Below are positions 1 to 50,410 of a stretch of DNA of 50,410 nt, piece after piece (positions within the stretch are counted from its first letter, which is position 1; each line of letters opens with the position of its first letter). The stretch lies in assembly GCA_017507005.1 (NCBI GenBank), contig JAFWBT010000033.1, forward strand, positions 1 through 50,410. The letters run 5' to 3'. Source of the DNA: Clostridia bacterium (lineage in GTDB: Bacteria; Bacillota; Clostridia; Christensenellales; Borkfalkiaceae). Both the position numbers and the translations under genes were made by a program. Under the pieces are notes generated by a model. It searched no databases. It worked only from the letters and a program-made list of their open reading frames with translations, and was not told where the DNA came from.

Positions 1-119
1 AATAAATCTGCCATACTTATATTCTCATCAATCAACAATTTCCGTAGTTGATTGTGAAGTACCGTAGGCATACGAAATTGCACTTGTTTTGTTCTATCGC
101 TTTTAGTCGCCTCTCGCAC
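1..119 (-). CDS. Ribbon-helix-helix DNA-binding protein (5' part only)
   Basis: Only the first 39 or so codons lie in the window; the rest is beyond the left edge. Reading starts at GTG (119-117), 7 nt after a strong AAAGGAGG. The N-terminus contains RTKQVQFRMPTVLHNQL followed by RKLLIDENISMADL. This fits the beta-strand plus helix pattern of Arc/CopG/ParG-like ribbon-helix-helix proteins, where alternating residues of the strand (Q-Q-R) contact DNA. The gene has a TTGACA-17-TATCAT promoter whose -10 lies inside a 42-bp perfect inverted repeat, so autorepression is likely. Such small proteins are common as plasmid/ICE copy regulators and as antitoxins. Which applies cannot be decided without the missing 3' part and its downstream partner. 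Confidence 0.7.
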   Translation of the reverse strand, partial: MREATKSDRTKQVQFRMPTVLHNQLRKLLIDENISMADL

Positions 120-138
120 AATACCGCCTCCTTTATTT

Positions 139-180
139 ATGATATCATTCTATCAAGATTTCTTGATAGAATGATATCAT
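139..180. promoter_or_regulatory. Perfect palindromic operator (20-bp arms)
   Basis: ATGATATCATTCTATCAAGA, then TT, then its exact reverse complement. The outer 10 bp of each arm, ATGATATCAT, is itself a palindrome, so there are several symmetric half-sites. The right arm covers the -10 of the promoter for the ribbon-helix-helix gene and the rest covers the start of the transcript. This is the expected place for an autorepressor operator. Confidence 0.75.
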
Positions 181-199
181 ATAAGGAATATTTTGTCAA
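171..199 (-). promoter_or_regulatory. Promoter of the ribbon-helix-helix gene
   Basis: TTGACA (199-194), a 17-nt spacer and TATCAT (176-171) on the minus strand. Predicted start of transcription is near 164, giving a leader of about 45 nt to the GTG. The -10 lies inside the palindrome at 139-180. Confidence 0.75.
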
Positions 200-329
200 G
201 AATTTTCAACAAAAAAGTGCATAGTTTTTTCCTATGCAGGAAAGAGCAGTATTCAATTTCGGGGAGTTCAAATCCCGTAAGTGTTCAATATCTTTTTCTC
301 GTGACTATGCGAGTCAAGGGGAGAAAAAC
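200..329. other. Intergenic stretch without a gene
   Basis: No start codon with a ribosome binding site opens a credible gene here. A T-arm-like string (GGGGAGTTCAAATCCCG, about 261-277) is present but has no acceptor or anticodon partner. Confidence 0.5.
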
Positions 330-358
330 AAAAAAGCCTTGAAAAATCAAGGCTTTTT
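330..358 (-). terminator. Intrinsic terminator of the tRNA-Pro transcript
   Basis: AAAAAGCCTTGA and TCAAGGCTTTTT form a stem with a 4-nt loop. On the minus strand the stem is followed by TTTTTTG, and on the plus strand by TTTTTG, so it could work in both directions. A second, smaller hairpin (GGCTATA/TATAGCC, 361-381) lies between it and the tRNA 3' end. Confidence 0.8.
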
Positions 359-387
359 GTGGCTATATCTTTTTTATAGCCCTTTTT

Positions 388-464
388 TGGTTGAGGCGAC
401 GGGACTTGAACCCACGACCTTTTGGTCCCTAACCAAACGCGCTACCAAGCTGCGCTACGCCTCA
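388..464 (-). tRNA. tRNA-Pro, anticodon AGG
   Basis: The 77-nt cloverleaf on the minus strand has acceptor TGAGGCG/CGCCTCA, D stem GCGC/GCGC, anticodon stem TTTGG/CCAAA with loop TTAGGGA, and a T arm around GTTCAAGTC. Discriminator A and an encoded CCA follow. Loop position 34-36 reads AGG (428-430), which pairs with the Pro codon CCU, and G37 is typical of tRNA-Pro. The first acceptor pair is T1-A72 rather than the C1-G72 usual in bacterial tRNA-Pro. The T stem has two wobble pairs. Confidence 0.9.
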
Positions 465-511
465 ATATATATACGCCGTATCACGATTTCCCTCGCTCAA
501 CAGCATAAACA

Positions 512-540
512 ATTATAACCATACTTTCACTTTTAGTCAA
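512..540 (-). promoter_or_regulatory. Promoter of tRNA-Pro
   Basis: TTGACT (540-535), 17-nt spacer, TATAAT (517-512) on the minus strand. Predicted transcription start near 505 gives a 41-nt 5' leader to be trimmed by RNase P. Confidence 0.85.
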
Positions 541-584
541 GCGTTTTTTCATTGTTTTTGAAACTTTTTTAAAAAACTTTTTTA

Positions 585-613
585 TGCCCCGATGTTTTCT
601 TCCCGTCGGGGCA
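585..613 (-). terminator. GC-rich hairpin after the YfhO-like gene
   Basis: TGCCCCGA and TCGGGGCA form an 8-bp stem about 55 nt downstream of the stop at 667. On the minus strand it is followed by TAAAAAAG and not by a T-tract, so it is a 3' end or stabilising hairpin and only doubtfully a complete intrinsic terminator. Confidence 0.5.
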
Positions 614-666
614 CATCCGTCTCATTTTCTAACGCCTAAGCCTAAAATCTCGCAATCGCAGCGCTA

Positions 667-3624
667 TCACAAAATCAGTTTCAGCACTTTAATCGCCCAG
701 CCGCACGTCGGGTACAGTAAGAAGAACGCAACGAGCGCTGTTGCAAGACCAATGCCTGCCCACGCGATTACGGGCGACGCCCATTCCACTAATTTCGTCT
801 TTTTCACGATAAACGCCACCGCGCATAAACCCACGATTGCCGCTATCACGCCGTACGCCATATACGTCATATACGGCGATTTGTACGTGAATTCCACCAC
901 GATATCCTCGCCCTCAGGCAGCTCTACCACAAGGAATTTCAAATCGTTATCCACAAGCTTCGCCGCCTTGCCGTTCACCGTCACCGTGTATCCCTTCGAC
1001 GCCACGAAGCTGAGCATCAAACAACGCCCTGCCACGTCGTTATCCACCCTCGCCGTAATCTTACCCGCGCCCACCTGCACGTCAGCCGCTCTGCTCCTCA
1101 AATAATTGCTGAGTTCGCGCGCGGTCTCGGGCGTTACGAATTGCGAGCTATTGCTGCCCGTTTCCTCTTTCATATCCGCAAGGTCTTTGCCGCGAAGGAA
1201 TTTATACAGCGCCTGCTGATTCTTTTTACGATTGTCGGGGTTGGTGTTATTCGTCGCAACGAAACGATACTCGCCGCTGTCCACCAAAAAGCCCATCGGG
1301 AACACGATTTCGTTTTCATAAATCACGTAATCGCCGCTCTGCAACTGCGTTTCATTGCCGTTTTCGTCCGTCACCATATACGGCTTAACGTATTTGGCAA
1401 CCGTTTTACCCTCTTGGAAATGGTCCTTTTCTTTCACGGGCACGAAATAATATTTATAGCCTAAAAACGAATCGCCAAATTCGTAACAATGGTTCGTTCT
1501 CTTATTATTATGCCAGCTTTTCAGGCTGTTTTTGCTGTTCGTGTAATACCCAAACAATTCCCCGATTACGAAATTATCCGAATCAATCACGGACGAGAAT
1601 ACGCTAAACCCATTAACACCGCCCGTAAACGGCGCGTTAGCAGGTAAATCGTCGCTGTAATCCTTAACACGGAAATACCCGTCGTCGTTCTCGTTGAGCA
1701 CGTCGCACAGCTCTTGGAAGCTGTCCATACGCACGTCTTGATAGCTACGCACACCGCCGCTGGTGGGGATATTCCCCGTCACGAGCGTGTTATTATACAG
1801 CAACACGGGCGCAGACAAAACGACGATTAAGATAATGGACAACAAGCGTACGCTAATCTTTTTCGCACCAACGAAACACGCCCCTATCACCGTCACCAAA
1901 GCCACGCCGGCAAACAGCACGAGCACGATTTCCATACCGCCGTACGTATGCGCGAAGCTCGCGGAGAAACCGCTGACCGAGCTTAAAATCGTCGAATCGT
2001 TGGTAAATATCTTCCAAAAATCTTTACTCTTATAGTTCTCGTTGATCAAGAAATAGAACAGACTCGCCGCTACGAAAAAGCCAATTACCATAATCGCCCA
2101 CGTCCATGCATTAAACGAAAATCCACCCGATTTTGCGTCTTTTTCGCTGTTCCTTTCCCGTTCTTGTTTGTCAGGCGCGGATACGTTCAACGCGTACACG
2201 CCCCACTCGTTTTCTTTTAAAGTTTCGTTCGACGCGGACACGGTAGGCTCGTTTTGTTCCTTTGTCGCCGCACCGTTTTTATCCGCATACAACGGCGTAC
2301 CGTCGAAGGCGTGTCCCTCTTTATAGCAAAGCGAATCCAAACAAAGACACGCGCCGCCGAGGAAATAGATAGCGTTGAGGAAACCAAAGCGCAGGGAATA
2401 CTGCATATACGGCCCTAAATTCAACAGCACCATCGCTTCGTCCACGATATTCGGAATCATTGTAATCACACCCGCAACGAGCATAAATTGCGCGAAACGG
2501 TCTTTAAAGCCCTTACGATAGAACCAAATCAGCGTGAGGCATAAGAACACGGCATCAGAGAAAATATACGACCATTTTTTATAAAAGAGCGTGCTCATGT
2601 TTTCGATATACCATGAGGAATCGAAATTCTGCGGCATATCCGCCGTTTTATCCTTAAAGCCTTTCCAAAAATCGTCCAAAAGCTTTGCATCGCCACTTCT
2701 TGCGCCGTTCGCATACGCGCCGAGCGCGGGCAACAAAACGGGCAAGGAAATGAGTATTGCCACCAAAAATGCCATAGCCAGGTATGCGATGAATTGATTT
2801 CTACGCTCTTTTTCCACACACAGCAACGCGTACACAATCAGAATCGGGAACACGAGGAAGAGGGAAAAACTCGCAATAGAGAAACACGTATAAATACAAC
2901 ACGCCATTAAAATGGAGAAAGGCAAAAACTTGTTCGTGTTGACAAAATGCCTAAACGCGCCAACGCAGAACGGCATATAAATAAGGAAATCTACCCAGTT
3001 GATATACGTATTCGCAATGAACATATAGCCGCAATAGGTATACACGACGCCCACTGCAATAGCGATATAATCGGGAATCCCCTTAAACTGTTTTTTCGCA
3101 AACCACGCGCCTGCAATCGACACCGCCATCAGCTTGCACGCCATAACGAGGAAGGTCGCCTGCGTCACTTTGCCGTCGCCAAATATCAGGAACAAAAAGC
3201 TGAACGGACTGATAAAGAAATACAAAAACGTACCCGTTACGTCCGCGCCACCTGCGATGGCATACGAATAGTTTAGCGTGGATTTTCCGTCTAAAACGTC
3301 AAACAGATGCTCGATAAACGGGCAAATCTGTGCAGACAGGTCGTAACTCGCCACCAAATACCCTTTCCCGAAGGGATATGCGTCGTATTGATACAACGCG
3401 GTGAAATACAGCACGAGCACGATAAACGGTGCGAAAAACAACGCGTAATTCTTTTCAAAAAACGCGGAACATCTCGCAACAAAATTCAATTTTTTCCCTT
3501 GCTTAGACGACGTGGCAGACGCTACGTCCGTTCCTTGCGCCGTAGCCGTTTCAGGCTCCGTCTTAGGCGTTACGTCCGTTTCTATTGTTGCCGCTGAGGG
3601 CATAGTTTTTACATTGTTTTCCAT
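667..3624 (-). CDS. YfhO-family polytopic membrane protein
   Basis: About 985 residues from ATG at 3624. A cytoplasmic N-terminal linker rich in T/E/P (residues 1-50) precedes a first membrane segment (about 58-80) and a following loop with the SYDLSAQ motif. Many hydrophobic segments follow through the first half, then a soluble part, and a final helix pair near the C-terminus after a domain containing GYTVTVNGK. This is the usual layout of YfhO (PF09586), a GT-C-fold glycosyltransferase-like family; B. subtilis YfhO takes part in glycosylating lipoteichoic acid. Here the acceptor is unknown. An upstream in-frame Met (3741) is unlikely as the start because that reading runs through the terminator of the previous gene. 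The chosen ATG lies 3 nt after the predicted transcription start. Confidence 0.85.
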   Translation of the reverse strand: MENNVKTMPSAATIETDVTPKTEPETATAQGTDVASATSSKQGKKLNFVARCSAFFEKNYALFFAPFIVLVLYFTALYQYDAYPFGKGYLVASYDLSAQICPFIEHLFDVLDGKSTLNYSYAIAGGADVTGTFLYFFISPFSFLFLIFGDGKVTQATFLVMACKLMAVSIAGAWFAKKQFKGIPDYIAIAVGVVYTYCGYMFIANTYINWVDFLIYMPFCVGAFRHFVNTNKFLPFSILMACCIYTCFSIASFSLFLVFPILIVYALLCVEKERRNQFIAYLAMAFLVAILISLPVLLPALGAYANGARSGDAKLLDDFWKGFKDKTADMPQNFDSSWYIENMSTLFYKKWSYIFSDAVFLCLTLIWFYRKGFKDRFAQFMLVAGVITMIPNIVDEAMVLLNLGPYMQYSLRFGFLNAIYFLGGACLCLDSLCYKEGHAFDGTPLYADKNGAATKEQNEPTVSASNETLKENEWGVYALNVSAPDKQERERNSEKDAKSGGFSFNAWTWAIMVIGFFVAASLFYFLINENYKSKDFWKIFTNDSTILSSVSGFSASFAHTYGGMEIVLVLFAGVALVTVIGACFVGAKKISVRLLSIILIVVLSAPVLLYNNTLVTGNIPTSGGVRSYQDVRMDSFQELCDVLNENDDGYFRVKDYSDDLPANAPFTGGVNGFSVFSSVIDSDNFVIGELFGYYTNSKNSLKSWHNNKRTNHCYEFGDSFLGYKYYFVPVKEKDHFQEGKTVAKYVKPYMVTDENGNETQLQSGDYVIYENEIVFPMGFLVDSGEYRFVATNNTNPDNRKKNQQALYKFLRGKDLADMKEETGSNSSQFVTPETARELSNYLRSRAADVQVGAGKITARVDNDVAGRCLMLSFVASKGYTVTVNGKAAKLVDNDLKFLVVELPEGEDIVVEFTYKSPYMTYMAYGVIAAIVGLCAVAFIVKKTKLVEWASPVIAWAGIGLATALVAFFLLYPTCGWAIKVLKLIL

Positions 3625-3633
3625 AGCAATCTT

Positions 3634-3662
3634 ATTGTAGCACTTTTTTCTACGCAAGTCAA
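3634..3662 (-). promoter_or_regulatory. Promoter of the YfhO-like gene
   Basis: TTGACT (3662-3657), 17-nt spacer, TACAAT (3639-3634). The expected start of transcription (about 3627) is only 3 nt before the ATG at 3624, so the mRNA is nearly leaderless and no Shine-Dalgarno sequence would be transcribed. Confidence 0.75.
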
Positions 3663-3680
3663 GATTTTCCAAATATATAT

Positions 3681-3718
3681 ACAAAAAAGAACGAGCAGAA
3701 CCTTTCCGTTCTGCCCGT
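3681..3718 (-). terminator. Intrinsic terminator of the lipoprotein gene at 3773-5149
   Basis: ACGGGCAGAAC and GTTCTGCTCGT form an 11-bp stem with one mismatch, followed on the minus strand by TCTTTTTTG. It lies about 55 nt after the stop codon at 3773. Confidence 0.85.
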
Positions 3719-3772
3719 ATTTCGTTATTTTTGCGTTTCACGCGATAGTTGGTTCAACGCATAACTCTTTTA

Positions 3773-5149
3773 TCAATACATTCCTTGCGGTATATCATAT
3801 TCGGGAGTTACGATTTTTGCACCCTTAGGAAGCGCAATCTTCTTCACGCTGTTCTTGATGCCGTTCACAGCGAGCTTCGTCGTCATACAAACGTCCATTT
3901 CGTAGGTATACATAGCACCGTCGTATTCGTCCTGCAACGTAAGCGCGCCTTCAAAATCAATCTTCGATTCCTCGAACATATCCGTGATTTTCTTATTCTT
4001 GTCGTATTTTACGCCCGACTTCGTATACAAAGCGTCTACCTTGCAAGCAGCGATTTCTGCCATCAATGCAGGAAGGTTCGAATCGATATCATTAAGCGTA
4101 TAGCTATCCAACGCTTCCGTTGCCAACGCAATCATTTCTGCTACGGTGTACGTTTCTTGACCTTCTTCCGCCGTCATTGCAATCAATTCGTCTACCGTTA
4201 CGTCTTTAATGTCTTCGATAAGCGTTTCGATATTCAACGCTTTCAATTCAGCAAGATCTTCCTCGGGCATTTGCATATATTCAACCAAAATCTGCAATAC
4301 GTCTTCGTTTGCAATGATTGCCGCGTAGTTTTCCTGAATAGACAAGCCCGTTTCTTCTTTTACGATATTGTCCGCATAGGTGTAGATAGAACCTATGGTC
4401 ATTTCGCCCAAGTTCAATTCAGCCACAGAGCTAAGAATCTGTTCGCATGTGAGCGATTCGTCCACCATCGCCAACGCGCCGTCAATCATACCGCGAACGG
4501 TCGTCGTAGCGCTCAACGTACCAGCGTAATCGATAACGCTGTTTAAGAGTTCTTTGCCGTCTGCCACGAATACGAAATAGTCGTTTTCTACGGTTGCGTA
4601 CTGTTCAAACGCGTTATAGATTTCCGTACCAATCAATTCGGGCGTAATGCCAAGCCCTGCCATTTCACTCAAAACGAGGTCCATCGTTTCGGAAATGGTT
4701 TCCTTCGTAACGCCTTCTTCTGCCAAAAGCGCCTTGAGCTGTTCGTTCAAGCCCGTAGCCGCGCACATCCATTCGTTATCCGCCGCAGGATTTTTAACGA
4801 AAATGCTGCCGTCGATTAAATACGCGTTAATGGTATCCACGCCCATTTCGCTTTCTAACATCGGGGACGTTACGTCCAATTTCGCATCCACTGTTTCACC
4901 GTTGAAGGAAACGTCCATCTTCACCGACAAATCCATCTCTACGGTGTTGCTAAATTCTTCCAAGCCTTCGCTATTGAGCGTAGCCGTTTCCAAATCCCAA
5001 TCAACGTTTGCCGTCACCGAAAAAGAAATCGGATCGAACAACGTATCCTTTCCACCGCCCGACGTGGGTTCGACTTCTTCACAACCTACTGCCGAGAACA
5101 CAAAGCCCAAACCAAGCACTGCTGCCATTGCCGTTTTAAAAAACTTCAT
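3773..5149 (-). CDS. Hypothetical lipoprotein
   Basis: 458 residues. A signal peptide with lipobox AVGC (Cys23) predicts a membrane-anchored extracellular protein. The start has GGAGG 7 nt upstream. After a short SGGGKD linker come beta-strand-like stretches such as LSVKMDVSFNGETVDAKLDV and ADNEW, then a mostly helical acidic middle part, and a final beta-rich part (about 395-445) that resembles the first (EGALTLQDEYDGAMYTYEMDV). The pattern recalls LolA/LppX-like lipoproteins that measure or carry amphiphiles, but I do not recognise a named family. It is a single-gene transcript with its own consensus promoter, an unusual leader with three stem-loops and its own terminator. Confidence 0.8.
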   Translation of the reverse strand: MKFFKTAMAAVLGLGFVFSAVGCEEVEPTSGGGKDTLFDPISFSVTANVDWDLETATLNSEGLEEFSNTVEMDLSVKMDVSFNGETVDAKLDVTSPMLESEMGVDTINAYLIDGSIFVKNPAADNEWMCAATGLNEQLKALLAEEGVTKETISETMDLVLSEMAGLGITPELIGTEIYNAFEQYATVENDYFVFVADGKELLNSVIDYAGTLSATTTVRGMIDGALAMVDESLTCEQILSSVAELNLGEMTIGSIYTYADNIVKEETGLSIQENYAAIIANEDVLQILVEYMQMPEEDLAELKALNIETLIEDIKDVTVDELIAMTAEEGQETYTVAEMIALATEALDSYTLNDIDSNLPALMAEIAACKVDALYTKSGVKYDKNKKITDMFEESKIDFEGALTLQDEYDGAMYTYEMDVCMTTKLAVNGIKNSVKKIALPKGAKIVTPEYDIPQGMY

Positions 5150-5161
5150 AATAATACCTCC

Positions 5162-5249
5162 AAAAATCTTTTCTGATTTTTTGTGCGTCTATGGACAGCA
5201 ACCGCTATCAATAGACACAGCGCGGCGTATAATCACCGCGCCTTACTAT
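5162..5249 (-). promoter_or_regulatory. Structured 5' leader with three stem-loops
   Basis: From the predicted transcription start (about 5249) to the ribosome binding site, the minus strand can form GCGCGG/CCGCGC (5241-5220), TGTGTCTAT/ATAGACGCACA (5219-5182, 18-nt loop) and AAAAATC/GATTTTT (5181-5162). The last hairpin ends directly at the GGAGG, so it could control access to the start codon. It matches no riboswitch consensus that I recognise. Confidence 0.45.
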
Positions 5250-5255
5250 ATTTAT

Positions 5256-5284
5256 ATTATATCATAAAGGTATATTCTTGTCAA
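5256..5284 (-). promoter_or_regulatory. Consensus sigmaA promoter of the hypothetical lipoprotein gene
   Basis: TTGACA (5284-5279), 17-nt spacer, TATAAT (5261-5256): a perfect match to consensus. Transcription should start near 5249. Confidence 0.9.
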
Positions 5285-5308
5285 TACCTTTCCAAAAAAA
5301 TCTCAAAC

Positions 5309-5341
5309 AAAAAGCGACGCGAATTGCTTCACGTCGCTTTT
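5309..5341 (-). terminator. Intrinsic terminator of the paired membrane-protein operon
   Basis: AAAGCGACG and CGTCGCTTT pair across a 12-nt loop. On the minus strand it is followed by TTGTTTGAG after a short T-run. It lies about 20 nt after the stop at 5359. Confidence 0.75.
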
Positions 5342-5358
5342 ATCTACCTGCTTAAAAC

Positions 5359-6183
5359 TTAGTCGCGGTTTCTTTCACCCTTGCGAGGTCTGTCCATATC
5401 GTCGATTTCGTAGAGGCCGAGTTCGTCATAGAACGAAGGCTTTTCTTCCGCTACTTTTTCTTCTTCATATTCAGTAAGAGCCAACTTCGCGTGCTTATGT
5501 ACGCAAAGGAAGATCCAAAGAATAACAGTCGCGCCGATCAAGAACCAAAGCTCGAATTCAGGCTTGTAGTATGCAGCACCAGCGATTGCGCCGAGCGTTG
5601 CCACTACCATCAACCACCAGTAAGAGAATCTAGGAAGACGATAGTAGAATTTGTAGCCTTCTCTGAACTTGCGAACGTTTCTGATAAAGCCTCTCTGTTC
5701 GGGAATACCCATAAACATTACGAAGCTCTGCGTCAAGAATACGACAGCCGCTTTGTTCCACATCAGTTCTACGTTCGTGAAATCTTTTACGCAAGCAACG
5801 TAGTCTGCGCCGTAGCCAGTTTTTGCTTCGGTGTAGAACACGTATGCAACGATAGCAGCGCCGCCAACGATCCAGAAGAAGTTGCTAGAACCAGGTCTGC
5901 GCGCTTCACCAGCGATACAAAGATAGCTGAGAACCAACAATGCCAAAATGTACAGCATAGGATTATCCAATGCTTTGCCCGTGCCGAGAACCTTATCGAA
6001 CACCGCTTCAAGCTGGGGAACAGCTTTGAAAAGGAATTCTCTGATTTTCAGGCCGATGTTGAGATTATAAACGGCAACGTATACTGTCAAAGCCGCGAGC
6101 GCAATGAAAATCAAAAACGCGAACAAACGACTGATGCAGTAGCTAAAACCGTTCATAATTCTAATGGTAGGTCTTTTATTCAT
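5359..6183 (-). CDS. Hypothetical membrane protein, paralogue of its upstream neighbour
   Basis: 274 residues with about five to six membrane segments (about 18-40, 75-92, 102-117, 142-160, 188-206 and 211-228) and an acidic then basic C-terminal tail ending near KGERNRD. GGAGG lies 7 nt before the ATG. It is the second gene of an operon, 51 nt after the gene at 6235-7293, and shares its layout: a first helix followed by an amphipathic segment, then a loop with LMW-K before a membrane segment, then a basic stretch with FYYRLPRF facing WYYTKYKE of the partner. No known domain is recognised. A paired membrane complex is inferred from the shared layout and co-transcription only. Confidence 0.75.
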   Translation of the reverse strand: MNKRPTIRIMNGFSYCISRLFAFLIFIALAALTVYVAVYNLNIGLKIREFLFKAVPQLEAVFDKVLGTGKALDNPMLYILALLVLSYLCIAGEARRPGSSNFFWIVGGAAIVAYVFYTEAKTGYGADYVACVKDFTNVELMWNKAAVVFLTQSFVMFMGIPEQRGFIRNVRKFREGYKFYYRLPRFSYWWLMVVATLGAIAGAAYYKPEFELWFLIGATVILWIFLCVHKHAKLALTEYEEEKVAEEKPSFYDELGLYEIDDMDRPRKGERNRD

Positions 6184-6234
6184 AATTTTTCCTCCAAATT
6201 ATTTTTCTTTTTTTATTTTCTTAAACGACGATTT

Positions 6235-7293
6235 TTAGTATTCGTATTCATATTCGTCGTAATAAGCTCTGTTTTTTCTTTGTTTTTTCTGCTGTTTACG
6301 CAGGTTTCTCGTTCTCTTCTTTTCTTGTCTTCTCTCATAGTGCTCGTAACGCTTACCGTTCACAGCAAAACCTTGGTCTACTTCTTCACCGATAAGCTGG
6401 CTTCTTAAAGAATCCGCCTCACCCGATTTTTCGAGCTCTTCGTTCATCCAATCCACCAATCTATCTCTGGTAGCCGAAGAAGCTTTGTGCGTCGAATACA
6501 AACCAAGCGACGTCGTGAGTACGATAGAAAGGACCGAAGCGACTACGCTGACCGTTTGCCCAAAGACAATCATCGTAGCAAACGCTACCGTTGTCGTCAT
6601 AATAAAGTTCCAACAAGTGGGCGCGTGGAATTTCACACGCAATACTTTATTCTCTTTATATTTCGTATAATACCATTTCGCGACTTCTCTGCCCAGCACC
6701 ATTTCCTGCACGTAGCGCGTAGTATCCGTCGCCTGCCAATATGCAAAGAAATAGTTCATCCCAAGCGCGAACGCCATCGTCAACGATTTAATCCACATAA
6801 ACTGCGGCGTATCGTTCGTAGACAGCCAGTCTTTAATGGAGATAAGCGAAAATTCGTCCAAATTGATGATGACGCCATACGCCAAAACGGCAATCCCGAC
6901 CACGAAATAGAGAATACCCAACACGATACGGAATACACGGCTATACAAAAAGCTGTCTGCTCTAAAGAAAGCTGCGCCACACCACGAAATAATAATCGTT
7001 AGGAAGAATATAAGATACCCTTTTCTTAACGTATCGTCTGCAAACAATTCCAAATCCACCAAACGATTGATAAGCGGAATACGCAATAAATATTCTTCTA
7101 TCTGTTTGGCAACGTTCGTTTCATAAAACAGCAAATACGCTGCGTATGCCGCATAGACGAGTAACAATATGAACGAACAGACAAATGCCAATCTTTCTTT
7201 CCAACGATTTTTCAATGAATCGGCGTATACTTTTTTCAACACGGCTTGTCTTGTCGTATCTACATACCTACTCCGCCGTCTAGCTCTTGCCAT
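6235..7293 (-). CDS. Hypothetical membrane protein with long basic tail
   Basis: 352 residues from the ATG at 7293, chosen because GGAGG lies 5 nt upstream; an in-frame ATG 15 codons earlier lacks this. A basic N-terminus (MARARRRSRY) is followed by about six membrane segments (about 34-55, 91-108, 119-141, 168-186, 229-250 and 252-270). A cytoplasmic tail rich in R/K (RRQEKKRTRNLRKQQKKQRK) ends in YYDEYEYEY. Promoter TTGACC-17-TAAAAT lies upstream at 7359-7387. It is first of a two-gene operon with a shorter paralogue. Function is unknown. The polybasic tail could bind RNA, lipid head groups or a partner, but nothing in the sequence settles this. Confidence 0.75.
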   Translation of the reverse strand: MARARRRSRYVDTTRQAVLKKVYADSLKNRWKERLAFVCSFILLLVYAAYAAYLLFYETNVAKQIEEYLLRIPLINRLVDLELFADDTLRKGYLIFFLTIIISWCGAAFFRADSFLYSRVFRIVLGILYFVVGIAVLAYGVIINLDEFSLISIKDWLSTNDTPQFMWIKSLTMAFALGMNYFFAYWQATDTTRYVQEMVLGREVAKWYYTKYKENKVLRVKFHAPTCWNFIMTTTVAFATMIVFGQTVSVVASVLSIVLTTSLGLYSTHKASSATRDRLVDWMNEELEKSGEADSLRSQLIGEEVDQGFAVNGKRYEHYERRQEKKRTRNLRKQQKKQRKNRAYYDEYEYEY

Positions 7294-7358
7294 ATCAGCC
7301 TCCAAAAACTCCTCTTCATAACGTATAATTTTACACATTATGAAAATATTGCTATATC

Positions 7359-7387
7359 ATTTTATCACACATTTTTCACTTGGTCAA
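7359..7387 (-). promoter_or_regulatory. Promoter of the paired membrane-protein operon
   Basis: TTGACC (7387-7382), 17-nt spacer, TAAAAT (7364-7359) on the minus strand, with start of transcription near 7352 and a leader of about 58 nt. Confidence 0.75.
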
Positions 7388-7429
7388 GTAGTTTTCGAAA
7401 AATTTTTGTATTTTCTAATAATTATTTTT

Positions 7430-7466
7430 ATAAAAATAACGGATGCGGTTTTTTGTCCGCATCCGT
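7430..7466 (-). terminator. Intrinsic terminator of the nfnAB operon
   Basis: ACGGATGCGG and CCGCATCCGT form a perfect 10-bp stem with an 8-nt loop, followed on the minus strand by TATTTTTATAAAAA. It lies about 50 nt past the nfnB stop and upstream of the next promoter. Confidence 0.85.
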
Positions 7467-7518
7467 ACTGCTTTTTTCGACAATTTTCGCCGTGTTTTGT
7501 TTAGCCGCTTTACCGTTT

Positions 7519-8955
7519 TTATTTAGTCGCTTTACTTGTTTTAATATACTCGTCAATGGCTTTTGCCGCCACTTTCCCTGCACCCATTGCCTTGATAACG
7601 GTCGCCGCGCCCGTAGCCGCGTCGCCGCCGCAATACACGCCCTCAATCGACGTTTTACCCACTTCGTCCACCGCAATCTCTCCACGTCGCAACGTTTCCA
7701 ACCCCGGCGTCGTCGCTTTTAACAAGGGGTTGGGCGACGTACCCAGCGACATAATCACGCAATCGACGGGAATAACAAACTCGCTCCCTGCGATTTCTTT
7801 GGGAGAACGGCGTCCGCTCTCGTCCGGTTCGCCCAGCTCCATACGAATACACTCAATCCCGTTCACCCAGCCGTAAGCAGGATCACGAGGGTCGGTCGTT
7901 TCCGTTGGCAAAATACGGGTTGGATTGGTAAGCAAATCGAAAATAATGCCCTCTTCTTTCGCGTGTTCAATCTCTTCACGGCGGGCAGGCAATTCCTCCT
8001 CGCCGCGGCGGTATACGATATGCACTTCCGCCCCCAAACGCTTAGCCGTACGCGCCGCGTCCATCGCCACGTTGCCGCCACCCACGACCGCTACGCATTT
8101 GCCATGCTGAATAGGCGTATGGCTGTCCGCTCTGTACGCTTTCATCAGGTTGGAACGCGTCAAAAATTCGTTCGCGGAGTACACGCCTTTCAGGCTCTCC
8201 CCAGGGATATTCATAAACTTCGGCAAGCCCGCTCCGCTACCGATAAACACCGCGTCAAAGCCGTATTCCTCTTTCAGTTCCTCAATCGTGATAACGCGGC
8301 CGATAACCATATTCGTTTCCACTTTCACGCCGAGCGCTTTGAGATTGTCCACTTCCTTTTGCACAATCGCCTTGGGCAAACGGAATTCGGGAATCCCGTA
8401 CACGAGTACGCCGCCTGCCACGTGCAATGCCTCGAACACCGTCACTTCATAGCCCATTTTCGCCAAATCGCCCGCGCAAGTCAGCCCCGCAGGACCGCTG
8501 CCGACAACGGCTACTTTATGACCATTGAGGGGGGCAGGTACGGGTTGAACGGTGCAATTCGCGTTATGCCAGTCGGCAACGAAACGTTCCAAACGGCCGA
8601 TTCCGACCGCTTCACAGCCCGCCTTAATACCGCGCGTGCATTTGCCCTCGCACTGCGTTTCCTGCGGACAAACTCTGCCGCAAACGGCAGGCAAGGAAGA
8701 ATCTTCCGCGATAATCTGATACGCGCCTTCAAAATCGCCCTCTGCGACTTTCGCAATAAATTCGGGGATTTTGATATTGACGGGACAAGCCGCTACGCAA
8801 GGACGATTTTTACAGCCGATACAGCGTTTTGCCTCGTCGATAGCCATTTCCGCCGTGTACCCGAGCGCTACCTCGTCGAAATTTCCGTTTCGCACCGTAG
8901 GGTCTTGCGTAGGCATGGGATTTTTCAAAGGATTCATATTAAATTTAGCCGCCAT
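7519..8955 (-). CDS. nfnB: NfnB, large subunit of NADH-dependent reduced ferredoxin:NADP+ oxidoreductase (GltA-like)
   Basis: 478 residues. N-terminal Fe-S domain with two Cys sets, CIGCKNRPCVAAC (Cys45, 48, 53, 57) and CGRVCPQETQCEGKC (Cys92, 96, 102, 106). An FAD site follows (VVGSGPAGLTCA, about 150), then an NADP-binding Rossmann motif (VVGGGNVAMDAARTAKRLGA, about 290) and a C-terminal FAD part (YCGGDAATGAATV). This is the glutamate synthase small-subunit fold. Because it lies 1 nt after an NfnA-type gene, whose last codons hold its GGAGG, the pair is best read as NfnAB. NfnAB couples reduced ferredoxin and NADH to make NADPH in the cytoplasm. Some genomes label the gene gltA, but no large glutamate synthase subunit is nearby. 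Confidence 0.88.
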   Translation of the reverse strand: MAAKFNMNPLKNPMPTQDPTVRNGNFDEVALGYTAEMAIDEAKRCIGCKNRPCVAACPVNIKIPEFIAKVAEGDFEGAYQIIAEDSSLPAVCGRVCPQETQCEGKCTRGIKAGCEAVGIGRLERFVADWHNANCTVQPVPAPLNGHKVAVVGSGPAGLTCAGDLAKMGYEVTVFEALHVAGGVLVYGIPEFRLPKAIVQKEVDNLKALGVKVETNMVIGRVITIEELKEEYGFDAVFIGSGAGLPKFMNIPGESLKGVYSANEFLTRSNLMKAYRADSHTPIQHGKCVAVVGGGNVAMDAARTAKRLGAEVHIVYRRGEEELPARREEIEHAKEEGIIFDLLTNPTRILPTETTDPRDPAYGWVNGIECIRMELGEPDESGRRSPKEIAGSEFVIPVDCVIMSLGTSPNPLLKATTPGLETLRRGEIAVDEVGKTSIEGVYCGGDAATGAATVIKAMGAGKVAAKAIDEYIKTSKATK

Positions 8956-8956
8956 C

Positions 8957-9799
8957 TTATTTCACCTCCTGCTTGAACAGGTTGCACGCGTCTTCCCTTT
9001 CGTGCGTTTCAAAATCCGAATAGGTACGCGAACGGCTCATCGCCTCGTCAAAATCTATCTCGTGACCGTCAAATTCAGGCCCGTCTACGCAGGCAAACTG
9101 CATTTTTCCGCCCACCGTCAAACGGCAGCCGCCGCACATACCCGTTCCGTCAATCATAATCGGGTTCATACTCGCAATCGTTTTCACGGCGTATTCTTTC
9201 GTCGTCGCGCAAACGAATTTCATCATAATCAACGGCCCGATTGTAATCACTTCGTCAAAGCGTTCGCCCTTTTCCAACAGCTCTTTCAAAGGCACGCAAA
9301 CGTTGCCCTGACGCCCGTACGAGCCGTCGTCCGTCATCATATAAAACTCTTTGGAGCAAGCCTTAAATTCGTCCTCCAAAATCACGAGGTCTTTATTTCT
9401 AAACCCGATAATCGAGGTGACTTCCGCGCCCTGCTCGTGCAACGCCTTTGCCACGGGCAACGCAATCGCACAGCCAACGCCGCCACCGACGACGCACACC
9501 TTTTTCAAACCTTCCGTATGCGTCGGTTTGCCCAAAGGCCCGACAAAATCGGGGATAAAATCACCGACGTTTTTATGATTCAAACGCTCGGTAGAGCCGC
9601 CGACGATTTGGAAAATAATCGTAATCGTACCCTTTTCTCTATCATAACCGGCAATCGTGAGAGGGATTCTCTCGCCGTCCTCATCCACGCGCAAAATTAT
9701 AAATTGCCCGGGGAGTGCCTTTTTCGCCACAAACGGCGCTAAAATTTCCATTTGCGTCACCGTCGGATTCAGCGATTTTTTACTGATGATCTCGTACAT
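8957..9799 (-). CDS. nfnA: NfnA, FAD/[2Fe-2S] subunit of the NfnAB transhydrogenase
   Basis: 280 residues. An N-terminal ferredoxin-reductase beta-barrel contains the FAD motif RIPLTIAGYD (about 44-53). The NAD-binding part begins at VCVVGGGVGCAIALPVAKAL (about 100). A C-terminal iron-sulfur segment has GTGMCGGCRLTV and FACVDGPEFDG, matching the dihydroorotate-dehydrogenase electron-transfer-subunit fold. In the family this subunit carries the NADH side of the bifurcating complex. The start has GGAG with good spacing. It is first in the nfnAB operon, driven by a consensus promoter at 9933-9961. Confidence 0.88.
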   Translation of the reverse strand: MYEIISKKSLNPTVTQMEILAPFVAKKALPGQFIILRVDEDGERIPLTIAGYDREKGTITIIFQIVGGSTERLNHKNVGDFIPDFVGPLGKPTHTEGLKKVCVVGGGVGCAIALPVAKALHEQGAEVTSIIGFRNKDLVILEDEFKACSKEFYMMTDDGSYGRQGNVCVPLKELLEKGERFDEVITIGPLIMMKFVCATTKEYAVKTIASMNPIMIDGTGMCGGCRLTVGGKMQFACVDGPEFDGHEIDFDEAMSRSRTYSDFETHEREDACNLFKQEVK

Positions 9800-9932
9800 G
9801 GTATATCTCTCCTACAAAAAAATGTAAAATTATCCTCGATTTATCCTCTATTCTTTCGCGACGTTTTTGCACAGCGTTTTTTTGCATAATTTTATATAAT
9901 TTTGCATTGTCGCCTACAAAACCGCAGTATAT

Positions 9933-9961
9933 ATTATATCGCAATACTGTCAAATTGTCAA
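9933..9961 (-). promoter_or_regulatory. Consensus sigmaA promoter of nfnAB
   Basis: TTGACA (9961-9956), 17-nt spacer, TATAAT (9938-9933). Transcription should start near 9926, leaving a leader of about 127 nt. The leader contains a GGCGAC...GTCGC long-range pairing and the AT-rich TTGCATAATTTT element. Confidence 0.88.
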
Positions 9962-10029
9962 ACTATCCGTTATGCCTTTTTATAGAATTTATTTTTTTAC
10001 AAGTTTTTTCATTTTTTACGTTTTTTCGT

Positions 10030-10058
10030 TTGCTTTTCACACGCGTTAGTAGTATAAT
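10030..10058 (+). promoter_or_regulatory. Probable promoter of the cation/proton antiporter gene
   Basis: TATAAT at 10053-10058 preceded at 17 nt by the weak -35 TTGCTT (10030-10035). The ATG at 10090 lies about 25 nt after the predicted start. Confidence 0.6.
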
Positions 10059-10089
10059 GTCTATCGATTAAACAATATTGAGGTTTTTT

Positions 10090-11397
10090 ATGGAAACGTT
10101 ATTGGTGTTATCTATCGCCTTGCTCTCGGGTTTGCTTTTGTCCCGTTTGGCAAAGCTGTTACAGCTCCCTGCCGTAACGGCATACCTCGTTGCAGGTATC
10201 CTTATCGGCCCGTACGTACTCGGCAAACTCGGTGTGAAAGGCATCGGCTTTACAAGTATGCACGAAATCGAATCGCTGTCGATCATTTGCGACGTTGCAC
10301 TCGGCTTTATTGCCTTTTCGATTGGCAACGAGTTCCGTTTATCGCAGCTGAAAAAAATCGGTAAGCAAGCAACGATTGTCGGCGTATTACAAGCGGTAAT
10401 CACCACGCTGCTCGTAGACGCCGCGCTGATTGTTTTCCATTTGATTGCCCCCGACAAGCTCCCCTTGCCCGCGGCAATCGTTTTGGGCGCTATCGCCTCG
10501 GCAACCGCACCTGCGGCTACGCTCATGGTCGTAAAACAGTATAAGGCGAAAGGCCCCGTAACGGATATACTCTTGCCTGTCGTTGCTCTCGACGACGCGG
10601 TGGGGCTCGTCCTTTTCTCCGTGTCGTTCGGCGTGGCAAAAGCGTTGAATTCCACGGCTGGTTTGGACGTTATCTCCGTCGCTATTGAGCCGCTCTTGGA
10701 AGTAATCTTCTCGCTCGGGCTTGGCTCGCTGATGGGACTTTTATTCCATTTCTGCGAACGGTTTTTCCACTCCCGTTCCAAGCGTTTGTCCGTGTCCATT
10801 GCGTTCGTACTCTTGACGATTGCGATTGCTATGATTGATTTTGAGCTTGGCGGCGTACATATCCGTTTCTCCTCCTTGCTCGTTTGTATGATGCTGGGTA
10901 CGGTGTTCTGTAATATCTGTGATTTCTCCGAAGAATTGATGGAAAGAGTAGACCGTTGGACGGCGCCCTTGTTCGTATTATTCTTCGTGTTCAGCGGCGC
11001 GGAGTTGGAATTGTCGGTGTTTGCCGACGTTACCATCGTCCTCGTCGGTGTCGTTTATATCCTCAGCCGCTCGGCAGGTAAATACAGCGGCGCGTTCCTC
11101 AGCTCTAAACTCGCAAAATGCGACGACAAAATCGTAAAATATCTCGGCATTACCCTTTTGCCGCAGGCAGGCGTTGCGCTCGGTATGGCGAGCATGGCAA
11201 TGGAGCTGGGTGAAATGGGCAGAATTATCGCAAACATCACGCTGTTCGCCGTACTTGTTTACGAACTCATCGGGCCGATGCTGACGAAGATTGCGCTCTT
11301 GAAAGCAGGCGATATCAATCCCGAAGGCAAGACCAGCGCCCGTCACGAACACGCCGAAAAGCACGGCTTGTTCCACCATATCAAGAAAAAGAACTAA
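10090..11397 (+). CDS. CPA2-family cation:proton antiporter (Kef/NapA-like, no RCK domain)
   Basis: 435 residues with about 12-13 hydrophobic segments and no soluble C-terminal TrkA-N domain, unlike full-length KefB/KefC. The Na+/H+ exchanger core is clear. TM4 contains the ATAPAAT breaking motif (about 138-144), and TM5 contains LDDAVGL with adjacent Asp168-Asp169. A DD pair marks electrogenic members such as NapA and NhaA; electroneutral members usually have ND. Start: ATG at 10090 with GAGG 6 nt upstream. It is divergent from nfnAB and convergent with lysC, so it is probably a single-gene transcript. Likely role: sodium or potassium efflux and pH homeostasis at the cytoplasmic membrane. 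The ion is not readable from sequence. Confidence 0.87.
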   Translation: METLLVLSIALLSGLLLSRLAKLLQLPAVTAYLVAGILIGPYVLGKLGVKGIGFTSMHEIESLSIICDVALGFIAFSIGNEFRLSQLKKIGKQATIVGVLQAVITTLLVDAALIVFHLIAPDKLPLPAAIVLGAIASATAPAATLMVVKQYKAKGPVTDILLPVVALDDAVGLVLFSVSFGVAKALNSTAGLDVISVAIEPLLEVIFSLGLGSLMGLLFHFCERFFHSRSKRLSVSIAFVLLTIAIAMIDFELGGVHIRFSSLLVCMMLGTVFCNICDFSEELMERVDRWTAPLFVLFFVFSGAELELSVFADVTIVLVGVVYILSRSAGKYSGAFLSSKLAKCDDKIVKYLGITLLPQAGVALGMASMAMELGEMGRIIANITLFAVLVYELIGPMLTKIALLKAGDINPEGKTSARHEHAEKHGLFHHIKKKN

Positions 11398-11458
11398 TCG
11401 CGAAAGTCGGCAGACAAAACTCGCAGGGATTATACCCCAAAAAACACAAAATAAAGCA

Positions 11459-11500
11459 GGCAGGTACGCGTTCAATCGCATACCTGCCCTTTTCTTTATT
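11459..11500 (+). terminator. Intrinsic terminator of the antiporter gene
   Basis: GGCAGGTA (11459-11466) pairs with TACCTGCC (11481-11488), followed by CTTTTCTTTATTT on the plus strand. Confidence 0.8.
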
Positions 11501-11504
11501 TAAA

Positions 11505-11573
11505 AACACGCCACCATGTACGAGTTTATTATTTATTCCAAATAAACGCGCACATGGTGGCTTTATTTTTTAT
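11505..11573. terminator. Bidirectional terminator between the antiporter and lysC
   Basis: GCCACCATGT (11510-11519) and ACATGGTGGC (11552-11561) form a perfect 10-bp stem extended by GTTTATT/AATAAAC. It has TTTATTTTTTA on the plus side and GTTTTTAAATAAAG on the minus side. It sits between two convergent genes and closes the minus transcript after the lysC stop at 11598. Confidence 0.82.
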
Positions 11574-11597
11574 TCAACGCATACCTGCTGCTATCGT

Positions 11598-12914
11598 TTA
11601 GGCGTTTTCAATCAAGCCGCGATACACCGCCTTAACGCTGTCTTTGAGCTGATTGTCCTCAATACCGATAATGATATTACACTCGCTAATGCTCTGATAA
11701 ATGGTCTTAACGTTGATTTCGTTTTCCCGCAAAGCGTTAAATATCTTTGCCAAAATCCCTACTTTACCCGATAAATTATGCCCGATAATCGCGAGCAAGG
11801 CTATCTTTTCATACCCTTTCACCTTATCCGCATCAATTCGCGCCGTCAGCACCTTGACAAATTCCTCAAAGGCAATTTCTTTGTACTGCGAACGCTCCAC
11901 AAAAAAGCACAGATTATCCAAGCCCGAATGCGTATGGGAAATATTGATATGGTATTCCTCGAACACCGCCGTCACCTTTTTCACGAACCCGAGCTGTTTA
12001 TCCAGCATAGTTTTCGCGATTTGGATACAGGTATAATCGTTCTTGCCCGTAATACAAGTAATCGTTTCCTTTTCCGACACTTCCGTGCGCTTTTGCAAAA
12101 TCTGCGTACCCGCAAGCTCGGGCTGAAAGCTATTCTTAATCACGATGGGGATAGGTCTTTCGTAGATAGGCAACAACGTCTCCGCGTGCAGCACCGACGC
12201 GCCCATGTACGACATTTCGCGCAGTTCTCTAAAAGATACCTGCTCCACTTTTTTACTGTTTTCAATCACTTTCGGATCGCTGACGTAAATCCCGTCCACA
12301 TCCGTCCAATTTTCGTACAAATCACACTCGAACACGCGCGCCACTAGCGAGCCTGTAATATCGCTACCGCCGCGGCTGAACGTCTTGATATGCCCGTCCT
12401 CGTCCAAGCCGTAAAAACCGGGAATAACACACCGCCCCTCTACGCGGAGTTTCTTCGCGCAAGCGAGCGTTTCCGCAACGTCCAGTTCCCCTTTTTTAAA
12501 ACGGATAAACTGCGCCGCGTCTAAAAATGCGCAGTCCAAATAGCTCGCAATCAGCCGCGCGTTGAGGTATTCCCCGCGCGAAAGGACGAAATCCAAGTTC
12601 GCCTCCGACGATTGCAGTTGTTGACGCATTGCGCTCAATTCCTCTTCAATCGGGAAATCCTTCGTCAGCGTTGCAATCTCACGGAAGGTATCCGCTATCT
12701 CGCCAAACGCCGCCGCAAAACGCGTTTCATCAAAACGGTTGTGATAGCAATCCAACAGCAAATCGGTGACCTTTCGTCCGTTTTTATTCTTTTTCCCAGG
12801 CGCGGAAACGACGACGAATTGCCGCTGCTCTTCCGCCTGCACAATGGCGCAACATCTACGAATATTTTCACTATTCGCTAGCGAAGTTCCGCCAAATTTA
12901 CACACTTTTATCAT
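11598..12914 (-). CDS. lysC: Aspartate kinase
   Basis: 438 residues. The amino-acid kinase domain starts with KFGGTSLAN (residues 6-14). FSRGGSDITGSLVARVF and the NWTDVDGIYVSDP motif follow around residues 185-220. Two ACT regions form the C-terminal third (TCIQIAKTMLDKQLGF and LLAIIGHNLSGKVGILAKIF), the site of feedback regulation by lysine or threonine. It phosphorylates aspartate, the first step to lysine, threonine, methionine and diaminopimelate. It lies 65 nt after the GH130 gene with no clear promoter between them, so read-through from the GH130 promoter is possible. No lysine-riboswitch architecture fits in that short gap. Confidence 0.93.
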   Translation of the reverse strand: MIKVCKFGGTSLANSENIRRCCAIVQAEEQRQFVVVSAPGKKNKNGRKVTDLLLDCYHNRFDETRFAAAFGEIADTFREIATLTKDFPIEEELSAMRQQLQSSEANLDFVLSRGEYLNARLIASYLDCAFLDAAQFIRFKKGELDVAETLACAKKLRVEGRCVIPGFYGLDEDGHIKTFSRGGSDITGSLVARVFECDLYENWTDVDGIYVSDPKVIENSKKVEQVSFRELREMSYMGASVLHAETLLPIYERPIPIVIKNSFQPELAGTQILQKRTEVSEKETITCITGKNDYTCIQIAKTMLDKQLGFVKKVTAVFEEYHINISHTHSGLDNLCFFVERSQYKEIAFEEFVKVLTARIDADKVKGYEKIALLAIIGHNLSGKVGILAKIFNALRENEINVKTIYQSISECNIIIGIEDNQLKDSVKAVYRGLIENA

Positions 12915-12979
12915 AGTTTTTCCTGCTTTTATCCGTTATTGCCGCTCTCTACGCACTCCTCGCCAAACGCCGCGCCGCG

Positions 12980-14020
12980 TTAAATTTTGCACTCCGTCAT
13001 AAGATAGTTTACGAGTTCGTTAAAATCGCACGTTGCCAAGCCGATATACGTGTCCGCGGTGCCGTAATATACGTACAACGTGCCGTCTTTCACTACCGTA
13101 CCCGTCGGGAACACGCAGCCCTCGTAAATACCGCAAGTTTCATAGTCGTGTTCAGGCTCCATCAAGAAATCTTTGGTACGCGCAATAATCTTGCGAGGAT
13201 CGTTCAAATCCATCATCACCGCACCCACACGATAGATACCTTTGTCGTCCACGCCGTGATAGAGCATAAACCAACCCTTATCCGTCTTAATAGGAGGCGT
13301 ACCGCCACCCATACGCTGGGTTTCCCACCACTGCTCGCCCGTCATTAAAAGCTCGGGTTTGTCGTATTCGATAAGGTCGTCACCGAACGAAATCCAAATA
13401 GACGGCATCTTCACGCCCACGTTTTTGAACTTCGGACGGCTAATCATCGCGTACCTGCCCCCTATCTTTTCAGGGAAAAGGTATACGTCTCTATCGTCCA
13501 CCGTCGCTTCCGTAATACGGCCAAATTTCTTATACACCTTAAAATCTTTCGTTGCCGCAAGGTAGGTGACGGTGATATTATCTTTTGCAAACGCAGGCAG
13601 CGTTTCGCCGCTCACGTCCGTTTCGTCCATATACGTAGGCGCTTTGGAAACACCCTCGACGTATTCCACGAGCCAATATTGCCCAGGCGCATACGCCCTT
13701 GCCGCGTACGTGAGATAGTACATATCCCCAATCTTCATAAGACGAGGATCTTCCACACAACCGCCGTCTGCCTCTTCGTGACTGCCTGCAAAAACAGGCT
13801 CATCGCTCTGGCGAACAAAGTTAATACCGTCCTTACTCGTTGCCAAGCCAAGCTTGATTTGGTGTCTTACGTCGTTGCCTGCCGCGCGATAAAGCATAAC
13901 GAATTCTTCGTTTTTATCGTCGTAAATCACCGCAGGATTCAAAACGCAGCGTTCTTCCCACTGATTTGCAGGATTAGGCTTTAAGATAGGATTGCCTTCG
14001 TATTTTTTGAGTTTCATCAT
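12980..14020 (-). CDS. GH130-family mannoside phosphorylase or mannosidase
   Basis: 346 residues without a signal peptide, so cytoplasmic. The five-bladed propeller motifs of GH130 are visible: NPILKPNP near the N-terminus, ERCVLNPAVIYD, CVEDPRL with the catalytic Asp (about residue 90), QRMGGGTPPIKTDKGW and IYEGCVFPTG, ending in YYGTADTYIGLAT. GH130 enzymes act on beta-1,4- or beta-1,2-mannosides, mostly as inverting phosphorylases that release mannose 1-phosphate. The substrate could be mannosyl-glucose, mannooligosaccharide or Man-GlcNAc from N-glycans and cannot be fixed here. The gene has its own promoter with a symmetric element at the transcription start. It follows the beta-mannosidase and phosphoesterase genes of the same strand. 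Confidence 0.88.
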   Translation of the reverse strand: MMKLKKYEGNPILKPNPANQWEERCVLNPAVIYDDKNEEFVMLYRAAGNDVRHQIKLGLATSKDGINFVRQSDEPVFAGSHEEADGGCVEDPRLMKIGDMYYLTYAARAYAPGQYWLVEYVEGVSKAPTYMDETDVSGETLPAFAKDNITVTYLAATKDFKVYKKFGRITEATVDDRDVYLFPEKIGGRYAMISRPKFKNVGVKMPSIWISFGDDLIEYDKPELLMTGEQWWETQRMGGGTPPIKTDKGWFMLYHGVDDKGIYRVGAVMMDLNDPRKIIARTKDFLMEPEHDYETCGIYEGCVFPTGTVVKDGTLYVYYGTADTYIGLATCDFNELVNYLMTECKI

Positions 14021-14047
14021 TGTTTTCTCCTTGAAAATCGTATCATT

Positions 14048-14071
14048 GCATAATTTTGCATTTAATTATGC
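14048..14071. promoter_or_regulatory. Inverted repeat at the GH130 transcription start (candidate operator)
   Basis: GCATAATT, 8 nt, AATTATGC: a perfect 8-bp inverted repeat covering about +1 to +24 of the GH130 transcript. This position suits a repressor roadblock. Confidence 0.45.
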
Positions 14072-14077
14072 GATTTT

Positions 14078-14106
14078 ATTATAGCATATTCCATTACCTT
14101 TTTCAA
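14078..14106 (-). promoter_or_regulatory. Promoter of the GH130 gene (and perhaps lysC)
   Basis: TTGAAA (14106-14101), 17-nt spacer, TATAAT (14083-14078) on the minus strand. Transcription should start near 14071. Confidence 0.82.
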
Positions 14107-14118
14107 CCGTTCTGCTAT

Positions 14119-14148
14119 AAAAAAACCTCGAACGAGTCGAGGTTTTTT
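14119..14148 (-). terminator. Intrinsic terminator after the phosphoesterase lipoprotein
   Basis: ACCTCGA and TCGAGGT flank a 5-nt loop, with TTTTTTT on the minus side and TTTTTT on the plus side. It closes the long minus-strand carbohydrate operon about 50 nt after the stop at 14198. Confidence 0.85.
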
Positions 14149-14197
14149 ACGTTTTTTATACAGTTATGGTTGTTCCCAAACAACGATTTCGCCTTGT

Positions 14198-15679
14198 TTA
14201 CTGCCCAAAATCGTAAAGATGAATATATCCGTCTATAATCGAGCCGTCTTGTTTCGAGAGAACGATTGCCGTGCCGCCCATAAGCGGCGTGCCTTTCTCT
14301 TCCGTTTTAGTGTTTACTACGATAGAGCCATCATCAAGCTGGATATTATAACGATCGTACTGCGAAGATTTCTGTCCGTACTGATAACGCACCCCTTCTA
14401 ATACGATACTCGCGCTGTTACAATGCTCGTGACCGACAAAGTGAGAGTCTACGCCCAGTTCTTTCACTCTTTTCGCCAGCGTGTACGTAGTGTCCCAAGG
14501 TCCTTTCAGCATTGCGCCGATAAACCCAAAATCGCCCTCTTCCGCACTTTCCAACGTATCCAAATTCACGGGATTTTCCAACGACGAACCGCTAACGTAC
14601 AAATCGTTGTATTCGTCGTACTTTTCAAACGCTTTTCTAAACTGCGCGATTTGGATATGGTACGCCAACGAAAATTTGGTGTCCGGCGAACAGCTCTTGA
14701 TTTCTTCGATAGAGTTTATAAACCACATCTTTTGGTCGTCGCCAAAGCCTGCATCCTTTTGTATCTTGGGCAAGCTTGCCTCACTCGCGCCGCCGCAACC
14801 GTTAGAATCGAGCATATAGAACACACGCATCAATTCGCCACCCTGTTCAATGCCGACGCTGTAATTGCCGTTACCTGTCAAATCGCCCTGCTTGAACAAG
14901 CAATATTCCGCCGCCTCAAACTGCTGACATTGCCAATCTACGCCCATTTCACTCTCGTTGTCGTGGTTGCCAAAAACGGGTGCCCAAGGCGTCTTTAAGG
15001 TTTCCATAAAACGAATTAAATCTTTCAAAATACTGCCGTTAGGGTCAAATTTACCATACACGACGTCACCCGTGATAAGAATAAGGTCGGGATTCGTTGC
15101 GTTCACCGCGTCGCGGATATAGCGATAGCAAAGTTCTTCTGCCGAGCCGTAATTCATAATCTGCGTATCCGAAAGCTGTAACACGACGGGATCTCTATCC
15201 GCTTCCACCTCGACGACGAAATCAACGAGGTCGTTATTCGTGATATACGCGCCGCAATCACAATAGTACGCCATACCGTTTACGCCGTCCGAAAGCGTGC
15301 CGTAGCTATGCCCGGGCGCCGTGCCGTATTCCACTTCGCACGTCGTACATACGGGCAACGATTCGCAGTCTGCCGCCTCGCCCGTGTGTTTTGCATAATC
15401 CCCGAGCTTACCGCACGAACATACGCGCCAATGCCCCGTCTTGTTCGACTTCCAGTCCCCTTCATAAACGCAGGTGTGCTCTTCCGACGACGTTTCTTCT
15501 TCCGATTCGGACGAAGTTTCCGTTTCTGCACCCGAGGACGTTTCCACTATCGAGGAATTTTCCGTCGGCGCAGAGCTTTCTTTGCCGCCGCCTAAAAAGC
15601 TCAAATCGCACGCCGCTAACGAGCCGATACTAAGTACGCTTGCAATAAGGATTGCCAACGCTTTGCGTAATTTTTTCAT
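14198..15679 (-). CDS. Metallophosphoesterase lipoprotein with Cys/His-rich N-terminal segment
   Basis: 493 residues. Lipobox LAAC (Cys24) is followed by an S/E/T-rich spacer (25-67). A segment with repeated Cys and His pairs (CSCGK, CESLPVCTTC, CDCGAY; residues 68-144) comes next, then a calcineurin-like phosphoesterase domain. Its metal motifs are SDTQ (Asp171, Gln173), GDVV (Asp205), GNHDN (Asn238-His239) and a late GHEH. The first motif has Gln where D-x-H is most common. It should be anchored outside the membrane and hydrolyse a phosphate ester or diester. It is the last gene of the run of carbohydrate genes, 33 nt after the beta-mannosidase, so it may dephosphorylate a sugar released during glycan breakdown. 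Confidence 0.85.
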   Translation of the reverse strand: MKKLRKALAILIASVLSIGSLAACDLSFLGGGKESSAPTENSSIVETSSGAETETSSESEEETSSEEHTCVYEGDWKSNKTGHWRVCSCGKLGDYAKHTGEAADCESLPVCTTCEVEYGTAPGHSYGTLSDGVNGMAYYCDCGAYITNNDLVDFVVEVEADRDPVVLQLSDTQIMNYGSAEELCYRYIRDAVNATNPDLILITGDVVYGKFDPNGSILKDLIRFMETLKTPWAPVFGNHDNESEMGVDWQCQQFEAAEYCLFKQGDLTGNGNYSVGIEQGGELMRVFYMLDSNGCGGASEASLPKIQKDAGFGDDQKMWFINSIEEIKSCSPDTKFSLAYHIQIAQFRKAFEKYDEYNDLYVSGSSLENPVNLDTLESAEEGDFGFIGAMLKGPWDTTYTLAKRVKELGVDSHFVGHEHCNSASIVLEGVRYQYGQKSSQYDRYNIQLDDGSIVVNTKTEEKGTPLMGGTAIVLSKQDGSIIDGYIHLYDFGQ

Positions 15680-15712
15680 TATTTTCTCCTTCCTTATCTT
15701 TTCTAATACGGC

Positions 15713-18205
15713 TTATGCCCGTTTAGTTTCCTTAGCAAAATCGGTGAGCACCAGCACCGCCGCATCTACGTTGTTGCCGTTGTTGCCACGGATATACACC
15801 GTCTTTTCTTCGCCTGCCTGCATATCGAAATAGTTGTCCGAATAGGTGAAATTGCAATTATTCGGCAGACGCAACGTCAAGCCTTTGACGAACGCGTTCG
15901 CTTGAATCGTCACAGCCAAGCCCGTATCCGTCTTTTTCGTCGTGTACGAATAGTCGCTGCTGAATTTACACGTATGCCACATATCGCAAGAATATACCGT
16001 CGTCAGCAGTTCGCCGTTCACCATACATTGCGCGTACAAATACGCGTTCTCCGCCACGATTTCGCCCTCTACGGGTACCTGCACCACGCCGTTTTCCTGC
16101 ATACCAACGGCGATTTCGTCCTTCCAAAGAATTTCGCCCGACAGCGTTTTTACGCCGTATTCCACGTTGGTCGCAAACGTCGTGTACGTGTCGTTCACAA
16201 GGGTGAGCGCCGTCACGCCGCCTTTCTTTTGTACAAACGTCAAAAGGATAGGCGCGTAGCTCTTCTTCATCTGATAATACGCCTGCTTGGGTTCACAATA
16301 ATAGTCGATAATCGACCACGTTGCCGACTGCCATATCTCCGAATACATCCAGTTCATAAAGCCGCCGCATCTCGCTTTTTTCGATCTCGAATGTTCAATT
16401 TCCGCGCGCAATGCCTCGGCGTGCACCGTCATACCTTTCGCCACGAATTCGTCTACGCTATCGCTCTTGCCATACAGCGTGTTCGCGTAATACTCCTCAC
16501 GCTTTGCAAACGTCATCAAGATAGACGCGTAAGGGTTGTCCATCAAACGGTCGTCCCAATATTCGTTAATCGGCCACAGCTTGTCCTCGGGGAAAATCTT
16601 TCTCAGCGATTCCACCGTGCAAGGCCCCATAATCGCGCACTCCGAAACGAAAGAAACGTCCGTACCGCTGACGCACTCTCTATAATTTTCAATACCGGCA
16701 TCCAACGCCGCCTCAAAGCTGCCCGCATGCGATTCACCCGACGTCTTGTCGTTACCGATATCCGTCAACGCACAAGGGCTTTGACGCGCGTACGGGCGAG
16801 AATCGTCGAGGTTCATTATCAAGCCGCGTAAGAACACGTCTACGAAATAATCACCGTGGCTAATCTGTAAGCCATACGTACCCGTTTTCTCGTTGCCGCC
16901 GCACCAATACACGATAGAGGGATGGTTTCTCAAACGCTTGATTTGATATTCCACTTCCTTTTTCATATTCGCCACGAACGCTTCGTCGTCCTCGGGAATA
17001 TCCGCGCAGGCAAGCATAATATCCTGCCATACCAACAGACCTTTCTCGTCGCACAAATCGTAGAAAATATCCTTTTCGTAAATGCCGCCACCCCAAACGC
17101 GGAGCATATTGAAATTGCCCTCCACCGCTTGGTCGGTGAGTCTGTCAAATTTTTCATCCTGAATCGCACCCGTGAAACATTCCGCAGGCACCCAGTTCGA
17201 GCCTTTGATAAAGATTTCTTTGCCGTTAATCAAAAGCTTATAGCCCATCGTCCGTTCGTCTACGGGCTTTTGTTCGAGCTGTACCGTTCTAAACGCCAAA
17301 CGCCCCGCTCTTTCGTCCACGACCTTGCCGCCGCGTATCAATTCCACCTTATACGCGTACAAGGGATGCTCGCCGTAGCCTATCGGCCACCATAACTGTG
17401 GCTGTTCCACGGTGATATTTGCAAAATTCTTTCTGCCCGTAATTTTATACGAACGCGTAATCGCGTTATCTTCCGACAGCGCCTCGTTCGGACGTGCCGC
17501 CAACGTATAACGCAATTCGTCGTTTTCACAATCACGATTGTGTTCTTTTATCGTTTTGCCGTTAAAATCGACCTGCGGACGAATACTGTAATTCAGCTCG
17601 ACAAACAGCGAAACATTACCGTCATTGTACGCCTTATACGAAACGTCCACCATACGGTGTTGTTTTACACCTTTCACGCGTACGTCACCCCAAATGCCGT
17701 AGCCGGGCATATCGGGCGCCCAGTCCCAGCCGAAATGGCACTGCGCCTTGCGGATAAACAAACGCTTGGTGTTAAACGTGCCGAAAAAACCTCTATCGTC
17801 AATCTCGTCCATTTTCTTCGTTGTCGAGAACATCTTAACGACCAGCTCGTTTTTCTCTTTTTTCACGAGTTCCTTAACCGAATATACGTATTGCAGGAAC
17901 ATATTGTCGCATTTGCCGAGCAACACCCCGTTGAGATAGATTTCCGCGAACGTATCAATCCCGTCAAATTCGAGCAAAATTTCCTCCTCCGCAAACACGT
18001 CGTCGGACAAGGAAAATTCATTTCTATATGTAAAATCGCTCTCTCTAATCCAATGCAGATCGCGATGATTGAGTCCAAAATAAGGGTCTTTGATAAGCTT
18101 GTTATCAAAAAGGTCTAACGTGACGTCACCGGGCACTTTTGCAGGCCACAGCTTACCGTCATATTCTAAAAACCAACCGTTTTTCAATTCTAACACTTTA
18201 TTCAT
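15713..18205 (-). CDS. GH2-family beta-mannosidase
   Basis: 830 residues, no signal peptide. The N-terminal sugar-binding beta-sandwich begins at NGWFLEYDGKLWPAKVPGDV and contains the beta-mannosidase signature CHFGWDWAPDMPGYGIWGDV (about 156-175). The TIM barrel has LRVWGGGIYE, the acid/base in CGGNEK (Glu439) and the likely nucleophile in SECAIMGP (Glu522). Family members remove terminal beta-1,4-linked mannose from mannooligosaccharides or from the Man-beta-1,4-GlcNAc core of N-glycans. Being cytoplasmic, it probably acts on imported oligosaccharides. The ribosome binding site is weak (AAAGAG 8 nt upstream). A GC-rich hairpin separates it from the preceding lipoprotein gene. Confidence 0.92.
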   Translation of the reverse strand: MNKVLELKNGWFLEYDGKLWPAKVPGDVTLDLFDNKLIKDPYFGLNHRDLHWIRESDFTYRNEFSLSDDVFAEEEILLEFDGIDTFAEIYLNGVLLGKCDNMFLQYVYSVKELVKKEKNELVVKMFSTTKKMDEIDDRGFFGTFNTKRLFIRKAQCHFGWDWAPDMPGYGIWGDVRVKGVKQHRMVDVSYKAYNDGNVSLFVELNYSIRPQVDFNGKTIKEHNRDCENDELRYTLAARPNEALSEDNAITRSYKITGRKNFANITVEQPQLWWPIGYGEHPLYAYKVELIRGGKVVDERAGRLAFRTVQLEQKPVDERTMGYKLLINGKEIFIKGSNWVPAECFTGAIQDEKFDRLTDQAVEGNFNMLRVWGGGIYEKDIFYDLCDEKGLLVWQDIMLACADIPEDDEAFVANMKKEVEYQIKRLRNHPSIVYWCGGNEKTGTYGLQISHGDYFVDVFLRGLIMNLDDSRPYARQSPCALTDIGNDKTSGESHAGSFEAALDAGIENYRECVSGTDVSFVSECAIMGPCTVESLRKIFPEDKLWPINEYWDDRLMDNPYASILMTFAKREEYYANTLYGKSDSVDEFVAKGMTVHAEALRAEIEHSRSKKARCGGFMNWMYSEIWQSATWSIIDYYCEPKQAYYQMKKSYAPILLTFVQKKGGVTALTLVNDTYTTFATNVEYGVKTLSGEILWKDEIAVGMQENGVVQVPVEGEIVAENAYLYAQCMVNGELLTTVYSCDMWHTCKFSSDYSYTTKKTDTGLAVTIQANAFVKGLTLRLPNNCNFTYSDNYFDMQAGEEKTVYIRGNNGNNVDAAVLVLTDFAKETKRA

Positions 18206-18244
18206 TATTAAAACTCTTTACCTTTACCGTCTTTTAAAATTTTA

Positions 18245-18272
18245 AGGGGCGAAGCGAAAACGCTCCGCCCCC
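18245..18272 (-). other. Intercistronic GC-rich hairpin
   Basis: GGGGCGGAGCG pairs with CGCTTCGCCCC (one mismatch) between the 1,599-residue lipoprotein gene and the beta-mannosidase gene. On the minus strand it is preceded by AAAA and followed by TTAAAATTTT, a poor U-tract, so partial termination or mRNA stabilisation is more likely than full termination. Confidence 0.55.
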
Positions 18273-18310
18273 TTTTGTCCTATCAAATTTTTATTTGATT
18301 TTTTTTGCCA

Positions 18311-21300
18311 TTATGCAGCGTCGCTACCGAACGTAATCTTACCGAAATACATCGTCAAAGGATTTTCTGCCGTAGCATCGAACGAAGCAACGTCTATTGC
18401 AAGGATATCCGCCGTATAGACACGCAAGATATACTTCTGACCTGCCTTGAGCGCCGTCGCCGTAGTACCGTCTGCGTTCAGCCATTTAATCGTTCTTTCC
18501 GCCGCACCATTAACAGCCGAGCCGCCAGCCGACGTAACGCTATAGTTACCAGCAGCCATCGAGCCGTTCATTTGGTACGTCCAAATACACAACGAACCGA
18601 TATCTCTGCTAAATGCAATCTCTACGTCGGTGTAATCGCTGCCCTTATAGATGAACATCTTTGCACGGTGATCCCAAGCCGCCGTCATAGGAGCTTCGAC
18701 TACCTTCGTACCTGCCGCAAAACCAAGCGTCGTTACGTCGCCGTTGTACGTATTCAGCGCCGTGCGTTCTGCTGCACTGAACGCCTCGCTCATATCATAG
18801 CCTTGCTTGATATTCGCAATATAGAAGGTTTGTGCTGCGACAACATTCAAATAGAAACGATTGATATCTTCGCCCTTTACAATTTGAATGCGAATCGTAT
18901 ACAACTGTGCCGTATAGCTAGAAGAATCTTTAACAACCTTACCGTCTTTATCCCATACAATGGTCGTTCTCAAGATACCGTCACTCGTACCCATCTGATT
19001 CGCATACAACGTAAAGCTGCCTTGCGTAGCCGTGTCTTTTGCCGGCCACATCGTGAACGCCGAAGAGTTTGCCGTTAATACTACCTGGAATTCTACGTAA
19101 TTGTAAGAATTATCCACAGGAATATAAACACGATTAGTCCAAAGGTCTGCCGACGTATGTTCAAATACGTACGAACCTGCCGCAAAGCCAAGAGCCGTTA
19201 CGTCGCCGCTGTATTTTGAAAGATCTTGATTGTTCAGATCTTTAACCGCATATTCGGGATAGGATTTGTTGATAACGTTCGAGAAATTGATGATTATGTT
19301 AGCCGAAGAAACGGTAACTTTACATCTATACGCGCTCGCGTCGCCGACATTGAGAGCCAATTCACCAGCCGTCGTTACTTCTACTTCCGTAGCCGCGCCG
19401 CCGTTGACGGAAACCTTATACGTACCTACTGCAAGGTTTTCGTTAATCAGCGTAACGTTACCGCTTGCGTCCGAAACGAATTCGTCGGTCGCAGTAACTT
19501 TATCCGCCGCCGTAACTACCTGCAAATCATCAAAGTACAGCTTACCTTCTTCTACCTTCCAGTAGCCGCCAAGTCCAGCTACGATTGCGCCGTGCTCGCC
19601 GTCTGCAAGCAGAGCTTCTACCGTTGCAAACTTGCCGCCCTTATCGTTGTTCGTGTCGAAATGCAAGAACGCAGAAGGAGCCGTGCTCGAATTAAAGTTT
19701 TGTTTCGAAAATTCGATATAATCTCTATCGATTACGTATACGTTTTCACCTTTTACGTAAGCAAGGTTCATCATATACGCATAAGTCGTCGTCGAGAAAT
19801 CACAATTCGTTGTGTTCACGATAACGTTCTTCACGTTCGTATGGCCATGACCTTGCATACTAATCAACTTCGTTGCGTTACTAGAAACGCCGTTGCCTAT
19901 TGCTTTCAATTCGATATATACGTTTTCAACAAGACCGCCGTTGCCGCCACGTTCGAACAAACCAGCCTCGGAGCCAACCGTCAAATTCGTAAACGCTACG
20001 TTCTTCGCGATACCGTTCACGCCCATCGTAATAATGAAACCGCTGAACTGACCGTTAATCGTCATACCGTCAATGCTATGACCTTTACCGTCGAATACGC
20101 CTTGGAAACCAGCCGCTTTACCAGCGCCCCAATCTTCAAAGATTGCATTAGGATTGTCTACTACCGTTTTACCAATACCGCCAGTCTTATCCAACGTATT
20201 CCAAATATTACCATAGGCAAGAATAGGCGTCCAAGCCTTGTTGTACGCGATATCGTCACCGAGTACGATATAGCCCGAAAGGATTGCTTTCTTCTGTTCT
20301 TCGATTGCATAGCCAGCCTTTACGGAGTTGTCTGCCGCAACGCTCTGCCACATATCGAGTTCAGCTGCCGAATTGATGATGAACGTGTAAACGCTCGTAG
20401 TGATTTCATAAGCTGCTTCCGAAGTTTCAACGAGCAACGTTCTGTTGTCGCCAAGCGCTTCTCTCTTAGCGGGCAAGTTTGCCGTGTTCAACGTGATTTC
20501 TCTGCCGTTGATAGAAGCTGCGATTTCTACGCCGTCAAGCTTAACGCTGCTAATCGTACCGGAAACCGTTTCGGGAAGAGTAATCGTCGATGCGTTGTAC
20601 GTTTCAATCGTCAACGTTTCGTCGAGTGCAATTACTTCTTTGCCTACGGTGAAGGTCTTTTCCGACGTCGTGCCGTCGATTGCGTTCGTTGTTACAACCA
20701 CAAACGAAGCGTCGATTGCCGCCTCATCAGAAAGCGTTACCACGTTGCCTTCCAACGTTACCCAGCCGTATTCTTCTTTCAAAGCATAGCTAATCCAAGA
20801 AGGATTGTTCGATACTTTCAACGCAAGGCTGCCGCCCTTAGGAATAGCCGTTTCTTCGTTGGTGATGGCGGATGCGCCTTTATACATATCCGCCGTGGAA
20901 GCGAATACTACGTAGTTTTCCGTAACCGTCCAAAGGTTGCTATCCCATTCTCTAATAAGCCCGTTGAATTCTTCATCCGACATCATTTCCATAACGGTAG
21001 CGTAAGCGCTTGATACGTCGTTATTGTCGGGGTTGTGATGCCAATAGATAGACGCCGTGATACCCGTATCCCAAGCCGTGTTCGTGAACTCCAATTCGTC
21101 TGCGCCGAGTACGAATACGTTTTCCGCTCTCGTCGTGGACAGGTCTACCAAGTACGCATATTTAAGATTGCTAAGATCTGCCTGCGATACGTCTACAATG
21201 ATGTTCTTGAACGTTCTTTCACTCTGATAGCCCGATCTAGTAACTACGTGCGAAGACTGACCGTCTGATATACCGCTTGCAATCGCGTCTACTTCTACGT

Positions 21301-23110
21301 AGATGTTTTCTAACGTACCGTTACCACGGTCTGCTACCAAGCTGCAGGAAGCACCAACTTTCGCGTTGGTGAACGCTACGTTCTTAATAACGCTACCTCT
21401 ACCCATGGTGATGATGAACGCATCGTAAATCGTGTTACCGGTCTCTAAGCCGTTGATGTAATGACCGTCACCATCGAATACGCCTTGGAAGCCTGCCTTA
21501 ATGCCACGACCCCAGTCTTCTTCAATTACGTTATCTGCGCCGTATTTAGCCTTCAAAGGTGCGAGGAAGTTGGTATCGCTAAGCAAGTTCCACAAGCTGG
21601 GATTTTTCGTTGCGTAAGGAACAATAGGTTTCCAAAGACCATTATATTCGATATTATCGCCAAGGATGAAGTAGCCCGAAAGCACTGCCAGCTTTTGTTC
21701 TTCTACGCAAAGGCCTGCCTTAACGGAGTTGTCCGCGGCAACGCTCTGCCACTGATCGAGTTCTTCCTTGGTATTGATAATCATAGTATAGATGTTAGCA
21801 GGAACGGTGTAAACGTGCTTATCCGTTTCCACGGTCATTGTCTTGTCTTTACCAAGTTCGTTGCCTGCTGCGGGAACTTCGGTTTCTTCCATCGTAACGG
21901 TATTGCCGCTGATAGCGCCAACGCCACCAAGAGCGTCAAACACTACTTTATCGCCAAAGGCTACGATTTCTACCTTCGTTGCGTCGATTTCTGTGGGTAT
22001 TACAACTACGCCGCTAACCACTTCAACGTCTACCACCGTCGTCAACGAAGCCTGTTCTTTCTGAACGGTTACATTGAGAGTAATCGTGAGTTCTTCGCCG
22101 CAATAGCTCGTCGTACCCGTAATAACGCCGTTACCTGCCTTAACGGGCACGATAACGCCGTCGGCAAGCTCGAATACGTCTGCTTCCGTCGACCATACCA
22201 CCGTCAGTTCTTCGTCGGTGGGTTCGCCGTTCATTACGCCGACTACCTTACCGATTTCAAAGCCCGTAGACGTAAGGTTAACGTTCGCCTTATAGCCGTT
22301 TTCGCTGGCAAAAATTTCCTTATTCGTCAATTCGCAGGAATATTCGTTTTCCATAATCGTTACGTTGATCGTTTTACTAACTTCGTAGCCACGAGCAACC
22401 GTCGATACTTTGTACGTCGCCGTACCAGGCGCAATCGCCGTAAACGTAGCGACTGCATTGTCCGTTTCAATGGAAACGACTTCGTCACCGCTTACTTTTT
22501 CCCACGTGTATACAAGGCCGTACGTTTCGTTGTCCAACGTTTCGCCTTTGTACGTTACGCTTGCTTCTACCATTTCGAGTTCGTCTTCGTAGATTTTTAC
22601 TTCTGCGATATCGAATGCGATTTCGTGCAGAACGTTCGTCTTTTCTACCGTTACTACGCAGGTAGCCTTTACGTCCGTGCCTGCCAACGCTGCCGTAATC
22701 GTTGCCGTACCTGCTTTGAGCGCAGTAACAACACCGTTTGCGTCAACCGTTGCAATCGTTTCCGCCGAAGAGCTCCAAACGACCGTCGCGTCGTCATCTG
22801 CGCCCGTTACGTACGCAACCAGCTCTTTCGTTTCGAATTCTACGATGCTCGTAGCTTCGGTGAGCGTGATGGACGCTTCGGGATCGGGTGCTTCGCTGTC
22901 ACTCGTCGAAGGCGTTTCGCTCGTCGAAGGCGTTTCGCTCGTCGAGGGCGTTTCGCTCGCCAAGGGCGATTCGCTCGTATTAGGCAAAACGGATTCGGAT
23001 ACGGGATTCGAGCTCGTATCTTCTACCGCGCCGCCACAAGCTGCTGCCGCGCTAGAAAACGCAAGAGATGCCACAAGCGCTAACATAAGTAATTTTGTTT
23101 TACTTTTCAT
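18311..23110 (-). CDS. Very large surface lipoprotein with Ig-like and duplicated modules
   Basis: 1,599 residues. The signal peptide ends in AAAC (Cys25), and an S/T/E/P-rich spacer with TPSTSE repeats follows (26-78). A Big_2-type Ig-like domain comes next (about 79-155, ending VDANGVVTALKAGTATITA), then further Ig-like regions. A module of about 250 residues occurs twice (about 440-700 and 905-1150). Each copy has ELDQWQSVAADNSVKAG or ELDMWQSVAADNSVKAG, GFQGVFDG(D/K)GH, FIITMG and KNVAFTN, a beta-helix/GLUG-like pattern. The C-terminus has a second duplication (GDVTALGFAAG and GDVTTLGFAAG). No catalytic motif is obvious and no LPXTG is present. Probable role is glycan binding on the cell surface. 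It sits between the DUF4838 lipoprotein and beta-mannosidase genes. Confidence 0.88.
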   Translation of the reverse strand: MKSKTKLLMLALVASLAFSSAAAACGGAVEDTSSNPVSESVLPNTSESPLASETPSTSETPSTSETPSTSDSEAPDPEASITLTEATSIVEFETKELVAYVTGADDDATVVWSSSAETIATVDANGVVTALKAGTATITAALAGTDVKATCVVTVEKTNVLHEIAFDIAEVKIYEDELEMVEASVTYKGETLDNETYGLVYTWEKVSGDEVVSIETDNAVATFTAIAPGTATYKVSTVARGYEVSKTINVTIMENEYSCELTNKEIFASENGYKANVNLTSTGFEIGKVVGVMNGEPTDEELTVVWSTEADVFELADGVIVPVKAGNGVITGTTSYCGEELTITLNVTVQKEQASLTTVVDVEVVSGVVVIPTEIDATKVEIVAFGDKVVFDALGGVGAISGNTVTMEETEVPAAGNELGKDKTMTVETDKHVYTVPANIYTMIINTKEELDQWQSVAADNSVKAGLCVEEQKLAVLSGYFILGDNIEYNGLWKPIVPYATKNPSLWNLLSDTNFLAPLKAKYGADNVIEEDWGRGIKAGFQGVFDGDGHYINGLETGNTIYDAFIITMGRGSVIKNVAFTNAKVGASCSLVADRGNGTLENIYVEVDAIASGISDGQSSHVVTRSGYQSERTFKNIIVDVSQADLSNLKYAYLVDLSTTRAENVFVLGADELEFTNTAWDTGITASIYWHHNPDNNDVSSAYATVMEMMSDEEFNGLIREWDSNLWTVTENYVVFASTADMYKGASAITNEETAIPKGGSLALKVSNNPSWISYALKEEYGWVTLEGNVVTLSDEAAIDASFVVVTTNAIDGTTSEKTFTVGKEVIALDETLTIETYNASTITLPETVSGTISSVKLDGVEIAASINGREITLNTANLPAKREALGDNRTLLVETSEAAYEITTSVYTFIINSAAELDMWQSVAADNSVKAGYAIEEQKKAILSGYIVLGDDIAYNKAWTPILAYGNIWNTLDKTGGIGKTVVDNPNAIFEDWGAGKAAGFQGVFDGKGHSIDGMTINGQFSGFIITMGVNGIAKNVAFTNLTVGSEAGLFERGGNGGLVENVYIELKAIGNGVSSNATKLISMQGHGHTNVKNVIVNTTNCDFSTTTYAYMMNLAYVKGENVYVIDRDYIEFSKQNFNSSTAPSAFLHFDTNNDKGGKFATVEALLADGEHGAIVAGLGGYWKVEEGKLYFDDLQVVTAADKVTATDEFVSDASGNVTLINENLAVGTYKVSVNGGAATEVEVTTAGELALNVGDASAYRCKVTVSSANIIINFSNVINKSYPEYAVKDLNNQDLSKYSGDVTALGFAAGSYVFEHTSADLWTNRVYIPVDNSYNYVEFQVVLTANSSAFTMWPAKDTATQGSFTLYANQMGTSDGILRTTIVWDKDGKVVKDSSSYTAQLYTIRIQIVKGEDINRFYLNVVAAQTFYIANIKQGYDMSEAFSAAERTALNTYNGDVTTLGFAAGTKVVEAPMTAAWDHRAKMFIYKGSDYTDVEIAFSRDIGSLCIWTYQMNGSMAAGNYSVTSAGGSAVNGAAERTIKWLNADGTTATALKAGQKYILRVYTADILAIDVASFDATAENPLTMYFGKITFGSDAA
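22902..22973 (-). repeat. 18-bp tandem repeat in the lipoprotein spacer
   Basis: Four 18-bp units starting at 22902, 22920, 22938 and 22956 (plus-strand unit CTCGTCGAAGGCGTTTCG). The third unit differs by one base and the fourth by several. They encode the S/T/E/P repeats of the linker after the lipidated Cys, so the linker length may vary by slippage. Confidence 0.85.
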
Positions 23111-23153
23111 ACATTTCCTCCTTGTATGTTTTATTTTTCATATTTTTGTTTTT

Positions 23154-23183
23154 AGGGGCGTCCGTTTGAGGGGGAACGCCCCT
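23154..23183 (-). other. Intercistronic GC-rich hairpin
   Basis: AGGGGCG and CGCCCCT pair across a 16-nt loop between the DUF4838 gene and the 1,599-residue lipoprotein gene. On the minus strand an A-run precedes it and AAAAAC follows it, so there is no U-tract for termination in the direction of transcription. Confidence 0.55.
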
Positions 23184-23213
23184 TTTTAACCTTTATTTTT
23201 TTACCTTCTTTGC

Positions 23214-25397
23214 TTAGAATCCCCAAGCGTCAAACCAAGGCTTAATTTCAATCATTTCCGCATAATAACGGTAGCCGAGATCGTTACAATCCTTAATTAA
23301 CTCTGCACGGAAATCATAAATTTCATTAGGCGTATAAGAACCGCTGTAGAACTGCGCGATTACGAAACGAGGGAAAATCGTTTCTGCCGTAATATGATCG
23401 TGCAATACTTCATACAAATCGGGATCGGTAATCTTGTATTTTTCGATTGCTACGTACGCCTCGTCGCAAAGATCCAGCCAGCTCTGTAACGTCGACCACT
23501 TCCAGAATTTCATCTGCATCGAATTCGTACGTCTTTGCGTATAGAATACTTCGGGATACTCGATTTGGAGCTGTTCCATATACGATACGAGCGAATTGAA
23601 ATATTTACGCATAGGTTCTGCCGCTACATCGAAATAGTTTTCAAAGAACTTATCTCTCAACTCACCTACGTGGAGGTTTACTTCACGGCTAAGCGTATAC
23701 GTAAGATACGTTCTATACGCGCCAAAGCCTGCATATACAGCGTTTTGTCTATCGCCTTGGTTGAACATAAATTCACCGCCGATGCTCTTCAAGAAACGAA
23801 TCGTATCGGGAATACCGTCGTAGGAGTTGTAAGGAACGAGATACTGCGTGAAGTTCGTATCGTAAATCCAGCAATACAAACGATCGCCCAACAAGCTCCA
23901 TTTTTCAAACGTTTCTTTATATTCCTTGTTTTCGGGATGATAGAAACTTTCTTCAAACGTTGCGTCAATGGGAGCGTAGAAGATACCAACGTGTTCGTTG
24001 CACTTCAAGCCGTTTTCATACGTCTTATTGTAGGGAAGCGAAACAATTTCGCCGTCTACCTGAATCACGTTCGATTGCGTACCGTCGCCGTTGTCAATAA
24101 CCTCTAACGCGGGAACGGTGTACTTGCCGTCCGTACCGAATACGGGAGCGGAAGCCGTCTGACTGTACGCGAAGAACAAAATTGTCAATTCACGTTTAGG
24201 TTCGCCCGTTTCATCTGCAATACGCTGCAATTCTGCCTGCACCAACGTATCCAAGTCGTTTACGAAGAACATATACATTGCTGCGTGCGAGTCGTCGAGT
24301 ACCGAGCTGATCTTGTTGCAGTTTTCACAAATACAATGCCCGTAACCGTCTTGACGGGTGAACGTAAGCACTGCCTGCGTAGGATTCGCCGCAAGGCTTT
24401 CCATTACCGCTTCAAACGCCGTGTTCAACATAATATCGTATTCTTCTTTATTGCCGTGTGCCGAATAGCAAAGCTGGTTGATAGGCTGTGCTGCTTCGTG
24501 CGCGTACCAATCTGGATGTTCCGAATAATACGTTTCAACGGGCAAGAAGTCGAACGAGTTGTGACAGAAGTTACCGTTGATAAACGTGAATACTCCTTCT
24601 TTCGTCAAGGGCGAAGCCATATAATCACTCGAATTCATATAGCCGCTATTCCACGTCAAGTCGAAGTCGGGCTTTTCTACGATATCCATATCGGGCAACG
24701 TAGTGCCGTCTTTCGTGTATCTAATCGTATCCGCCGCATACCATTCGTAGCCAATCACCGCGCGAAGGAATGCCTGCGCTACCGTCTGATAGCCGTAGAA
24801 GGAATTCACTTTCATAAATACGGAATCCCCTACCGTCTTAATCATATAGCCGCTGTACGCAAGATTAGCGTCCGTTGCCCACGTTACGTTTGCTTCGCGT
24901 TCCAACGCTTCGTGCGCAAATACAAGATATTTCGTACTAGGCGTATATTCAAGATTACGGTTTTCCACCTTTTCACTATCAATGATAAGGTCTTGGTCGC
25001 CATCTACGTACATAGGTATGGTCGCGCCCGTACACTTTGCAACCTGTTTAACCAAGAAATCGGCTGCGCTTACCGCACGCATATCCGACGTACCAACGAT
25101 AATAGCGTATTCCGTTTCACCGTTCACAGCGAAAGGTCTGTTGGATTCTTTCACCGTTCTGCGGTGCAACAGCAAGGATTCGTCTACGTAATGTTCGTCG
25201 TCGTCCGTCATCGTGCCGCCGTTGATATAATCGCGATCGCTTTCGCTACTGCCCGGCGTTTCGCTCGATCCGGGCTGTTCGCTCGTAATGCTGTTATCGT
25301 TTACCGAACTGGTCGAAGCAGTGGGAGCACCGCAAGCAATCAAACTGCTCGAAAGCATTAATGCCGCTAATATAATAGCTGAAATTTTCTTTTTCAT
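23214..25397 (-). CDS. DUF4838-domain lipoprotein (putative glycan-active)
   Basis: 727 residues. Lipobox LIAC (Cys22) and an S/P/G-rich spacer lead into an N-terminal alpha/beta domain like that of GH20/GH67 enzymes (EYAIIVGTSDMRAVSAADFL, then FLRAVIGYEWYAADT). A large TIM-barrel-like region follows with the DUF4838 hallmark RQDGYGHCICENCNKI (about residue 340), in which the Cys pair could bind metal. DUF4838 proteins are widespread in gut glycan loci but no activity is established to my knowledge. It is lipid-anchored on the outside, 13 nt after the Ig-like secreted protein gene and co-transcribed with it. GGGAGG precedes the ATG by 7 nt. Confidence 0.85.
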   Translation of the reverse strand: MKKKISAIILAALMLSSSLIACGAPTASTSSVNDNSITSEQPGSSETPGSSESDRDYINGGTMTDDDEHYVDESLLLHRRTVKESNRPFAVNGETEYAIIVGTSDMRAVSAADFLVKQVAKCTGATIPMYVDGDQDLIIDSEKVENRNLEYTPSTKYLVFAHEALEREANVTWATDANLAYSGYMIKTVGDSVFMKVNSFYGYQTVAQAFLRAVIGYEWYAADTIRYTKDGTTLPDMDIVEKPDFDLTWNSGYMNSSDYMASPLTKEGVFTFINGNFCHNSFDFLPVETYYSEHPDWYAHEAAQPINQLCYSAHGNKEEYDIMLNTAFEAVMESLAANPTQAVLTFTRQDGYGHCICENCNKISSVLDDSHAAMYMFFVNDLDTLVQAELQRIADETGEPKRELTILFFAYSQTASAPVFGTDGKYTVPALEVIDNGDGTQSNVIQVDGEIVSLPYNKTYENGLKCNEHVGIFYAPIDATFEESFYHPENKEYKETFEKWSLLGDRLYCWIYDTNFTQYLVPYNSYDGIPDTIRFLKSIGGEFMFNQGDRQNAVYAGFGAYRTYLTYTLSREVNLHVGELRDKFFENYFDVAAEPMRKYFNSLVSYMEQLQIEYPEVFYTQRRTNSMQMKFWKWSTLQSWLDLCDEAYVAIEKYKITDPDLYEVLHDHITAETIFPRFVIAQFYSGSYTPNEIYDFRAELIKDCNDLGYRYYAEMIEIKPWFDAWGF

Positions 25398-25410
25398 AGT
25401 TCGTCCTCCC

Positions 25411-28400
25411 TTATTTCGTTACCATTACAACGTATTCAACAACTCTCTGGTTACCAGATGCGTCGTATATTACGTTCACGAATTTGTACTCGCCTTCCTG
25501 CGTGAACGTGAACGAATATCTATTGTATACGATTTTACCCGTTTCCTTATTAACGTTGTAATCGTATCCAAACGTTATTGCGTCACCGTGAGGGTTGCGT
25601 ACGTGTCTAAACACTTTCATCTGGTCTACGGTCGAAGAGTCGTCGGAAATGGTAATCTCAGGAAGAACTACCGTTTCGCCAACCTTTGCCGTTGCCGACC
25701 AAGTGTCTGCAATCGTTGCCTTGGGCGCTTTGCGGTCGAGTACGTTGATAGCAAAGCTCATCGAGCCCGGTCTATTGTTACAGTCTTCGGAAATATATTC
25801 CACCAAGTACTGACCGTACATTACAAGGTCGAATACGTATTCCTTATCCGCAGGTACGTTTTCAAGCGTCAAGCCGTTCGTATCCTTTACAAGCTTGCCT
25901 TCGGGCGTTCTCACCGTTACCGTCGCCGAAACGCTTGCGTCCAACGTATCGCTTGCGAGCGCTTTCGCCAGTACGTACTGGCTGCCAATCGCATAAATAC
26001 CACCGTAATTGTTACCAATGGAAATTCTAGGCGCCGTTCTATCCGTTACCGCGTTGTTGATGAGGTTGTTGTCAAACTTCTGGATAATGTAAGAAGCGCC
26101 TGCTTTTGCGTTCACCACTTCCGCGCTGATATATACTCTGCCCGAAGGGAAACCGTTGAAGGCATTACCCATATCGTCTTTGTCTACGATTACCCCGATA
26201 GCGTCTACGTAGAACTTGCCGTCTTTGTACGCGAATACGAATTCGTCCAAAGCTCTACCGGTAGTATCCGTACCGAAGTTGAAGCCCTTCACCATTTCAC
26301 GTTTCGTATTGCCAAAGTTTACTTTTGCATAGCCGTTTGCGGGATTTTCAACGTACATACTTACCGCAACGTTTTCATTTTCGCTGTCGATAAGAGTCAC
26401 TTTCATCGCGTCAAAGTTGCTAGAACCCTTTACGCCTTTTATGCTAAGGGACGCATTTTCCGCAACGACGGGGTTTGCGTAAATCCAAGCAAAGTTCCCT
26501 GCTTCACCACCGACCAAGATAAGACCTTTACGGTCTCTCGTCGCCGTGAAGTTTTCACCCACGAACATCTTTTCAATATACACACGCTGCGCCGTTGCCG
26601 TTTTCTCGATAGGCGTTACCACGCCGACCGTCGTTTCGTATTCCGCGCCGCCTGCCGTGAATTTCAACGTAAGCTGGGAAACACCTTCCTCTGCAACGGG
26701 AACAAACGTATCCCCTGCGTTGTAGGTCTTTTCACCGTTTGCGTCTTTGAGTACCATCTGCGCTACGCATTCCACTTTTTTCTGAGAAGAATAGTCGTAA
26801 GCGATAATGGTGGGAACAACGTATTCCATTTCCGATATGTAATATCTAGGAAGCTTAATCTCGTCTACAAATACGGGAATCGTACCCCAAGCAATTTCAA
26901 CGTTGTACGACTTTTCAACCTCAGAGCCTGCATAGTCTTTCGCCGCGTACGTAATCGTCCAAGTACCTGCCTGTTCAGGAACAAATACGCCGTTCGTCGC
27001 GTCGATTTCCACGTCGCCGCACTTTGCCGTAATCGTAACGTTTACGTCACCGCTGCCGCCCGTCGTCGTATACGGCGCAACTGCAATGTGCTGACCGCAA
27101 ACGTCTTCTACTACAACGTCCGAGGTATCAAGGGAAATATCCAAAGGATTCTCCAATTCACTTACAGCCGTAATCCAATATACGCGTTCTGCTTTGTTTC
27201 CCATTGCGTCGGACACGTTGTATACGATAGCGTATTTACCTGCTTTGTTTACGAGGAACGAACCGTTCTTGATAGGACGTTCTACTCTGTTCGTTTCACT
27301 GCCGTAGTTGAAGTAAACCTTCGTATTTACCGACAAGTTGCCAGAATACATATCGTATGCACTAGCCGTGGGAACGGGATAGTTGCCGCCTACGACTGCC
27401 GTCGGCGTAAACGTATACGTATCGTTTTCATAGGAAACGTATTTTTCGTTCACGTCTACCGTAAGCTCGGGAGCGTCCGTTTCCGCAAATTTATTTTCCA
27501 CAGTCAAATCATAACCGTACAAGTTGGTAATTGCAATATTTGCAAATTCACCTGCGTATTCCGTCGCTTTTACAGTAAGGAATATCTTGCCGCTAGGGAA
27601 GCCTTCCCACAACGGTTCGTCTTCATAGAAAGCGGGATTGTCGTGGTCTGCAATTCTACTGCCGTTAATGTACGTCGTTACGTTATCTTTATCATAGGAA
27701 AGCTTAAACGCGCATTTATCCGCCGTTACCGACCAAGAAGAAACGGGGTGGAATTTACCGTTTTCTGAATAGAACGAAGCGTTCGTTGCGTACATACCGC
27801 GAATACCGTCGGGTGCTACCAAAGAGAACGCACCGCCCATGTAGTTATGGTCCCAGCCGCCAAACGTTTGGTTGGGGGCAGCCGACGTCCAATAGCTACC
27901 AAATCTTTGGTTATCGGAGGACGTACTTCTAGTGCCGCGAATCGTCAGCGTTTGCGTAGGATCCATCGCATCCGTTAAAATAAACATCAGCTTATCAAAT
28001 TCGTACGAACCTGCCACCGCGGGATTGATAAACGCTCTTACCAACGTATCCGCCATCGTAATGTTGCTTACGTCGATAATTTTATTAAATCTCAACTCGT
28101 CGTTTCTAGCAAGGCTAGCCAAGAGCGCGTCCGTGTCACCCACTTTGCCGTATTCAACGCTACTTTTTGGATTGCTAACGCTCCACAGCTTATCCGCAAC
28201 GAAGATTTCTACTTCTTCCGTATATGTTTGTGCATCTGCCGTTGCCTCGTAAATGATGATGTATTGACCGGCAACGTCCAACGACATACTGCCGCTCTCT
28301 ACCATCGTCGTGGTACCGTTGGGATATACCAGCTTGATGCTAGCGTCGTACGCGTTGCCGCCAATCGTCAGCTGACGTTCGGGAATCGTGAGCGTATCGT

Positions 28401-28545
28401 CACGCACGTATTCCGTTGCAAACTCAACGTCCGTCCACGTGGGATCTTCCGCCGTACCGAACAGAACACCGCCTGCCGATACGAGGCTGATACCAAGCGT
28501 CGCAACACATAAAGACGTCATAAGAATTTTCGTGATTCTTTTCAT
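25411..28545 (-). CDS. Secreted multi-domain Ig-like protein
   Basis: 1,044 residues. A signal peptide (about 1-31, no lipobox) predicts export. The protein is almost entirely beta-sandwich-like. Ig/cadherin-type units end in stretches such as QYIIIYEATADAQTY, GKYAIVYNVSDAMGNKAERV, GTWTITYAAKDYAGSEVEKSY and GEYKFVNVIYDASGNQRVVEY. Two laminin-G/lectin-like modules share (E/N)GFPSG(K/R)(I/V)(F/Y)(L/I), at about 310 and 800. No cell-wall sorting signal or transmembrane anchor is seen at the C-terminus (VVMVTK). It lies between the permease and DUF4838 genes with very short gaps, so it is part of the same uptake system. Glycan binding outside the cell is inferred. No catalytic residues are apparent. 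Confidence 0.82.
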   Translation of the reverse strand: MKRITKILMTSLCVATLGISLVSAGGVLFGTAEDPTWTDVEFATEYVRDDTLTIPERQLTIGGNAYDASIKLVYPNGTTTMVESGSMSLDVAGQYIIIYEATADAQTYTEEVEIFVADKLWSVSNPKSSVEYGKVGDTDALLASLARNDELRFNKIIDVSNITMADTLVRAFINPAVAGSYEFDKLMFILTDAMDPTQTLTIRGTRSTSSDNQRFGSYWTSAAPNQTFGGWDHNYMGGAFSLVAPDGIRGMYATNASFYSENGKFHPVSSWSVTADKCAFKLSYDKDNVTTYINGSRIADHDNPAFYEDEPLWEGFPSGKIFLTVKATEYAGEFANIAITNLYGYDLTVENKFAETDAPELTVDVNEKYVSYENDTYTFTPTAVVGGNYPVPTASAYDMYSGNLSVNTKVYFNYGSETNRVERPIKNGSFLVNKAGKYAIVYNVSDAMGNKAERVYWITAVSELENPLDISLDTSDVVVEDVCGQHIAVAPYTTTGGSGDVNVTITAKCGDVEIDATNGVFVPEQAGTWTITYAAKDYAGSEVEKSYNVEIAWGTIPVFVDEIKLPRYYISEMEYVVPTIIAYDYSSQKKVECVAQMVLKDANGEKTYNAGDTFVPVAEEGVSQLTLKFTAGGAEYETTVGVVTPIEKTATAQRVYIEKMFVGENFTATRDRKGLILVGGEAGNFAWIYANPVVAENASLSIKGVKGSSNFDAMKVTLIDSENENVAVSMYVENPANGYAKVNFGNTKREMVKGFNFGTDTTGRALDEFVFAYKDGKFYVDAIGVIVDKDDMGNAFNGFPSGRVYISAEVVNAKAGASYIIQKFDNNLINNAVTDRTAPRISIGNNYGGIYAIGSQYVLAKALASDTLDASVSATVTVRTPEGKLVKDTNGLTLENVPADKEYVFDLVMYGQYLVEYISEDCNNRPGSMSFAINVLDRKAPKATIADTWSATAKVGETVVLPEITISDDSSTVDQMKVFRHVRNPHGDAITFGYDYNVNKETGKIVYNRYSFTFTQEGEYKFVNVIYDASGNQRVVEYVVMVTK

Positions 28546-28577
28546 CTAAATTTTTCTCCTTATTATAGTATTAGTGC

Positions 28578-29654
28578 TTAACCTTTCACGCCGCCTACCG
28601 TAAGGTTGCCCAGCAGACGTTTTTGGAAGCAAGCAAACAAGATGATAACAGGCACTGCCGTCATTACCGCAATCGCCATACGCGCAGGAACCATCGTGTG
28701 GTCGTATCTGCCTGCGTATGCGTTCGTCGTCATTACCGTATTCAAACCTACCGCAATAACGGGGAAACTCGGCATATATACCATAGGCGTTTGATAATCG
28801 TTCCAGAACGAAATAAACAAAATCAGCAATACCGTCATAAAGGTATTTTTAAGCAAGGGCATTGCAATTTTGAAGAATATCTGGAAATTATTCGCGCCGT
28901 CAATTTTTGCTGCTTCCGAGAAAGAGGCAGGCAATGCCTTACAAACGTCGTAGAACATAAGGAAATACAGCCCTAAGAAGTTTGCCTTCATCAGCCACAA
29001 GCCCCAAATTTGGTTCATAAAACCGAGCGTTTTCGCCACTTCGATTTCCGAAGGCATACTACCGACGATGGGAATCATCATAACGATAATAACCGTCGTG
29101 TGCATAATACGCGAGAATTTGAATTTAAAACGCGCGCATGCATATGCGGCAATACAGGGAACAAACGTTGCTGCAAACGCGCAACCCGTGGCGTAAAGAA
29201 TACTGTTTAAATACATCTTCGCCATACCGATTTCCCCTGCAGGCTGACCAAACACCGCCGCCGTCTTAATCGTAAAGCCTTTGAACATATTGACGTAGGT
29301 ATGGAAAGGAATCAGCCCGTGCATCTCTTCCTTTGCCTTTGTCAAAGCCGCCAACTTACGTTTTGCGCCCGTAAGCATCGTTTCCGCTTCGTTTATCTCT
29401 GCGAACGTCGAGGCGTTCTTTAATTTTACCGTCCACTCAGCTACTTGGTCGTTAAAATACTTGAAATAGCTGTCATAGTTGGGTAAAAGCCCGCCAGGGT
29501 CCATATGGAAAATATCCGAATTGACCTTGAACGAAGTTGATACAGCCCAAGCCAACAGATAGAACAACGACAATGCGTACAATATCAATGCGATTAACAG
29601 TATTACCGTCAACGGAGTGAAAGCGTTTCTCTTTTCTTTTATTTTCGTAGCCAT
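28578..29654 (-). CDS. Sugar ABC transporter permease, MalG type, with long first periplasmic-side loop
   Basis: 358 residues, longer than the usual 270-300. TM1 lies at about 14-38. An insertion of about 70 residues follows on the outside before TM2, mostly helical and charged (FNDQVAEWTVKLKNASTF, AKRKLAALTKAKEE), predicting a coiled coil. The EAA loop for contact with the ATPase is intact (FSEAAKIDGANNFQIFFKIAMP, about 245-266). It ends in LLGNLTVGGVKG, typical of the family. It pairs with the MalF-type permease 12 nt upstream. GGAGG precedes the ATG. The transporter should import an oligosaccharide delivered by the lipoprotein at 31099-32940, powered by an ATPase (MsmK-like) encoded elsewhere. 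Confidence 0.92.
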   Translation of the reverse strand: MATKIKEKRNAFTPLTVILLIALILYALSLFYLLAWAVSTSFKVNSDIFHMDPGGLLPNYDSYFKYFNDQVAEWTVKLKNASTFAEINEAETMLTGAKRKLAALTKAKEEMHGLIPFHTYVNMFKGFTIKTAAVFGQPAGEIGMAKMYLNSILYATGCAFAATFVPCIAAYACARFKFKFSRIMHTTVIIVMMIPIVGSMPSEIEVAKTLGFMNQIWGLWLMKANFLGLYFLMFYDVCKALPASFSEAAKIDGANNFQIFFKIAMPLLKNTFMTVLLILFISFWNDYQTPMVYMPSFPVIAVGLNTVMTTNAYAGRYDHTMVPARMAIAVMTAVPVIILFACFQKRLLGNLTVGGVKG

Positions 29655-29666
29655 ACTTTCACCTCC

Positions 29667-30956
29667 TTAGTCTTCACTCGGGCCGAATCTTTCAAGAGCC
29701 CATCTTGTACCAAGCGCAATAGGTATGGTAATAAACGTCAAAATAACGCCGATTGCCGCATAGAAAGGCAGTTCTGCCGCGCCGTCAACGCTCTGCAAGT
29801 CTTTAAACTTACCAGCGACGTCAATAAAGAACCAGTAGCCAAGCACACGCGTGCTAGGATCGGCGCTGTATTGGAACATCTGGTGCACGTTAAACTGGTT
29901 GACGCAGATTTGCGCTACGCCCGTAATCAAGAATACCGAAATCGTCGGATAGGTGAGCGGCAATACGATATGCCAAAATTCTTTGACACCCGTCGCGCCG
30001 TCAATATGCGCCGATTCGATAATCTCGTCGTCTATACTCGACATTTTGTTTGAATACATCAATACGCTCGTACCAAAGCCGAACCAAATGTTGTATATCA
30101 TCAACAGCGTAAACGGCTGGCCTGTAACGGGATCGAGCAAATTCCCTGTCCCGGGGAATAACAGCGGAACACATTCTACGAAGAAATTTTTGTAGATGAG
30201 AGCCACAACGACACTCGACAAAATCTGCGGCAAGAAAAGAATTACTCTGAATCCGCCCCAGAACGGCAATTTCTTGAAAATGTAATACGCAAAAAGCAAG
30301 CCGAGAGGGAACGCCAGCGTCGTAATGCCAAACGACTTTAACGTTACGCCTATCATATTCCTAAAATCAGGTCCCCCTAACCAATCGAATACCTTTCCGT
30401 ATTGTTCCCACGTAAAGGGATCAATTCTCCACTCGAATTCGGGCGCGGGGCCTACCGTAATTTTCTTGAAGGACATCAATATCGAGTTCATGTTTACGCC
30501 TACGTAAAACACCAAGAACTGCAATACGGGCCAAGCCAAGAAAATACAGTAGAAGATAAGATCTGCCCTGTTTGATTTCGAAATTTTTTTCTTTTTAGCG
30601 GGAATTGCGCTTGCCGCAACGGGCGCGCCAACTACGGGCGTTTCTGCCATAATGGGCGTTTCTGCCACAATGGGCGTTTCTGCCACAATGGGCGTGTCGA
30701 TTGCAGGCGCAGCCTCGTCTGCCGCGATTGTCGCCGCAACGGGGCACGTTTCCTCTAAGGGCTGTTCTTCTAAAACTACTTCTTCAACAATTCTTGTTTC
30801 TTTCTTTATCCCCAGCAAATGCTGACAGTTTGGACAAGCGAACGCGTAGTTTTTATCGGACACCTTCAACGTCACGCCACAAGACGGACAATTTACGAGG
30901 AATTTCTCCGCTTTTTCAGAAGAATTATTTGCATTTAATATTTCATTTTCCTGCAC
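29667..30956 (-). CDS. Sugar ABC transporter permease, MalF type, with N-terminal zinc ribbon
   Basis: 429 residues from GTG at 30956 (GGAGGAG upstream). The first 130 residues are not part of the family. Residues 20-48 form a treble-clef or zinc-ribbon-like unit with CPSC (23, 26) and CPNC (41, 44). An acidic, Ala/Pro-rich linker follows with VAETPI repeats (about 85-110), then a basic KKKKISKSNR just before TM1. The permease core has six membrane segments and an intact EAA loop (ESAHIDGATGVKEFWHIVLP, about 308-327). The extra domain lies on the cytoplasmic side by the positive-inside rule. It belongs to the uptake operon with the binding protein upstream and the MalG-type permease downstream. 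The function of the ribbon is unknown. Confidence 0.92.
   Translation of the reverse strand: MQENEILNANNSSEKAEKFLVNCPSCGVTLKVSDKNYAFACPNCQHLLGIKKETRIVEEVVLEEQPLEETCPVAATIAADEAAPAIDTPIVAETPIVAETPIMAETPVVGAPVAASAIPAKKKKISKSNRADLIFYCIFLAWPVLQFLVFYVGVNMNSILMSFKKITVGPAPEFEWRIDPFTWEQYGKVFDWLGGPDFRNMIGVTLKSFGITTLAFPLGLLFAYYIFKKLPFWGGFRVILFLPQILSSVVVALIYKNFFVECVPLLFPGTGNLLDPVTGQPFTLLMIYNIWFGFGTSVLMYSNKMSSIDDEIIESAHIDGATGVKEFWHIVLPLTYPTISVFLITGVAQICVNQFNVHQMFQYSADPSTRVLGYWFFIDVAGKFKDLQSVDGAAELPFYAAIGVILTFITIPIALGTRWALERFGPSED
30645..30698 (-). repeat. 18-bp direct repeats in the permease linker
   Basis: Three near-identical 18-bp units (GGGCGTTTCTGCCACAATG and variants on the plus strand) encode the VAETPI repeats between the zinc ribbon and TM1. 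Confidence 0.75.
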
Positions 30957-31030
30957 GTTAACTCCTCCTTCTTCGTTCCATTATTCCGAACGAAAGTATA
31001 CTTTTTTTCATAACCTTGTACCTTTTTTTT

Positions 31031-31060
31031 GCGAAGCCCCGCAAAGATACGGGGCTTCGC
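31031..31060 (-). other. Intercistronic GC-rich hairpin after the binding-protein gene
   Basis: GCGAAGCCCCG and CGGGGCTTCGC form a perfect 11-bp stem with an 8-nt loop. On the minus strand it is followed by AAAAAAAAA and no U-run. Its place, between solute-binding protein and permeases, is where stabilising stem-loops commonly raise binding-protein mRNA over permease mRNA. Confidence 0.6.
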
Positions 31061-31098
31061 CCTGTCTTCTGTAACGTAAAAACGATTACGTTTTCGTC

Positions 31099-32940
31099 TT
31101 ATTTAATTACTTCGTTGTGATCCCACTTATACTTTTCATAAATCCAGTGGCCACGGAAATATTCAGCCGCCGTCTTGCCCTTTCTGAATTCGTCAACGCT
31201 AATCGTTACGTAGGCCGAATCGCTGGTATATCTTGCCGAATACTTCTGGTTGTAGTTGATCAACGACATTTCGTTCTGCTGATAGAACGACGTTTTTGCA
31301 TAGCCGTAAACGACGTCTGCCTTTTCCGTAATGCTCAAAAGCGATCTACCAAACGAGGAAAGCTGCGCCTTATCTTCTTCGCTCATCGTATATTTAACGG
31401 CTTTCGTCGTGTTCGTAATCTTCGAGAATTCTGCCAAAGATTCGTCCGTGTAAATGAACTGGATGAAGTCTTTTGCGATGGGATATACTTCGCTCTTGAT
31501 TTCCTTACCGATAGCGCAGATGGTGTTATGCGTATCCATCAACGTATAGTAGTTTTCGCCTCTTGCAGCTTTTTCAGCTCTTTCTGCTGCTTCTGCTTCC
31601 GTTGCACAAGGCAAAGGCATGAACGCATATCTCTGTCTGTAATCCTGACCGGACGACTGCTGCATTGCATCAAGGATACCCGCAGCTTCCATTTCCCACC
31701 AAACACCTTCCAAGAGCATTGCGGGCATATCTTCCAAAGCGTCAAGACCACTACCGTCGATAAAGTGTTCCTGTGCCGTCGTCTGTTCGTAAGTGGGGTT
31801 TACTGCGCCGTCCGTATGATACCCTCTTTCCATAATCGTTTCGAGGAACTTGAACGCATAATATTTACCAGCCTGTCTGCCCAATTCGTAGCCGTTCGTC
31901 GCAGCGTCGATTGCTACGCTTTCCGTTACGATATTGCCGTCAGCGTCCGTCTTAACAGAACCGTCTTCGTTGAATACAACGAGGTTTTCAGCCGTGCCGT
32001 CGAACGAGAAGTTGAGCGCGCCCTGTTCCAAACCTTCGTGGTTTACCATCATTGCCTGCGTAAACCAGCTAAGGTAGCCTTCTCTATGTCTACCCGTCCA
32101 AGAAATGGGAGTACGCGTACCCGTGATTACGTCGCAAAGTGCGTAGAATTCTTCGTACGTCGTGGGAAGGCCGTCGTCTTCCGTGCCTTTCATACCGTCG
32201 GGACCAGCCGTTCTTGCCGTCGCGTCATCCGTGAAGCACGCGTCGATATCTTCTACCAAGTCTGCCTTATTATAGCCGTCTTTCAGATACCAACCATAAC
32301 CGTCGAAGTAGTACTTGTTATAAACGATACCTACGTAACCTGCATAGTGAGGCAAGCCGTAATAATCCGTTTCGCCGTCCTTGGTTACTTTATAGAATTC
32401 CTGCTGCTGTGCGGAAAGCTTGCTTTCCAACGTTACACCCGGTTCGTAAGGGTTTTCTTCCGTCATAACGTCCGTCATCTTTGCAAACGTTTTATCACTA
32501 CGAATCAACTGGTTGTAAGGAACCTGTTCTTCGAGCCAAATATCGTAATGCGTACCCGACGTTGCCATAGCAGACATCAAAGTTTTATCGTTCGTTACTT
32601 TGAAATCAACGCCGTCGTACGTTACGCCGTCTACGGTGAATTCTTTACCAGCGCGTACTTTCTTATAGCGCGAAATAGCCGCGTCCAACCATTCGTGACC
32701 ATAACCACCGTCAAAGTTGAATACGGTCAACGAGTAAGGGTTCGTAACGCCGGGAATTTCTTCTTCGCTCGTACCAACATCAATGCTCGTGTCGCCGCTC
32801 GTGTTGCCACCAACGCTCGTGTTGCCGCTGTTTCCGCCCGTGGACGTACCAGCCGCAGGTGCGCCGCCGCAAGCCGCCGTGCTAACGCACATCATACCTG
32901 CCAACAGCCATACCAACAATTTGTTTACTGTTTTCTTCAT
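31099..32940 (-). CDS. Extracellular sugar-binding lipoprotein of the ABC transporter
   Basis: 613 residues from ATG at 32940 (AGGAG 6 nt upstream). A signal peptide with TAAC lipobox (Cys24) and a G/S/T-rich spacer to about residue 55 are followed by a family-1-type solute-binding fold of larger than usual size. Visible parts are NPYSLTVFNFDGGYGHEW, TSGTHYDIWLEEQVPYNQL, YGLPHYAGYVGIVYNKYYF and LPTTYEEFYALCDVITG, the last typical of the hinge in oligosaccharide-binding proteins. It captures a glycan outside the membrane and delivers it to the two permeases encoded downstream. It lies after a palindromic element and a GGGGCGCGCCCC hairpin that separate it from the GH127 gene. Confidence 0.9.
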   Translation of the reverse strand: MKKTVNKLLVWLLAGMMCVSTAACGGAPAAGTSTGGNSGNTSVGGNTSGDTSIDVGTSEEEIPGVTNPYSLTVFNFDGGYGHEWLDAAISRYKKVRAGKEFTVDGVTYDGVDFKVTNDKTLMSAMATSGTHYDIWLEEQVPYNQLIRSDKTFAKMTDVMTEENPYEPGVTLESKLSAQQQEFYKVTKDGETDYYGLPHYAGYVGIVYNKYYFDGYGWYLKDGYNKADLVEDIDACFTDDATARTAGPDGMKGTEDDGLPTTYEEFYALCDVITGTRTPISWTGRHREGYLSWFTQAMMVNHEGLEQGALNFSFDGTAENLVVFNEDGSVKTDADGNIVTESVAIDAATNGYELGRQAGKYYAFKFLETIMERGYHTDGAVNPTYEQTTAQEHFIDGSGLDALEDMPAMLLEGVWWEMEAAGILDAMQQSSGQDYRQRYAFMPLPCATEAEAAERAEKAARGENYYTLMDTHNTICAIGKEIKSEVYPIAKDFIQFIYTDESLAEFSKITNTTKAVKYTMSEEDKAQLSSFGRSLLSITEKADVVYGYAKTSFYQQNEMSLINYNQKYSARYTSDSAYVTISVDEFRKGKTAAEYFRGHWIYEKYKWDHNEVIK

Positions 32941-32995
32941 AACATTCTCCTTGTTATAATATATTTTTTTTAATTTTTTCCTTTTAAGCATTTTT

Positions 32996-33031
32996 TTCAG
33001 TAATATTAATTACTGAAAAGGGGCGCGCCCC
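32996..33031 (-). other. Tandem hairpins between GH127 and the binding-protein gene
   Basis: GGGGCGCGCCCC (33020-33031) is preceded on the minus strand by eight A and followed by only four T, then by the perfect inverted repeat TTCAGTAAT-N4-ATTACTGAA (32996-33017). They lie 56-91 nt upstream of the binding-protein ATG. No separate promoter is convincing here. Likely effects are partial termination or protection of the downstream mRNA 5' end. Confidence 0.5.
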
Positions 33032-33062
33032 TTTTTTTTGCGAAATTTTTTATGTGATTTTC

Positions 33063-34856
33063 TTACTCTTTCGTATTAAACCACACCGTCATACGAGGTT
33101 TGTCCGATTTCCATTTCTTGCCGCAGGATTGATAGTCCGTCAACAACAATTCGTCGCCGTCTTCTAATTTGCAAACGATTCTTACCAGCTCGTCTTTTCC
33201 CTTAGGCTGTTCGACAGTGTACGTCAATTCGTTGCCTACGTTTACGGGTTTTTCCAACGTTCTGTCCGATTTCTGCTCGTCGGTAGCCAACGTCAACGCC
33301 CCGTAGGTGAACGCAATTTTTTCGTTTAAGTAGTGCGCTTTGAGCGGCGTTTGCATAGAAATGCTAATCTTGTCGCCATTTTTATACTCGCCTGCGAGCG
33401 TGTAATAACCCGTTTCTTTCACCGCCGCGCCGTTCACCGTCATATCCTCGCACCAAGCGGGCTTTCTAATCTTCAACGTGAGTTTAGCAGTGTCTTGACA
33501 GTTTACGGTGATTGTGCCGTTGCCGTTAGCGGGATATGCGCTTTCCAGCTGCAACGTTACGGTGTTGCCGTTAGCGTCTTGCACCTGCGCGCTACCGTTA
33601 AAGAGCATATTTACGTACACGCTATCCGCGCCCTGCATCACCGTCGTCATAGGCATCAAGGCGATACCGCACGCGCCGATTGCAACACAGCAACCGTTAT
33701 AGCCGCCGCTAGCGAACGGCATTTGTCCGCCGATACCTCTGCCGCGCTTGTTCATATACAACGGGCTGTAACTATCAAAGCATTTCGCTTCGTAGTAAAT
33801 CTTTTCCCACATATTCCACTGTTCGTTCAGCTCGGTGTTCAAGCTACCGTACAGGGTGTTATAGCCTGTCTGTTCGATACGGTCGATATATTTAGCCTCG
33901 CCCGTCAGCTGATACAAGCGTCTAAGCACGCGCATCCACGTCACCGCAACGCAGGTTTCCTGCATAATGTTTTCGTGGAATTCCGTTTGCATTACTGCGG
34001 AATTGTCAAACAATTCGTGCGTACAGCCCGCGCAGCCGATAATCGTGATATCCGTCTTTGCAACCGCCTCGATAAAACGGCTGGTCGCGTCGAGATATTT
34101 CTTTTCGCCCGTCACTTCGTAATATGCCACAAGACCTTCGTAGAAAGACATCATTTCATACGCTTTCGTTACGGGGTATTGATAGGGTGCGATTTCGTCC
34201 TGCAAAGCCAACTCTATCAAGTTGCAATCGGAACAGCCGCCTTTTGAAATGATATATTCTGCAAAGCGGAGATAGTCTTCCCTGCCCGTACGCTTATACA
34301 GCTCAATCGTCGGCTCTAATATCGTGCAGGAGTTTACACAGCCCCACCACTCGGACGTTGCCGTGATAGATTTTTGACCTTCGCCGTCACCGATTTTTGC
34401 CACGACGTAATCGAGGTGGCGACAGCAAGCGTTGATAATACGTTCTTTCAGCGCTTCGTCCTTACAGATTTCGTGATAGTACATCATACCGACGAGAACG
34501 TATTTTCTACACCACATATCCCAGCCGTTAAATTCCGTTTCCACGGTGTACGTCGAAAATCTGCCGTATTCGTCTTGGCGGTCTAACAGCGAAAGCACCG
34601 TTTCCGTCAAAATATCGTACAATTCTTCGTCTTTCGTCAGCGTATACACGAGCGCCGCGCCACGCATTTGTTTGCCGAAAAATTCACCGCGCCATCTCGC
34701 TTCGTCACTATCCTCTCGCGTCGTGAACACTTCCGTGTTCTTGCCCCACGTTACGCGGTCTTTCATTTGATTCTCGATAACGAAACGTATCGCTTTGCTC
34801 ATCAAGCCCTTTTCTTCTACTACACTGTCTACAATCAATTTCTTTATCTTATCCAT
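33063..34856 (-). CDS. GH127-family glycoside hydrolase (beta-L-arabinofuranosidase-like, DUF1680)
   Basis: 597 residues without signal peptide, so cytoplasmic. The (alpha/alpha)6 barrel shows WRGEFFGKQMRGAALVY and EWWGCVNSCTILEPTIELY. The Zn-thiolate site known from HypBA1 is conserved: Glu300 and Cys302 in MQETCVAV, and Cys389-Cys390 in NGCCVAIGA, the first Cys of that pair being the nucleophile. A C-terminal beta-sandwich follows. Family members cleave beta-L-arabinofuranosides, but related groups act on other sugars, so the substrate in this mannoside-rich locus is open. It is the third gene from the AraC-type promoter at 37185, 48 nt after the AGE epimerase gene, and has a weak ribosome binding site. 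Confidence 0.85.
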   Translation of the reverse strand: MDKIKKLIVDSVVEEKGLMSKAIRFVIENQMKDRVTWGKNTEVFTTREDSDEARWRGEFFGKQMRGAALVYTLTKDEELYDILTETVLSLLDRQDEYGRFSTYTVETEFNGWDMWCRKYVLVGMMYYHEICKDEALKERIINACCRHLDYVVAKIGDGEGQKSITATSEWWGCVNSCTILEPTIELYKRTGREDYLRFAEYIISKGGCSDCNLIELALQDEIAPYQYPVTKAYEMMSFYEGLVAYYEVTGEKKYLDATSRFIEAVAKTDITIIGCAGCTHELFDNSAVMQTEFHENIMQETCVAVTWMRVLRRLYQLTGEAKYIDRIEQTGYNTLYGSLNTELNEQWNMWEKIYYEAKCFDSYSPLYMNKRGRGIGGQMPFASGGYNGCCVAIGACGIALMPMTTVMQGADSVYVNMLFNGSAQVQDANGNTVTLQLESAYPANGNGTITVNCQDTAKLTLKIRKPAWCEDMTVNGAAVKETGYYTLAGEYKNGDKISISMQTPLKAHYLNEKIAFTYGALTLATDEQKSDRTLEKPVNVGNELTYTVEQPKGKDELVRIVCKLEDGDELLLTDYQSCGKKWKSDKPRMTVWFNTKE

Positions 34857-34904
34857 ACTTACACGCGCCTCGTTTTTGGATTCATTAAAGATTATAACAA
34901 CAAA

Positions 34905-36128
34905 TTACAGCAACGCAGGGAGCTTTTCGCCCTGTTCCATTGCTTTCAAAATCTGTTCGCACAGCATCAAGCATCTGGGAAGATGATACGGGCCTTTCCA
35001 CATCGAGCCTTTTTGCGTATGGGATACCGTACCGTCACGGTGCAGATAGCCGTACCACTCGCCGTTCTCTTTATCAGGGAAATGGGAGAAGATATATTCG
35101 TGCAGTTTGTCATACCACTGCTCGTAGATAGGATCGCCCGTTAAATGCAGAGCCGTCAGCGTTGCAATCAGGCATTCGTTATGTACCCACAACAGCTTCA
35201 TGTCGTGTTCCAGCTGTTCGCAAGGTCTGCCGTATGCGTCTACGAAATACACCACGCCGCCGTGTTCCTTGTCCCAGCCAAGCTCTAACGACCATTGCAG
35301 CATATTCAGCGCCTTGTCAAGCAACTCTTTATCCCCCGTTTCGTTCGCATAGTTCATCAAGAACCACGAATTTTCAATGGTGTGACCGGGGTTAATCGTT
35401 CTGCCCGTGGGATTGTCGAGGATACTGCCGTCCAAGCGCACGTTTTCCAGCACGCAATGAAGATCTTCCTTATAGTGCAAATTGAGCATATCTCCGATAA
35501 CGTCTTTAATCACTTTGTCGTAATACGCTTGATTTGCGGGGTTTGCACGGCGCAACGTCTGCGCGGAGCTGACCAAAACCATCGGATTTGCATTAGAGTG
35601 AAGACTGCGTACCGCCGCGTTTTCCTTGGGGGTAATCTTAAAGGGATCGGCGTTGCCGTCCTTGTAAATGCGATACATTAAATCGAAATATTTTTCTGCC
35701 AGCGCCAAATCCTCTTTGTTGCCGCGCAGAAGATAATATTCCGCAAAGCCGACGACAAGGAAACTCTCCGAGAAGAAATATCTACGTTTTCTAAGCGGCT
35801 GACCGTCCTGCGTGACGGTGAAATACATTCTGCCGTCCGTTTCGTCTATGCAATATTTTTTAATAAATTCTGCGCCGCTATCCGCCGCCTTGCCCCATTC
35901 CGCCTGCTCGCCGTACACGTTGCACAGCTTTGAAAACGTCCAAAGGCAACGGCCTTGAAACCATACGCTCTTATCGTCGTTGTACGATTTGCCGTATCTG
36001 TCGACGCTGGTGATAAAGCCGCCGTATTTTTCATCAATTAAATCGGATTTCAACCAAAAATCTACGACGTCGTTCATCAAATGTTCGTGATAAAAATTTT
36101 TCAACTGTGTAATCTTCGTCTTGTCCAT
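34905..36128 (-). CDS. AGE-family sugar epimerase/isomerase
   Basis: 407 residues from ATG at 36128 (GGAGG 8 nt upstream). The (alpha/alpha)6 barrel of N-acylglucosamine 2-epimerases is clear. Catalytic-site motifs are WFQGRCLWTFSKL (Arg60), NPGHTIENSW (His249, Glu252) and WKGPYHLPRC (His382, Arg385). The paired His residues carry out C2 epimerisation or aldose-ketose isomerisation in the family, for substrates such as GlcNAc/ManNAc, mannose/fructose, cellobiose or mannobiose. The KGPYHLPR end is closer to the N-acylglucosamine 2-epimerase group than to cellobiose 2-epimerases, but the assignment is tentative. It lies between the DUF4434 and GH127 genes in one operon. Confidence 0.85.
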   Translation of the reverse strand: MDKTKITQLKNFYHEHLMNDVVDFWLKSDLIDEKYGGFITSVDRYGKSYNDDKSVWFQGRCLWTFSKLCNVYGEQAEWGKAADSGAEFIKKYCIDETDGRMYFTVTQDGQPLRKRRYFFSESFLVVGFAEYYLLRGNKEDLALAEKYFDLMYRIYKDGNADPFKITPKENAAVRSLHSNANPMVLVSSAQTLRRANPANQAYYDKVIKDVIGDMLNLHYKEDLHCVLENVRLDGSILDNPTGRTINPGHTIENSWFLMNYANETGDKELLDKALNMLQWSLELGWDKEHGGVVYFVDAYGRPCEQLEHDMKLLWVHNECLIATLTALHLTGDPIYEQWYDKLHEYIFSHFPDKENGEWYGYLHRDGTVSHTQKGSMWKGPYHLPRCLMLCEQILKAMEQGEKLPALL

Positions 36129-36143
36129 GGTATGCCCCTCCAA

Positions 36144-37052
36144 TTATTTTTTGCCGTAATAGTTACAATAGAGCGTATGCAAATTCCGTGCGGACGGGAA
36201 AATGGATTGCGGGCTCAAGAAATGGGAAAATTCAAACGTGATACACTTTTCCACGTGGCGTTCCGCGATTTGGATTTTTCTTCTCAAAATATCAAACGGA
36301 ATCGGGAAATACATACATCTCACGTCTCTTTCAAAGGTTTCCACGTTTGCCCACAAACGAATATTGTGCGCGTCCGTTACTTTCTTGATTTCCGTAAGGT
36401 ATTTATCGTAATCGCAAAGTTGCGTCGTACCGTCTTGGAAAGCGCAGATATCGATATCCTTGCCGCAATCTTTCCAAATATTATTCCATACCTCTGCCGT
36501 AAGCTCGGGCGTCATGGAATCGGGATAGGTGTTGACACCTCTGAAAAACGGGCTGATAAACACTACTTTATCGGGTGCTGCATCCTTGCACATTGCCGCA
36601 AGTCCGCCCATCGTTTCCTTGATGTTGTAGATGTTGCTACCCGTTTCGTGAGGGATATACCAGCCCTTGAACGCAGGCATATCCTTATAGCGCGCCATCA
36701 CCTCTTCTATGTACAGCTTGTTCTGTTTCATCTCGCCGAGGAAATCCCCTGCATTCCAAGTAAGGTTGGAAATATACATACCCAAATACACCTGCATATT
36801 CCGTTTTTCCGCCTCTTGGAGAATAAAGCCCATAAAATCTTCGTTCTCTTCTTTGAGGGTGGGGAATATCTTGGAGGGATACAGGCATTTGTCGTAAAAT
36901 ACGCCGCGCATAATAATCAGCGTATCCATACCCACCGCCTTCATATAATCAAGGTCGGCTGCCCACTGCTCGTTCGTCCAGTTGGACGCAGGGATATCGT
37001 ACGTAATCTCGTCGATAAAAGTACCCGTAATCGGATAAGGATTTTTAAACAT
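36144..37052 (-). CDS. DUF4434-domain TIM-barrel protein
   Basis: 302 residues from ATG at 37052, preceded by GGGAG at 7 nt; an earlier in-frame Met (37091) lacks this. It opens with ITGTFIDEITYDIP and SNWTNEQWAADLDYMKAVGMD, the pattern of DUF4434 proteins. Barrel strands follow in MQVYLGMYIS, FKGWYIPHETGS with a candidate acid/base Glu, KVVFISPFFRG, DICAFQDGT and IRLWANVETFE. The family resembles glycoside hydrolases of clan A, but no activity is established to my knowledge. No signal peptide is present. It is the first gene after the AraC-type promoter at 37185-37213, leading a run of glycan genes. Confidence 0.8.
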   Translation of the reverse strand: MFKNPYPITGTFIDEITYDIPASNWTNEQWAADLDYMKAVGMDTLIIMRGVFYDKCLYPSKIFPTLKEENEDFMGFILQEAEKRNMQVYLGMYISNLTWNAGDFLGEMKQNKLYIEEVMARYKDMPAFKGWYIPHETGSNIYNIKETMGGLAAMCKDAAPDKVVFISPFFRGVNTYPDSMTPELTAEVWNNIWKDCGKDIDICAFQDGTTQLCDYDKYLTEIKKVTDAHNIRLWANVETFERDVRCMYFPIPFDILRRKIQIAERHVEKCITFEFSHFLSPQSIFPSARNLHTLYCNYYGKK

Positions 37053-37184
37053 TTTTTCACTCCCGCTTTGCGTCGTATTTTCACCACGCAACTCTTTCTA
37101 TCTTTCGTAAAAGTCGCTCGCCGCCTTAGAATATACGGAAAAGCATAAACGGACGCTATGTCACAGTATCCCTTTTACCTCAAT

Positions 37185-37213
37185 ATTATATCATATATTT
37201 TTTATCTTGTCAC
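37185..37213 (-). promoter_or_regulatory. AraC-type activated promoter of the DUF4434/AGE/GH127 operon
   Basis: GTGACA (37213-37208), 17-nt spacer, TATAAT (37190-37185). Transcription should start near 37178. A direct repeat of ATTGCA lies 9 nt upstream of the -35, exactly as at the promoter at 41177-41205. Confidence 0.8.
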
Positions 37214-37222
37214 TAGTTATAA

Positions 37223-37249
37223 ATTGCAAAAAAGTGCTGATTTATTGCA
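37223..37249. promoter_or_regulatory. Direct repeat ATTGCA-N15-ATTGCA (candidate AraC-family site)
   Basis: ATTGCA at 37223-37228 and 37244-37249, a 21-bp period (two helical turns), with TGCTG at the same place inside the spacer as in the copy at 41215-41241. It lies just upstream of a -35, the classical position for AraC/XylS activators. Confidence 0.65.
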
Positions 37250-37455
37250 TTTTTTCTTTCTCGGTGGTTTTTTTGCCTTTTTTTAACAACTATACTATTG
37301 TATATAGCGAAATTTACAACGAAAAAAATCCCTTAAATTTACAACTTTTGTTTGTGTTTTCTTGTTTTATTTATCCTCAAAAATCTCACCATTTTGCGCC
37401 TATTTTTCAGGCGAGTCCTCGTTTTTCGACATAATTTCGCCTAAAAAATATATAA
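37250..37455. other. Intergenic AT-rich stretch without a gene
   Basis: Between the AraC-type repeat and the terminator of murK. No open reading frame with a ribosome binding site or clear promoter is seen. Confidence 0.5.
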
Positions 37456-37485
37456 AAACGGAGCGCGACGCCGCGTGCTCCGTTT
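37456..37485 (-). terminator. Intrinsic terminator of the murQ-murK operon
   Basis: AAACGGAGC and GCTCCGTTT form the stem around a GC-rich loop, and the minus strand continues TTTTTATATATTTTTTAGG. It lies about 120 nt after the murK stop. Confidence 0.8.
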
Positions 37486-37512
37486 CTTCATACTCGTTTT
37501 TATGGTTATTTA

Positions 37513-37550
37513 TTGCCGTTTTTACCATTTGTTGCCATTTTTACCATTTT
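37513..37550. repeat. Two 19-bp tandem units downstream of murK
   Basis: TTGCCGTTTTTACCATTTG and TTGCCATTTTTACCATTTT are adjacent. A third, degenerate copy may follow (TTAGCGTTTGTCGCCGTTG). Role unknown. Confidence 0.6.
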
Positions 37551-37604
37551 TTAGCGTTTGTCGCCGTTGATCATTAGACGTTTTTCGCCGTTTAGTTTCG
37601 GCGT

Positions 37605-38522
37605 TTAGGAAAAATAGCTGTTTAAAAAGGTCTTTAAAAAGTCGTTATCCGTTTTGCCAAGCGCCCGTTTTAAAGCGCCGTAGATAACGGGATTTTCGGG
37701 GAATTTGAACGCAAACTCACGTTTTGCCCTTTCAGACAAATGCGCGAAAAAGATATCCCAGCGCTTGCTCAAACCGCCAAAAAGCGTGATTTCGCAAGGC
37801 GTTTTGCCATATATTTTTTGCACGCCGAAGAGCAGTTTTTCCAGCTCGCTTACACGGCGCTGTACGATTGTTTTTGCAACGGCGTCCCCCTGCTCGTACG
37901 CCGATAGAACAAAAGGTGCGAACGAGGCAACAAAAGCCTTTCCTTTTACGTATACGTCGCGGACGAGTTCTTTCACGGAAAACCCCGTCGCCTGTACTAT
38001 TTTTTCGGTGAGCAGCGTGGGCTCGCCTCTGCCGTCCGATTGCGATAACACGGCGTCGATTGCCTCACGACCTAAATCGTAACCGCTCAGCGAAGAATCA
38101 AGCATATATCCGCCGCCTCCCACGAGGAAATGTTCGCCGTTTTTGCGAAGATACCCGACGCTACCCGTGCCGATAATCACGATACAGCCGTCCTCATCAT
38201 ACGCCGCGTCGAGCGCGATTTGCACGTCGCTACAAATATCCACTTTTGCGATTTTATCTATCGCCGTTAACGCCGTCTTTAATTCGTCCGCACAGCCCGA
38301 AAACCCTATACCCGACAATCCCAACGACGCGCATACCATGTCCGCGTCGATCGGAACATTTTCCAAAAATGCGCCTACCATGTCCACGATCATTTTTTTT
38401 CTACCGATATCGTTTGGATTGGAACTGCCATACAATTTTCGAGCGATAACGACACCCGTTTCGTCCGTTACAACCAGCTCCGTTTTCGTGCCGCCGCCGT
38501 CCACGCCTACGTAATATTTCAT
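37605..38522 (-). CDS. murK: BadF/MurK-type N-acetylmuramate / N-acetylglucosamine kinase
   Basis: 305 residues. The ASKHA ATPase fold has phosphate-1 motif VGVDGGGTKTE (5-15), SNPNDIG, CIVIIGTGSVGYL (about 113-125) and GGGGYMLDSSLSGYDLG. The BadF/BadG group includes N-acetylglucosamine kinase and MurK of Clostridium acetobutylicum, which phosphorylates both MurNAc and GlcNAc. The 4-nt ATGA overlap with murQ upstream repeats the murQ-murK pairing known in clostridia and supports that role. It would supply MurNAc 6-phosphate to MurQ, or phosphorylate GlcNAc released from imported glycans. Last gene of the operon that begins with the GH-A-like enzyme. Confidence 0.82.
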   Translation of the reverse strand: MKYYVGVDGGGTKTELVVTDETGVVIARKLYGSSNPNDIGRKKMIVDMVGAFLENVPIDADMVCASLGLSGIGFSGCADELKTALTAIDKIAKVDICSDVQIALDAAYDEDGCIVIIGTGSVGYLRKNGEHFLVGGGGYMLDSSLSGYDLGREAIDAVLSQSDGRGEPTLLTEKIVQATGFSVKELVRDVYVKGKAFVASFAPFVLSAYEQGDAVAKTIVQRRVSELEKLLFGVQKIYGKTPCEITLFGGLSKRWDIFFAHLSERAKREFAFKFPENPVIYGALKRALGKTDNDFLKTFLNSYFS

Positions 38523-39325
38523 TTTTCGTAATCTCCTACGATTTCCACGATAGAACGACCTTTGGACAACTCCTCTTTCGCTTTTTCCACGCCTATACCC
38601 GTCAGCGTGTCAACGATTCTTGCAGCACGATCAAACAGCTTGATATTCGTCGGCGCGACGTTTACCATCAGGTTTTCAATCACTTTGCCCGTACGCACCA
38701 TCGCCACCGTCGAGAGCATATTCAACACCATTTTATGCGCCGTGCCTGCCTTTAAACGAGTAGAGCCTGTAACCACTTCCGCTCCCGTATCCGTTAAAAT
38801 CGCCACCTCTGCCACCTGTGAAATGCGGTTTTCGGGGTTTCCTGTCAACGCGACTGCGTGCGCGCCGACACTTTGGGCGTATTCGAGTGCGTCGTAGATA
38901 TACGCCGCGTCGCCTGAAACGGAAATACCGACCACCGTGTCTTTTGCGTTCACGCCGACCTCTTGCATATCCTTTACCCCGCTATTGCCGCTATCCTCTG
39001 CGCCTTCCGCCGCCTTGAATACTGCGTTTTTACCGCCTGCAATCACCCCGACGACCATGCCGTAAGGCACGCCGTACGTAGGCGGACATTCGCTTGCGTC
39101 CAATACCCCAAGTCTGCCCGACGTACCTGCACCGACGTAGATCAGTCTGCCACCTTTTTTAAAGGAATCCACGACGAGGTCAACCGCCTGCGCGATAGCA
39201 GGCAAAGCCTTTTCCACTGCGTACGCCACTGTCTTGTCCTCGTTGTTCATCAGCGTTACCGCCTCTAACGTCGTCATTTTATCCAAGCGCATGGATTTTG
39301 GATTTCTCTGCTCGGTATTCTTCAT
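38519..39325 (-). CDS. murQ: N-acetylmuramic acid 6-phosphate etherase
   Basis: 268 residues, somewhat shorter than the usual 295-305. The SIS domain carries the family signature YVGAGTSGRLGVLDASECPP with catalytic Glu79. FKAAEGAEDS (Glu107/Glu110) supplies the second acidic residue, and TGSTRLKAGTAHKMVLNMLS lies further on. The enzyme cleaves the D-lactyl ether of MurNAc 6-phosphate to GlcNAc 6-phosphate and lactate in the cytoplasm. It starts 4 nt after the stop of the GH-A-like gene and overlaps murK by 4 nt, so the three genes form one tight operon under the AraC-type promoter at 41177-41205. Confidence 0.94.
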   Translation of the reverse strand: MKNTEQRNPKSMRLDKMTTLEAVTLMNNEDKTVAYAVEKALPAIAQAVDLVVDSFKKGGRLIYVGAGTSGRLGVLDASECPPTYGVPYGMVVGVIAGGKNAVFKAAEGAEDSGNSGVKDMQEVGVNAKDTVVGISVSGDAAYIYDALEYAQSVGAHAVALTGNPENRISQVAEVAILTDTGAEVVTGSTRLKAGTAHKMVLNMLSTVAMVRTGKVIENLMVNVAPTNIKLFDRAARIVDTLTGIGVEKAKEELSKGRSIVEIVGDYEK

Positions 39326-39329
39326 TGTA

Positions 39330-41123
39330 TCACCTAAAATATTCCTCTATCTCAAACAGTTCCGTTTGATTTTCTTCCATATCAAAAACGAACTCCGTTC
39401 CCTCGTATTCTTTTCCGTCCGTGAAGGCGCGAATTTTACACGCCGTCGGCATAGATAATTGCACCTTGCCTTGCTTTGCCGCCGTCAGGCAAACAAAACG
39501 GGAATTTGCGTATACGATATTGCCTTCACTAAATACATGGGTATCTGCTTTGCGTAAAATCGCAGCAATTTCTGCAGCGGAAAAAAGTCCGTTTTTTTCG
39601 ATTTTTTCGCTGTTAGAAAGGAGCAGATTTCCCTTTACGCCGTATTTTGTCGGGGCAATATATAACAGCGTTTTATAGTGTGTTTTCGCCCATTCCTCGT
39701 CGCAAGAATGGTACATATCGTACGACACACCGACAAAACCCAACTCGACGAGTTGCAAGCGACTCAATTCGTCGTAATATTCTTCTGAAATACCGTAACT
39801 CGCCTTTTCGTCCATAATCACGGCAAGCTCGTTCTCTTTTTTCGTCTTGCCGTTATAGTTACGGTACAGCTCATTCGCATGCGTCATAAATTGCATAACC
39901 GCAGGGGTGTCGTACCAGCCACCCCACATATCAAACCACCAAAACGCATACCCTGCCGCAAGCACTTTCCCAAACGTACGAAGGAGCACCCAAAGAGTTT
40001 CTTTTTCCGTCGGTAAGCCCATAAACACGGGGTTTTTAAAATAATTCACCGTGCGCTCCCCTTCCATCAGTTCAGGATTCGTTTCATACAACGGCAACGT
40101 TTTATGCGTACGGATATCCGCCTCCATAAACCACAGCTTATTCGCGCGCGCGCAAGAATCCATTACACCGTGATAAATCCAGTCTTTCGCCGTTTTACGC
40201 CCGTCGATATAGGCAAACGGCGATGCAAAAAAATCGATATTCTTATCGTGTAACAACAGCGAAACACCACTATGCCCATATTCACAGGACAACTGACCAA
40301 AATAGCCGTAAAACACACCGACGAGCATATCCTCGTTCGTAAGCTCTTTTACGTACGCACACAACTCTTGAATCGTCCGAGCAAAGCCCTCGTTAAAAAA
40401 CTGCTCGTAATCGAGCAAATTACGGTATTTCCCCTCGTCTATCACCTTGTCGCCATGACGAGCCGCCAACTCAAATGAGGTAGGCATGTACGCCTTGAAC
40501 GCATTTTTATACTTGTTTTCTATATATTTTTGGTAGGCTTTTTGTGCGGGCAAAGAATAATCGAAACTTCCCGTTGCATTGCGCAAAGCTAACCACTCCT
40601 CCGTCTGCATTCCCGCCACCTGAATGGCTATCACGTTCTCGGAAAATTCAAACGTTTTGATATATTCGCACAGCTTTTTTAAAAATATCTTGGCGTCTGC
40701 TTTCCACTTTTCAGAAAATGCCGACTGCATGTATTGCCCTTTCACGCCGTCGCTTAAAACGACCAATTCATTTGGATTTTCTGCACGCCACCAGCGCGGT
40801 GCATTGAGGTTGACACGCAGCATGACGTACGCTTTTTTCGCGCCTTCCCCTACTATCTTTTTAATACTGTTATAAACGGGCGTAAAATCGTAATTTTCGC
40901 GCGATTTCCATACGTGTTCGCCAAACGTATGCACGCCGGAATTCTCGTTAATCGATCCATCGCCCATATACACGCAAGCGCAGAACAAATCATAACCAGC
41001 CGTTTGAAAATCGGCGTAGCGCGCATTCTCCTCTAAATAGGTCATATACGCCGCCGTTTCTACACGCTTGCCGTTGACTTCTATCGTAAGAGAATTATCC
41101 GTTTTTACAATTTTTGCTTTCAT
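39330..41123 (-). CDS. Cytoplasmic GH-A-clan-like glycoside hydrolase
   Basis: 597 residues, no signal peptide. The N-terminal TIM barrel has LRVNLNAPRWWRAENP, NVIAIQVAGMQTEEW (candidate acid/base Glu) and ANKLWFMEADIRTH (candidate nucleophile Glu), an order like that of GH42/GH35 beta-galactosidases. The part from about residue 430 (ELAVIMDEKASYGISEEYYD) resembles the trimerisation domain of GH42, and a beta-rich end follows. I cannot name the family with certainty. GGAG lies 8 nt before the ATG. It is first in the operon with murQ and murK, so a role in releasing amino sugars from imported fragments is suggested by position only. Confidence 0.72.
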   Translation of the reverse strand: MKAKIVKTDNSLTIEVNGKRVETAAYMTYLEENARYADFQTAGYDLFCACVYMGDGSINENSGVHTFGEHVWKSRENYDFTPVYNSIKKIVGEGAKKAYVMLRVNLNAPRWWRAENPNELVVLSDGVKGQYMQSAFSEKWKADAKIFLKKLCEYIKTFEFSENVIAIQVAGMQTEEWLALRNATGSFDYSLPAQKAYQKYIENKYKNAFKAYMPTSFELAARHGDKVIDEGKYRNLLDYEQFFNEGFARTIQELCAYVKELTNEDMLVGVFYGYFGQLSCEYGHSGVSLLLHDKNIDFFASPFAYIDGRKTAKDWIYHGVMDSCARANKLWFMEADIRTHKTLPLYETNPELMEGERTVNYFKNPVFMGLPTEKETLWVLLRTFGKVLAAGYAFWWFDMWGGWYDTPAVMQFMTHANELYRNYNGKTKKENELAVIMDEKASYGISEEYYDELSRLQLVELGFVGVSYDMYHSCDEEWAKTHYKTLLYIAPTKYGVKGNLLLSNSEKIEKNGLFSAAEIAAILRKADTHVFSEGNIVYANSRFVCLTAAKQGKVQLSMPTACKIRAFTDGKEYEGTEFVFDMEENQTELFEIEEYFR

Positions 41124-41176
41124 TGCAAGCTCTCCAAAATCAGGGCGCTTTTAACCCATTTCCATCTTTCGACTGT

Positions 41177-41205
41177 ATTATAGCATAATAGGCATTTTTT
41201 GTCAT
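41177..41205 (-). promoter_or_regulatory. AraC-type activated promoter of the GH-murQ-murK operon
   Basis: ATGACA (41205-41200), 17-nt spacer, TATAAT (41182-41177). Transcription should start near 41170. The ATTGCA direct repeat begins 9 nt upstream of the -35. Confidence 0.8.
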
Positions 41206-41214
41206 TACTCTAAA

Positions 41215-41241
41215 ATTGCAAATATATGCTGTAAAATTGCA
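41215..41241. promoter_or_regulatory. Direct repeat ATTGCA-N15-ATTGCA (candidate AraC-family site)
   Basis: ATTGCA at 41215-41220 and 41236-41241, 21-bp period, with internal TGCTG as in the copy at 37223-37249. It lies in the divergent region between the GH-murQ-murK operon and the AraC gene. Confidence 0.65.
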
Positions 41242-41403
41242 TTTTGCTTTTCACTACGTAAAAATAATATTATTTTTTTGTTGAAAAAAATCCTTTTACC
41301 CCTTTAAAATAAAGGAGTTTAAAAAAATCGTCTTATGAAAAAAGCGCAAAAAACGAACGCAGGGATTTTTCTTTTCGCTCCTCAAAAATTTCAAGTTTTG
41401 ATA

Positions 41404-41432
41404 TTGACAAGCAAAAAAAACGGTGTTATAAT
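41404..41432 (+). promoter_or_regulatory. Promoter of the AraC operon
   Basis: TTGACA (41404-41409), 17-nt spacer, TATAAT (41427-41432): perfect consensus. The expected transcription start coincides with the A of the ATG at 41439, predicting a leaderless mRNA. Confidence 0.85.
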
Positions 41433-41438
41433 GACGCT

Positions 41439-42356
41439 ATGGAACAGCAAACGAAAAAAATATATCCCTACCTTGGCGTTGTCACGGAAACCAAAGGTCC
41501 AAAGCAGGCAGGTTCGTTCGATACGTCTTCCCCGTGGAAGAGCGCAAACACCGCTTTTTATTGGATGAATTTTGAGTTTCCTTTTTACCATGGGCATACG
41601 GACTGGGAGCTGTTTATCGTGCTCAACGATAGCATATTGCATCGTATCAACGGCGAAGAGCATCTCATATCCGAAGGCACGGCTTGTTTAATCGGGCCGA
41701 AGCATTATCACGCCACTTTTTTCCCGAATCGCGTGAAAAATCAGTTTCAGGGCGTTACCTTCCCCGTACGCGCGGCATATCTTGAAAAGCTGTTGGGCTT
41801 ATATTCCCCCACGCTTTTCGACGAATTAGCCTCGACGTCGCAGCCGTTATATTTTACCCTCTCGCGCATTTTGATGGAAAAATATACGAATATGCTGCTG
41901 GAAATACAAACCTACGAGGGGCAAAGTACGCCGTACACCGAACAGCAATGTAATATCATTTTTTCAGATATTTTGTTGAAATTCCTTGAACAGCGGCAGG
42001 AAAATTCGAGTATTCCCGACGTGTTAAAGCCGTTGATTCAACACCTCAACAATCCTTTAATCACAGCGCAACAGATTAAAATGGCGCAAGCGGAGTTGCC
42101 GTATAGCTATCCACAGCTCACCCGTATATTCAAAAAATATATGCATTGCACGATTACGCAATACGTCAACCGTTCAAAGCTGCAATACGCGCAAGAATTG
42201 CTGACGAGAACGGATATGTCGTTGACGGAGATTACAAGCGAATTAAACTTTGAATCGACGAGTCATTTCCATAATCTTTTTAAAAAGCATTTTAATATGA
42301 CTCCCACCGAGTATAGAAAGCTCACTTCGCTGACCTCTAACGGCAACAACGAATAA
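41439..42356 (+). CDS. AraC-family transcriptional regulator (local glycan regulator)
   Basis: 305 residues. The N-terminal cupin sensing domain has FPFYHGHTDWELFIVLNDS and LISEGTACLIGPKHYHATFF (about 48-105). The C-terminal double helix-turn-helix includes YPQLTRIFKKYMHCTITQYV and MSLTEITSELNFESTSHFHNLF (about 225-285), ending in FNMTPTEYRKL. No ribosome binding site precedes the ATG, and the promoter predicts a leaderless transcript. It heads a plus-strand operon with a DUF4432 protein, a cupin isomerase and a GHL6-like hydrolase. Matching 21-bp-period repeats at two nearby operon promoters make it the likely activator of the whole locus in response to a sugar bound by the cupin. Confidence 0.9.
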   Translation: MEQQTKKIYPYLGVVTETKGPKQAGSFDTSSPWKSANTAFYWMNFEFPFYHGHTDWELFIVLNDSILHRINGEEHLISEGTACLIGPKHYHATFFPNRVKNQFQGVTFPVRAAYLEKLLGLYSPTLFDELASTSQPLYFTLSRILMEKYTNMLLEIQTYEGQSTPYTEQQCNIIFSDILLKFLEQRQENSSIPDVLKPLIQHLNNPLITAQQIKMAQAELPYSYPQLTRIFKKYMHCTITQYVNRSKLQYAQELLTRTDMSLTEITSELNFESTSHFHNLFKKHFNMTPTEYRKLTSLTSNGNNE

Positions 42357-42380
42357 AACAAATTGAGTAAGGATTGTATT

Positions 42381-43265
42381 ATGGACGAAAGAAAACTGGG
42401 AAACAGCGCGCAAATACAGCGCGTGCAGGACGTCGTGATTGAGGACAAGCGTTGCGTTTTGGTGCAAAACGGCGCGTTGGAGCTGTTGTTCAATAAAGAC
42501 AACGCCCTCGATATCGTTTGGGCGCGCTATAAAGGCGTCAATATTTCTTTCCTTAGCAAAAATGGACTGAATGACGGAGCGAGAGATTTTACGGGGAATT
42601 TTGAGGGCGGTTTCCTCTATACCTGCGGCATGGATAACGTGTCCTCTTGCGTAGAAAATAAACCCGTACATGGTAGCCTTCATTATAAAAAGGTCGATAC
42701 CCTGTACGCGTTGAAAAAAGGCGACGTTATCTGCGTTTGTGGCGAAGTGCGCGAGTGTGCGTTGTTTGGAAAAAACCTGCTTATGACTCGTTGTTACGAA
42801 GTATCAAAGGACACGCTGACGATTCACGATACGCTGCAAAACCTCGATTATAAAGACGTGGATTACGTTTTGTTATACCATATCAATTACGGCTATCCGT
42901 TCTTGGACGAGGGCTTGCGTATAGATATCCCTGCGATTAAGAGCGAGCCTTTAACAGAGATTGCAAAAAAGCGGGAAGCGGAAAAATTCACCATCACCGC
43001 GCCGATAGACGGCGGCGACGAGGATGTATATTATCACACCCTTTCCAAAGGCTGTGTGCGGCTGGAAAACCCGAACGTTGGCGTTGCGGTGGAAATGACG
43101 TACGACACCAACGATTTTCCCGTCACCCTGCAATGGAAAAGTATGATTAGCGGCGATTACGCGCTAGGCATCGAGCCATCGCTGACACGCTTTGACGATT
43201 TTAAAATGAGAACCTTGAAAGCGAAAGAACAAAAAGCTTATCAAATAAAAATTAAATTTCAATAA
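42381..43265 (+). CDS. DUF4432-family aldose-1-epimerase-like protein
   Basis: 294 residues from ATG at 42381 (AAGGA 7 nt upstream). The beta-sandwich of galactose-mutarotase-like proteins is suggested by RCVLVQNGALELLFN, DIVWARYKGVNISFLS, GFLYTCGMDNVSSC (the DUF4432 loop), PVHGSLHY, LLYHINYGYPFLDEG and a late LGIEPS. Likely role is sugar binding or anomer conversion in the cytoplasm, as in other DUF4432/mutarotase-fold proteins of sugar operons. No activity is proven. It lies 24 nt after the AraC gene and 15 nt before the cupin gene, so all are co-transcribed. Confidence 0.8.
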   Translation: MDERKLGNSAQIQRVQDVVIEDKRCVLVQNGALELLFNKDNALDIVWARYKGVNISFLSKNGLNDGARDFTGNFEGGFLYTCGMDNVSSCVENKPVHGSLHYKKVDTLYALKKGDVICVCGEVRECALFGKNLLMTRCYEVSKDTLTIHDTLQNLDYKDVDYVLLYHINYGYPFLDEGLRIDIPAIKSEPLTEIAKKREAEKFTITAPIDGGDEDVYYHTLSKGCVRLENPNVGVAVEMTYDTNDFPVTLQWKSMISGDYALGIEPSLTRFDDFKMRTLKAKEQKAYQIKIKFQ

Positions 43266-43280
43266 GGAGAATATAGGAAG

Positions 43281-44471
43281 ATGAAATTGAGCGAAAAATT
43301 GTTCAAAGAAAGCAACGGCATTTTGCGTTTGAAGCCCACTTGGGTACCCAGAGCGTTCTGTCGCCCCGGTAAGCGTATTAAGCTGCATCCCGACGATTAT
43401 TATGTTTTAGGTTTGGAAAGAGGCGGCATTGACGAACGCTGGTTCGCCTCCACGACTTGGGCGGAAAACGGACCCGCTACCCCTGACGATGAAGGGCTTT
43501 CTTACGTTGTTTCCAAAGACGGCAGCGAGCAGATGTTGCTGCGTGATATGGTAGACGAATTGAAAGACGAAATTATCGGCGATTTGTGGGATAAATATCA
43601 TAAATGGCCTATGTTCTCGAAATTTTTCGACAACGCAGGTCCTCTTCCTCATCATATTCATCACCGTGACGAACACGCAAAACGCGTTGGTGCGGAAGGC
43701 AAGCCTGAAATGTATTTCTTCCCCGCGCAAGTGAACAACCACGGCGGCGAATTCCCCTTTACGTTCTTTGGCTTGAACCCCGAATGCACGAAGGAAGAAA
43801 TTAAAAAATGCCTTGAAAACTTCCATAAGGGCGACAACCACCTGCTTGATTATTCGCAGGCGTATAAGATTGAATTGGATACGGGCTGGGACGTTCCCCC
43901 TGGCGTGTTGCACGCCCCCGCGAGCCTTTGCACGTACGAGCCGCAGTTTGCCTCCGACGTATACGCAATGTATCAATCGGTGCTCTACGGTGGGCAATGC
44001 GTAGGCGAAGATTTGCTGTGGAAAAACTGTCCCGAAGAAGAAAAAGGCAATTTCGATTATCTTATGGACGTTATCGATTGGGATTTGAACGTAGACCCCG
44101 ATTTCAAGAAAAACCGTTTTATGCGCCCTATCGTCGACCACGAGGACGCGGCGCATAAGGAAGAATGGGTATGCTATAAGAGCAAGCTCGCTTGCGCGAA
44201 GCGTCTTACCGTATATCCCGGTCAGAAAGTGACCATCAAAGACGGCGCGGCGTACGGTATGATTATGTTGCAAGGCCACGGCACATTCGGCGGTCATCCC
44301 ATTGAAACGCCTTCGTTGATTCGTTACGGTCAGCTCACGCACGACGAATATTTTGTCAGCGCGAAAGCAGCAAAAGAGGGCGTCGTGATTGAAAACACGA
44401 GCGCGAGCGACCCTATCGTTATGCTGAAACACTTTGCGGAAAATCCCGATTTGGAGAAATTGAGCAAATGA
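43281..44471 (+). CDS. Mannose-6-phosphate-isomerase-like cupin protein
   Basis: 396 residues. A double-cupin fold is indicated by LPHHIHHRDEHAK and EMYFFPA (about 128-155), which supply the His-His-Glu metal ligands of type I phosphomannose isomerases. TGWDVPPGVLHAPASLCTYEPQ follows (about 203-224), with the Pro-Gly-x-x-His motif of cupins. It is longer than the small ManA forms and diverges from them, so an aldose-ketose isomerase for mannose or a related sugar is inferred and not proven. AAGGAG precedes the start. The stop overlaps the next ATG by 4 nt, showing translational coupling with the GHL6-like hydrolase. Confidence 0.75.
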   Translation: MKLSEKLFKESNGILRLKPTWVPRAFCRPGKRIKLHPDDYYVLGLERGGIDERWFASTTWAENGPATPDDEGLSYVVSKDGSEQMLLRDMVDELKDEIIGDLWDKYHKWPMFSKFFDNAGPLPHHIHHRDEHAKRVGAEGKPEMYFFPAQVNNHGGEFPFTFFGLNPECTKEEIKKCLENFHKGDNHLLDYSQAYKIELDTGWDVPPGVLHAPASLCTYEPQFASDVYAMYQSVLYGGQCVGEDLLWKNCPEEEKGNFDYLMDVIDWDLNVDPDFKKNRFMRPIVDHEDAAHKEEWVCYKSKLACAKRLTVYPGQKVTIKDGAAYGMIMLQGHGTFGGHPIETPSLIRYGQLTHDEYFVSAKAAKEGVVIENTSASDPIVMLKHFAENPDLEKLSK

Positions 44472-46504
44472 AAAAGTGGTATGAAGGCGTATACCGTCGA
44501 CAGTTGACGGATATGCATATTCACGATTGCGACGAGCGGTTTTTGTCGAAGTTTAACGCGGATGAATATTACGAAAATCTCGTCCGCGCAAAAATTCAAA
44601 GCCCGATGATTTATCTGCAATCGCATACGGGGCTTTGCAATTACCCCACCGAGACGGCGCGCACGCATAAGCGATTTTTAACAGGCGAAAACGAGATTAA
44701 AAAGCTGATTAAAAAATGCAAAGACGGCGGCATGAAGGTCGTTGGGTATTACAGCCTGATTTTTAATAACTGGGCGATTGAGGCGCACCCCGAATGGGAA
44801 ATGGTGCATCAAAACGGCAAAACGTGGCGCGACCAAGGTCAGCGCTACGGGCTGTGCTGTCCTAATAACGAGGAATACCGCGCATTCGTTCAGGTGCAGA
44901 TTGACGAGCTGGCGGGAGAATTTAAAAACCTCGACGGGTTGTTCTTCGATATGCCGTATTGGGAAGTGCCCTGCTATTGTGAATCCTGTCGTAAAAATTT
45001 CAAAAAAGAAACGGGCAACGATTTGCCCGAAAACATGGATTTTGAGGATAAAAACTGGCTGCGCTACGTAAAGGCGCGTCAGGATTGGATGGTCGATTTC
45101 GTGCGGTTTGTCAAGGCGTACACGAACAAAGTGATGCCCGAGGTGACGGTGGAATTTAACTACGCCGCCGTGATTGGTTGCGATTGGCTTGGCGGCTCGA
45201 CAGAGGGCATTAACGCCGAGTGCGAGTTTACGGGCGGCGACCTTTACGGGGATTTGTATTCCCATTCCTTTGCTAGTAAATATTACTACGGCGTTACCAA
45301 CAATCAGCCGTTTGAGTATATGACTTGCCGTTGCGATAAATCCTTGCGCGAGCATACGATTACCAAGCCGCAAAAGACGCTAGAACGCGAAATCCTTTTG
45401 ACGGCGGCGCATCACGGCGCATCCCTTATCATTGACGCTGTCGATCCTATCGGCAGTTTGGATGCGCGCGTATACGAACGCGTTGGCAACGCTTTTGCCC
45501 GTCAAATCCCCTTCGAGCCGTACATGGGTAGGGGGAAACTGTATGCGGAAGTCGCTGTGTATTTCGACAGCAAGACGATGTATACCAAAAACGGCAGTGA
45601 TAAATACAACCGCACCTGCGCTATCGGCGCGGTGAAAAAGCTGATTGAAGCGCACGTACCAACGGCGGTGATAGCAAACGGCGGTCTTACTGATTTGGAT
45701 AAATACCAAATGATTGTTGCGCCCTGCTTGCAAGATTTTGACAACGACGAGCCGTTGAAATTTATCGATTACGTGAAAAACGGCGGCACGCTGTATCTTT
45801 CGGGGAAATCCGATTCGCGGCTTATGAAAGAATTTTTCGGCGCGAACGTCGTTGGGGAAACCTACGGCAACAGCCCGTATAAATGGGTGCAATTCGGCGC
45901 GCGCGTATACGTTTCGCCCAAAGCAGGCTACGAGGCTGAATTTGGGGAATTTAACGAAACCTATCCCCTACCACTCACCTATTATCTGCCCCTTTTGGAA
46001 GGCGCGCAGGGCGAGGTGAAAGCGACGATTGCGCTGCCTTATGACGACCCCGATAACAATCATCATTTTGCGTCGATTCATTCCTGCCCACCTTGGCAGA
46101 ATACCGAATACCCTGCGTGGATAGAACGCAGCTACGGCAAGGGTAAGGTGATTTGGTGTGCGGCGGAATTGGAATACGACGATAGAGAAGCGTTTAAAAA
46201 CATCTTCAAGGGTATGGTGGAAAGAAATATCACGAAAAAGTACGATTGCAAGGCAGGAAAAGCAATCGAATGCGTGGTGTTTGAGGACGTGAACGCGACC
46301 ATGGTATCCCTGTGCGACCTGCAATACGACGAAACGAAGACGAGCGGCAATATCCTTTTCACCTTTAAGACGGATAAAAAGCCCGTATCTTTTAAAAATA
46401 TTGCATTGAACGCAGACATGGTATACACCTACGACGAAAAAACGGGTGTTTGCAGTGCCACACTTTCGGTGGATGATTTCGCTATGTTCGCCATTGAATA
46501 TTGA
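44468..46504 (+). CDS. GHL6-like glycoside hydrolase with beta-galactosidase-trimerisation-type domain
   Basis: 678 residues, cytoplasmic. The N-terminal TIM barrel contains VGYYSLIFNNWAIEAHPEW, a Pro-Asn-Asn segment near CCPNNEEYR, and LDGLFFDMPYW followed by the pair CYCESC (about 175-181). This is the hallmark of hypothetical glycosyl hydrolase 6 (PF14871) and related fucosidase-like barrels. From about 365 to 470 a Rossmann-like domain (AEVAVYFDSK, DKYQMIVAPCLQDFDND, GGTLYLSG) matches the GH42 trimerisation type, and a beta-sandwich ends the protein. The substrate is unknown. Last gene of the AraC operon, closed by a strong terminator. Confidence 0.78.
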   Translation: MKKWYEGVYRRQLTDMHIHDCDERFLSKFNADEYYENLVRAKIQSPMIYLQSHTGLCNYPTETARTHKRFLTGENEIKKLIKKCKDGGMKVVGYYSLIFNNWAIEAHPEWEMVHQNGKTWRDQGQRYGLCCPNNEEYRAFVQVQIDELAGEFKNLDGLFFDMPYWEVPCYCESCRKNFKKETGNDLPENMDFEDKNWLRYVKARQDWMVDFVRFVKAYTNKVMPEVTVEFNYAAVIGCDWLGGSTEGINAECEFTGGDLYGDLYSHSFASKYYYGVTNNQPFEYMTCRCDKSLREHTITKPQKTLEREILLTAAHHGASLIIDAVDPIGSLDARVYERVGNAFARQIPFEPYMGRGKLYAEVAVYFDSKTMYTKNGSDKYNRTCAIGAVKKLIEAHVPTAVIANGGLTDLDKYQMIVAPCLQDFDNDEPLKFIDYVKNGGTLYLSGKSDSRLMKEFFGANVVGETYGNSPYKWVQFGARVYVSPKAGYEAEFGEFNETYPLPLTYYLPLLEGAQGEVKATIALPYDDPDNNHHFASIHSCPPWQNTEYPAWIERSYGKGKVIWCAAELEYDDREAFKNIFKGMVERNITKKYDCKAGKAIECVVFEDVNATMVSLCDLQYDETKTSGNILFTFKTDKKPVSFKNIALNADMVYTYDEKTGVCSATLSVDDFAMFAIEY

Positions 46505-46520
46505 TTAAAACGACCTTAAA

Positions 46521-46558
46521 AAATACTGACCGAACAACTCGGTCGGTATTTTTTTTTG
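46521..46558. terminator. Bidirectional terminator between the AraC operon and the small peptide gene
   Basis: AATACTGACCGA pairs with CGGTCGGTATT, followed by TTTTTTTT on the plus strand; the minus strand reads CAGTATTTTTTAAGG. It ends both the plus operon and the short minus-strand peptide transcript. Confidence 0.88.
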
Positions 46559-46599
46559 CGTTTTTGATTTTATAATTCGTCCTCGCTCTTTCAAAGGCG

Positions 46600-46668
46600 T
46601 TATTTCATATTCAAAATGCCCTTAAAAAACGAATACGTGAACGTTACGATAAAAAGTAAAATATACAT
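46600..46668 (-). CDS. 22-residue hydrophobic peptide gene
   Basis: ATG at 46668 follows AAAGGAGG at 7 nt, a stronger site than most genes here have. The product, MYILLFIVTFTYSFFKGILN plus two residues, is one membrane-spanning segment with a Lys near its end. A plausible promoter (TTGTCA-17-TATAAG) lies upstream near 46680-46715, and the bidirectional terminator at 46521-46558 closes the transcript. The unit is thus complete on its own. Candidates are a KdpF/MgtS-like small membrane regulator or a type I toxin. No antisense RNA promoter is evident, and I recognise no homologue. Confidence 0.55.
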   Translation of the reverse strand: MYILLFIVTFTYSFFKGILNMK

Positions 46669-46679
46669 AACCACCCTCC

Positions 46680-46715
46680 TTTGCTTATGCTTATAATATA
46701 GCATATAAAATATGA
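46680..46715 (-). promoter_or_regulatory. Possible promoter of the 22-residue peptide gene
   Basis: On the minus strand TTGTCA, 17 nt, TATAAG, with the alternative -10 TATATT five bases earlier. The match is moderate. Confidence 0.45.
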
Positions 46716-46760
46716 CAATTTCGGGTAGCTTTTAATAATTTCTTTCGTCTTTATAATTTT

Positions 46761-46792
46761 AACCCCGACAAATCGAAAAGTTTGTCGGGGTT
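46761..46792 (-). terminator. Hairpin terminator after the ASRT-family gene
   Basis: AACCCCGACAAA pairs perfectly with TTTGTCGGGGTT (8-nt loop). On the minus strand TTAAAATTATAAAG follows, a weak U-tract. Confidence 0.65.
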
Positions 46793-46829
46793 TGTCAATG
46801 CTCTTTAAAATTTCAATTTAGCATTTGCA

Positions 46830-47195
46830 TTAAAAACCGTATCCTGCGGGGCTATAATACGCCATATTCGTCTGTCTTACGTCCAAACGCCCGAAACAAG
46901 CCACTACGGGCACGTCGGAAATAACGTGGATTGCATATTGACCATAAGGGATTTGATACCCCTCTTTGCCGATAGGTTTATCCAAACGCAAACAAGTCGT
47001 GCGTTCTGCGTTTAAATCGATCGTAATATTATCATAGGGCGGTTTGTCTTCAAACAAAATTTTAATGCGGATTTTTGCATCCATAGGCGAAACGTTGGTA
47101 ATCATCAACGCTTCATGGCCAGGGAAGTCGGGATTGTCTCCCTTGGGGGGCAAATCACCGTCACAAAATACCCAATTCTTTTTACCGTATTCCAT
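46830..47195 (-). CDS. ASRT-family small-molecule-binding protein
   Basis: 121 residues, full length for the family. Conserved marks of the Anabaena sensory rhodopsin transducer family (PF07100) are KNWVFCDGDLPPKG, GHEALMITNVSPMDAKIRI, FEDKPPYDNITIDL, ERTTCLRLD and PVVACFGRLDVRQTNMAYYS. The family forms a beta-sandwich tetramer. Most members occur in bacteria without rhodopsins and have been proposed to bind small molecules such as sugars. Here it is the last gene of an operon with an M81 peptidase and a creatinase-like M24 protein, 21 nt after the latter, with AAAGGAG before the ATG. Confidence 0.85.
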   Translation of the reverse strand: MEYGKKNWVFCDGDLPPKGDNPDFPGHEALMITNVSPMDAKIRIKILFEDKPPYDNITIDLNAERTTCLRLDKPIGKEGYQIPYGQYAIHVISDVPVVACFGRLDVRQTNMAYYSPAGYGF

Positions 47196-47216
47196 ACTAT
47201 TTTCTCCTTTTATTTT

Positions 47217-48389
47217 TTATTTAACGTAATTGAATAATTCTTCTTCAAATTCAGGGCACAAAGGCTCTGCGCCGTTTTCCGTGATTACGTAGCAGGTTTC
47301 TACACGCAAACCGTGCAAAGTAGGATGCCCGAAGAAAGATACGTCCACGTTGACAATCATATTCTTTTCCAAGGCGTCGTCGCTGTTCGGGCCAAAGAAA
47401 GGCGCTTCCGCTTCCATAAGCCCCATCGTATGTGCAAATGGACATACCAAATATTTCAAATACCCGCCCTTGTCGTAAAGTTCTCTGCCGACCTTGTCGA
47501 TTTCTCTGCCCGTATTGCCGATTTTCAGCATACTCTTGGTGAGTTTCATAACTTCAATCATATCGATAAGGCACTTTCTCTGCTCTGGCGTATATTCGCC
47601 GCTTACGGGAACGGTATGGCCGAACGTACCCGCATAGCCGTTGATACGGGGCGCAATACCGAGCATTACCATTTCGCCGTTTTCCATTACTTTATTCGTC
47701 GCCGTAGGAACGACTGCGTTAGAACGGATACCGCTGCCGACAATCGTTCTGTACGCAAAGCTGTCCGCGCCGTTTTCACGGCATACCGCTTCGCCTGCCG
47801 CCGCCACTTCGTATTCCTTATTGCCTGCCTTTACCTTTGCCGCCATTGCTTTGTAGGCTTTGCAAGCAAGCCGGGTTGCCTGACGAGCCTGCTCCACTTC
47901 CCAGTCGCTCTTGATGTAGCGGAATTTAAGGTAATCATCCGTCAAATCTACGATTTCACAGCCCTCAAAGCCTGCGACTAAGTCCTGATGTACCGCATAA
48001 GGCATATCCGTCGTACCGACAAGACCAACCTTTTTTACGGGGAATTTTTGGGAAAGCTCCGCAAACAAATCGCTGAAACTGATGATAGTAGCCAAAGGAT
48101 ATTCTTCATCAGGTACCATAAATACGGGGAAACAACGAACGTCGGTGATTGCCGAGTCCTGCTTTGCGAAGGGTTCGCTTTCAGGGCCGCCGAGGAGCAT
48201 CGTCGTGCCGTCACGGCCAACCAAAACCGCGCCCTTTTCAAACTGACCGCACCAACCCGTCAAATACCAGCCGTTTGCCACGTTCAATTCATCAAAATAG
48301 ATGATTGCAATATCCACGTCCTTCTCGTTGAGAAGTTTTACCACTTTTGCAACTCTGTTTTCTGTTTCTTGTTTGTTGTAATAAGCCAT
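47217..48389 (-). CDS. Creatinase-like M24-family protein with altered metal ligands
   Basis: 390 residues. An N-terminal creatinase/prolidase domain (1-150) precedes the pita-bread domain. The positions that hold the two metal-binding Asp residues in Xaa-Pro peptidases read MLGIAPRINGYAGTFGHT. There Gly244 and Thr255 replace the Asp residues. The His (CPFAHTMGL, His320) and late Glu (RVETCYVIT, Glu364) remain. Creatinase itself works without metal on this fold, so hydrolysis of a C-N bond in a small amidino or amide compound is more likely than dipeptide cleavage. It lies between the M81 and ASRT genes with gaps of 34 and 21 nt. GGAG precedes the start. Confidence 0.85.
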   Translation of the reverse strand: MAYYNKQETENRVAKVVKLLNEKDVDIAIIYFDELNVANGWYLTGWCGQFEKGAVLVGRDGTTMLLGGPESEPFAKQDSAITDVRCFPVFMVPDEEYPLATIISFSDLFAELSQKFPVKKVGLVGTTDMPYAVHQDLVAGFEGCEIVDLTDDYLKFRYIKSDWEVEQARQATRLACKAYKAMAAKVKAGNKEYEVAAAGEAVCRENGADSFAYRTIVGSGIRSNAVVPTATNKVMENGEMVMLGIAPRINGYAGTFGHTVPVSGEYTPEQRKCLIDMIEVMKLTKSMLKIGNTGREIDKVGRELYDKGGYLKYLVCPFAHTMGLMEAEAPFFGPNSDDALEKNMIVNVDVSFFGHPTLHGLRVETCYVITENGAEPLCPEFEEELFNYVK

Positions 48390-48423
48390 TGTTTATATCT
48401 CCTATTTTTATTATTTTTTGTTT

Positions 48424-49818
48424 TTAAGCTTCCCAATCAAAATCTTCGAGCGGGAACATCGGACGGATAATCCGCTTTAAATTTAACCTTGCCAATTCCA
48501 CACAGCTTGCGCCGTCGGACAGTGCAAACAACTCTCTATCGGCATAAGGTTTCAGCTCTGTAAACAAATATCCAAGCTTCACCACCACGATTTCATAGAA
48601 AAGCAAATCTACGTTCGCCTTATCAAAGTTTCCTTTCTCAATAAACGCACTGCGAAGCTCTGTAAAAATAGCGTCTACGTTGCCTATCGATACCGTCAAA
48701 CTTCTGCCGATAATCTCTTTCGTCCAGCCGAGAATTTCGCCGTGGGCTTTTACGATTGCTTTCGCGCCGTTTAAAATGGGCAAAACGATTTCTTCGCCGT
48801 CGGGTACTGCCCAAAAATCTTCCACTATCTCTTGATTGGTAATGCCTGCAACGCACGTTTTTTTCGTGGGATTTGCCTTTACCAGCAATTCCAACAATCC
48901 AAGCGTATCCCCTTCCGCGCCTGCCGTCGTATTGTCGCCGCTGTCCGTTATGAAAATACGCTTTTCTTTGCCCACAATCGCGCGTTTTACGCACTCCTCA
49001 GGCAATTCCGCTTCGCATAAAAATTTATACTCTCTACGCGTCGCCCAAAGCTTGTTCGCCAAATCTTTTGCAATGATTTCGGCGCGGTCTTTTGTAGTCG
49101 CACAAACAACCGTGGATGCGCTCGTATTCGGCGCGTCTATCCAACAATGCCCCAAGAACAAGTTTGCCGTGAATACGTCCTCTTGCTTTTCAAGCGCAAC
49201 CGTTTCTTCAATCAAGCTCTTTAAAGGCTCGTAAGCGGTCTGTAAAGTGTCGTTTTTCAAGAGGAACGGAACGCGACACATATACGCCTGCGGCTGGATA
49301 TGATTCTTTAAACAATAGCACAACGCTTTTGCCGCTCTTTCCTGACATTGCTTTTGGTCGATATGCGGAACGGTCTTAAATCCGCTAATGATGTTCGCGT
49401 ACATGGGTAGCTCGTCCGTGATATTTGCGTGCGCGTCCAAGGACAAAGCAATCAGGCAATCCTTGCTGACAATCTCACGAATTTGCTTCAATAAATACAG
49501 CTCGCCGCTGCCGATTTCTTCCACTTCCATACTGCCGTGGAAAAAGATATACACACCCGCCGCGTCAGGATTCGCGCGCACAACGTCCAAAATCTGATTC
49601 GCATAATAGTGATAGGTGTCAAGCTCTACCGTAGCAGACGGCAAAGCCACTGCATAAACGGACGGAACGACCTCAAAACCCTCTTTTTCAAATATCTCTT
49701 TGACGACTAATTTTTTAAAAATATCTTCGCCCTTGAAATATTCAAAATCCGATTTTTGCGGATGTAATTTTGCTTTACTGTTCGATTCGCATTGAAAAGA
49801 AGCAACCAAAATTTTCAT
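48424..49818 (-). CDS. M81-family (MlrC-like) metallopeptidase or amidase
   Basis: 464 residues from ATG at 49818; GGAG lies 9 nt upstream, better than the in-frame ATG five codons earlier. The N-terminal DUF1485 part holds FFHGSMEVEEIGSGELY, and the zinc ligands in LSLDAHANIT (Asp128, His130) plus His152. The 22-residue gap between the two His equals that in MlrC (His169 and His191). The C-terminal MlrC domain begins about 290 (ITDSGDNTTAGAEGDT). MlrC opens linearised microcystin, and other members cleave different amides, so the substrate here is unknown. First gene of an operon with M24 and ASRT genes, behind a promoter flanked by a 21-bp-period repeat. Confidence 0.88.
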   Translation of the reverse strand: MKILVASFQCESNSKAKLHPQKSDFEYFKGEDIFKKLVVKEIFEKEGFEVVPSVYAVALPSATVELDTYHYYANQILDVVRANPDAAGVYIFFHGSMEVEEIGSGELYLLKQIREIVSKDCLIALSLDAHANITDELPMYANIISGFKTVPHIDQKQCQERAAKALCYCLKNHIQPQAYMCRVPFLLKNDTLQTAYEPLKSLIEETVALEKQEDVFTANLFLGHCWIDAPNTSASTVVCATTKDRAEIIAKDLANKLWATRREYKFLCEAELPEECVKRAIVGKEKRIFITDSGDNTTAGAEGDTLGLLELLVKANPTKKTCVAGITNQEIVEDFWAVPDGEEIVLPILNGAKAIVKAHGEILGWTKEIIGRSLTVSIGNVDAIFTELRSAFIEKGNFDKANVDLLFYEIVVVKLGYLFTELKPYADRELFALSDGASCVELARLNLKRIIRPMFPLEDFDWEA

Positions 49819-49863
49819 AGTACCCATCTCCATATATCCGTCTTTCTATATAAATTCATCAGT

Positions 49864-49892
49864 ATTATATCATTAAGCCCCCCGATTTTCAA
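49864..49892 (-). promoter_or_regulatory. Promoter of the M81-M24-ASRT operon
   Basis: TTGAAA (49892-49887), 17-nt spacer, TATAAT (49869-49864). Transcription should start near 49857, with a 39-nt leader. Confidence 0.82.
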
Positions 49893-49922
49893 GGTAAAAA
49901 ATTATACTAAAATGGTAAAAAA
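49893..49922. promoter_or_regulatory. Direct repeat GGTAAAAAA with 21-bp period (candidate AraC-family site)
   Basis: GGTAAAAAA at 49893-49901 and again at 49914-49922, directly adjoining the -35 of the M81 promoter and between it and the divergent AraC gene. Confidence 0.5.
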
Positions 49923-49970
49923 AGAAACAAGATTTTTTCATTTTTTATTTTTACTCTATTGCGAAAATTC

Positions 49971-49999
49971 TTGCCAAAATAAAACGGTTATGCTATACT
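49971..49999 (+). promoter_or_regulatory. Promoter of the right-edge AraC gene
   Basis: TTGCCA (49971-49976), 17-nt spacer, TATACT (49994-49999). GGAG lies between it and the ATG at 50018. Confidence 0.75.
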
Positions 50000-50017
50000 A
50001 AATTTGGAGAATTTGCT

Positions 50018-50410
50018 ATGAAACGATATTTTAATCATCAGGTCAACAAAGCCATTGTCATACAAAATTTGATTACAATTGAATCGTTGGACGCCACCAA
50101 AGATTTTACTTATCCCGAAGAAACGCACACGTTTCATGAATTCGTTTACGTGGATAGCGGTAGCATCCATTGTCATTTGGAAGAAAAAGATATCGAGCTT
50201 ACGCAAGGCGATTTTTTACTAATTCCGCCGCATAATCGGCACTTTTATTATAATACAGAAAATTTTAGTGCCGCCTTGTTTATCGTTTGTTTCCGTTGCA
50301 GCTCGGAAATTTTATCTATTTTAGAGCAAAAAATTTCATTATCAAAAGAATTAAAATTGCTGCTTGCGGATATCGTGCAGGAATCTAAAAACTCTTTTCA
50401 ATTCCCGTTC
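50018..50410 (+). CDS. AraC-family regulator (5' part only)
   Basis: The first 131 codons are in the window; the C-terminal DNA-binding part lies beyond the right edge. The N-terminal cupin has FHEFVYVDSGSIHCHL, IELTQGDFLLIPPHNRHFY and FIVCFRCSSEI (about 30-95), the same fold and order as the sensing domain of the regulator at 41439. GGAG lies 8 nt before the ATG. It is divergent from the M81-M24-ASRT operon, whose promoter has a 21-bp-period repeat, so control of that operon is likely. The missing helix-turn-helix part means the AraC assignment rests on the cupin pattern and context. Confidence 0.75.
   Translation, partial: MKRYFNHQVNKAIVIQNLITIESLDATKDFTYPEETHTFHEFVYVDSGSIHCHLEEKDIELTQGDFLLIPPHNRHFYYNTENFSAALFIVCFRCSSEILSILEQKISLSKELKLLLADIVQESKNSFQFPF

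Follow-up and report, generated by a model that had tools for sequence, protein, structure and literature searches.

A putative AraC-family glycan regulon marked by paired 21-bp direct-repeat sites in uncultured gut Clostridia

The araI site of AraC in Escherichia coli has 21-bp spacing and overlaps the -35 element. Direct repeats of 21-bp period are also described for XylS (PMC4514859): its site at the Pm promoter consists of 15-bp half-sites repeated directly, and spacers of 6 bp separate both the boxes and the two half-sites (PMC4514859, PMC5481539). For AraC-family rhamnose regulators in Bacillales, Bacteroides, and Enterococcus, a study reports predicted motifs in the form of direct repeats at a 21-bp period, with a separate motif for each group (PMC3870299). 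Here we describe a locus of related layout in a window of 50,410 nucleotides, which is the whole stretch of Clostridia bacterium DNA that was analyzed (contig JAFWBT010000033.1). Judging from comparative sequence evidence, it is very probable that the product of the AraC-family gene at 41439-42356 acts as the activator of a glycan regulon via site A, site B, and one or more unlinked promoters (Table 1). A literature search for the literal string TTGCAATTT together with AraC gave nothing on this topic among the matches listed, judged by titles and abstract openings.

A previous sequence-only reading had pointed to exact repeats at 37223-37249 and 41215-41241, each with an internal TGCTG, within a shared AraC-type promoter architecture. 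The repeats are present, and the distances that it gave (21-bp period, 9 nt, and 17 nt) are correct at both sites. The shared architecture also stood, except for its strand: the proper reading is on the minus strand. Because the promoters of both repeats lie on that strand, we adopted TGCAAT-N15-TGCAAT as the working reading, and both window promoters read TGCAAT-N15-TGCAAT-N9-(A/G)TGACA-N17-TATAAT. Tandem half-sites of ~21-bp period adjoining the -35 element of the target promoter, a trait of the AraC/XylS family, are found in the window; box A (TGCA) and the 21-bp period are present as in the XylS-type site, while box B is CAGCA in both distal half-sites and either GAGTA or AACTA in the two proximal half-sites. 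At both sites the -35 element has A or G as its first base, where the consensus has T.

Table 1. Positions of the sites, promoters, genes, and likely transcript ends in the window.
Feature	Position	Strand	Description
Site A	37214..37249	-	two 15-bp half-sites, 21-bp period
Site A, distal half-site	37249-37235	-	TGCAATAAATCAGCA
Site A, proximal half-site	37228-37214	-	TGCAATTTATAACTA
Operon 2 promoter	37185..37213	-	GTGACA 37213-37208, 17 nt, TG-extended TATAAT 37190-37185
Site B	41206..41241	-	two 15-bp half-sites, 21-bp period
Site B, distal half-site	41241-41227	-	TGCAATTTTACAGCA
Site B, proximal half-site	41220-41206	-	TGCAATTTTAGAGTA
Operon 1 promoter	41177..41205	-	ATGACA 41205-41200, 17 nt, TG-extended TATAAT 41182-41177
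Regulator promoter	41404..41432	+	consensus TTGACA, 17 nt, TATAAT; 6 nt before ATG
AraC-family regulator, 305 aa	41439..42356	+	HTH_18 5.7e-22, HTH_AraC 8.1e-15
Genes 3' of the regulator	42363..46504	+	DUF4432, 396-aa isomerase-like protein, GHL6 protein
Operon 1	37605..41123	-	597-aa protein, MurNAc-6-phosphate etherase (MurQ), BadF/NagK-type kinase
Likely operon 1 terminator	37440..37495	-	hairpin with U-rich tail, -22.8 kcal/mol, z -4.8
Operon 2	14198..37091	-	about 23 kb
Likely operon 2 end	14106..14148	-	hairpin 14148-14120, then separate promoter from 14106

The C-terminal two-HTH domain typical of AraC/XylS proteins is present in the regulator (HTH_18 at residues 219-294) and is matched by solved AraC-type domains. 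In the N-terminal part, where proteins of this family have a sensor or dimerization domain, the residues before 219 matched no Pfam family; among solved proteins they gave a single weak match, 4mv2 (residues 31-95, E 0.00069). The regulator mRNA is probably leaderless, as its promoter position suggests, and the promoter-to-ATG layout is the same in 7/7 orthologs. The gene order downstream of the regulator is retained in three relatives (G023, G062, and G073), with an extra 276-aa gene interposed in the latter two. No relative of the regulator was found on plasmids at E <= 1e-30.

The gene trio of operon 1, whose 597-aa protein had no family match, likewise follows a site in both G062 and G073. 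Operon 2, presumably a single transcript, encodes DUF4434, GlcNAc 2-epimerase-like, and GH127 proteins, a putative binding protein that matched no family, two ABC permeases, a 1044-aa protein, a DUF4838 protein, a 1599-aa Big_2 protein, a GH2-type enzyme, and a metallophosphoesterase. The hairpin at its likely end has a z of -2.8, and equally good folding was seen in 2/200 shuffles. The counterparts of the operon 2 genes in G023 are spread over three contigs, and every one of these contigs has one or more sites of its own.

The bare hexamer pair had 14 matches in the window at <=2 mismatches versus 5.4 expected (largest shuffle, 12), and 29 matches in its own genome at <=1 mismatch versus 25 for the backward-read pattern; the third of its three exact matches in this genome, on contig C7, has no promoter behind it. 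Because the bare pattern is near background genome-wide at 1 mismatch, it was excluded as evidence. The extended motif at <=3 mismatches gave 3 sites in the same genome, which is 71% complete, and 4 in one relative, versus 0 for the backward control, so that the extended site is not randomly spread in its own genome. The third of these sites lies on another contig and heads a gene for a giant surface-type protein. Two further matches to a half-site-plus-promoter pattern, on contigs C33 and C6 (2 and 3 mismatches), have no second TGCAAT 21 bp upstream and were therefore left uncounted; this pattern was built from the window sites, whose perfect score is by design.

When 22 sites, all outside the window, were used to train a weight matrix, it ranked the window sites as the top two, at 60.9 bits (site B) and 44.1 bits (site A), followed by 4.6 bits; the training sites had been collected with a pattern derived partly from the window sites. 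The -35/-10 pair, which was no part of the pattern used to find the sites, occurred at the exact offset in 20/24 sites versus 8/12,126 control positions, and in 22/24 when 1 nt of play was allowed; this set of 24 leaves aside matches in G015 and G071 (genomes without the ortholog, and matches without the promoter) and in G044. The -10 element is consensus and TG-extended in 23/24 sites. One of the 24 sites, on contig C7 of G069, has no promoter at the offset, and another, on C17 of G073, has only a poor one. The AraC-type architecture previously proposed for the two window promoters is supported by this conserved spacing.

The regulator gene or an ortholog (60-68% identity) was found in 7/398 genomes of the family, with five candidates scored per genome. 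In a family-wide scan at <=1 mismatch, the motif was present in 7/7 genomes with this gene versus 1/391 without it, which supports the link between regulator and site that the sequence-only reading had suggested. When the two genomes from which the pattern had taken its shape were removed, the counts were 5/5 versus 1/391 (hypergeometric p 7.6e-11, with no correction for relatedness). Relatives that share the locus retain the site, which adjoins the araC gene in all seven carriers, and in each of the five carriers of the genus the motif precedes different genes on several contigs. In a second genus, two genomes were found from the motif alone, and the regulator gene was then found beside the site, divergently oriented, in both, as predicted. 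On an rpoB tree that holds 26 genomes (of 30 chosen; G069, G010, and G348 were without a match and a fragment from G073 was omitted), the five carriers included are scattered, and well-supported branches force all of the 5 changes that they need; common descent alone is therefore insufficient to account for the regulator-motif link. Among genomes without an ortholog, G071 and G015 have matches at 1 and 2 mismatches, respectively, with no promoter behind them, and G044, which has no close ortholog, has a promoter-pattern match at 2 mismatches with no distal half-site. At 23 loci of more distant AraC relatives, with identity of about 25-35%, no TGCAAT site was found among 21-bp repeats beside promoters. 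A different A-rich sequence recurs in four of these 23 loci. At locus L136, a 4-mismatch lookalike lies between the AraC-type gene and a GH2 gene.

Because relatives have the motif almost only together with the regulator gene, one regulator probably switches on the whole set. One monomer would bind each 15-bp half-site, contacting box A (TGCA) and, after 6 bp, the variable box B. Same-direction half-sites 21 bp, or two helical turns, apart would place two monomers on the same face of the DNA, with the promoter-proximal monomer abutting the -35 element. With its ligand present, the protein is predicted to recruit RNA polymerase to the two window promoters, as well as to one or more on another contig, giving a joint response of the 3.5-kb operon, the about 23-kb operon, and the giant surface-type protein; the consensus promoter of the regulator gene has no such site. 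The sites, their spacing, their conservation, and their co-occurrence with the regulator are established at the sequence level; binding, activation instead of repression, the ligand, and co-expression are what we infer from them. Shared control of both glycan operons, as earlier proposed, is supported; the extent proposed was too narrow, for the regulon is wider than two operons, and our best reading of the sequences puts it at 3-6 detected promoters per genus member.

The same layout might be read as that of a repressor seated beside the -35 element, which blocks RNA polymerase until sugar is present. The consensus, TG-extended -10 elements mean that the promoters might function unaided, and the proximal half-site abuts the -35 element, but paired half-sites that lie upstream of the -35 element and abut it form an activator layout, as in XylS, and the off-consensus first base of the -35 element in both window sites also speaks against a repressor, which we consider improbable. 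Half-sites in such a position favour activation. Nor is it likely that the sites, while real, are read by another protein, such as an AraC paralog or a response regulator, with the araC gene merely a passenger of the cluster. Multiple AraC-type genes do occur in carriers (G000 gave 8 matches and G023 gave 15), and a 276-aa second AraC-type gene with a PocR domain adjoins the regulator in G062, with genes of equal length occupying this position in both G069 and G073. However, in G000 and G023 the regulator has no such 276-aa gene next to it, and the window regulator, the only one surveyed in this way, tracks the motif over 398 genomes and a scattered rpoB tree. Least credible by far is that the window sites, only 4 kb apart, are alike through chance or copying with flanking DNA and have no regulatory role, even with the bare hexamer pair near genome background: flanking and internal bases differ between sites A and B, in every one of the five genus carriers the motif precedes different genes, on several contigs, the promoter offset is fixed, and the extended motif is specific (none in the backward control) and conserved in relatives. 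Activation by the AraC-family protein remains our preferred reading.

More tentatively, and with the balance somewhat against it, the regulator and its scattered sites may have been gained and lost jointly as a patchy regulon in two genera of uncultured gut Clostridia, the target block being re-recruited in each host. If so, the spreading unit would be a regulatory circuit, beyond a mere operon, in which the regulator keeps its consensus promoter and leaderless start in every carrier, while the 65-bp target block (two half-sites, -35, and -10) is recruited by host-specific surface and sugar genes, among them those for giant DUF4838 proteins, an ADP-ribosylglycohydrolase, and a BspA-type protein with esterase genes after it. 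For uncultured Clostridia of the herbivore gut, the activator reading offers a regulon that can be tested, complete with a precise promoter block, and it names unlinked genes expected to respond to the shared signal. Regulator and site co-occur almost perfectly over 398 genomes, which would make them a clean recognition pair for studying how AraC-family proteins read direct repeats.

The locus differs from AraC at araI of E. coli in half-site sequence. It resembles XylS at Pm of the Pseudomonas TOL plasmid in its 21-bp period, box A TGCA, and position beside the -35 element (PMC4514859, PMC5481539), but differs in host, in target genes, and, by inference, in ligand. Because box B is CAGCA, GAGTA, or AACTA and not GGNTA in both half-sites as in XylS/Pm, we describe the layout as XylS/Pm-like and do not class it as a XylS site. 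The likeness to the rhamnose regulators lies in the 21-bp period of direct repeats in a sugar regulon (PMC3870299). Since 21-bp direct repeats are already known in the AraC family, the kind of control is not new, and the regulon is a fresh example of a well-known type.

The promoters of operon 2 and operon 1 are each preceded by a tandem pair of 15-bp half-sites with a period of 21 bp (sites A and B, respectively), and the second half-site of each pair abuts the -35 element. This repeat unit is longer than the hexamers of the sequence-only reading (ATTGCA-N15-ATTGCA, 9 nt, -35, 17 nt, TATAAT), whose distances proved correct when both window promoters were re-read; its spacing stands, but its notation is that of the strand opposite to the promoters.

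Coordinates of the features discussed (G062, G069, and G073 are genomes of the same genus; the L-numbers listed here are loci taken from them)
Feature	Source	Position	Strand	Details
Site A and promoter	window	37249 to 37185	minus	TGCAATAAATCAGCA-CTTTTT-TGCAATTTATAACTA-GTGACA-17-TATAAT
Site B and promoter	window	41241 to 41177	minus	TGCAATTTTACAGCA-TATATT-TGCAATTTTAGAGTA-ATGACA-17-TATAAT
Operon 1	window	41123 to 37605		597-aa protein without family match, MurNAc-6-phosphate etherase, BadF/NagK-type kinase
Hairpin with U-rich tail, 3' of operon 1	window	within 37440-37495		z -4.8
Hairpin within operon 2	window	31031-31060		13-bp stem, z -6.8
Hairpin, operon 2 end region	window	14120-14148
Promoter-like site, operon 2 end region	window	14106
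AraC-family gene promoter through ATG	window	41404-41441		TTGACA-17-TATAAT
396-aa protein	window	43281-44471
276-aa gene	L090 (G062)	677-1507
276-aa gene	L093 (G069)	17072-17902
276-aa gene	L099 (G073)	12186-13016
ADP-ribosylglycohydrolase-type gene	L092 (G062)	426-1994
ADP-ribosylglycohydrolase-type gene	L096 (G069)	13468-15033
ADP-ribosylglycohydrolase-type gene	L101 (G073)	10646-12214

The bare hexamer pair is not convincing by itself genome-wide (29 matches at ≤1 mismatch vs 25 for the backward control). Allowing up to three mismatches, the extended motif TGCAATNNNWNRGCRNWTWTTTGCAATTW gave three sites in the 1.56-Mb genome and four in its relative G023, while its reversed form gave none in either. 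A weight matrix trained on 22 sites, all outside the window, scored the window sites at 60.9 and 44.1 bits and the third-best position at 4.6, although these site scores are partly built in because the training sites were collected with a pattern derived from the window, C27 (another contig of the same genome), and G023 sites; neither the -35 nor the proximal box B formed part of that pattern. The top matrix score among 20 first-order Markov windows, scanned solely at positions with GCA in one of the boxes, was 10.2 bits.

Promoter spacing was examined at 24 sites (22 in the genus and 2 outside) with the -35 and -10 omitted from the search pattern. A promoter with ≤2 mismatches lay at the exact offset at 20 of them, vs 8 of 12,126 nearby control positions, and at 22 when 1 nt of play was allowed; the -10 was preceded by TG in 23. 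The exceptions were a G073 site (contig C17), whose promoter has three mismatches, and a G069 site (C7) without a promoter. The latter lies 112 bp from the start of its contig and duplicates the site on C2 of the same genome, and may therefore represent an assembly end.

The regulator, the AraC-family gene adjoining site B, was found in 5 of 57 genomes of the genus, namely its own and four at 63-68% identity. These five hold 22 sites at ≤2 mismatches (G000, the own genome, 3; G062, 5; G069, 4; G073, 6; G023, 4), vs two in the other 52 (G015 and G071, neither with a promoter behind the match) and one for the backward control. Among 398 family genomes, with five candidates scored per genome, the regulator or an ortholog occurs in seven, all at ≥399.9 bits, and the nearest relative below this set reaches 159 bits (35% identity). 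The motif at ≤1 mismatch was present in all seven carriers vs 1 of 391 others (G071), and the backward control had no match across the 398; without the two pattern-shaping genomes the count is 5/5 vs 1/391 (hypergeometric p 7.6e-11, uncorrected for relatedness). Two of the carriers, G356 and G361, are members of a different genus and were first picked up through the motif alone; their regulators (60% and 64% identity) are divergent and adjoin a site. Among the 13 remaining genomes of that genus, full-length relatives reach at most 33% identity. An earlier, promoter-anchored pattern matched in G000, G023, and, singly, G044 among 61 genomes; the G044 match has neither a distal half-site nor a close ortholog.

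On an rpoB tree built from 26 genomes, five changes are needed to account for the five placed carriers, every one forced by well-supported branches and no fewer in total than with shuffled labels; common descent by itself therefore does not account for the link between regulator and motif. Regulator identity is 59-66% between the genera and 63-67% when G000 is compared with the other members of its genus, while rpoB drops from 91-93% among three genus carriers to 69-72% between genera. Spread by transfer is therefore likely, though repeated loss may have operated instead; the regulator tree separates the two genera, with modest support (63/98).

Taking the first gene of at least 80 codons behind each of the 24 sites, we found DUF4434 (6), the 597-aa protein (3), GH2-type enzymes (3), putative binding proteins (2), giant surface-type proteins (4), ADP-ribosylglycohydrolases (3, with 82-84% mutual identity), and one each of a BspA-type repeat protein, a ROK protein, and a xylose-isomerase-like protein. 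Of the four giants, Pfam assigns DUF4838 to two; a third shares 53% identity with one of that pair, and the fourth has DUF4886 and Big_2. Behind the third own-genome site (C27) is a giant protein with homologs that are likewise preceded by sites in G069 (53% identity) and G073 (40%). The ADP-ribosylglycohydrolase type had a Pfam match in both copies scanned, and all three copies are distant from the glycan cluster. The order site, 597-aa protein, MurQ, kinase, site, DUF4434 is the same in G062 and G073 as in the window, while in G023 the araC-linked site leads directly into DUF4434 and GH127, and contigs C40 and C9 carry homologs of other operon 2 genes (~27-54% identity) behind sites of their own; the predicted regulon thus retains its gene content while its arrangement varies.

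The etherase call in operon 1 was above the curated cut-off. Operon 2 encodes, in order, DUF4434, a GlcNAc 2-epimerase-like protein, GH127, a putative binding protein without family match, two ABC permeases, a 1044-aa protein, a DUF4838 protein, a 1599-aa Big_2 protein, a GH2-type enzyme, and a metallophosphoesterase. We infer a single transcript of ~23 kb, the likely end of the operon being marked by the hairpin together with the promoter-like site of its end region. Its internal hairpin, between the binding-protein and permease genes, has no U-tract on the operon strand and may set relative mRNA levels within the operon. GH127, GH2, MurQ, the epimerase, and the amino-sugar-type kinase point to complex glycans as a candidate substrate class.

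Operon 1 and the AraC-family gene are divergently oriented. In 7/7 carriers TTGACA-17-TATAAT lies exactly 6 nt 5' of its ATG, a layout seen near the ATG in 4 of 200 ORFs in 16 loci (≥250 codons each, counted from the first ATG), all four araC. Transcription typically starts ~7 nt after a -10 element, which predicts a leaderless mRNA for the regulator. A different A-rich repeat with a 21-bp period lies beside more distantly related AraC-type genes (L138, L140, L020, and L025) and precedes an (A/G)(A/G)GACA -35 and a TATAAT-like -10; these are possibly sites of a paralogous regulator sharing the layout.

Genes for DUF4432, a mannosephosphate-isomerase-like protein, and GHL6, then a strong terminator-like hairpin, follow 3' of the AraC-family gene. 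In three carriers the regulator and DUF4432 are separated by the 276-aa gene, which lies on the opposite strand and is absent at that place in G000 and G023; the G062 copy, the sole one scanned, is a PocR-domain AraC-type regulator. The isomerase-like 396-aa protein matches mannosephosphate isomerase 1zx5 weakly and has no Pfam or NCBIfam match. Its identity across G023, G062, and G073 is 96-97%, vs 66-82% for the adjoining genes; because 34-37% of codons for identical residues differ, constraint seems a better explanation than recent exchange.

No earlier report of the window motif was found in the portions of the open-access literature searched. XylS recognizes TGCA-N6-GGNTA-N6-TGCA-N6-GGNTA (PMC4514859; PMC5481539); the window motif has the same kind of layout, but its box B differs. 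AraC-type rhamnose regulators use direct repeats with 21-bp periodicity (PMC3870299), a period common to the window motif. According to PMC9723621, inverted repeats are required by most prokaryotic regulators and binding to direct repeats is mainly a feature of the AraC family, which speaks for an AraC-type protein as the probable reader of the window sites.
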